Both the position numbers and the translations under genes were made by a program. A stretch of 36,500 nucleotides of DNA, taken from positions 1 to 36,500 of the forward strand of contig DVED01000174.1 of NCBI GenBank assembly GCA_015295945.1, given 5' to 3'. The notes under the pieces were generated by a model, which ran no database searches, was not told where the DNA came from, and was given only the letters and a program-made list of their open reading frames with translations. This stretch comes from Oscillatoriales cyanobacterium M59_W2019_021. Its GTDB lineage: Bacteria; Cyanobacteriota; Cyanobacteriia; Cyanobacteriales; Geitlerinemataceae. Of this stretch, positions 1 to 36,500 are shown piece after piece (the first letter of the stretch is position 1; every line of letters begins with the position of its first letter).

Positions 1-81
1 AATCCCACAAACCTTTTTGACCCACGATTTAGTTCCCATTTAGGACTCTTTAATAATCTCATAAATTGAACTCTATAGCAA

Positions 82-2298
82 TTAATCGAGGTGCCCATTA
101 GTTTTAGCTTCAAATACGAATGCACACCAATCCCCGAAAATCCATAATCCATCAGGAGCACCATTGTCTTTCCATTGGTGGGTGTTGGCTCCTAACATTC
201 TTCCAAGACTATCTAACCCACTTTCAAAAGTATTGAAGGGTTTGCTTTCTATTTTTACTTTGACCTCATTCAATTTTCTTGAAAATTTTCCACCTGATAG
301 TCCCCACTTCTCTAGTAGTTTATCGATCCCTAAAAACCAATCTTGCAAGGGTAAAGATTTCTCAACCGCTTTATCAGGCTGACCAGCGACTTGGAAACGT
401 AGTTTTTCAAGCCAAGTGATATATGAAGAACTTGCGGCTGCTTTCTCCAATAGTGAAATAGTTGTAGTTTTAAAACCTTCATTATCTGAGTGTTGCCAAG
501 CCAAAAATGCAGAAGTTGCAGCTTGGTGATACCAAAATGCCCGGTAGGGTTGAAGGTCAGATCCCCCTTCTAGAGCTTCGAGGACTTTATTAGCTAGGCG
601 AAGTGCCTCCTCATGTCGTCCTTGCCATGCAGCATACATATAATCGATCTCATAATACATAGCTTTTGCTAGAGATTCGGCTGTAGAATCTGAGACTTTT
701 TCCAACGAGTCACGTCGTTTACGAATATCTTGTTCTGCTTCTTGCCACTCTGGTCCGCGATTTAAAAAAGCTTTACACAGTTCTACAAAATCTTTTGTTT
801 CATAATCTGTAGAGTTTTCTAATCCGAATGTAATTTCAGCCTGTAGTTCGGGGTGTATACCTTGAGTAAAAGTTTTAGTGCAGCACCGTTTTATCAGTTT
901 ATCATCAAGAATTACGACAACAGAGTAATCACTCTCATCACGAGTACATCGTCCCATTGCTTGTGTAATTCGCGTTCTGATGCGGTTACATAATTGGGCA
1001 GATGCACCAAGACGAGTTCGCATATAGAGTTCTTGTAATCCTGAAGCAGATGGCTCACCATCTAGTATCATAAAGCGGCAATCATCTCCTGGTAGATCGA
1101 TTCCGTCATAACGAGTAGCCAAAAGAAGAACCGATGGATCTTGACTTTTTGTAAATCGATCTAAATTTTGCTCAATATCTTCTGACTTGACAGTCATGTA
1201 AGATTTTGGCAATTTTTCTTTCCATTTTTGAAGAGTTTTATTATTAGGAACAAGAATAAGAGTACGGTCAACCAGACCGATCATCTCAATTGCAGTATCC
1301 ATTTCGTCTAAATTAGATGATTGCCCTGGAAATAGAATGAGTCGTCTACCTGTACTGCGCTTGTGCCACTCTTCTGGAATAGGCAAACGTTCAATTTTCT
1401 TAACACCAAACACTCGTTCAAGGTCTCCGTCTTCACCTAATGTAGCTGACATATAAATACGTTGTTTTGCTTCTGAAAATGGTGAATGGCTTTGGGTAGG
1501 TGGGATAATAGGACGAATCTCAATCTTCTGAGAAGAGATATAAATTGAACAAGCTTCAAGATGAGATGAAAGTATACTCCATGAATACTTTAATTCATTT
1601 TGAGGTGAAAATGCTGCTAAAACATCCTTAAGTTGAACTAGAAATTCATAAGAAGAAATAGTAGAAACTAGATCTACTCTGCTACTTTCAATGGTTGTCT
1701 CCTGATGCTTAATGTAATCTGGGATAGCTGACTGAAGTAATCTCTCTATAGAAGTATACAAGTCGATATGGGCAGATCGAGTTATTGAGAGCGTCCATAG
1801 ATCGGCAATATAATTGTCTGCCGCATGGGCATCATCACAAATTATTACTTCAGGATCGTTAATACGAGGATTTGTGTTAAAAACACCGCTGTAGGTCGTT
1901 ATGGCAATCGCTTTGCCTTGCTGATAGTGATAGAACAAAGCTTGATCGTACTCTTTTTGAGAGCCAACGAGTAAAGCAGTTTTAATACCATAGCGACGAG
2001 CTTGTTCGTTAACTTGGAAGCAAAGCTGCTTAGTTGGACATAAGAAAACAATCCGCTCTTTTAGCGAACGACGACGATACTCTGCAATCAGAAGACCAAT
2101 CAGAGTCTTTCCTGTACCTGTGGGTAGCTCAATTGCTAAATCTTTACTTTTAAGATACTTTTGCTCATAAGATTCTAAAACTTTGTCTTGATGAGAGTAC
2201 AAATACTTCACAGAAGGATCTCGGTTTAGATCCCTAAACATCAGTACAATAGACTCGGGCTTTGGTGCTTCAGATCCTGAAGTTCGGAACTTAATCAT
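82..2298 (-). CDS. DinG/XPD-like superfamily 2 helicase with truncated C-terminal nuclease module
   Basis: Seen: a 738-residue protein with a Q-type motif (YSHQDKVL, about residue 34), Walker A LPTGTGKT (58-65), a DEAH-like box DDAH (155-158), an MSATLGE motif near 283 and a C-terminal helicase motif QAMGRCTR. These are SF2 features, with the C-terminal lobe closest in feel to DinG/XPD-type helicases. The last ~40 residues contain GAPDGLW followed by VFEAKT, the spacing of a PD-(D/E)XK nuclease core, but translation stops six residues after the Lys. Relatives I recall continue well past this point, so truncation is inferred. Start: ATG with GGGAGA seven bases upstream. The gene is much richer in A+T than everything to its right and lacks GCGATCGC sites, which suggests horizontal acquisition. 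A defence or DNA-processing role is plausible but not shown; it could also be a non-functional remnant at its 3' end. Confidence 0.8.
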   Translation of the reverse strand: MIKFRTSGSEAPKPESIVLMFRDLNRDPSVKYLYSHQDKVLESYEQKYLKSKDLAIELPTGTGKTLIGLLIAEYRRRSLKERIVFLCPTKQLCFQVNEQARRYGIKTALLVGSQKEYDQALFYHYQQGKAIAITTYSGVFNTNPRINDPEVIICDDAHAADNYIADLWTLSITRSAHIDLYTSIERLLQSAIPDYIKHQETTIESSRVDLVSTISSYEFLVQLKDVLAAFSPQNELKYSWSILSSHLEACSIYISSQKIEIRPIIPPTQSHSPFSEAKQRIYMSATLGEDGDLERVFGVKKIERLPIPEEWHKRSTGRRLILFPGQSSNLDEMDTAIEMIGLVDRTLILVPNNKTLQKWKEKLPKSYMTVKSEDIEQNLDRFTKSQDPSVLLLATRYDGIDLPGDDCRFMILDGEPSASGLQELYMRTRLGASAQLCNRIRTRITQAMGRCTRDESDYSVVVILDDKLIKRCCTKTFTQGIHPELQAEITFGLENSTDYETKDFVELCKAFLNRGPEWQEAEQDIRKRRDSLEKVSDSTAESLAKAMYYEIDYMYAAWQGRHEEALRLANKVLEALEGGSDLQPYRAFWYHQAATSAFLAWQHSDNEGFKTTTISLLEKAAASSSYITWLEKLRFQVAGQPDKAVEKSLPLQDWFLGIDKLLEKWGLSGGKFSRKLNEVKVKIESKPFNTFESGLDSLGRMLGANTHQWKDNGAPDGLWIFGDWCAFVFEAKTNGHLD

Positions 2299-2450
2299 TA
2301 GAATCTCCCAATAGGTTTTCGCGAAGAGCGCCCTCTAACATAATCGATCACAATTTGCGCCGATGTTAACATATCAAGCTGAGATTGAAGATCTCGCTCC
2401 ATAGATAACTTGAACGGTGTAGCGAGAAATTTCTCGATCGCCTCAAACAC
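2298..2450 (-). pseudogene. HepT-like (DUF86) toxin N-terminal relic, frameshifted and truncated
   Basis: Seen: a 50-codon minus-strand frame (GTG at 2450, or better ATG at 2402) whose stop overlaps the helicase start in TAATG. From the ATG it reads MERDLQSQLDMLTSAQIVID and then YVRG, which matches my memory of HepT/DUF86 toxin N-termini (M-x-RD, LxDML, AQxVIDYVxG). After YVRG a one-base shift gives RENLLGD, like the next part of the family, but this runs straight into the helicase start. Family knowledge: HepT is an RNase toxin paired with the nucleotidyltransferase MntA. Inference: only the first ~40 of ~110 to 140 residues remain, cut at the edge of the AT-rich insert. No MntA is visible. 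It could instead be a real small upstream ORF coupled to the helicase. Confidence 0.45.
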
Positions 2451-2535
2451 AAATTTTCACCCGACAAAACCCTCAGTTTTTTCCTGTATCCAAGCTTGGA
2501 ACTCCGGACGCACTCCCCCAAGCGCTTACATCTGC

Positions 2536-3612
2536 TCACTCATGACTCGATCGCAACCGCCGCAAGGTATCGCTCATCGCCAACTGGGAAAGAAAATACT
2601 GAGTGACCAGGGTGGGTTGTGCCGCTTCCATGATGGCGCGAACCACGGCGAAACGCTGCGCACCCGCCGAGAAAACATCACCGATGCGGTTCATATCGAT
2701 GCCGCCGATGGCAAACCAAGGAATCGGGCTATTTTGAGCCGCGTAGCGGACGTATTCCAAACCCGCCGCCGATTTCCCCGGTTTGGTAGGAGTATCGTAC
2801 ACTGGACCCACGCCGATGTAATCCGCCCCTTCGTCGATCGCCCGTTGCATCTCCTGGGGATTGGTGGTCGATCGCCCGATAATTCGGCTTTGACCGAGCA
2901 ATTGGCGGGCAAAGGATATGGGAACGTCTTGCTGCCCTAAATGCACCCCGTCGGCGCTGACAGCTAGCGCTAAATCCACGCGATCGTTCATCAGAAATAA
3001 GGCATCGTAGCGGTGGCAAAGCTGGCGCAGTTTGTTGCCCATTTCGATTTGGGTGGTATCGTCGGCATTTTTATCGCGATACTGGACTAGGGTTAGTCCC
3101 CCTTGGAGAGCGCCTTCGACCACTTCCAACAGGCGATCGGACGGAGATGTAACGAGATATAACCGCGCATCCTGTAACTTCTGGTGGCGGTGGAACGTCA
3201 CCAGGCGACTGTCGAGGGTATACACCCGATAGCGCATTTGCTTGCACGCTTCCCCCATTTGCGGGTGATACAGCTTGCCGTACTCTTCAAGCACCCGCAG
3301 CGCCTCCTCAATCCGGCAGAGATTGGCTTGCAGCACCCCCTCGACGTTCTCCCGCCGCGCTTCTTGAGGATGGGTTAACTCCATGCCGGGATCGCCGGGA
3401 GTGTCCCGCGCTTCTCGCAGTTGGGGATCGTGCCACTGAGCGAGAGTTTGCCGCATTTGCTTGCACTCGTCGGTGAGTTCGGTACTGTTGAGTCCGAACC
3501 GACACCATTCTTCCACGATCCGCAGTCCCTCCCGCGCGCGATCGAGGTTGGCGTCTAAAATCCGGCAGACGGCAGGCGGTGTCAGTTGGCTCCAGTTTTG
3601 GCGATCGCCCAT
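2536..3612 (-). CDS. thiE: Thiamine-phosphate synthase, cyanobacterial two-domain form
   Basis: ThiE condenses HMP-pyrophosphate with thiazole phosphate to make thiamine monophosphate in the cytosol. Seen: an N-terminal ~130-residue helical domain starting near CRILDANLDRAREGLRIVEE, which is the extension found in cyanobacterial ThiE, followed by a TIM barrel with YLVTSP, LVQYRDK (pyrophosphate binding), LMNDRVDLA, GVHLGQQD, IIGRSTTN, YIGVGPVYDTPTKPG and FAIGGI, all hallmark ThiE motifs. Start choice: a longer frame opens at 3627, but AGGAG at 3624-3620 lies seven bases before the ATG at 3612, which favours 3612. No TPP riboswitch signature was seen upstream; instead there is a repeat island. 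The gene stands alone. Confidence 0.93.
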   Translation of the reverse strand: MGDRQNWSQLTPPAVCRILDANLDRAREGLRIVEEWCRFGLNSTELTDECKQMRQTLAQWHDPQLREARDTPGDPGMELTHPQEARRENVEGVLQANLCRIEEALRVLEEYGKLYHPQMGEACKQMRYRVYTLDSRLVTFHRHQKLQDARLYLVTSPSDRLLEVVEGALQGGLTLVQYRDKNADDTTQIEMGNKLRQLCHRYDALFLMNDRVDLALAVSADGVHLGQQDVPISFARQLLGQSRIIGRSTTNPQEMQRAIDEGADYIGVGPVYDTPTKPGKSAAGLEYVRYAAQNSPIPWFAIGGIDMNRIGDVFSAGAQRFAVVRAIMEAAQPTLVTQYFLSQLAMSDTLRRLRSSHE

Positions 3613-3639
3613 CGAGAAACTCCTCATTTGACAGTGACC

Positions 3640-3742
3640 AATGTTTCCAGGAGTTCAGCAGGGGAAGCAGGGGGAGCAGACAGCGATTTATTACCCATTA
3701 CCAACCCCAAACCCCAAACCCCGAACTCCAAACCCCACATGA
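3640..3742. repeat. Heptamer-like (STRR-type) repeat island between thiE and the beta-helix gene
   Basis: Seen: GCAGGGG-type units (AGCAGGGGAAGCAGGGGGAG) on the thiE side, then TTACCCATTACC and runs of AACCCCAAACCCC, ending in CCCCACATGACC. From thiE's own strand the first block is C-rich and precedes its start; the second is C-rich on the plus strand and precedes the plus-strand gene. The rest of the gap to 4067 shows no gene, only scattered CGATCG sites. Confidence 0.8.
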
Positions 3743-4067
3743 CCGAAAAAATTGATCGGAAACGATAAAAGTGGCAGAAGTTATTCTATCTTGGTATGTT
3801 ATCTGGATTGATGGACGATCGCGCAAAATCCGACAGTGGGTCTGTCGAATTGTGAGTTAGAGGGGTGCGTCCGGATCGATCGTCTTTCTGGATGCGGGTT
3901 GTTGTCGCAGTTGCCCAAGTCGGTTAGAACATGACGATCGCACGTTTGTCGGTGCAAACTCGCTAGGCAGAATTGCATCTGTATCGATTTGCGAATCACA
4001 GCCAATTGCGATCGCCCCGCACGGTTTTTCTCGGAAAAATCATCAGCCGTTTAGACGAACTCCTCAC

Positions 4068-5738
4068 ATGAAAAAGTGCATCGACGGGCGGTCTGCCCTC
4101 GGATTTTCCCTTCCTCTGGTTGCCGGATTGACGGTTGCTGCCGCCATCGGGTTTGATTCTCGGGCGATCGCCGCCGACTCCCCAACCCCCCTCGAACCGA
4201 TCGCCCAATGGTCGAGCGCCAACGTCACGCGACTCTACGTCAATCCCCTCTCCGGCAACGACGATCGCACCTCGGGAAATGCCCTCTCTCCGTTGCGAAC
4301 CATTACCTACGCCTTGGAAATCGCCGAACCCAATACCGTCATTCTCCTAGCGCCGGGAACCTATAACGCCGATTCGGGAGAATCCTTTCCCCTGCGCCTC
4401 AAACCGGGGGTGACGATTCAGGGCAATCCCGAGACTCGGGGAGAAGGCATCGTCATTTCTGGAGGCGGATCGATCGATCGCCGCAATGCTGCCATCGTCG
4501 CCGTCGATCGATCGGGAGTTGTAGGAGTAACCATCACCAATCCCAACGGTTACGGCGTGTGGATCGACTCTGCCAGTCCCAGCCTTCTCGACAATACTTT
4601 TACCGAGAACCGCGAAGATGGCATCGCCGTCGGGGGCAGCGGAGCGCCGATAGTGAAGGGCAACCAATTTCTCGACAACCAGGCTAGCGGTATGAGTGTC
4701 GCCGGGACTTCTCGAGCAGATATTCGGGAAAATACCTTTAAAGGAGCGGATGTGGGGCTGAAGATCGCCGAAAATGCCAGTCCTTTAATCATCAGCAATC
4801 AAATTTCTGGCAATGAAGATGGTATCGTCGTGCGGCAAAACGCCCAACCCATTTTACGGGGCAACGTCATTACCGAAAATGATCGCTACGGGGTGGCAAT
4901 TCGCGATCGCGCCCAACCCGATTTGGGAACTCCCGACGATCCGGGGGGCAATACCCTCCGCAAGAACGACGAAGAAGATTTGAAAAATGCTTCCGGAGAA
5001 GAGATTCGGGCATTCGGCAACGACCTCGATGGCGATCGGGTTGCCGGACGAGTAGACCTGTCCGACGGGACGTCACCCGTCCTCGTCAGCACCACCCCCT
5101 CCTCGTCTTCTCCACCCGTTCCCGTGCGAGAATTCGGACAAGCACTTTCTGCCCGTCCCGTTTCCCCCACGGCAACGCCTCGGGAAGCACCCTCTGGGCG
5201 GAACGGATCGGTTCGCGCCTTGGCACTGGAAGTCGACCCGCCGCCCGCCTTTCCCGCCCCCAATATCGATCGCCCGGTTTCGCGATCGCTTCCGCCCAAG
5301 TCTCCCGCCCCTCTGGCAGCCTTGCCTTCGATTTCGCCTATTTCTCCTCCCCCACCTCGAGCGATCGATCGACCCTCCGTCACCGAATTGGTTCCCTCCC
5401 TAGCGCCCCTTCCCGTCCCCGCCATCGACATCCCCATCGGCGATGCCGGAGACGAATCGTGGATTGCAGGGCAACCCCCCTCCCAGATTTCCTCGCAACT
5501 GCGACCCGTCGCCACCAATTTGCGCTACCGCGTCATCGTCGAGGCGCACAGCGTCCGGGAACGGGCGGCAATCCGGGCAGTTGCTCCCGATGCCTTCAGC
5601 ACTTTTCTCGAGGGTCGCGAAGTCGTCCAAGCGGGGGCATTTCGCGAACTCAAAAGCGCGGAGTCGTTGCTCGAACAGTTGCAAGGTTTGGGCTTACCCG
5701 CCACAATTGAGGACGTGGATAATCCATCTAACAACTAA
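4068..5738 (+). CDS. Secreted right-handed beta-helix (DUF1565-like) protein with C-terminal SPOR-like domain
   Basis: Seen: a signal-peptide-like N-terminus (MKK...LPLVAGLTVAAAI...AIAAD), then LYVNPLSGNDDRTSGNA and LSPLRTITYAL, the typical DUF1565 opening (SGND, PxxTI). About 200 residues of right-handed beta-helix repeats follow (GVTITNPNGYGVWI, GIAVGGSGAPIVKGN, GIVVRQNAQPILRGN). Residues ~330-470 are a Pro/Ser-rich linker, and the last ~70 residues (YRVIVEAHS...VVQAGAFRELKSAESLLEQL) resemble a SPOR peptidoglycan-binding domain. Inference: an envelope protein acting on or binding polysaccharide in the periplasm or outer layers. Its substrate is unknown and no catalytic residues can be named. 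It sits 22 bases before the phosphatase gene and may share a transcript with it. Confidence 0.82.
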   Translation: MKKCIDGRSALGFSLPLVAGLTVAAAIGFDSRAIAADSPTPLEPIAQWSSANVTRLYVNPLSGNDDRTSGNALSPLRTITYALEIAEPNTVILLAPGTYNADSGESFPLRLKPGVTIQGNPETRGEGIVISGGGSIDRRNAAIVAVDRSGVVGVTITNPNGYGVWIDSASPSLLDNTFTENREDGIAVGGSGAPIVKGNQFLDNQASGMSVAGTSRADIRENTFKGADVGLKIAENASPLIISNQISGNEDGIVVRQNAQPILRGNVITENDRYGVAIRDRAQPDLGTPDDPGGNTLRKNDEEDLKNASGEEIRAFGNDLDGDRVAGRVDLSDGTSPVLVSTTPSSSSPPVPVREFGQALSARPVSPTATPREAPSGRNGSVRALALEVDPPPAFPAPNIDRPVSRSLPPKSPAPLAALPSISPISPPPPRAIDRPSVTELVPSLAPLPVPAIDIPIGDAGDESWIAGQPPSQISSQLRPVATNLRYRVIVEAHSVRERAAIRAVAPDAFSTFLEGREVVQAGAFRELKSAESLLEQLQGLGLPATIEDVDNPSNN

Positions 5739-5760
5739 CATCCCTTGACACGACAAGTTT

Positions 5761-6399
5761 ATGACTCAAACAATATGGATTGCCCGACACGGCAACCGCA
5801 TCGACTTCGTTCGCCCCGAGTGGTTCGAGACTGCCGAGATGCCTTACGATCCGCACCTGTCCGAAGATGGCGAAATCCAAGCCTGGGAACTGGCACAGCG
5901 ACTCAAAGGCGAACCGATCGATCGCATCTTTTGCTCTCCTTTCTTACGAACCGTGCAAACGGCGAACCACGTTGCCGAGGTTCTCGATTTACCCCTCTAT
6001 TTAGAATGGGGACTGTGCGAGTGGCTCAATCCCGATTGGATGCACGCCATGCCGGAAACGCTGCCGCCGGAAACCTTGAAAGCGCGATTTCCCCGGATCG
6101 ATCTGGGTTATCGCTCTCGGATACAGCCGCAGTATCCGGAAACCGACGAACTGTGCTGGCAGCGCACCGCAGAAACAGCGCGGCGGTTAGTTGCTGATTT
6201 TCCCTCGAATAGTTTGTTCGTGGGTCACGGTGCGTCGGTGGTGGGGGCTGCCATCGGACTTTTAGGCGATTATGTGGAAATTAAAGCCTCGTTGTGCTGC
6301 TTAGTGAAGTTGGTTCGCCGCGAGGATGAATGGGTGATGGAGTTAAATGGCGATACGTCGCATTTAAGTCGATCTCAAACCCGCATTCGATTTAATTAA
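5761..6399 (+). CDS. Histidine phosphatase (phosphoglycerate mutase-like) family protein
   Basis: Seen: ARHGNR near residue 8, the RHG phospho-histidine motif, LSEDGEIQAWELAQRL, an arginine motif in IFCSPFLRTVQTA, and LFVGHGASVVGA, which holds the second catalytic His. Length (212) is normal for the branch-2-like small phosphatases. Family knowledge: these enzymes use a phosphohistidine intermediate, but substrates range widely (sugar phosphates, nucleotides, proteins). No substrate can be inferred here. The gene starts 22 bases after the beta-helix gene, suggesting co-transcription. Confidence 0.88.
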   Translation: MTQTIWIARHGNRIDFVRPEWFETAEMPYDPHLSEDGEIQAWELAQRLKGEPIDRIFCSPFLRTVQTANHVAEVLDLPLYLEWGLCEWLNPDWMHAMPETLPPETLKARFPRIDLGYRSRIQPQYPETDELCWQRTAETARRLVADFPSNSLFVGHGASVVGAAIGLLGDYVEIKASLCCLVKLVRREDEWVMELNGDTSHLSRSQTRIRFN

Positions 6400-6806
6400 G
6401 GTTAATTTTTATCGCGATTGGCTTCAACCATCAGTATTGTGCTAAAACTCTAGACTCAGAAGATTAAGCTGTTATGCATTGAAATTGTGACTTGGGGTGA
6501 CATCCAGAAACGGTGACGCGGTGAGAGATTGACCGTTTTGATACAGAGCGACCGATACCCAGTTTGAGGAGGTTCGCGCCGATCGACCTCGTAGCTCTTT
6601 ATATTTTACCTGTAATCTGCTACGATGGTTAAAATACTATAAAAAAATCCCTCATCGGCTCGATTTTACCCTTCCTCGTCTTCACGAGCGAGACGCGCAA
6701 GAATCATCGACTTGTTGGGGAACGACCTTGGAAGACATCAAATCCTTGCGTCCCTTCAAGGGGCAGATTTTTCAGATCGTTTCGTTACAGGAAGGTTAAG
6801 GCTGTC
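6400..6806. other. Gene-free gap before the receiver gene, with possible hairpin and promoter
   Basis: No coding frame is supported. GAGGTTCG and CGATCGACCTC near 6567-6590 can form a hairpin followed by a T-rich run (TCTTTATATTTT), a possible terminator for the phosphatase gene. TTTACC at 6605-6610 and TAAAAT at 6630-6635 (19-base spacing) form a weak sigma-70-like promoter candidate facing the receiver gene. An AGGAAGG lies about 10 bases before its GTG start. Confidence 0.3.
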
Positions 6807-7274
6807 GTGGAAAAGATAGAAGGGTATTTGAGAAATATCGTACTAAAATCGCCCCAAGTTTTGGCGATCGATCGGGATGAAGATAATTTAGTTCTCGTTT
6901 ATCAAACGTTAGAAATGTTTGGGTATAGTTGTGTCGTTACCCAAGATCGGCAAATAGCTATGAATTTAGCTAAGGTCTATCAACCAAATTTAGTTTTGCT
7001 CGAAATTAGCGCCACCCATCCGGAAGATTTCAAGCTACTTTCTGAGTTCAAAAGCAATCCCAAAACTGCCGAACTCTCGATTATTGCCCTGACAACTTAT
7101 ACCAACTCTCACGAGTGCGATCGCCTGCTAGAACTGGGGTGTAAAGATTACCTTTGCAAGCCCTATCTTCTCGAAGAACTTGGTACTCTCGTCTCTCGTC
7201 ATCTTCCTTTAGATTCGACGAACCTACTCTCCTTGGAAAGATCTTTGAGTAAGACTTCTCAAAGGCTCGCTTAG
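6807..7274 (+). CDS. Single-domain response-regulator receiver protein with Glu replacing the phospho-Asp
   Basis: Seen: a CheY-like fold signature: acidic pocket in VLAIDRDEDNLVLVY, alpha/beta core, LTTYT (Thr switch), and the CKPYLLEEL Lys motif. The normal phospho-acceptor position (LLDI) reads LLEI in PNLVLLEISATHPEDF, and the usual M-P-x-x-D-G loop is lost. Glu is often a phospho-mimic, so the protein may be locked in an active-like state or act as a constitutive interaction module. There is no output domain: ~35 residues precede the receiver and ~20 follow it. GTG start. No histidine kinase is adjacent. A hairpin follows the stop. Confidence 0.85.
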   Translation: MEKIEGYLRNIVLKSPQVLAIDRDEDNLVLVYQTLEMFGYSCVVTQDRQIAMNLAKVYQPNLVLLEISATHPEDFKLLSEFKSNPKTAELSIIALTTYTNSHECDRLLELGCKDYLCKPYLLEELGTLVSRHLPLDSTNLLSLERSLSKTSQRLA

Positions 7275-7283
7275 AAATGCCTA

Positions 7284-7320
7284 GAAGTCAGCAGCCGGCC
7301 ATGCTGTTGGTGCTGACTTC
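7284..7320 (+). terminator. Ten-base perfect hairpin after the receiver gene
   Basis: GAAGTCAGCA (7284-7293) pairs perfectly with TGCTGACTTC (7311-7320) around a 17-base loop, ten bases after the receiver stop. The run after it is only moderately T-rich, so termination is likely but not certain. Confidence 0.5.
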
Positions 7321-7419
7321 CAACTTCTCAGATTATTCTCAGGCTAAGCGATCAAATCGTCGCGCTCGTTTTCACCCCGAAGTTAACGGTAAAGTGGAAA
7401 CGAACTGAAAAACCCGAGT

Positions 7420-7959
7420 TTACGAATTGCCTTGCAAGTGAGCTTCGAGGAACCACAAATACTTATCGATCGTCCGGGAAACTTCAATATAGAGATCGTT
7501 CGTATCCATATCGTGCAATTCTTCCGCGCGATCGGCACCTTCTCTCAATAATTTGGCATAGGCGGCAAAGCGATCAGCTAGTGCCGTAATGTGGTCTTTG
7601 CCATCGATAATATCTAACGGATATTCGGGTAAAATCGATTCTTGGGCTGCCATTCGCGCAGTTCCCAAAGGCGTTCCCCCCAATGCCGTCATCCGTTCGG
7701 CAAGCATATCGATATACTTTTCGAGTTGCGACGCCATTTCATCAAACAGTTCGTGCAACTGGAAAAAATCCATCCCTTTGACCGTCCAGTGAGCTTGCTT
7801 CACTTGGGTTTTTAAGTCTAGGGTCGTGGCTAAGGTTTCGTTGAGAACTTCGGCAACTTGGCGGCGAGTTTCTTCGGCAATATCGATACGAGTATGGTGA
7901 AATCTAATTTTGGGGCAATCGGCGCTGTCGGTTTGCGTATTGGTAACAAAGGCTTGCAT
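7420..7959 (-). CDS. dps: Dps family DNA-binding ferritin-like protein
   Basis: Dps forms a 12-subunit shell that oxidises and stores iron using H2O2 and protects DNA under starvation or oxidative stress. Seen: 179 residues with the ferroxidase signature KQAHWTVKG, FFQLHELFDEMASQLEKYID and DMLAERMTALGG, followed by the typical helical C-terminal half. Start: ATG with GGAGAG upstream (revcomp of 7960-7975). A TATATT element about 20 bases before the start could serve as its -10. It stands alone and convergent to the receiver gene. Confidence 0.94.
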   Translation of the reverse strand: MQAFVTNTQTDSADCPKIRFHHTRIDIAEETRRQVAEVLNETLATTLDLKTQVKQAHWTVKGMDFFQLHELFDEMASQLEKYIDMLAERMTALGGTPLGTARMAAQESILPEYPLDIIDGKDHITALADRFAAYAKLLREGADRAEELHDMDTNDLYIEVSRTIDKYLWFLEAHLQGNS

Positions 7960-7974
7960 AATGGAATCTCTCCT

Positions 7975-8278
7975 TCGGGTCTAATATAAGGTTCTTAATA
8001 CCGCTGAAATGGTTAGCCAGCTCGGAACGATCGAGCATCGTTAGCTTTATAGAAATCAATATGCTCTGCTATGCTGCGATCGGGCAGTCTTCGAGCGGTA
8101 CATCCTTACCATAACTAAACTAACCCAGGTTTGACTTCCCCCGGTCGGTATATAACTTTAGGATGAGATCGGCGATCGATCTGGACTTCTTCCTCCAGTC
8201 GTCCCTCCCCTATTTCCCAACAACTCTAGTGTTTTTATTTGAATCGACAACAGCTATACAATCGAGATTTTTGTAGAT
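7975..8278. other. Divergent gap between dps and tsaC
   Basis: About 300 bases without a gene. On the plus strand TTGACT (8131-8136) lies 16 bases before TAACTT (8153-8158), or 14 before TATAAC, a weak promoter candidate for tsaC. Nothing else is recognised. Confidence 0.3.
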
Positions 8279-8284
8279 TTGGCA

Positions 8285-8893
8285 ATGACTTATGCAACGC
8301 TTTCCGAACTGATTGCGGGCGCGATCTCCGGTCAACTGGTGAGTTTTCCCACCGATACCGTCCCCGCTTTAGCCACTCGACCCGATCGAGCGGCACTCAT
8401 TTATACTGCCAAGCAGCGCGATGTCACCAAACCGTTAATTTTGATGGGGGCAACAGCAGAGGATTTGTGGCAGTACGCGCGCGGGAGCGATGGCGAACGG
8501 GAACTCTGGCAGCGCGTTGCCCGCACTTATTGGCCCGGACCGCTCACCTTAGTCTTACCCGCCAGCGATCGCCTGCCACCGCAAGTCAATCCCACCGATC
8601 CCACCACCATCGGTATCCGCGTCCCCAACAGCGCGATCGCCCGTCGCATTCTCGCGCAAACGTCCCCCCTGGCAACCACCAGCGCCAACCGTTCCGGCGA
8701 ACCCCCATTATCCGACCTATCTCAAATTGCCGTCGAGTTTCCCGAAGCGCTAACTCTCGATCCGGCAGAAGTGACGGAAACACCGGGAGGCGTGCCGTCT
8801 ACGGTGGCAAAATGGACGGGTTGCGGTTGGAACATTTTGCGTCAGGGGGCGATTTCTGAGGAACAGTTACGGGCGATCGAAACCCACCCGTAG
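8285..8893 (+). CDS. tsaC: L-threonylcarbamoyladenylate synthase (TsaC/Sua5/YrdC family)
   Basis: The enzyme makes threonylcarbamoyl-AMP from Thr, bicarbonate and ATP for the t6A37 modification of ANN-decoding tRNAs. Seen: VSFPTDTVPALA, then AKQRDVTKPLILM (the K-x-R and KP nucleotide-binding motif), WPGPLTLVLPA, TIGIRVPNSAIARRIL, LATTSANRSGEPP and GGVPSTVAKW. Length (203) fits the YrdC-only form without the Sua5 C-terminal domain. A TTG two codons upstream (8279) is a possible start, but ATG at 8285 is preferred. Confidence 0.9.
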   Translation: MTYATLSELIAGAISGQLVSFPTDTVPALATRPDRAALIYTAKQRDVTKPLILMGATAEDLWQYARGSDGERELWQRVARTYWPGPLTLVLPASDRLPPQVNPTDPTTIGIRVPNSAIARRILAQTSPLATTSANRSGEPPLSDLSQIAVEFPEALTLDPAEVTETPGGVPSTVAKWTGCGWNILRQGAISEEQLRAIETHP

Positions 8894-8927
8894 AGAACCT
8901 CAGTACGGGATAAGACAGCTTCCGGTG

Positions 8928-9152
8928 GTGGGGAGCAGGGGAGGCAGGGGAAGCAGGGGGAGCTTTCTTGAGCAGGGGAGGCAGGGGGAGCTTTCTTGAG
9001 CAGGGGGAGAGAAACAACTAACCACTAACAACTAACCCTGCGGGTTCACCATTTGCTCCCCAAGACCACAATGGTTCACCACTAACAAACCCCAAACCCC
9101 AAACCCCCAACACCAAATGACCAATGACCTATTACCCATTACCCATTACCGG
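8928..9152. repeat. Large STRR-type repeat island between tsaC and the PPOX gene
   Basis: First half: G-rich GCAGGGG units including a 26-base direct repeat (8953-8978 and 8981-9006), built of GCAGGGGGAG, CTTTCTTGAG and CAGGGG; the same 26-mer recurs inverted at 36188-36213. Second half: AACTAAC units, AACCCCAAACCCC, CCAAATGACCAATGACC and ATTACCCATTACC. So G-rich follows the tsaC stop and C-rich precedes the next start. Confidence 0.88.
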
Positions 9153-9185
9153 AAACTGTCTGATTTCGTATTGACGTTAATATTG

Positions 9186-9773
9186 ATGAATCCAGAGATC
9201 GCACCGTGGAGATCCTTAATTGCCGGAGCGTTACACCGCCACCGCAGCTTACCCCAATCTCGCTATTTGCAACTGGCAACAGTGCGTCCCGACGGGCGTC
9301 CCGCCAACCGAACGGTGGTTTTTCGCGGTTTTCTCGAAGGGAGCGATCGACTGCAAATCGTCACCGACGATCGTAGTGAAAAAGTGGCGCAGATTCGGGA
9401 CAATGCCTGGGGCGAAGTGTGTTGGTACTTTCCTCAAACTCGCGAACAGTTCCGCCTCTCCGGTCAACTGACGGTTGTCGGTGCGGATTGTAACGATGCC
9501 GACCTGCAATTAGCTCGTCGCCAAGCTTGGAGCAAACTGTCAGATTCTGCCCGATCGGGGTTTGCGTGGCCCCCACCCGGTCAACCGAGAGCCGAGGCGG
9601 CTGCATTTAACGTCCCCATTCCCGATGCGAATGTACCGTTACCGCAGTTTTGTTTGTTGCTGTTAGATCCCCAAGAGGTCGATCACCTGCAACTGCGAGG
9701 AGATCCGCAAAATCGGTGGGTTTACCGACGGCAAAGCGATGGTAGTTGGTCGGTTGCGCTTGTCAATCCTTAA
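9186..9773 (+). CDS. FMN-dependent PPOX-type (pyridoxamine 5'-phosphate oxidase-like) flavoprotein
   Basis: Seen: PWRSLIAGALHRHRSLPQSR, then LATVRPDGRPANRTVVFRGF (FMN-binding barrel, as in PNPOx), TDDRSEKVAQI, CWYFPQTREQFRLSG, RRQAWSKLSDSARSGFAWP and a C-terminal LQLRGDPQNRW. This matches the cyanobacterial/plastid Alr4036-like branch of PPOX proteins. Function beyond FMN binding is uncertain; true PLP synthesis is not shown. Start choice: a longer frame opens at 9117, but its first 23 codons are the intergenic repeat (MTNDLLPITHY...), so the ATG at 9186 is the likely start. Confidence 0.86.
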   Translation: MNPEIAPWRSLIAGALHRHRSLPQSRYLQLATVRPDGRPANRTVVFRGFLEGSDRLQIVTDDRSEKVAQIRDNAWGEVCWYFPQTREQFRLSGQLTVVGADCNDADLQLARRQAWSKLSDSARSGFAWPPPGQPRAEAAAFNVPIPDANVPLPQFCLLLLDPQEVDHLQLRGDPQNRWVYRRQSDGSWSVALVNP

Positions 9774-9800
9774 AATAGGCGTTGTCCGATCCGGGTCGAT

Positions 9801-10181
9801 TCAGGATAATTCGTCGGGAGCGGGAATGGGGAAAATATGACCCATCATAAATTGAGAAACCTTGGGATTGCAGGAAGTTTGGGGGTTCGCGTCTCGATCG
9901 GGCGGCAAGAAACACAGGGCAACCCGTCCGATTCCCGGCATGAGAGCGGCAACGCGATCGGCAATAGAATGGGTGTGATTTTTCAGTTGTTGGGTGAGAA
10001 ATTGGTTAGGCGCGATGATAAATAGCGTTTTCACCCCCACGCGATCGGGCATCATGCCAAACGTGCACTCGCGAAAGATCTCGCGCACCGACGGTTCGCA
10101 AGATTCGCAAAAGCGATCAAATAACGAGGCATAAAACTCTTCAGCCAGCGCGCGATCGCTAAAACTCGATTCAGATAACAT
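9801..10181 (-). CDS. Conserved-looking small protein of unknown function, weakly DnaA-domain-I-like
   Basis: Seen: 126 residues with no signal peptide or membrane segment. The stretch LFIIAPNQFLTQQLKNHTHS resembles the aPNxF...W pattern in DnaA N-terminal domains, but no other DnaA region is present, so this is weak. A good Shine-Dalgarno (AAGGACGG) precedes the ATG. Cys residues cluster early (FCESCEPS, FREC), followed by FGMMPDR. I do not recognise a function. It ends 27 bases from the convergent PPOX gene. Confidence 0.6.
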   Translation of the reverse strand: MLSESSFSDRALAEEFYASLFDRFCESCEPSVREIFRECTFGMMPDRVGVKTLFIIAPNQFLTQQLKNHTHSIADRVAALMPGIGRVALCFLPPDRDANPQTSCNPKVSQFMMGHIFPIPAPDELS

Positions 10182-10586
10182 AAGACCGTCCTTAATGATA
10201 ACTTCACAATGGAATTTGGATAACGTGCGGATACTCCCTAAAATCTTTCTACTTCTACTTTGCTGTCCGGTTGCGGATTGTTGTGCGATCGGTGTCGTAG
10301 ACTAACGGTGAAATTTTGAAGTTCCCGCAGCGATCGGCATCCTAAAAAAGAGCGATCGGCATCACATCGTCGCCTACCTGGGATTTGGACGCATCCGTCC
10401 CCGAATTAAACGTATTCAACCAATAGTGTAGAACTCACTCAAGACTCATTTAGCTCTTGGGAAATCTCAAGACTTCCCAAGGCGCACACTACGCCTAATT
10501 ATACCAAATTTATCAATTTGTAAAGCCATCGATCGCCCGTTGAGGGGCGATCGATTACTGACAATCTCCATTCCTTCAACTCGAAC
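10182..10586. other. Gene-free gap with several hairpins
   Basis: About 400 bases with no supported ORF. CTTGGGAA and TTCCCAAG around 10457-10482 form an eight-base hairpin; GGCG/CGCC and CAAATT/AATTTG make smaller ones just after; a strong 11-base hairpin lies at 10528-10555. The cluster of hairpins could belong to a small RNA, but no known family was recognised. Confidence 0.3.
10528..10555. terminator. HIP1-containing 11-base hairpin between convergent/codirectional gene ends
   Basis: ATCGATCGCCC (10528-10538) pairs with GGGCGATCGAT (10545-10555) around a six-base loop, 32 bases past the stop of the minus-strand M16 gene. No long T run follows on either strand, so terminator function is inferred from position and stem strength. 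Confidence 0.45.
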
Positions 10587-12080
10587 TTAACTATTTGGGG
10601 AGGTGGGAATGGTGACATCGATCGAGGTTACCGGAATGCGAGGATTGAGAGTTGCCAACGGTGGCTGAATGGCTCCCGTATTCCCCACCACCAGCGTCAC
10701 CAGATTTTCCGGTTTGAGATATTGCTGCGCCACGCGCTGCACGTCGGCGATCGTCGTCGATTCTACCCCGCGTTGGTACTCGAAAATAAAATCTTCCGGA
10801 TAGGCGTAATAATCGTACGTCAGCAAGCGGGAGAGGGTCTGCGCCGGATCGGCAAAATTAAAGACAAAGGAGTTAATTTCCGATTCTTGAGCGTATTGCA
10901 ATTCTTCTGGCGTAATCGGTTCGTTGCGGATGCGTTCGATCTCTCCTTTAATCGCTTGAATAAAGGGAACGGTTGCATCCGATCGCGTTTGTCCGCCAGC
11001 GATGAAAATACCGGGATAATCGTAACGAGCACTCCACGCCGCATAGACGGAATAAGCCAATCCCTGGCGCGATCGCACTTCGTTAAACAGTCGCCCGCCA
11101 AACCCGTTGAGAACTCCATTCATCACCCCCAGAGCCGGGTAATCCTCGCTATTGCGCTGTCCGCCCAAATGACCGATCAGCACGGAACTTTGAGTGAGTT
11201 GGGGTTGGTCGATCGCAAAAATTCCCCCTTGATGTTGCTGAGAAACAGGCGGCAAGTTCAGAGGCAGCAATTTGGGATTGTTCTGCCAATCGCCCAATTC
11301 TCGTTTGATGAGAGTCCGCATTTGAGCGGGTTCAAAATCGCCGACAATGCCTAAAATAACGTTATTAGGATGAAAATATCGCTTGTGAAAGTTTGCCAAA
11401 TCTTGGCGATCGATATTGTTCAAATCGGCGTATTCTACCACTCGAGCGTAGGGACTGGTTTCGCCGTAAATCAGTTTTTTAAATTCTCGCAAAGCGATGT
11501 CGTTGGGATCGTCGTTGCGACGGGCAATCCCTCCCGCCATCTGGGTTTTAGCGACTTCCAGTTTATCGGCTGCGAAGATCGGCTCCCGCAACACCTCAGC
11601 AAATAAGCCAAATACTTCCTCTAAATCTTCGCTGAGGGCACTGAAACTTGCCGAACCCGATGCCGTACCGATCGAGGTTTCGACGTATGCCGCCCGTTGT
11701 TCGAGCATTTGGTTGAGTTGGTCTGCCGTGTGGCTGCGCGTGCCGCCCGAACGCATCACGTCTCCGGTTAAACTCGCCAGGCCGACTTGGTTGCCAGGTT
11801 CCCAACGACTCCCCGTACGAATCAATGCCGTGCCACTGACGAGAGGTAATTCCCGATCCTGCATTAAATATACGACCATCCCGTTGTCCAACTGAAAACG
11901 GGTGTAGTCCGGGAGTTGAATATCGGGTACGGGAGGAAATTCTAACTCTGTATAGTGTTTGGGGATATCAGTGGGTGCGAATTGCGCGATCGCCCCCCGT
12001 AGCATCCCGAACACCAAAAAGACGATAACCAGCAGAGCCACTCCAATCTGGGACTTGCGAATTCCGAATGATCGATTCAT
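10587..12080 (-). CDS. M16 (insulinase-like) peptidase homologue lacking the HxxEH zinc motif
   Basis: Seen: an N-terminal membrane anchor or signal (VALLVIVFLVFGMLRGAIA), then the two-halved M16 fold: LDNGMVVYLMQDRELPLVS, HKRYFHPNNVILGIVGDF and, in the second half, GFGGRLFNEVRSRQGLAYSVYA with the Arg/Tyr pair. Where active members have HFLEH, this has GLASLTGDVMRSGG, so both His and the Glu are gone. Family knowledge: paired bacterial M16B enzymes have one zinc-bearing subunit and one R/Y subunit. Inference: this is the non-catalytic partner, exported or membrane-anchored; the active partner is not in this window. Confidence 0.88.
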   Translation of the reverse strand: MNRSFGIRKSQIGVALLVIVFLVFGMLRGAIAQFAPTDIPKHYTELEFPPVPDIQLPDYTRFQLDNGMVVYLMQDRELPLVSGTALIRTGSRWEPGNQVGLASLTGDVMRSGGTRSHTADQLNQMLEQRAAYVETSIGTASGSASFSALSEDLEEVFGLFAEVLREPIFAADKLEVAKTQMAGGIARRNDDPNDIALREFKKLIYGETSPYARVVEYADLNNIDRQDLANFHKRYFHPNNVILGIVGDFEPAQMRTLIKRELGDWQNNPKLLPLNLPPVSQQHQGGIFAIDQPQLTQSSVLIGHLGGQRNSEDYPALGVMNGVLNGFGGRLFNEVRSRQGLAYSVYAAWSARYDYPGIFIAGGQTRSDATVPFIQAIKGEIERIRNEPITPEELQYAQESEINSFVFNFADPAQTLSRLLTYDYYAYPEDFIFEYQRGVESTTIADVQRVAQQYLKPENLVTLVVGNTGAIQPPLATLNPRIPVTSIDVTIPTSPNS

Positions 12081-12175
12081 GAGGGAAGCTAATGGGGAAA
12101 ATGCTGCAAGCGGCGCGGCGCTGCATTACAACTCTATCGCAACTATTGTACCAGCTTGGATTGAAGCCAAAACTC

Positions 12176-12217
12176 AAACCGGAAGTTCCCCTTCAATCGT
12201 GGGAGAACTTCCGGTTT
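12176..12217. terminator. Twelve-base perfect inverted repeat between the STAS and M16 genes
   Basis: AAACCGGAAGTT (12176-12187) pairs with AACTTCCGGTTT (12206-12217); the loop sides CCC/GGG can add pairs. It lies after the STAS stop (minus strand) and before the M16 start. A terminator or mRNA-stability hairpin is likely. The remaining 12081-12442 sequence shows no gene. Confidence 0.5.
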
Positions 12218-12442
12218 AGACATCGGGTTTCTGCTAAGAAACCGTGGTTAATCGAGATGGTGTCTTTCAAGACTGGGAAAAGACACTCTAAATCAAAATC
12301 ACCGACATCAATAACTTTTCCTGATGCCGTAATGGGGTTGGACGAGGCGTCGAGCGACGACTGTTTCAATTTCAATAATAATGGGAGATCGAGTGGGTCT
12401 AGGCTTTCCTCTCAGACGAGGATAGAGAAATCCCCTCAAGGG

Positions 12443-12772
12443 TTACGCAACTTCAAAGGAAGTCGAACTGTCAAAAATCTCAAATACGCGATCGAGTTGA
12501 GTCAACTCAAAGATGATGCGGATCGAGGGAGAAACAGAACACAGGCTGAATCTACGACCGATTTGCTGGGACAAGCTGAGCGCCGAGACAAAAGCCATCA
12601 GTCCAGCACTATCTAGCGATTCAACTTCCTTCATGTCGATCAAGACGGCAGATGTCTCGGAGTTGGAAACGGCTGTCGTTAACTGGTTTCTAAGCACGGT
12701 AGCATTAGCCGCGTTCAGATGACCCTCTAACTTCATGACAGTTGCTTTCGGTAGATTCATAACAGCCTGCAT
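12443..12772 (-). CDS. STAS-domain anti-sigma factor antagonist
   Basis: Seen: 109 residues forming a complete STAS domain: KLEGHLNAANATVLRNQL, VLIDMKEVESLDSAGLMAFV with the phosphorylatable Ser in LDSAG, LCSVSPSIRIIFELTQLDRVF. Family knowledge: such proteins are phosphorylated by RsbW-like kinases and dephosphorylated by PP2C phosphatases in partner-switching regulation. No partner kinase or phosphatase lies nearby. Start: ATG with AAGGA upstream; a second in-frame Met is at residue 5. Confidence 0.9.
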   Translation of the reverse strand: MQAVMNLPKATVMKLEGHLNAANATVLRNQLTTAVSNSETSAVLIDMKEVESLDSAGLMAFVSALSLSQQIGRRFSLCSVSPSIRIIFELTQLDRVFEIFDSSTSFEVA

Positions 12773-13163
12773 AATTCAATTCCTTTTGACTTGGCTACTG
12801 GAACATGAAAATTGATGACACAAACATAGACGATTTTTGCCAAATCTGACTACCCATTAGGGTAGAATTTTGCCGAATCTTCGCGTTTGTCATCGATTCT
12901 GTAAAGTTTTCAGCAAGACTGGGTTAAAAATGCAGTCCAAGATACCAACATTTTCGGGATACAGCCATCAGCCGACCGCTATTGCCAATCCGATCGAACG
13001 ATCGATCGGAAGCAGGGGGAGACGGAGACACGAAGAAACGGAGAGCGTGAATGCGAAAGCGCAAAAGCGTATCAGTCCAACCCCAAACCCCTAATCGCAC
13101 CAATATTTGGTAAGTTGAGTTGAGTAACGCATCTGGCGGCGAGAACGCTGGGAAAATACGTCG
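12773..13163. other. Divergent gap with partial repeat island
   Basis: No gene is supported. 13010-13050 carries GAAGCAGGGGGAGACGGAGACACG, a relative of the GCAGGGG and TCCGTGTC units (opposite strand), and 13075-13092 carries AACCCCAAACCCC just before the SNF2 gene. The part near the STAS gene is AT-rich and may hold its promoter. Confidence 0.4.
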
Positions 13164-16100
13164 ATGGCAATCTTACACGGAAGTTGGCAACTCGAAGATC
13201 GAGGTGGGGAGTTGTTCGTTTGGGGGGAAACGTGGCGCCGCCTCGACGCCGTGCCTTCGTCCGATGGAATTATTCTATCGTCGGACGATCGCCTGTGCCT
13301 GCATCCTTTGGCAATGAGTGCCGCGCAAGTGATGGCATTGCTGCGAGATAAATTGGGACTCGCATCCCAGCGCAGTTGGAGATCGATCGAGAAAACGGCA
13401 ATTCTACCAACGATGTTCCTGGAAACGGGGGAACGGGTTCCGCAACATTCCGCCGCCGAACCGGAGGGAGAGTTAATCCCGTATCCGTGGCAAGTGGAGG
13501 GGATTTGCCTGTCGGCGGGGGACGCTTTGGAGGTGCTGCAAGCGCTGCCGTTGGGGACGATGGATGCGGCAGAATCGTTTGTGGGTGCGGATTTGCGGTT
13601 TTGGTCGCACGTGGCACGGTGGACGTTGGATTTACTGGTTCGCAGTAAGTTTTTGCCGGGATTGGAGCATTGGGACGGGGGTTCGGTGGTGGCAGTGTGG
13701 CAACCCTTACTCGATAGTGCCACCGATCGCGATCGCCTGACGCGCTTTGCCAAACAAATGCCGTCTGCTAGTCGCAGCTATACGGACACGGACGTCTTTC
13801 TCGAGTTCCTGGGATCGCAAGGGGAAGTGGAGGACGTGGCGGAGTCGATCCTGGATTTCCCGTTTCCTTCTGCGCGATCGTTGTTGCGCGACTTTTTGCA
13901 GCGGACGATCGACGCTCAGGTGCGATCGATTATTGGCAAAGAAGCGCTGCCGAAGGTCTCCGCACCCGCAAGTCAATGGCTCAAAGCACTGAGCTCCGAG
14001 TCGGGAACCCTCAAGCCCTCGAAAGATCTCGCGGTGCTAGAAACGGCGATCGAAACGTGGCAAGCTCCCGTGCGATCGCACCTTTCCGGTGAAGCGCAAT
14101 TTCGCACGGCATTCGTATTGGAACCTCCGGCAAATGGCAATGGGGAATGGTTGCTGAAATTTTGCTTGCAAGATGCCGACCAACCAGACTTTTTGGTAGA
14201 CGCGCGCACCATTTGGAACCATCCGGTCGATCGTCTGGTCTATCGAGGTCGGGCGATCGAACATCCCCAAGAAACCCTACTCGGCGGGTTGGGACTGGCA
14301 TCGCGCCTCTATCCGGCGATCGAACCCTCGCTACAAACTCAGCGTCCCCAACGGTGTCCCCTCGATCCCATTCAAGTCTACCAATTCCTCAAAGGGGTTT
14401 CGTGGCGCTTCCAAGATAGCGGTCTCGGCGTCATTTTACCCCCCGGTTTAGCCAACTACGACAGCGCCACCGGACGCTTGGGATTGAGCATCCAGGCGGC
14501 ATCCCCTGCCCAAGGCGGCATCGGACTGCAAAGTTTGCTCGCTTTTAAGTGGGAACTCAGCCTCGGGGGGCGCCGCATTTCCCAGGCGGAGTTTCGCCAA
14601 CTCATCACCCAAGGCAGTCCCTTAGTGGAAATTAACGGGGAATGGGTGGAATTGCGTCCGGCGGACGTGAGAGCGGCGGAAGCGTTCTTCGCCAGTCGCC
14701 AAGACCAGATGACGCTATCGCTGGAAGATGCGCTGCGCCTGAGTGCGGGGGAAACCCAAACCATCGATAAGTTACCCGTGGTCAATTTCGAGGCAACGGG
14801 AGCGTTGAAAGAATTGATGGATACGCTGACGGGGAATAAATCGTTAGAGGCGATCGAAACTCCCAAGACGTTTCGCGGTGAATTGCGTCCGTATCAGGCG
14901 CGAGGCGTAGGTTGGTTGGCATTTCTGGAACGCTGGGGTTTAGGCGCGTGTTTGGCGGACGATATGGGGTTGGGAAAAACCATCGAGTTGATTGCGTTTT
15001 TGCTCCACCTACAAGAGGAAGAAAAGCTGGTCGATCCGGTGTTGTTGGTGTGTCCCACTTCGGTTCTGGGAAACTGGGAACGGGAGGTGAAAAAATTCGG
15101 TTCTACGCTGAAAACCCTCGTCCATCACGGGGACAAGCGATCGAAAGGAAAAGCCTTAGTTAAAGCAGTTCGCGATCGCCATTTAGTCATCACCAGCTAT
15201 TCTTTAGTCTATCGCGATTTAAAAGATTTCAAACTCGTCCAATGGCAAGGTATCGTCTTAGATGAAGCGCAAAATATCAAAAATCCCACGGCAAAACAAT
15301 CCCAAGCCGTGCGCGAAGTCGAAGCCAATTTCCGCATTGCTTTAACGGGAACTCCCGTGGAAAATCGCTTGTCAGAATTGTGGTCAATTTTAGATTTCCT
15401 CAATCCCGGTTATTTGGGAACTCAAGCCTTTTTCAAACGGCGGTTTGCCCTGCCGATCGAAAAATACGGCGATACCACCTCCCTACAAACCTTGCGATCG
15501 CTCGTCCAACCCTTCATCCTGCGCCGCTTAAAGACCGATAAAGACATCATTCAAGATTTGCCCGAAAAGCAGGAAATGACCGTTTTCTGCCCGCTATCGG
15601 CTCGGCAAGCGCTTCTATATCAACAAATTGTCGAGGGTTCCCTCGAGGCGATCGAATCGGCAGACGGCATTCAACGACGGGGACAAATTTTGGCGCTGCT
15701 GGTGAAGCTCAAACAATTGTGCAATCATCCCGAACTCTTAGAGGCAAAGACTGCTAAATCTAAATCCATCGAATTCGAGAAATTCGCGCAACAATCTGGA
15801 AAATTGCAACGCTTAGAAGAAATGCTCGAAGAACTCCTTGCAGAAGGCGATCGCGCTCTCATTTTCACCCAATTTGCTGAATGGGGAAAACAACTGCAAC
15901 CCTATTTAGAAAAAACCTTAAATCGGGAAGTTTTATTCCTTTACGGCAGCACCCGCAAAGAGAAACGAGAAGAAATGGTCGATCGCTTCCAACACGATCC
16001 CCAAGGTCCGCCGATTATGATTTTATCCATTAAAGCCGGAGGTGTAGGGTTAAATTTAACCCGAGCCAATCACGTTTTTCACTTTGATCGCTGGTGGAAT

Positions 16101-16352
16101 CCCGCCGTGGAAAACCAAGCTACCGATCGCGCTTTTAGAATCGGTCAAAAGCGTAACGTTCAAGTTCACAAATTCGTTTGTACCGGAACCTTAGAAGAAA
16201 AAATTCACGATTTAATTGAAAGTAAAAAAGCGCTTGCCGAACAGGTGGTGGGTGCGGGAGAAGATTGGCTGACCGAACTCGATACCAGCCAACTGCGAAA
16301 TCTACTCCTGCTCGATCGAACTGCCGTGATTGAAGAAGATCGATCGATCTAA
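13164..16352 (+). CDS. SNF2/RapA-type DEAD/DEAH ATPase (HepA-like helicase)
   Basis: Seen: ~560 N-terminal residues typical of the bacterial SNF2-associated region, then RPYQARGVGWLAFLERWGLG, Walker A DDMGLGKT (about 598-606), LLVCPTSVLGNWEREV, the DEAQNIKNP box (about 700), LTGTPVENRLSELWSIL, ALIFTQFAEWGKQLQPYL, and the C-terminal SNF2 motifs VGLNLTRANHVFHFDRWWNP and ATDRAFRIGQ. All motifs are intact. Family knowledge: these ATPases translocate on duplex DNA; the bacterial members' roles are poorly defined (transcription recycling, DNA repair). The gene stands alone and is convergent with argB. Confidence 0.93.
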   Translation: MAILHGSWQLEDRGGELFVWGETWRRLDAVPSSDGIILSSDDRLCLHPLAMSAAQVMALLRDKLGLASQRSWRSIEKTAILPTMFLETGERVPQHSAAEPEGELIPYPWQVEGICLSAGDALEVLQALPLGTMDAAESFVGADLRFWSHVARWTLDLLVRSKFLPGLEHWDGGSVVAVWQPLLDSATDRDRLTRFAKQMPSASRSYTDTDVFLEFLGSQGEVEDVAESILDFPFPSARSLLRDFLQRTIDAQVRSIIGKEALPKVSAPASQWLKALSSESGTLKPSKDLAVLETAIETWQAPVRSHLSGEAQFRTAFVLEPPANGNGEWLLKFCLQDADQPDFLVDARTIWNHPVDRLVYRGRAIEHPQETLLGGLGLASRLYPAIEPSLQTQRPQRCPLDPIQVYQFLKGVSWRFQDSGLGVILPPGLANYDSATGRLGLSIQAASPAQGGIGLQSLLAFKWELSLGGRRISQAEFRQLITQGSPLVEINGEWVELRPADVRAAEAFFASRQDQMTLSLEDALRLSAGETQTIDKLPVVNFEATGALKELMDTLTGNKSLEAIETPKTFRGELRPYQARGVGWLAFLERWGLGACLADDMGLGKTIELIAFLLHLQEEEKLVDPVLLVCPTSVLGNWEREVKKFGSTLKTLVHHGDKRSKGKALVKAVRDRHLVITSYSLVYRDLKDFKLVQWQGIVLDEAQNIKNPTAKQSQAVREVEANFRIALTGTPVENRLSELWSILDFLNPGYLGTQAFFKRRFALPIEKYGDTTSLQTLRSLVQPFILRRLKTDKDIIQDLPEKQEMTVFCPLSARQALLYQQIVEGSLEAIESADGIQRRGQILALLVKLKQLCNHPELLEAKTAKSKSIEFEKFAQQSGKLQRLEEMLEELLAEGDRALIFTQFAEWGKQLQPYLEKTLNREVLFLYGSTRKEKREEMVDRFQHDPQGPPIMILSIKAGGVGLNLTRANHVFHFDRWWNPAVENQATDRAFRIGQKRNVQVHKFVCTGTLEEKIHDLIESKKALAEQVVGAGEDWLTELDTSQLRNLLLLDRTAVIEEDRSI

Positions 16353-16388
16353 AACTTTACGTCCTTTGTGTCTTCGCGATCTAAACCC

Positions 16389-17276
16389 TTAAAACCGCGA
16401 GCCGACAATCATCGAACCGATACCGGAATCGGTAAACACTTCTAACAATAAAGCGTGAGGAATGCGACCGTCGATGATATGCGCGGCTTTGACCCCCTGT
16501 GCGAGCGATCGCACGCAGCACGTCACTTTTGGAATCATTCCCCCCGCCACAATTCCCTCTTCAATTAACTCCCGCGCACCCTGAATATCCACCTTGGGAA
16601 TTAACGTCGAAGGATCTTTATAATCTCGCAAAATCCCTGCCGTATCCGTCAGCAGAATTAACTTCTCGGCACCGAGTGCGGCGGCAATTTCCCCAGCAAC
16701 CGTATCGGCATTGATATTGTACGCCTGACCGCTTTCGTCGGCAGCCACGCTAGAAATCACGGGAACGTAACCGCTATCGAGAAGTGCCTCCACCACGCGC
16801 GTATCCACCGAGGTGACATCACCGACGAAGCCGATGCCTTCTTGACCTTGGGGACGCGCGCCGATTAAGTTGCCATCCTTTCCGCATAGGCCCACAGCCG
16901 CACCACCAGCTTGGTTGATCAGCGTCACGATTTCCTTATTCACCCGACCGACCAGCACCATTTCTACCACGTCCATGGTCGGCGCATCGGTCACGCGCAA
17001 CCCATCTTTAAATTGGGGAGCAATGCCAAGTTTTCCCAACCAAGTATTGATTTCGGGACCGCCACCGTGAACGACGACGGGTCGCACGCCAACGCAGGAG
17101 AGAAAGACGATATCGCGGATAACTTTATCTTTGAGGGTTGATTCTTTCATCGCCGCACCGCCGTATTTGACGACGATGGTCCGTCCGGCAAACTGTTGGA
17201 TGTAGGGGAGTGCTTCGCTGAGGACTCGGACTCGCGTGGCGTCGGCTTCCCGTAAATACTCGTGTTCGTTGAGCAT
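16389..17276 (-). CDS. argB: N-acetylglutamate kinase
   Basis: ArgB phosphorylates N-acetylglutamate, the controlled step of arginine synthesis, and in cyanobacteria is relieved of arginine inhibition by PII. Seen: 295 residues with [11 protein letters not shown] (phosphate-binding), [58 protein letters not shown] and GGMIPKV. The N-terminal helix (residues 1-25, [19 protein letters not shown]) is the arginine-sensitive hexamer type. Upstream of its start lies GGCGATTACCCATTACCCC (minus strand), a repeat remnant. Confidence 0.97.
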
Positions 17277-17458
17277 GGATGGTGTGTTAACGATCCCGAT
17301 AGTGGCAAGTTCTTTGCCAGGATATCAGAATCTAGAGGGCGATCGGTATCGACCGTCACGATCGGGCGATCGGATCTTGAAAATTAATTAGGGGTAATGG
17401 GTAATCGCCTTAAATCTCAATTCTCTGTCGAGCCGGATTCCCTGCATTTCCTAGCCTT

Positions 17459-17515
17459 AGGGTGGGCAGCCTTCAACGGCTTCTCCGAGTACAGCGGGAA
17501 AATGCTGCCCACCCT
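17459..17515. repeat. GGGTGGGCA-type interspersed inverted repeat
   Basis: AGGGTGGGCAGC (17459-17470) and GCTGCCCACCCT (17504-17515) form a perfect 12-base inverted repeat with a 33-base interior, 42 bases past the hisD stop. I recall similar GGGTGGGCA...TGCCCACCC elements scattered in cyanobacterial genomes; it may act as terminator of hisD or be a small MITE-like element. Confidence 0.7.
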
Positions 17516-17556
17516 ACAAGTCTCTATCCAATTCCCAAACGACTGATGACTCTGCC

Positions 17557-18873
17557 TCATTCTTCCTTCTGCTTCTTCTCCGCTTCCAACCGCAACCGCA
17601 CCGACTCGGCGTGAGAGTGCAACCCTTCCGCTTGTGCCAACGCCTGAATCGCGCCGCCCATTTTTTTCAGTGCCGTTGCCGAATATTCGATCAAACTCGA
17701 GTGCTTCATAAACGTTTCTACCCCCAACGCCGAAGCATACCGCGCCGTGCCGGACGTGGGCAGGGTATGATTGGGACCGGCGAGGTAGTCTCCCACCGCT
17801 TCTGGGGTGGAACTGCCGAGGAAAATCGCTCCGGCGTGGCGAATTTGGGGAACCAAATCCCACGGTTCTTCGACTTCCAATTCCAAGTGTTCCGGCGCAA
17901 AAATGTTGGAGAGTTCGGCAGCTTCTTCGAGGGACTCGACGATGACGATCACTCCGTAATGGGCGATCGCCTTTTCGGTTAGCAAGCGGCGGGGATGGTC
18001 TGCCAGTTGGCGATCGACTTCTGCCACCACTTGCCGCGCCAGTGCCGAATCCGGGGTGAGCAAAATCGACGATGCCATGGGATCGTGTTCTGCTTGCGCC
18101 AGCAAATCCGCCGCCAGATACACTGGATTCGCCGTACTATCGGCAATCACCAACACTTCCGACGGACCCGCCAGGGAGTCGATCCCCACCGTGCCGTAGA
18201 CTAATTTTTTCGCCAAGGTGACGTAAATATTGCCCGGTCCGGTGATAACATCCACTTTGGGAATCGTTTCGGTTCCGTAGGCTAAAGCGGCGATCGCCTG
18301 AGCGCCTCCCACGCGATAGATTTCTTGGATTCCCGCTTCCTGCGCCGCCACCAAAACCACGGGATTGAGGGTTTTATCCGTCCCCGGCGGCGTCACCATG
18401 GCAATGCTCGGCACGCCTGCCACCTTCGCCGGAATTGCGTTCATCAACACCGTACTGGGATACGCCGCGCGACCGCCGGGAATGTAGATCCCCGCCCGAT
18501 CGACCGGATTGTATCGCTTGCCCAACACGATCTCGTCTTCGCCGAAATTCACCCAACTCTTCGGCACGCGCTGCCGATGGAATGCCTCGATTTGCTGGGC
18601 TGCCAGCCGAATTGCCCCCAGCAACTCCGGAGAGACGTGCTGGTATGCCATATCGAGTTCGATATCGCTCACCCTCAACTTGTCGGACGTCAGGGCTTGA
18701 CCGTCGAACTCGCGGGTGTAGTGCAGCAAAGCACGATCGCCCTCCCGCTTGACGGCTGTTAGTACCTCCCGCACCGTTGCCTCTTTTTCCGCTACGCGAT
18801 CGTCGTGGGTGCGATCGCAAATCCGACGCAGTTCAGCTTCTGCCTCAGTCCGCTGAGTGAGAATTCGCAGCAT
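17557..18873 (-). CDS. hisD: Histidinol dehydrogenase
   Basis: HisD performs the last two oxidations of histidine synthesis (histidinol to histidine, NAD, Zn). Seen: 438 residues with ALLHYTREFDG, YNPVDRAGIYIPGGRAAYPS, MNAIPAKVAGV, GGAQAIAALAYGTE, KVDVITGPGNIYV, DSLAGPSEVLVIAD, LLAQAEHDP (zinc His), FAPEHLEL and GPNHTLPTSGTARY. All are family hallmarks. It is unlinked to other his genes, as usual in cyanobacteria. Divergent from rpsT. Confidence 0.97.
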   Translation of the reverse strand: MLRILTQRTEAEAELRRICDRTHDDRVAEKEATVREVLTAVKREGDRALLHYTREFDGQALTSDKLRVSDIELDMAYQHVSPELLGAIRLAAQQIEAFHRQRVPKSWVNFGEDEIVLGKRYNPVDRAGIYIPGGRAAYPSTVLMNAIPAKVAGVPSIAMVTPPGTDKTLNPVVLVAAQEAGIQEIYRVGGAQAIAALAYGTETIPKVDVITGPGNIYVTLAKKLVYGTVGIDSLAGPSEVLVIADSTANPVYLAADLLAQAEHDPMASSILLTPDSALARQVVAEVDRQLADHPRRLLTEKAIAHYGVIVIVESLEEAAELSNIFAPEHLELEVEEPWDLVPQIRHAGAIFLGSSTPEAVGDYLAGPNHTLPTSGTARYASALGVETFMKHSSLIEYSATALKKMGGAIQALAQAEGLHSHAESVRLRLEAEKKQKEE

Positions 18874-18968
18874 GGAGTCCGAATGCCTATCTAGGTAACT
18901 GGGTTAATGGTTCCGAGTGACTAAGACGGATGCGCTTGAGTGCGAGTCTCCGCCTGTTTATAGCTTAA

Positions 18969-18984
18969 CGCGAATTTTTTCGCG
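18969..18984. other. Six-base hairpin with T4 loop upstream of the rpsT leader
   Basis: CGCGAA (18969-18974), TTTT loop, TTCGCG (18979-18984). It lies between hisD and the rpsT leader; role unknown, possibly insulating divergent transcription. Confidence 0.35.
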
Positions 18985-19011
18985 ACGCGCCTTTGTCCGG
19001 GGTCGAGATGT

Positions 19012-19179
19012 TATATTAGTTCTTCGGAAGCCTGAAGTTGAGTGAAAACTCACGGGGTTAGGAACTAGCCTCGTCAGACGCCGAGTAACAACCGCTACCT
19101 ATAGCTTGGGCTATCAGGCAAGTTGGTGCGATGAAGCGTCCCAAACCCAATGTTTGACAAAGTAATGTTGGGTAGTTCA
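19012..19179 (+). mobile_element. Structured RNA-like segment upstream of rpsT resembling an IS200/IS605 right end
   Basis: Seen: a row of small hairpins: cUUCGg-type TTC-TTCG-GAA (19021-19030), TGAGT-GAAA-ACTCA (19040-19053), GGTTAG-GAA-CTAGCC (19057-19071), ATAGC-TTGG-GCTAT (19102-19115), and ACCCAA/TTGGGT (19146-19174) followed by AGTTCA. From memory, GATGAAGC...CCCA, a terminal hairpin and GGGTAGTTCA are typical of the 3' ends of cyanobacterial IS200/IS605 (TnpB) elements, the part that yields the TnpB guide (omega) RNA. No tnpB or tnpA is present. A TATATT at 19012-19017 could be a -10 driving it. Alternative: a cis-acting rpsT leader. Confidence 0.45.
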
Positions 19180-19230
19180 TGCCTAAAAATGATTCAATCT
19201 TAACGTTCGTCGCAAACAGAGGAATTTCGA

Positions 19231-19530
19231 GTGGCTAATATCAAATCTGCTATCAAGCGCGTGCAAATCGCCGAGCGCAACCGACTGCGAAACAAAGCCT
19301 ACAAGTCCGCCGTGAAAACGCTGATGAAGAACTACCTTCAAGCCGTCAGCGAATACGGAACCAATCCCACCCCCGAGAAGCTGGCGGAAGTCCAGCAACG
19401 GCAAGCGGCAGCCTACAGCAAAATCGACAAAGCCGTCAAACGCGGCGTTCTCCACGCCAACAACGGCGCCCGAAAAAAATCTCGCTTAGCCAGAGCGCTA
19501 AAACAGTACGAAACTCCGGTAGCCTCCTAG
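19231..19530 (+). CDS. rpsT: Small ribosomal subunit protein S20
   Basis: S20 binds 16S rRNA early in 30S assembly. Seen: [60 protein letters not shown], the full S20 pattern at 99 residues. GTG start with AGAGGA upstream fixes the start. In many cyanobacteria rpsT-tatD precede rpoB; here rpsT-tatD persist but rpoB does not follow. Confidence 0.96.
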
Positions 19531-19634
19531 GAGCAGGGGGAGCCGGGGAGGCAGGGGGAGAAAAGCAACTAACAACTAACCCCAAATGACCAACCCCAAA
19601 CCCCAAACCCCGAACACCCAAGACCCAGTGACCC
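19531..19634. repeat. STRR-type repeat island between rpsT and tatD
   Basis: Starts right at the rpsT stop with GAGCAGGGGGAGCCGGGGAG (G-rich), passes through AACTAACAACTAACCCC and ends with AACCCCAAACCCC and CAGTGACCCATGACC. The final ATGACCAACCCC supplies the tatD start codon. Confidence 0.85.
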
Positions 19635-20429
19635 ATGACCAACCCCATACAACTGATCGATACGCACGTTCACATTAACTTCGACGTGTTCCAAGGGGAA
19701 TTGGACGAGTTACGATCGCGCTGGCGAGAAGCTGGGGTCGCTCAACTCGTCCACGCCTGCGTTAAGCCGTCGGATTTCGACTCGATTCGGGCGATCGCTG
19801 ATCGGTTTGAGGAAATGTCCTTTGCCGTGGGGTTGCATCCCCTGGAAGCCGACAACTGGACGCCCCAGATGGGTGAGGAAATCCTAACTTTGGCAAAGTC
19901 AGACGCGCGGGTGGTGGCGATCGGGGAAATGGGGTTAGATTTCTTCAAAGCGGAAAATACTGATATCCAAAAGCAGGCATTTCTCACGCAACTGGAAATC
20001 GCCCACCAACTCAACTTACCCGTCATCATCCACTGCCGGGAGGCGGCAGAAACGATGGTTCCCCTGCTGCGGGAGTTTTGGGAACGGCACGGTGCGGTGC
20101 GCGGGGTGATGCACTGTTGGACGGGAACCCCGGAGGAAACCCAATGGTTTCTCGATCTGGGGTTTTACGTCAGCTTTAGCGGCGTGGTGACCTTTAAAAA
20201 GGCAACCGCCGTACAAGAGTCAGCGAAACGAGTTCCGGACGATCGCCTCCTCGTCGAAACCGACTGCCCGTTTTTAGCCCCGGTTCCCAAACGCGGCAAG
20301 CGCAACGAACCCGCCTACGTCCGCCACGTCGCCGAAGAAGTGGCAAAACTGCGAGGTATTCCTTTAGAAACCCTCGCCGCGCAAACCACCGAAAACGCCC
20401 GATCGTTATTTGCTTTGAAGAGTCATTAG
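19635..20429 (+). CDS. tatD: TatD family metal-dependent hydrolase (DNase)
   Basis: Seen: [11 protein letters not shown] (first metal His pair), [88 protein letters not shown] and [14 protein letters not shown]. All metal ligands (HxH, E, H, H, D) are visible. Family knowledge: TatD proteins are Mg-dependent 3'-5' exonucleases or deoxyribonucleases. The first residues MTNP are encoded by the intergenic repeat; no other start codon is available before LIDTHVH. Confidence 0.93.
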
Positions 20430-20600
20430 TCATTCGTCATAGGTCATTTGGGGTTTGGGGTTTGGGGTTTGGGAGTTTGTTATTAGTTCTTGGGGAGTGG
20501 CTAGTGGCTAGTTGCATTCACGGTCTCCGTGTCCCCGTGTCTCCGTGTCTCCGTGTCTCCGTGTCTCCCTTCCCCCGCTCCCCCCGCTCCCCCTGCTCGA
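20430..20600. repeat. STRR-type repeat island with a five-copy 8-base tandem repeat
   Basis: After the tatD stop: AGTCATTAGTCATTCGTCAT, then GGGGTTTGGGGTTTGGGG. At 20526-20565 there are five copies of TCCGTGTC (one with CCCGTGTC), followed by CCCCCGCTCCCCCTGCTC before ispG. The rest to 20765 shows no gene; a CAGG near 20755 is a weak ribosome site for ispG. Confidence 0.88.
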
Positions 20601-20765
20601 CCATTTGTAGTAGCATTCAACCAAAACCCTATGGGAGTATCGTTCCCCGTTTCGCCGGGAAAATTCTGGTGATCGCCCCGCCTAAAATGTCCCGCTTTGT
20701 GGCAACCTGAATAGAGAGACCCAACTTTAAATATACTGACCTCGCAACTCAGTCAGGTTTTACTT

Positions 20766-21992
20766 ATGCAAACTTTGCCCAATCCCACCCAGACGGCATC
20801 TACATCCGCTCCTGCAACCTTCGACACCACCATTCGCAGGCGGAAAACCCGTCCGGTTCGAGTCGGCAATGTCACCATCGGTGGAGGATATCCGGTGGTG
20901 GTACAGTCGATGATCAACGAAGATACCATGGATATTGACGGGTCGGTGGCTGCCATTCGTCGATTGCACGAAATCGGCTGCGAAATCGTCCGCGTCACCG
21001 TCCCCAGTTTGTCCCACGCCAAAGCACTGGCAGATATCAAACGCAAACTGATCGAAACCTACCAAGACGTGCCGTTGGTTGCCGACGTTCACCACAACGG
21101 CATGAAAATTGCCTTAGAAGTTGCCAAGCATGTCGATAAAGTCCGGATCAATCCGGGATTGTACGTGTTTGAAAAACCCAAAAGCGATCGTACCGAATAT
21201 ACCCAAGCAGAATTCGATGAAATTGGCAACAAAATTCGCGAAACGTTAGAGCCTTTGGTCATCTCTTTGCGCGACCAAGGTAAAGCGATGCGAATTGGAG
21301 TTAACCACGGTTCTCTCGCCGAACGGATGCTGTTTACCTACGGCGATACTCCCGAAGGAATGGTGGAATCGGCGATCGAATTTATCAAGATTTGCGAATC
21401 GTTAAACTTCCACAATTTAGTGATTTCCCTCAAAGCATCTCGCGTTCCGGTGATGGTAGCCGCCTACCGGTTGATGGCGAAACGCATGGACGAATTGGGA
21501 ATGGATTATCCCTTACATTTAGGGGTAACCGAAGCCGGAGATGGAGAGTACGGTCGGATTAAATCTACAGCCGGAATTGCCCCGCTTTTAGCCGATGGCA
21601 TTGGCGATACCATTCGGGTTTCCATCACCGAAGCTCCGGAAAAAGAAATCCCGGTTTGCTACAGTATTTTACAAGCCCTGGGTTTGCGGAAAACCATGGT
21701 GGAATACGTAGCCTGTCCTTCCTGCGGTCGCACGTTATTCAACCTGGAAGACGTGCTTCATCAAGTGCGCGAAGCCACGAAACATTTAACGGGGTTGGAT
21801 ATTGCGGTGATGGGTTGCATCGTCAACGGTCCGGGGGAAATGGCGGATGCCGATTACGGTTACGTTGGCAAGCAACCGGGGTTTATTTCCCTGTATCGAG
21901 GACGGGAAGAAATTAAAAAAGTCCCGGAAGATCGAGGGGTGGAAGAGTTAATTAATTTAATTAAAGCCGACGGACGTTGGATCGATCCTTAA
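20766..21992 (+). CDS. ispG: 4-hydroxy-3-methylbut-2-enyl diphosphate synthase (IspG/GcpE)
   Basis: IspG carries out the penultimate step of the MEP isoprenoid pathway, reducing MEcPP to HMBPP with a [4Fe-4S] cluster and ferredoxin. Seen: [110 protein letters not shown] (near 317) and CIVNGPGEM (near 351), giving the three cluster cysteines. Length 408 is normal for the cyanobacterial/plant-like single-domain type. Confidence 0.97.
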
Positions 21993-22124
21993 CGATCGGT
22001 TTTGGAAAAGTGGGTGTGGCGATCGATCTCCGTCCGGGTAGGTCGTCCCCCGCGTCGATTGGCTTGTGTTACAGTGGGCATAATCCCCATAACTCTCAGT
22101 ATTTCCCAGATAGGTGGTAGACAG

Positions 22125-23384
22125 ATGGCAATGACAACTCGTGGCTTGGTTTTGGGCGCAACTGTCGTCATGCTCAGTACCGTCACAATGATCGGTGCCG
22201 GTCTTCATCACAAGGGTCAAGCGTTTTTCCAAGATAGCCCGAAAGAATTAGTTGATGAAGTTTGGCAAATTATTGATAAGAATTATGTTGATGCCACCTT
22301 CAATCAAGTGGATTGGCGGGAAACCCGAGACGAGTACCTCAATCGTTCCTACACCAGCAATGAGGAAGCCTATGCGGCAATCCGGGAAATGCTGGAACTC
22401 TTGGGAGATCCCTACACGCGATTCATGGACCCGCAAGAGTTCCGGAATATGCAGATCGATACGGCAGGGGAACTGACGGGGGTGGGGATTCAATTGTCTC
22501 AGGACGAAGAGACGAACGAACTGATCGTGGTTTCGCCCATTGAAGATACGCCAGCGTTTCAAGCGGGGATTAAGGCACAAGACGTGATTATTGCCATCGA
22601 CGATCGCAGTACCGAGGGGATGAACATCAACGATGCCGTGAATTTAATTCGCGGTCAAGTGGGAACTTCGGTGAAGCTGAAAATTCGACGGGAAAAGGAA
22701 GAGCTAGAATTTGAGATTACCCGCGATCGCATCGAAATTCACCCCGTCCGCTACAGCTACTCTGCCGAAAATGGCGGCGTGGGTTATATTCGCCTGACCA
22801 ATTTTAGCGATAAAGCCGCAGAAGAAATGCGCGAGGCGATCGAAGATCTCGAATCGCAAAATGTAGTGGGATACGTCTTAGATTTGCGCTCCAATCCCGG
22901 CGGTTTGCTGCGTGCCAGCATCGATATCGCCCGGATGTGGCTCGATGAAGGGACGATCGTTTCGACCGTCAACCGCCAAGGCGTTGCCGACGAACAACGC
23001 GCCGACCATCGCGCTTTGACCGACAAACCCCTGGTGGTATTGGTCGATGGCGGTTCTGCCAGTGCCAGCGAGATCCTCTCCGGAGCGCTGCAAGATAACC
23101 ACCGCGCTGAACTGGTGGGAACGCAAACCTTCGGTAAAGGTTTGGTACAATCCGTTCGTCCCTTGGGAGACGGTTCCGGATTGGCGGTGACCATTGCCAA
23201 ATACCTGACACCCAGCGGTCGCGATATTAATGAAGAAGGGATCGCTCCGGATGTATCGCTGGAACTGACCGAAGAACAGCGGGAAAAATTGCAGCAGGAT
23301 CGCACCTTAATTGGCACGACCCAAGATCCTCAGTTTGCTAAAGCGATCGAAATTTTGGCTCAGGCAATTGCCACGAAGAAGTAG
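22125..23384 (+). CDS. ctp: Carboxyl-terminal processing protease (S41, CtpA family)
   Basis: Seen: a signal/anchor segment (RGLVLGATVVMLSTVTMIG), a PDZ domain (GVGIQLSQ...AFQAGIKAQDVIIAIDDRS), then the S41 protease core: VGYIRLTNFSDKAAEEM, YVLDLRSNPGGLL, VLVDGGSASASEILSGAL (catalytic Ser near 312) and TFGKGLVQS (catalytic Lys near 337, the expected Ser-Lys spacing). Family knowledge: cyanobacterial Ctps include CtpA, which matures the D1 protein of photosystem II in the lumen, and CtpB/CtpC; which one this is cannot be decided. Start: ATG at 22125 with AGGTGG upstream; a longer TTG frame from 22002 adds an implausible basic leader. Confidence 0.92.
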   Translation: MAMTTRGLVLGATVVMLSTVTMIGAGLHHKGQAFFQDSPKELVDEVWQIIDKNYVDATFNQVDWRETRDEYLNRSYTSNEEAYAAIREMLELLGDPYTRFMDPQEFRNMQIDTAGELTGVGIQLSQDEETNELIVVSPIEDTPAFQAGIKAQDVIIAIDDRSTEGMNINDAVNLIRGQVGTSVKLKIRREKEELEFEITRDRIEIHPVRYSYSAENGGVGYIRLTNFSDKAAEEMREAIEDLESQNVVGYVLDLRSNPGGLLRASIDIARMWLDEGTIVSTVNRQGVADEQRADHRALTDKPLVVLVDGGSASASEILSGALQDNHRAELVGTQTFGKGLVQSVRPLGDGSGLAVTIAKYLTPSGRDINEEGIAPDVSLELTEEQREKLQQDRTLIGTTQDPQFAKAIEILAQAIATKK

Positions 23385-23389
23385 TTTTG

Positions 23390-23450
23390 TAATTGGTAAT
23401 TGGTCATTTGGGGTTTGGGGGTTTGTTAGTTGTTTCTCTCCCCTGCTTCT
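23390..23450. repeat. STRR-type repeat island after ctp
   Basis: GTAATTGGTAATTGGTCATT and TGGGGTTTGGGGG directly after the stop (G-type), then TTTCTCTCCCCTGCTTCTCC toward the next gene. The rest to 23627 has no gene; it includes GGGAGAGGGTCGATCG and TATAAAAT (23580-23587), a likely -10 for the next gene. Confidence 0.75.
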
Positions 23451-23627
23451 CCAAGGTAGGGAACGAGTTTTCGGGTTCTAACGTCTTGAAGGCACATCTT
23501 AGCCGGATCTCTCGAGATTTTGGGAATTCGATCGGCTGATTTTCCCCGCTCTCGCTCGATTGGGAGAGGGTCGATCGCTATAAAATAGGCGATCGTTACG
23601 ATTGCAATTTAACAAAACGGGTACAAA

Positions 23628-24062
23628 ATGCTTATGAAGAGTCATCTACGTTCTCTAGTTTGTCGGCTTCTGGCTCTACCTTCAATGGCGTTACTGGTTG
23701 GGGGAATGCTACCACCAGGGGCAGTCGCAACCGAACTGACCACCCCGGCAATCGTCGCCCAAACTGCCGATATCCAAACCACTGCCGAACAGTTTGTGGA
23801 TGCTTTAGCGGCAGGCGACATCGAAAGCGCTCGCGAATTCCTCAATCCTGTGGTGAAAAAGGATTGGTCGGAAAGTGCGATGCGGCAAAATTGGCAAGAC
23901 GTGCTGGCAATGACGGGTGCTTTCCAAAATCGCCTCAGTTCTCGAGTGGAAAATGAGGTGGTTATCGTCACCGCTCAATTTGAAAACCAGACGAACGATA
24001 TCTTGGTGATTTTTGACGAGAGCGGTCAAGTCATCGGTTTTGACGTTCCCGAGATGAACTAA
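23628..24062 (+). CDS. Secreted DUF3887-like protein
   Basis: Seen: a signal peptide (MLMKSHLRSLVCRLLALPSM...LLVGGMLPPGAVA) and a ~100-residue domain: TAEQFVDALAAGDIESAREFLNPVVKKDWS, WQDVLAMTGAFQNRLSSRVE, VIVTAQFENQTNDILVIFDESGQVIGF. This pattern (accumulating residue loss followed by FxxxxN and a final Q-V-I-G-F strand) matches DUF3887, a SnoaL/NTF2-like fold that is often fused to or near hydrolases. Function unknown, probably periplasmic. A second in-frame Met at residue 3 is an alternative start. Confidence 0.8.
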   Translation: MLMKSHLRSLVCRLLALPSMALLVGGMLPPGAVATELTTPAIVAQTADIQTTAEQFVDALAAGDIESAREFLNPVVKKDWSESAMRQNWQDVLAMTGAFQNRLSSRVENEVVIVTAQFENQTNDILVIFDESGQVIGFDVPEMN

Positions 24063-24069
24063 CCTGCTA

Positions 24070-24131
24070 CCAATGGGTAATGGGTAATGGGTAATTGGCA
24101 AACAGCTTCTCCCCCTGCTCCCCCTGCTCGC
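24070..24131. repeat. STRR-type repeats between convergent genes
   Basis: CAATGGGTAATGGGTAATGG follows the plus-strand stop, then CTCCCCCTGCTCCCCCTGCTC, which on the minus strand is GCAGGGGG-type directly after the glyK stop. Each gene end thus carries the G-type form on its own coding strand. Confidence 0.8.
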
Positions 24132-24133
24132 AT

Positions 24134-25174
24134 TTACGGTCGATAAATTTGACCGAAGGTGCGATCGGGATTCACTGTCACTACCAAATCGACGCGGTTG
24201 CCATCCTCCACCAGGGGAGCGATAAACAAGTCTGGGTGTAACGACTTCCAAAAGTAGCCGACGAACTCTTCGATCTCCTCGTCGGTCATTCCCGCTTTAC
24301 CTTGGGCGATCGCTTGATGTTCGGCTTGCTGGCGCCAGGGAAGGCTGAGGCGATAGTCGGTGGGATAGAGAACCATCAGGCGATCGATCCGTTCCCAGAG
24401 GGGTAGGTAATCCCGAAGTCGTTCGTTCGTTTCCCTGGCGAAGGCTTTGTCTGCTTCCGTAACGATCGGATGGGGAGGATTGTCGAAAGCAGAGGGCTCG
24501 ACGGGTTGCGCCCCCACAAACCAGCCTTCAAAGAGAATAATATCCACGCCCGTCACGAGTTCCGGTTCGGCGCGATCGCCATCTCCGTTCCAGAGGGACT
24601 TATCGAAACGGGGAATGGCAATGGGTGCGGTTTCCCCCCGACGCAGGCGATCGAGAACTTCGATTCCCAACTCGATATCGTGGGTTCCCGGCGGACCCCG
24701 GCGAATGAAGCGGGGATCGGCAGCTTTCAAGCGTTGGCGATCGGCATGGGTTTTGTACAAATCGTCGATGGACAGACCGATCGTCCGGTATCCCAATTCT
24801 GCCAGAATGGTCGTTAGCATCGTCGCCAAGGTAGTTTTACCCATCCCTTGACCGCCCAAAACCCCCCGGACAAAAGGACGCCCTGCGGCGCGGCGATCGT
24901 CCGCTAATTGCATCGCCAACGGCAACCACAGCGTCCATAAATTGTCGTAAAAAGCGGCATGATGGGCGATGGGAAAGTGTTGACAGCGATCGATCGTGGC
25001 TAGAAATACATCGCATCGTCGGGCGATCGCCTCCCGGACGTTCTCCGGGGAAATGCCAAATGCGCGAGATCTCAAAGGATCGGCGAGTTCCCAACTTTCC
25101 AATTGCCGTTTGGCAGATTCGTCAAAGCGGCGATCGGCAATTCCTCGTTCTAAAATCGGTTGTAACTTACCCAT
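24134..25174 (-). CDS. glyK: D-glycerate 3-kinase, plant/cyanobacterial type
   Basis: GlyK phosphorylates glycerate to 3-phosphoglycerate, closing the photorespiratory cycle. Seen: a P-loop GVLGGQGMGKTTLATML, IGLSIDDLYKTHADRQRL, RGPPGTHDIELGIEVLDRLR, IPRFDKSLWNGDGDR, VDIILFEGWFVGAQPV, LMVLYPTDYRLSLPWRQQAE and GMTDEEIEEFVGYFWKSLHP. These are the signature of the phosphoribulokinase/uridine-kinase-like GLYK. Length 346 is normal. The ATG lies three bases after the stop of the sensor kinase gene, in GTAATGGGTAAG, itself a repeat-like motif, suggesting co-transcription with the kinase. Confidence 0.9.
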   Translation of the reverse strand: MGKLQPILERGIADRRFDESAKRQLESWELADPLRSRAFGISPENVREAIARRCDVFLATIDRCQHFPIAHHAAFYDNLWTLWLPLAMQLADDRRAAGRPFVRGVLGGQGMGKTTLATMLTTILAELGYRTIGLSIDDLYKTHADRQRLKAADPRFIRRGPPGTHDIELGIEVLDRLRRGETAPIAIPRFDKSLWNGDGDRAEPELVTGVDIILFEGWFVGAQPVEPSAFDNPPHPIVTEADKAFARETNERLRDYLPLWERIDRLMVLYPTDYRLSLPWRQQAEHQAIAQGKAGMTDEEIEEFVGYFWKSLHPDLFIAPLVEDGNRVDLVVTVNPDRTFGQIYRP

Positions 25175-25177
25175 TAC

Positions 25178-27676
25178 CTATGACCGAACTTGCCGAATCG
25201 GCAGCTTAATGATAAATTCTGCCCCTTCTCCCGGTCGAGAAATGCAGCGCAAGGAACCCCGATGTCGTTCTGCCACAATTTGGTAGCTAATCGAGAGTCC
25301 GATTCCCGTACCTTTGCCGACGGGTTTGGTGGTAAAAAAAGGATCGAATAACCGTCGCTGAATCTCTGCGGGAATATGTGGTCCGTTATTGGCAATGCGA
25401 ATCGAAATTCGATCGCCGTCGCTTCGTTCCGTCCGAATAGAAATCGTCGGTTGGTTGCATCCGGGTGCGATCGATCTTGCGTCTAACGGGTCGATCTCGA
25501 AGCCTAAATCTAACGCATCGAGCGCATTGGTAAGAATGTTGAGAAAGACTTGATTGAGTTGTCCGGCATCGCATTCGATCGGGGGAATTTCCCCATAGTC
25601 TCGCAACACCTGAATTTCCGGACAGCCGGGTTTGGGGGTCAAGCGATGCTGAAGCATCATCAGCGTACTTTCGAGACCTTCGTGCAAATCGGCGCGTTTG
25701 ATTCCCGTTTCATCTAAACGAGAGAACGTCCGCAGCGATCGCACGATATTCCGAATGCGCTGCGTTCCCACTTGCATCGAACCCAATAATTTGGGCAAAT
25801 CGTCTCGAACGAAATCCCAGTCCATTTCCTCCAGCTTTTCGGAAATTTCTGGTATTTCTGGAGATAATTTTTCTTGATAAATTTCTAATAATTTAAAAAT
25901 ATCTTCGATATACATTCGCGCGTGATTTAGATTTGCATGAATAAAGTTGATCGGATTATTGATCTCGTGAGCAATTCCAGCAACCAATTGTCCCAAACTA
26001 GACATTTTTTCGGTTTGAACGAGTTGCAATTGCATTTTTTGTAGTTTTAATAGTGTTTTTTCTAATTCAAAAGTTTTTTGTTGGAGTTTTTCTTCTGCTT
26101 GCTTGCGTTCAGTGATATCGGTAGCGATTCCACCAAGAGCATAGATTTCACCTGCTGCATTTTTGAGGGGAAATTCGATCGTCAAATACGTACGAACGCG
26201 ATCGCCGATTTCTACATTATGTTCGTACGTAATCGGGATTTCGAGATCGAGAATTTGCCGATCGTGTTCCTGGAAACGATCGGCAATTTTGGCGGAAAAT
26301 AACTCCAGATCGGTTTTTCCTAAAATTTCTGCGGGTTCCAAGTTTAAAACCGAGCTAATTTGACGATTGATCGTTAAATATTTTCCGTTTTTATCTTTAA
26401 TAAAGATAATAGTCGGTGTATAATCTAAAATGGCTTGCAGTCGCTGTTGCGTTTCTTCTTTAGATAATTCCGCCAGCTTGCGCTGAGTAATATCTCGGGC
26501 AACCCAAACGACTTCATTAGCTCGCAAAGGGGCAATACTGGCTTCAAACCAGACTTCCGTTTTCTCTAAGAGTAAACTGTATTCGAGATGGGTTGTTTTC
26601 TGAGAAGATAGTGTTTTTTGAATGGCTGCGAGAAATCGATCGGCAGTCTCTGACGGAAAGATATCATGAAAGGTTTTGCCAATTAATTCCGATTCGGGTT
26701 TGTATAAAAGAGAAGTCCCAGTCGGCACGATACGCAAGTAGCAGCCTTCGCAATCGAGGACTAAAATCACATCTTGCATTGCCCCGAAGAGGGTTAATAA
26801 TTCATTGTGATAGTCCCGTAAGGCGAGATCGAGTTGTTGGCGATCGGTGACATCTTCCACCATTCCCAAAATCCCGATCGGGACGCCGCTCTCGTCCGGT
26901 AACGAGATTTGATGGAGGTTCAACACAATACGACATTCGTCAGACAGCGGTTGAATTTCGATGCGATGCCGTTCGGAAATTTGGCAAGCGAGAATGCGAG
27001 CGTCCCAACGCCGAATTTTCTCCACATCTTCCAATTTCCAAGGCAGATCGCGATCGGTTTTGCCAATAATATCTTCAGGGCGTTGCAACTTCAGCAATTG
27101 TGCGAATTTCTGGTTGCAACCTCGATAGACCGAATGCCGATCCTTCCAAAAAATTGCTTGAGGCAACCGATCGATCGCCAATTTCCACCCGTCCTCCCCG
27201 AAGTTGGGGACGGCGGAGGATGGCGGTTCGATCGGTTGGAAGATCGAGATCGCGACGGGGTTTCCCGAGGCATCGTACCCGCGCGATCGTTGCGTCCTCC
27301 ACCAACCCACCCCATTCCCCGCCGGAATAGCTTCTTCGCAAACGCCGCTCGTTCCCGTCCTGAGAACGGCTTCATCTCGTTCCCAAAAGAGTGCAGCCAC
27401 ATCCGCACCGAACACCTCGCCATCGGTACGACCCACCAAAGCCTCTCGAGAGCGACCCGTCCACCGACAAAACGCCTCGTTCGCCCATACCCATCGGTGG
27501 TATTGGTCTTTAACGCCCATGGGATTGTCGAGACGATCGAAAGCCGTGTAGAGGAAGTCCCGACCGTCGGCAGGGGGGGAATCTGCCAGACAGCTTGGTG
27601 TGGAACCGATCTCCGATCGATCGATCGGAATGGATAGCCGCTGGGGATCGGTGCGAGCGTTCATTTCATCGTGCAT
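25178..27676 (-). CDS. Cytosolic multi-PAS sensor histidine kinase
   Basis: Seen: no membrane segment; four PAS-like domains (about 40-150, 165-275, 285-400, 410-530; e.g. MGVKDQYHRWVWANEAFCRW, AIFWKDRHSVYRGCNQKFAQ, IIFIKDKNGKYLTINRQI), a coiled coil (KQAEEKLQQKTFELEKTLLK), HisKA with the phospho-His in GIAHEINNPINF (about 570), and HATPase_c with N-box LTNALDAL, NNGPHIP and GKGTGIGLS. The D in the G1 box is Asn, which is common in this cyanobacterial subgroup. No response regulator or receiver is adjacent. Start: ATG with AGAGGAAA upstream. Its stop is three bases from glyK, so glyK may be co-expressed. Confidence 0.92.
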   Translation of the reverse strand: MHDEMNARTDPQRLSIPIDRSEIGSTPSCLADSPPADGRDFLYTAFDRLDNPMGVKDQYHRWVWANEAFCRWTGRSREALVGRTDGEVFGADVAALFWERDEAVLRTGTSGVCEEAIPAGNGVGWWRTQRSRGYDASGNPVAISIFQPIEPPSSAVPNFGEDGWKLAIDRLPQAIFWKDRHSVYRGCNQKFAQLLKLQRPEDIIGKTDRDLPWKLEDVEKIRRWDARILACQISERHRIEIQPLSDECRIVLNLHQISLPDESGVPIGILGMVEDVTDRQQLDLALRDYHNELLTLFGAMQDVILVLDCEGCYLRIVPTGTSLLYKPESELIGKTFHDIFPSETADRFLAAIQKTLSSQKTTHLEYSLLLEKTEVWFEASIAPLRANEVVWVARDITQRKLAELSKEETQQRLQAILDYTPTIIFIKDKNGKYLTINRQISSVLNLEPAEILGKTDLELFSAKIADRFQEHDRQILDLEIPITYEHNVEIGDRVRTYLTIEFPLKNAAGEIYALGGIATDITERKQAEEKLQQKTFELEKTLLKLQKMQLQLVQTEKMSSLGQLVAGIAHEINNPINFIHANLNHARMYIEDIFKLLEIYQEKLSPEIPEISEKLEEMDWDFVRDDLPKLLGSMQVGTQRIRNIVRSLRTFSRLDETGIKRADLHEGLESTLMMLQHRLTPKPGCPEIQVLRDYGEIPPIECDAGQLNQVFLNILTNALDALDLGFEIDPLDARSIAPGCNQPTISIRTERSDGDRISIRIANNGPHIPAEIQRRLFDPFFTTKPVGKGTGIGLSISYQIVAERHRGSLRCISRPGEGAEFIIKLPIRQVRS

Positions 27677-27863
27677 GAATCGTTTCCTCTGCTAGCCGCG
27701 CAGCGTGACGCACTTAGTGCTAAATGCCGATCCGTCGGGAGTCTCAGAATCGAGTTCGAGAGCGTTCGCGGAGGGCGAGCGAGGTGGTCCGTGCCGTAGC
27801 CCACGATCGTATACACTGACGCTATCACCTATTATCCGGACAGATCTGCCGAGTTGCCCTCCT

Positions 27864-28802
27864 CTATGACTCGACTTCCGGCGCGATCGTTTCGGGTTTC
27901 GGCGTCCGTTCCATCAAAGCCGATACAGCTTCCTCCGCCGAAATCCGACCTTCGAGCAAGCGATAAACTTGATAGGAAATCGGCACTTCAATCCCGTGCT
28001 GGCGAGCCAATTCGATGAGGACTCGGGTGGTATTGACCCCCTCCGCCGTCCGTTTGACTTCGGCGAGGACGCTTTGCAGGGGTTTTCCCTGAGCCAAACC
28101 GTACCCCACGCGATAGTTGCGGCTGAGGGCGCTGTTACAGGTTGCCAGCAAATCTCCCAATCCCGACAGTCCCCAAAAGGTTTCCGGAGCCGCGCCTAAT
28201 GCCGTTCCCACGCGGACGATTTCCAGCAAACCCCGCGTTAACAGTGCCGATTTGGCATTGGTGCCCAATTGCATGCCATCGCAAGCTCCGGCGGCGATCG
28301 CCATGACGTTTTTCAACGTTCCGCCCAATTCCGTTCCCAGGGGATCGGTATTGGTGTAGACGCGGAAAATATCCGAGGAAAAGAGGGTTTGAATGCGCTC
28401 GGCGGCGTCTAAATCGTTGCTGGCAGCGATCGCCGCCGCCGGCAGTCCGTCTTCGATTTCTTCCGAGAGATTGGGACCGGACAGGACGACCACCGGGCGT
28501 TCGGGAAATGCCTCTTGCCAGATTTGGGAGGGGGTGCGTGCCGTTTTCGGGTCGAGTCCCTTGGTTGCCGTAACGATGATGGTGCGATCGGGTAAGGTGC
28601 AGTTTCGCAACTTGGGAACCGTTTCAGTGACACCTTTCATGGAGATTGCCGACAGCAGCACGTCGGCATGGGCGGCGGCATCTTCTAAGGTCAATGCGCT
28701 GCGACGCGACCACAAGCGGACGAGGTGTCCCTGTTGCAGTGCGAGTTGGGCGAGCGCCGACCCCCAGGCTCCGGCGCCTAAAATCGTAACAGTTTCAGTC
28801 AT
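27864..28802 (-). CDS. gpsA: NAD(P)H-dependent glycerol-3-phosphate dehydrogenase
   Basis: GpsA reduces dihydroxyacetone phosphate to sn-glycerol 3-phosphate for lipid synthesis. Seen: VTILGAGAWGSALAQLALQQ (Rossmann), SRRSALTLEDAAAHADVLLS, TATKGLDP, VVVLSGPNLSEEIEDGLPAA, GGTLKNVMAIAAGACDGMQL, NAKSALLTRGLLEI, FWGLSGLGDLLATCNSALSR and EGVNTTRVLIELARQHG. Length 312 is slightly short, as in cyanobacterial members. The upstream 28803-29056 gap holds repeat-type and tRNA-free sequence. Confidence 0.95.
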   Translation of the reverse strand: MTETVTILGAGAWGSALAQLALQQGHLVRLWSRRSALTLEDAAAHADVLLSAISMKGVTETVPKLRNCTLPDRTIIVTATKGLDPKTARTPSQIWQEAFPERPVVVLSGPNLSEEIEDGLPAAAIAASNDLDAAERIQTLFSSDIFRVYTNTDPLGTELGGTLKNVMAIAAGACDGMQLGTNAKSALLTRGLLEIVRVGTALGAAPETFWGLSGLGDLLATCNSALSRNYRVGYGLAQGKPLQSVLAEVKRTAEGVNTTRVLIELARQHGIEVPISYQVYRLLEGRISAEEAVSALMERTPKPETIAPEVES

Positions 28803-28989
28803 ATCGCAATTAGCAGTTAGCTTTTAGCAATTAGTCAGAACGATTGCATGGCGGTTTAGTCCTTGTCTGGCTTGGGTTTACGAGTGTTTGGCCCAGGAAT
28901 GCCACCCGATCGCTCGCGTCTCGGACATGCAACCTTACCGCTGGGAATCGGCGAGCGCGTGCTGGGGTGAGGAGGTAACTCGATGAGGG

Positions 28990-29055
28990 ATGTTCGGCTC
29001 TGACATCGCGACCCAATTTTCCAATTACCCATTATCCATTATCCATTACCCATTT
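28990..29055. repeat. STRR-type repeats after the EAL gene
   Basis: ACCCAATTTTCCAATTACCC, ATTATCCATTATCCATTACC; on the minus strand this is the G-type form directly after the GGDEF-EAL stop. Just before gpsA (28803-28835) are AATTAGCAGTTAGC-like units, C-type on the gpsA strand. Confidence 0.75.
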
Positions 29056-29056
29056 C

Positions 29057-31552
29057 TTAGGTTAATTTTACCTTCTCGATTCCCATAAACACCGATCCGT
29101 TGCGAAGAAATTCGAGAGCGCGATCGCCCGATAATGCCGAACTAAAAAAATTACCTTGGACGAGATCGCAATGAATGGATTTGAGAAATTCGAGTTGTTC
29201 TGGGGTTTCCACGCCTTCGGCAAGAACGAGTAAATTCAGCCCGCGACCGAGGGCTAAAATGGTTTTGGCGATCGCGGCAACTCGAGAATTTTGGGGTGCG
29301 TTTGCCACCAACGATCGATCGATTTTAATGACATTGAGGGGCAACTGTTCCACCGCACTCAAACACGAATACCCCGTGCCAAAATCGTCCAGGGCGACCG
29401 TCACGCCCATGGCTTGAAAGTCTTGCAAAATTCCCACCGTCAGATCGAGATTCTGCACCGCCACGCTTTCGGTAATTTCCAGTTCCAAATCCCGAGGATT
29501 CATGCGCGTATCGTGCAAAATCTTGGCGATTTTAGACACTAAATCCGGCTGTAATTGTCGCGCCGATAAGTTGACGGCGACGCGCACCGGAAGAATGCCG
29601 CTTTGCATCCACGATCGCTGCTGGAGACACGCCGTTTGCAGCACCCATTCGCCGATCTCGGAGATCGAACCCGTTTCTTCTGCCAGGGAAATAAACCGAT
29701 CGGGATGTAATACCCCAAGCGTGGGATGATGCCAGCGAATCAAGGCTTCCATCCCCACAATTTGCCCCGTCGTCAGATCGATTTGCGGCTGGTAATCCAA
29801 CCAAAATTCGTTCCGAACCGAGGCTTTGCGCAAGTCGGTTTCCAAGACCAATTGCGCCAGCGCCAACCGCTTCATGTCCGAGGCATAAAATTGATAGGAG
29901 TTTTGACGGGATTGCTTGGCTTGGGAGAGGGCAATTTCGGCATTTTTCAGCAGTGCTGCTGCCGTATTGCCATCTGTGGGCGCGATCGCCACACCCAAAC
30001 TCGCCGTGATATAAATTTCGCGATCGTCGAGACAAAAAGGGTGGGAAAAAGCGGTTAACACGCTTTGGACGATGCGGGTCAGTTCTTCGATGCTGCTGCG
30101 ATCGAGCAGGAAAATAAAGCGATCGTCGCCCCAACGCGCCAAACAGGAAAAAGATGGCAATTGAGCTTGCAGGCGTTGGGTAACGTCCAGCAGCAAGCGA
30201 TCGCCGACGGCGTGACCGAGGGTATAGTTCACTCGTTTGAACCCATTGAGATCGAGGATGGCGACGGCTAAGACGGACGGATCGCGGCGGGTGCGACGCA
30301 AAGCGCGATCAAGTTGCAACTCGAACTGTTTGCGATTGGGCAAGCGCGTTAGGATATCGTGAGAGGCTTGGTAGTCGAGGGCAAACTGCACTTGCCCCGA
30401 AAGCCACCCGAGATAGACGTACAGGCTTGCCGACTGCACGAAGCGCAGGTCTGCCGCACTCCAAGAGAGCGTGTCTTCTTCTTGAGGTACGTCGCTACCG
30501 TGGGAAAACTGGGAGCGTTGGGGAGCGACGGCTGACTGCGGACTGGATGTGGACGATCGAAACACGCTCAGATAACCCGCGCATCGCTCCCCACCGTCTA
30601 AGGAAATGGTGGCGATCGAGCGGATGGCGGTCGAGGCGAAAACTTGAGTGAGGGGTTGCGGCAAGGTGCCGGGGTGAAAATCGGCAACGATGAACGGAAA
30701 AGGGATGTTGCGGCAACCGCAGATGATATTGGGTTGGCGACTCTCCTTCGCAGACGCTTTGCGATCGCCATCGTCGGGCTTCGTTCTAAAAAACTCGCAG
30801 GTTTTCCCAGCCGAGATCCAGGCTTGCCAATTGGGATTGGCTTCCAGTTGGGGATCTGTGGGTTGTTCGCCCCAGACGTACAATTGAGCGGATCGCTCGG
30901 CATTGGCTTCGGTCTGGAGGTACAAGCGACCGCCAATTCCTCCGACTGCGGAGATTGTCTCTTCTAAAACTCGCTGGAGACTGCGCGGATCGTTGTCGGA
31001 CAGCCGCAGAATAGAGCCGATGCGACCGATCGCTCGTACGTGTCGGGTTTGCTGCCGAACGGTTCCCCGCAGTTCGCATCGTTCGATGGCGATGGCGATT
31101 AGATCGACCAACATCGGGAGCAGTTGTTGGATAACAGGCGACAGATTTCGGTTGCCCTGGCTCTCGATCCGCATGCTGCCCCACTCTCGATCGAGTAAGG
31201 ACAGGGGCAATACCAGCGAACGCTGCTCTTCGGCAGACGAGATCGATCGTTCGGTCGAGGTGGCTAGCGCATGGCTAACTCTTCTCCCGTATTCGCCAGA
31301 CAACACTTCGATCTCTTCGAGATGGCGAGCAGATGGCGACAGAACCGAGCCATGGTTGCCGTGGGACTCTGCCACAATCTCGCGGCTACCATCCGCTGCC
31401 CATCGGCTAATTTGCACTAGATCGACATCTAAAATACCCTGAATTTCGCACGCTGCGCTCGTCAACAGCGCTTTCAGATCGTCTGAATTTTGCTGAATTC
31501 TATCGGTAATTCGAGGCAGTAGACTGGTAACACGATACAGATCTTGGGTCAT
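29057..31552 (-). CDS. GAF-GAF-GGDEF-EAL protein, probable c-di-GMP phosphodiesterase
   Basis: Seen: two GAF-like sensor domains (about 25-170 and 185-390), a GGDEF domain (RLPNRKQFELQLDRAL, AVAILDLNGFKRVNYTLGH) whose signature reads RWGDDRF, so GGDEF is degenerate and cyclase activity unlikely, and an EAL domain with EALIRW, ELEITES, ALDDFGTGYS, IKIDRS, LVLAEGVET and QGNFFS, all present. Inference: a phosphodiesterase in which the GGDEF domain may bind GTP or guide regulation. No membrane segment. Both GAFs suggest small-ligand or chromophore sensing, but no conserved bilin Cys is evident. Long gap upstream. Confidence 0.9.
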   Translation of the reverse strand: MTQDLYRVTSLLPRITDRIQQNSDDLKALLTSAACEIQGILDVDLVQISRWAADGSREIVAESHGNHGSVLSPSARHLEEIEVLSGEYGRRVSHALATSTERSISSAEEQRSLVLPLSLLDREWGSMRIESQGNRNLSPVIQQLLPMLVDLIAIAIERCELRGTVRQQTRHVRAIGRIGSILRLSDNDPRSLQRVLEETISAVGGIGGRLYLQTEANAERSAQLYVWGEQPTDPQLEANPNWQAWISAGKTCEFFRTKPDDGDRKASAKESRQPNIICGCRNIPFPFIVADFHPGTLPQPLTQVFASTAIRSIATISLDGGERCAGYLSVFRSSTSSPQSAVAPQRSQFSHGSDVPQEEDTLSWSAADLRFVQSASLYVYLGWLSGQVQFALDYQASHDILTRLPNRKQFELQLDRALRRTRRDPSVLAVAILDLNGFKRVNYTLGHAVGDRLLLDVTQRLQAQLPSFSCLARWGDDRFIFLLDRSSIEELTRIVQSVLTAFSHPFCLDDREIYITASLGVAIAPTDGNTAAALLKNAEIALSQAKQSRQNSYQFYASDMKRLALAQLVLETDLRKASVRNEFWLDYQPQIDLTTGQIVGMEALIRWHHPTLGVLHPDRFISLAEETGSISEIGEWVLQTACLQQRSWMQSGILPVRVAVNLSARQLQPDLVSKIAKILHDTRMNPRDLELEITESVAVQNLDLTVGILQDFQAMGVTVALDDFGTGYSCLSAVEQLPLNVIKIDRSLVANAPQNSRVAAIAKTILALGRGLNLLVLAEGVETPEQLEFLKSIHCDLVQGNFFSSALSGDRALEFLRNGSVFMGIEKVKLT

Positions 31553-32528
31553 TTGAATATGCAGACAAAATGGGGTAACTCAAGCCAAGTTACTCATGGA
31601 GACGATCGAGATCTGCGCTACCCAAGTTTTCGTTTCTAGCTCGTTAGATCGGATCCATCCGAAATCGTCAATCTCTCTCCACTTCTTTTTATCATAATGC
31701 CCTAACCGTTTTTGCCGAAACGGAACGAGGCTCGCACGAGCGGATGATGGAAACGATCGTTTCCGCGTAGTTGCCATTCAAGCCCGATCTCCAGTGCGCT
31801 CGGTGATCGAGGTCGGAACTTTCCCAGAGACAAAGTTCGTCTCGATCCCAGTCCAAAATTATGACGTTTCATCACATTCTTGAATATGCGTATTTACACT
31901 GAATGTATCAGTATTTTAAGTGTTTTCACCTAAGTGATATTGGGATGAATTGGGGCATTGTTATATTTTTTGCATCTATTTTAGAGTCTTTTTTTAGACG
32001 AACGCCTGCCAAACTTTGCGATAAATCTTCTCAACCCTCGACTCGGGAATGACCCGAACGCGCTCGGTAAAATTGACAGATCGATTTCGCCTGTCTGCGG
32101 GACGATCCCCTTCTCAAAAGGACTCAATGATACCGCCCCAAATTTCTAGATTGTTTGACGATCGAACCCCTCAATTTAAGCACGGACTCCGCGATCGTAC
32201 TGAAGCGATCGACACTCTTTATATCGCTCTCCCTGAAAAATTCAGTGCGCTTTCCCTCAATTTCCAAAAACCGCGCAAAGCATCCCAAAAAGAATCTGTA
32301 TAATACCCAATTACAAGAGAACCCAACCCGGAAAACTTCCCATAATTTGCCTGAAGGGTGCATTGGCAGGATGTAAAGCAAATTATTGCTCCCGCATCGT
32401 CTTCAAAATCATTGGCAACAGGCTAAGCGATCTCCTCGAATTCGACTTCGGGGAAACGCAATCGCACGATCGCGTAGCGACTCCTACGGAGTATCGCGGC
32501 AAACCTCTAGAATTCAACCCATCTGACC
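31553..32528. other. Gene-poor 1-kb gap upstream of the EAL and carotenoid oxygenase genes
   Basis: Small frames exist (a 65-residue one on minus at 31580-31777, an 84-residue one on plus at 32049-32303) but show no family features, start signals or codon bias, and are not called. 31870-32010 is AT-rich and may hold divergent promoters. 32470-32500 carries CGCGTAGCGACTCCTACGGA, which resembles a dispersed cyanobacterial repeat unit. A 16-base palindrome is at 31749. Confidence 0.4.
31749..31764. promoter_or_regulatory. Perfect 16-base palindrome GGAAACGATCGTTTCC
   Basis: Uninterrupted dyad with a central CGATCG, 197 bases upstream of the minus-strand EAL gene. Could be a dimeric regulator operator or an extended HIP1-like site; no regulator gene is adjacent. 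Confidence 0.3.
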
Positions 32529-34044
32529 ATGCAAGTTATCGATACTATTTCCTCCCCCCCAAGCTAGCATTAAAAATCGAGCCTGGGCAAAAGCGATCGC
32601 TCATACCGGAGTCGAATTTGCTCCCACCCCCCTCGCCCCCGTTTCCGGTCGCATTCCGCCGGGACTGCGCGGTTCTCTCTATCGCAACGGTCCCGCCCGT
32701 TTGGAACGGGGCGGACGGCGCGTCGGTCACTGGTTCGACGGCGACGGGGCAATGTTGGGCGTTCACTTCCGCGACAACGGCGCAACGGGGGTGTATCGCT
32801 TCGTCAAAACCGAGGGCTACCTCGCCGACGAAGCTGCCGGAACCCTCACCTGCGGCAGTTACGGCACGATCGACCCCAACCCCCAACTCAGTGCGCTGTT
32901 CAAACCCATTCGCAAACTCCTGAAAAATCCAGCCAGCGTCTCGGCATTGCCCCTGGACGATCGCCTTTTGGCACTGTGGGATCAGGGACATCCCTACGTT
33001 CTCGACCTCGAAACCCTAGAAACGCGGGGAGAAGATACCCTGGGACAACTCGACGATGGTCAAGCTTACGCCGCCCACTACAAGCGGGACGGACGCACTG
33101 GAGAGATTTATAGTTTCGGCATCACCTACGATTTGCATCCCGCCCTCAACGTTTATGCCAGCGACCCTACGGGACAAATTCGCCAACAAACGGCGATCGA
33201 CCTGCATTGTTTGCCCCTGGTTCACGATTTCATCCTCGCCGGACCGTATCTGGTATTTTTCATCTCCCCCGTCCGCTTGAACCCCTTTCCCGTTCTCGCG
33301 TATCAGAAATCTTTCGGAGATTGTCTGGGGTGGCATCCGGAACTGGGAACCCAAATTTTAGTTCTCGATCGCTACAGTTTGCGCGTCATCTCCCGAGGGG
33401 AAACCGATCCCTGGTTTCAGTGGCACTTCGGCAACGGTTACGTGGATGCCGACGGTTGCATCGTTGCCGACATGGTGCGCTACGAGGACTTTGCCACCAA
33501 CGAGTACCTCAAAGAAGTGGGATTGCTGAATATCCAAACTGCCGCACCCGGAACCCTCTGGCAAGTGCGACTCGATCCGCAGTCGGCAACGGTGCGGGAG
33601 GCGGTGGAAGTGCTGCCCCTCGGCGGCGAGTTTCCCGTCGTCAACCTGCAAGAGGTGGGATATTATTCGCGGTATACGTACCTTTCGACGTACCGTCCGG
33701 GGGCGGATGTGGGACGGGATTTGTGGGGGACGATCGCCCGATTCGACTCCGAAACCGGAGACGCGACGATCGCCGACATTGGCGAAAATTGCTACGCCAC
33801 CGAACCCGTTCGCGCACCGGACGTTCTCGATCCCGATCGGGGTTGGATTTTGACGGTGGTGTTCGACGGCGATCGCGAAACCAGCGAGGTGTGGATCTTT
33901 GATGGCGATCGCCTCGACGACGAACCCGTTTGCAAATTGGCGCTACCCGGAATTATCCCCATCAGCTATCACGGAACTTGGAGGATGGGTCATGGGTCAT
34001 GGTGCGTTTCGCTCTCGCTCAACACACCCTACAATTTTGAATAA
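32529..34044 (+). CDS. Carotenoid cleavage oxygenase, frame broken at a C7 run near its start
   Basis: Seen: ATG at 32529 begins MQVIDTISSPPS then meets TAG at 32565; the rest of the gene runs in another frame from about 32560, with no ATG, GTG or TTG before 32701. Removing one base from C7 (32554-32560) joins them as MQVIDTISSPQASIKNRAWA, a natural N-terminus. The body has LYRNGPARLERGG, GHWFDGDGAM, four iron His (AAHYKRD, LVHDF, QWHFGNG, SYHGTW) and the usual seven-blade propeller pattern. It likely cleaves apocarotenoids or carotenoids with O2. The last ~20 residues after HGTW come from an intergenic repeat (GATGGGTCATGGGTCATGG), overrunning the normal end. Pseudogene, phase-variable gene or sequencing error. 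Confidence 0.85.
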
Positions 34045-34077
34045 CCCATTCCCAACTCCCAACCCCCAATCCCAAAT
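33983..34077. repeat. STRR-type island overlapping the carotenoid oxygenase 3' end
   Basis: GGATGGGTCATGGGTCATGG lies inside the reading frame right after the HGTW codons; then, up to the next ATG, CCCATTCCCAACTCCC and AACCCCCAATCCCAAAT (C-type). Confidence 0.75.
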
Positions 34078-34818
34078 ATGACCGAATTTGCCATCAAAAC
34101 CGATCGCGTTCAAATTCCCAACGGCGATCTTCTTATCGACGCCTATCTCGCCCAACCCGAGGCGGAGGGAACTTTTGGAGCGATCGTCGTTTTTCAGGAA
34201 ATCTTCGGTGTCAACGCCCATATTCGCGAGGTAACAGAACGAATTGCCCGACAGGGGTATGTGGCGATCGCCCCTGCTCTCTACCAACGCCTCGCCCCCG
34301 GTTTCGAGGTGGGTTATACCGATGCTGATGTCGTTTTGGGACGGGAATATAAAGTCCAAACCCAAGCCTCCGAACTTCTCAGCGACACCCAAGCGACGAT
34401 CGACTATCTGAAAACCCTACCCTCGGTTCGTCCCCAATTTGGGACGATCGGATTTTGCTTCGGCGGTCACGTGGCTTACCTCGCCGCCACTTTACCCGAA
34501 ATCGCCGCTACTGCTTCCTTTTATGGGGCGGGAATTGCCACGATGTGTCCCGGAGAAGAGGAACCGACGATCGCCCGCACTCCCCAGATTTCGGGAACTC
34601 TCTACGCCTTTTTCGGCACGGAAGATCCCCTAATTCCCTTAGAAGAGGTCGATCGCATCGAAGCCGCCTTAACCCAGCACCAAATTCCCCACCGAATTTT
34701 CCGGTACGACGGCGCAAATCACGGCTTCTTCTGCAACGCCCGCAGCAGCTACAATGCAGACGCGGCAGCAGACGCTTGGCAACACGTCTTGCAACTGTTT
34801 GCCGAGAAGCTCAAATAG
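34078..34818 (+). CDS. Dienelactone hydrolase family protein
   Basis: Seen: an alpha/beta hydrolase of 246 residues: IVVFQEIFGVNAHIREVTER, GYVAIAPALYQR, TIGFCFGGHVAYLAA with Cys as nucleophile (G-x-C-x-G-G), FFGTEDPLIPLEEV (Asp) and YDGANHGFFCNARSSYNADA (His). The Cys-Asp-His triad is complete. Substrate unknown; cyanobacterial members are not tied to chloroaromatic breakdown. The start abuts a repeat island, but ATGACCGAATTT fits the family's short N-terminus. Confidence 0.92.
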   Translation: MTEFAIKTDRVQIPNGDLLIDAYLAQPEAEGTFGAIVVFQEIFGVNAHIREVTERIARQGYVAIAPALYQRLAPGFEVGYTDADVVLGREYKVQTQASELLSDTQATIDYLKTLPSVRPQFGTIGFCFGGHVAYLAATLPEIAATASFYGAGIATMCPGEEEPTIARTPQISGTLYAFFGTEDPLIPLEEVDRIEAALTQHQIPHRIFRYDGANHGFFCNARSSYNADAAADAWQHVLQLFAEKLK

Positions 34819-35030
34819 TCATTTGTCCTTTGTCCTTGGTCATTGGGCATCGATCGTTTGTTCTTTGTTCGATCGCCGACAATTCAAGGAGTTCGGGATA
34901 GGGACGAATGCGGAGGAAGCTGGGGGAGAAGGTTCTTACCAATGACGAATGACCCGTGACAAATAACCAACTCCCAACCCCAAACCCCAAAGGACAAACG
35001 ACGAATGATTGATGACTAATAACCGATGAA
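34819..35030. repeat. STRR-type repeat island between the hydrolase and rps1
   Basis: GTCATTTGTCCTTTGTCCTT and GGTCATTGGGC directly follow the stop (G/T form); later ACCAATGACGAATGACCC, AACTCCCAACCCC and AACCCCAAAGGACAAACG precede the S1 gene (C form). 35031-35154 is its leader, with no gene. Confidence 0.8.
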
Positions 35031-35154
35031 ATTGGCTATAGTGAGGAAATCCGAGTCCGGGCGATCGCCAATTGCCTCTCGGCGTTCTACAGTAGTAGAT
35101 CGGATAGAGAGGAACCGAGTTCCCTCTTTTCGTCTCAATTCATCTCAAATACCC

Positions 35155-36072
35155 ATGAACCCAGAATCCACCCCCTCACCAGGGTCAAAATCCTCTTTTT
35201 CGGCTGAAGATTTTGCGAACGCCCTCGAACAGCACGATTACCGATTTCAAAAAGGACAGGTGGTTCGGGGCAAGGTCTTTCAGTACGATAAAGACGGAGC
35301 CTATGTCGATATTAAAGGTAAGTCTCCTGCTTTTCTTCCCGCCCGAGAAGCCTCTCTCCACGCAGTGCGGGAATTGTCAGAAGTTCTCCCCCTCGATGAG
35401 GAACGGGACTTTCTCGTCATCCGGGATGCCAATGCTGACGGTCAGGTGACGCTTTCCATCCGACAGATGGAACTCAAGAAAGTTTGGGATCGGTTGGATG
35501 AATTGCAAAAAGATAGTCAACCGTTGGAAGTTCGGGTCAGCGGGACGAACCGAGGGGGCGTTACTGTCGATGTTGATGGATTGCGCGGTTTCATTCCCCG
35601 ATCGCACTTGATCGATCGCGATAATATGGATAGTCTTGTCGGTCAAGCTTTCATGGCTGTAGTCTTAGAAACCGATCGCGATCGCAATCGAGTGGTACTC
35701 TCTCAACGCCAAGCCGCCCAAGCCACTCGCGTCAGCAGCCTCACAGAAGGGTCTGTGGTTGAAGGTAAGGTCGCGAGTATCAAACCCTACGGCGTCTTTG
35801 TCGATTTAGGCGGTGCGACGGGATTGCTGCACGTCAAACAAATCAGCCAGCGTCGCGTAGAATCGATCGACGACCTCTTTAAAAAAGGTGACACCATTAA
35901 AGTGGCAATCTCGGAAATTGACGAGTGGAAAGGACGAATTTCCCTGTCTACCAAGGTTCTGGAAAGCTATCCCGGCGAAATCTTGGAAAACTTCGACGAA
36001 GTGATGGCAAACGCCGAACAACGCATTTCTCAATCCGCCCCAGAACCGGAAGCCACTTCGGAAGAAGAATAG
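35155..36072 (+). CDS. rps1: Ribosomal protein S1 homologue with three S1 repeats
   Basis: Seen: three S1 RNA-binding domains: KGQVVRGKVFQYDKDGAYVD and LSIRQME (about 32-100); LEVRVSGTNRGGVTVDVDGL with GFIPRSHL and LSQRQA (118-185); EGSVVEGKVASIKPYGVFVD with GLLHVKQIS and ISLSTK (197-268). This is the short cyanobacterial S1; the details fit the second (Rps1B-like) paralogue more than Rps1A, but this is tentative. The acidic tail (EPEATSEEE) is unstructured. Start: ATG at 35155; a longer frame from 35026 passes through leader sequence and lacks S1 character. Role: mRNA binding and translation initiation. Confidence 0.9.
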   Translation: MNPESTPSPGSKSSFSAEDFANALEQHDYRFQKGQVVRGKVFQYDKDGAYVDIKGKSPAFLPAREASLHAVRELSEVLPLDEERDFLVIRDANADGQVTLSIRQMELKKVWDRLDELQKDSQPLEVRVSGTNRGGVTVDVDGLRGFIPRSHLIDRDNMDSLVGQAFMAVVLETDRDRNRVVLSQRQAAQATRVSSLTEGSVVEGKVASIKPYGVFVDLGGATGLLHVKQISQRRVESIDDLFKKGDTIKVAISEIDEWKGRISLSTKVLESYPGEILENFDEVMANAEQRISQSAPEPEATSEEE

Positions 36073-36285
36073 GTAATGGGTCATTAGTCATTGGTCATTT
36101 GTCATTGGTGTTTGGGGTTTGGGGTTGGTTATTCGTTATTCGTTATTCGTTAACTTCCTCACCTCCTCATCCCCTCACTCTTTGCTTCCCCTGCTCAAGA
36201 AAGCTCCCCCTGCTCTTTATTCTGAACTCCTGAACTCCTGTAGGCGCAGCCAGTGCGAAGCACTTACTCCTGAACTCCTCCCAAA
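36073..36285. repeat. STRR-type repeat island before the XPB-like helicase
   Basis: After the stop: GGTAATGGGTCATTAGTCAT and GGTGTTTGGGGTTTGGGG, TTATTCGTTATTCGTTATTC, then an inverted copy (36188-36213) of the 26-mer seen at 8953, then CTGAACTCCTGAACTCCTG repeats (36224-36242, again at 36270) around a GCGCAGCCAGTGCGAAGCAC unit. Confidence 0.85.
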
Positions 36286-36287
36286 CA

Positions 36288-36500
36288 ATGCCTCGTCAGC
36301 CCACTCTGAGTTTCGATCGCGGGACGCTGATTTTGCACCCTCCCCCACGGGGTAAGGGATGGGTGGAGTATGCCACTTGGGACGATCGCATTGAAAAGTT
36401 TCGCATCCGGGCGATCGACTATCGTCCGTTGGTAGAATGTTTGCGATCGGAGGAAACGGCGTTTGCCGACAATGCCCAAGGGTTCGAGGCGTTGGAGTTG
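36288..36500 (+). CDS. DEAD/DEAH helicase, XPB/Ssl2-like, N-terminal part (cut by window edge)
   Basis: Seen: the first 71 residues only: PTLSFDRGTLILHPPPRGKG, WVEYATWDDRIEKFRIRAID, YRPLVECLRSEE. I recognise this as the N-terminus of cyanobacterial and bacterial XPB/RAD25-type helicases (TLxFDRGTLIL, DDRxxxFRxPAxxYRxLV). No helicase motif is within the window. ATG at 36288; no strong ribosome site is visible. Confidence 0.75.
   Translation, partial: MPRQPTLSFDRGTLILHPPPRGKGWVEYATWDDRIEKFRIRAIDYRPLVECLRSEETAFADNAQGFEALEL

Follow-up and report, generated by a model that had tools for sequence, protein, structure and literature searches.

The leader of rpsT in Oscillatoriales cyanobacterium M59_W2019_021 carries an insert of about 147 nt (positions 19034±4 to 19180, plus strand, of the 36,500-nt stretch of DNA analysed here, hereafter the window, which constitutes the whole of contig C179). 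We assign a probability of roughly 0.8 to the reading that the insert is the solitary right end, or omegaRNA, of an IS200/IS605 element that entered the leader and subsequently lost its left end together with its genes. The left edge of the insert follows from leader lengths and the right edge from the conserved TAGTTCAT end. The relevant features, all on the plus strand, are these.

19007 to 19018 (+): −10 region GATGTTATATTA of the native rpsT promoter, with TATATT at 19012-19017; host sequence, outside the element.
19033 to 19037 (+): TGAAG, a weak candidate for a left-flank remnant, matching TGAAC in 4/5 letters at the presumed boundary.
19034 to 19180 (+): inserted element, solo IS200/IS605 right end/omegaRNA, ~147 nt, left edge ±~4 nt.
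19040 to 19051 (+): 5′ hairpin GAGT-GAAA-ACTC of 4 bp, from predicted folds.
19052 to 19074 (+): omegaRNA stem-loop 1, GGGGTTAG-GAA-CTAGCCTC with flanking pairs, from the fold and the covariance models.
19077 to 19140 (+): branched stem GACGC/GCGTC with inner helices; compensatory changes in every helix across relatives.
19130 to 19149 (+): GATGAAGCGTCCCAAACCCA block.
19145 to 19173 (+): terminal right-end hairpin, from the fold and the covariance models.
19173 to 19180 (+): right-end tip TAGTTCAT, identical in most of the relatives displayed.
19181 to 19200 (+): putative guide position, the 20 nt of rpsT leader that follow the right end immediately, by analogy with the ISDra2 reRNA.
19231 to 19530 (+): rpsT (ribosomal protein S20), GTG start, PF01649 match.

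The small hairpins, the GATGAAGCGTCCCAAACCCA block and the final hairpin running into TAGTTCAT, on which the original prediction was founded, are present where it had placed them, and the folding energy of the segment lies at z −2.4 to −2.8 relative to dinucleotide shuffles, varying with the ends chosen. The predicted spacing of 50 nt from the tip to the GTG of rpsT at 19231 is exact. In the branched stem of the window copy, one model pair lacks its partner through a deletion. Own-genome searches with PF07282, PF01797 and a linked TnpB returned neither tnpA nor tnpB on the window's contig, in agreement with the earlier claim that no transposase or TnpB gene lies nearby. The ORF upstream of the segment is on the minus strand with its start at 18873 and is, judged by eye, presumably hisD-like. 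Downstream of rpsT, short CCCCAAAC-type and CTCCGTGTC-type repeats (19540-19650 and 20440-20600) flank an ORF at 19635-20429 that we take, also by eye, to be TatD-like.

Rfam offered no identity for the RNA: there was no match at gathering score in the window, a snoRNA match of E 4.4 was all that appeared up to E 5 in 18600-19700, and six relative loci scanned (two of them the same place) gave no match for the RNA itself. When the own genome and 58 relatives were searched with the plain DNA sequence, matches came from the own genome and 5 of the relatives, at six places besides that of the window segment itself. Three of these were retained (L002, L006, L007), comprising two clear copies in genome G036 and one in G051; the other three (L003, L004, L005) were dropped as copies, being matches of 27-41 nt inside other open frames. 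The window segment and the two G036 copies share one structure, in which 10 of 40 predicted pairs are maintained through two-sided changes. A covariance model (R1) was built from these three sequences; of 195 genomes searched with it, 78 gave matches, the own genome among them. Among 30 loci returned by the R1 search, 20 showed similarity to own-genome TnpBs, and at most of these 20 the tnpB frame enters the RNA from upstream on the same strand.

For a further covariance model (R2), 40 of the 57 loci with 'full' tnpB were used, the window and the solo copies of G036 being left out; these sequences were aligned by means of R1, of which the window is a part, so that the R2 structure leans towards that of R1. 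Across the full 36.5 kb of the window, R2 has a single match up to E 10, at 19050-19180 with 103 bits and E 9.8e-24. The covariance search thus bears out the original prediction of a solitary IS200/IS605 right-end or omega-RNA-like structure in the rpsT leader, though it does so by a model of our own and not by an Rfam family. Within the 40 R2 loci, 33 of 39 pairs exhibit changes on both sides and 95.7% of cells pair, compared with 34-43% for slid structures used as control; no shuffle among 500 attained the observed scores. The window copy, placed in the R2 alignment of 37 matches, has both letters standard in all 38 pairs for which both are present, the 39th being unpaired because one partner was lost by deletion. 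The pairing rate averages 95.7% over the 40 linked loci and 92.7% over the 37 matches, nearly all of which are without tnpB. Because a model from which the window was withheld matches it, and because the tnpB-linked loci show two-sided pair changes, the window segment is, on sequence grounds, the right end/omegaRNA of a cyanobacterial IS200/IS605 TnpB family.

Copies near tnpB, whose absence would have counted against the original prediction, do exist. In 57 of 128 loci examined, the RNA lies 3′ of TnpB similarity that reaches the first 60 TnpB residues, which is what we mean by 'full', with no implication that the gene is intact. Class labels derive from tblastn with five linked TnpBs; 'solo' denotes loci in which TnpB similarity is absent >150 nt upstream of the RNA (the intron-separated L053 and L112 are included), and ten copies close to the end of the fetched stretch were classed apart as 'edge'. 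Two linked TnpBs were scanned, and both match PF01385 (OrfB_IS605) and PF07282 (Cas12f1-like TNB), with the helix-turn-helix Pfam model at or below cut-off; the ORF adjoining one of them matches PF01797 (Y1_Tnp). Among 124 non-redundant loci, a frame is open through the RNA stretch in 55 of the 56 full copies, and the left-end motif GCGGCAGTCCC is found upstream, with at most one mismatch, in 26. It is preceded at 5-7 nt by TGAAC in 20 of those 26 loci and by TTAAC in four, and by neither in two.

Solo copies make up 37 of the 124 non-redundant sites, window included, a proportion that applies to a non-random choice of loci (the best matches of one search, all matches of an exact 19-nt pattern, and hand-picked regions). 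Their frame is closed in 26 of 37, a count that spans 90 nt upstream, not necessarily tnpB, and so was not taken as evidence of decay. Multi-copy omegaRNAs without tnpB occur in two genomes, G064 (L078, L079, L080, L082, L083, L084; 15 regions of this genome were fetched and L081 was set aside because its right-end tip was not found) and G091 (L105, L107-L110, L183, L184, L186-L188). The left-end motif lies upstream in 6/6 of these G064 copies and 7/10 of these G091 copies, and their right flanks differ, hence their guides too. Four further solo omegaRNAs in three Nostocaceae/Calothrix MAGs (L116, L162, L119, L166) share, by eye, a near-identical upstream stretch of 80 nt without tnpB and are possibly another tnpB-less family. 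At other places group II introns (Rfam RF00029) end directly 5′ of the omegaRNA (L053:459-535 in G055; L112:301-377 and L006:1572-1648, which are one and the same place in G051), with a short stretch resembling a tnpB tail between intron and omegaRNA; this suggests that the introns entered tnpB close to the codons for its zinc ribbon. The idea of an additional 5′ hairpin peculiar to solo copies was considered and not kept, as the classes separated weakly and a helix often forms at this place in copies with tnpB codons as well. The numbers reaching p≤0.05 against mononucleotide shuffles were 15/40 solo (rows made non-independent by the G064 and G091 families), 11/57 full, 5/21 partial and 2/7 edge; the window copy, at p = 0.07, was not among them. 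In some other solo copies, hairpins of unrelated sequence occupy the same 5′ place.

The insertion itself is read from the rpsT leaders of relatives. The gene was found in 56 of 59 genomes, the own one among them, and the comparison covered 30 of these loci. The motif GATGTTATATTA or a near variant stands upstream of rpsT in all eight same-family genomes fetched (out of 12 with an rpsT match) and in 19 of the 29 non-own loci, where it precedes the start codon by 39-66 nt; the pattern for this motif was settled once the sequences had been seen. From motif to start codon the distance is 212 nt in the window as opposed to 64-66 nt in the eight same-family relatives, and the extra 146-148 nt equal the RNA plus its 5′ hairpin. 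A leader alignment put the gap at a place that is implausible, and leader lengths were used to set the boundary. The −10 suggested earlier for the left edge of the segment does exist (TATATT 19012-19017), but since the motif recurs upstream of relatives' rpsT, it belongs to the host promoter and not to the element. With this native promoter lying upstream of the insert, the element would be transcribed as rpsT leader; most likely, it is carried along passively as the first part of the rpsT mRNA.

These same loci bear on the idea that the segment is an ancient leader RNA native to rpsT that merely resembles an omegaRNA. Its position in the leader and its good fold would suit that idea, but the R1 search found the segment in 0 of the 29 other rpsT loci, the own locus being the sole carrier among 30, and the segment is matched by a model derived from tnpB-linked loci. 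The comparison of leader lengths together with the absence from 29/29 other loci led us to reject it, with a residual probability close to nil. Somewhat better placed is the proposal that the insertion has become an element of the rpsT leader which affects translation or mRNA stability. The element sits between promoter and ribosome-binding site with its fold kept, and the predicted fold of 19012-19230, a single prediction made on the window sequence, would pair 19018-19025 with 19219-19226, where the likely ribosome-binding site lies. Against this stand the short leaders of the same family and the confinement of the segment to one rpsT locus of the 30, and we regard such a regulatory role as distinctly unlikely.

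Within the element, the frame that usually encodes the TnpB tail gives a tail-like reading with two stops and without a tnpB body; another frame is open through the RNA, and its start (GLGTSL) resembles the L072-group tails, from which it then departs. In the 3.1 kb around the window copy, the left-end motif GCGGCAGTCCC is at chance level, with 3 matches of at most two mismatches, as many as in 28 of 200 shuffles, and 0/3 of them located within 19012-19230. TGAAG at 19033-19037 is possibly what is left of the flank motif TGAAC.

The search for a partner TnpB was made in a draft genome of 212 contigs, in which repeated elements can be missed. PF07282 matches six places in it, five over cut-off; a linked TnpB used as query (that of L050) likewise finds six places, 19-33% identical, three of them with internal stops; and Y1 transposases are present at three places. 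With R1, no copy besides that in the window appears up to E 10. A single distant copy is detected by R2, on contig C160 (L042:1796-1941, 39.2 bits, ending TAGTTCAC), which adjoins a decayed tnpB with three internal stops and is the sole relative of the window RNA to turn up in this genome; at three of its tnpB loci (L038, L040, L041), R2 has no match. The check for elements with the same end thus turned up a distant copy beside a decayed tnpB but no close one, and from the lack of a close source copy it follows that the window copy is old or that its source was lost. No cognate TnpB for the window RNA was found in the draft, and the genome is likely, not certainly, without one. The 20 nt after the right end are unique in the own genome when up to 3 mismatches are allowed.

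The earlier suggestion that a stranded guide could be used by a TnpB encoded elsewhere is weakened by the absence of a cognate TnpB from the draft genome. In its full form, the suggestion is of a working stand-alone omegaRNA: a TnpB acting in trans would process the rpsT mRNA, and the guide, consisting of rpsT leader sequence, would direct it to the rpsT site without the insert, by which the insertion would be maintained. The 38 of 38 standard pairs, a guide position unique in the genome, and the recurrence of tnpB-less copies, some of them multi-copy with left end and omegaRNA (G064, G091), are in accord with it. No cognate was found among the own-genome TnpBs, at 19-33% identity to a linked one, the only related omegaRNA found there (39.2 bits) lies by a tnpB interrupted three times, the left end was not detected, and the flank motif matches in just 4/5 letters; we consider this scenario unlikely. 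Very unlikely, in our estimate, is the particular arrangement in which the rpsT mRNA also serves as precursor of the guide RNA of a mobile element, with a solo omegaRNA that is driven by the rpsT promoter and has the gene's own leader as its guide. If it were true, any compatible TnpB that reached the cell would cleave the rpsT site lacking the insert, thereby protecting the insertion, and would process the rpsT mRNA as well.

The solo right-end/omegaRNA remnant is therefore retained as the best explanation. Its ancestor would have been a cyanobacterial IS200/IS605 element in which the last tnpB codons overlap the structured omegaRNA, and its landing site the short rpsT leader, with the promoter on one side and the ribosome-binding site on the other. 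Left end and genes would then have been lost, leaving the ~147 nt of right end/omegaRNA, which the native rpsT promoter presumably transcribes with rpsT leader sequence in guide position. Since no partner was found, RNA-guided activity at the present day is not expected. Three observations sit less comfortably with a relic: 38/38 intact pairs are not required of one in long decay (a recent insertion would keep them too), a close source copy is absent from the own genome, and one reading frame is open through the window RNA.

Our study suggests that TnpB guide RNAs can persist after their nuclease gene is gone and come to lie, with the fold nearly intact, behind the promoter of a core host gene. 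The omegaRNA family concerned is widespread in cyanobacteria, and its RNA had no Rfam match either in the window or at the six relative loci scanned. The family's many tnpB-less copies, some of them multi-copy, offer a way to study whether TnpB employs guides supplied in trans. A literature search by title and abstract beginnings found no TnpB guide RNA in a ribosomal-protein leader, a result that speaks for the titles and beginnings covered and is not proof of absence from print.

Regarding known systems, stand-alone omegaRNA loci used in trans have been reported for IscB. The window copy resembles them in being an omegaRNA without a nuclease gene and differs in that no partner nuclease was found in the genome and in that its relatives link the RNA to TnpB, not to IscB. 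ISDra2 has a reRNA of ~150 nt that matches the end of tnpB and the right end, its last ~16 nt coming from the flank as guide (PMC8612924). The window segment is alike as a candidate RNA of about that length from tnpB 3′ end/right end and, by analogy, in its succession of right end TAGTTCAT and flank, here rpsT leader, in guide position; it is unlike in having neither tnpB nor tnpA, in its broken tail frame, and in a probable transcription from the promoter of a host ribosomal-protein gene. Elements reduced to their ends are also on record. The palindrome-associated transposable elements (PATEs) of Haloquadratum are ends-only IS605 derivatives (PMC3119063), and a PATE-like copy in Halanaerobium consists of 28 nt of left end and 58 nt of tnpB end plus right end (PMC7290912). 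The window copy compares with PATEs as a core-deleted IS605 remnant, at ~147 nt too short for a transposase, and is set apart by being single-copy and without a recognisable left-end palindrome, the right-end hairpin being present. The window copy belongs to a known kind, that of stranded IS605 ends; what is unusual is to find it behind the promoter of a ribosomal-protein gene with its fold almost intact, and its occurrence in one genome is compatible with a recent passenger as well as with retained function.
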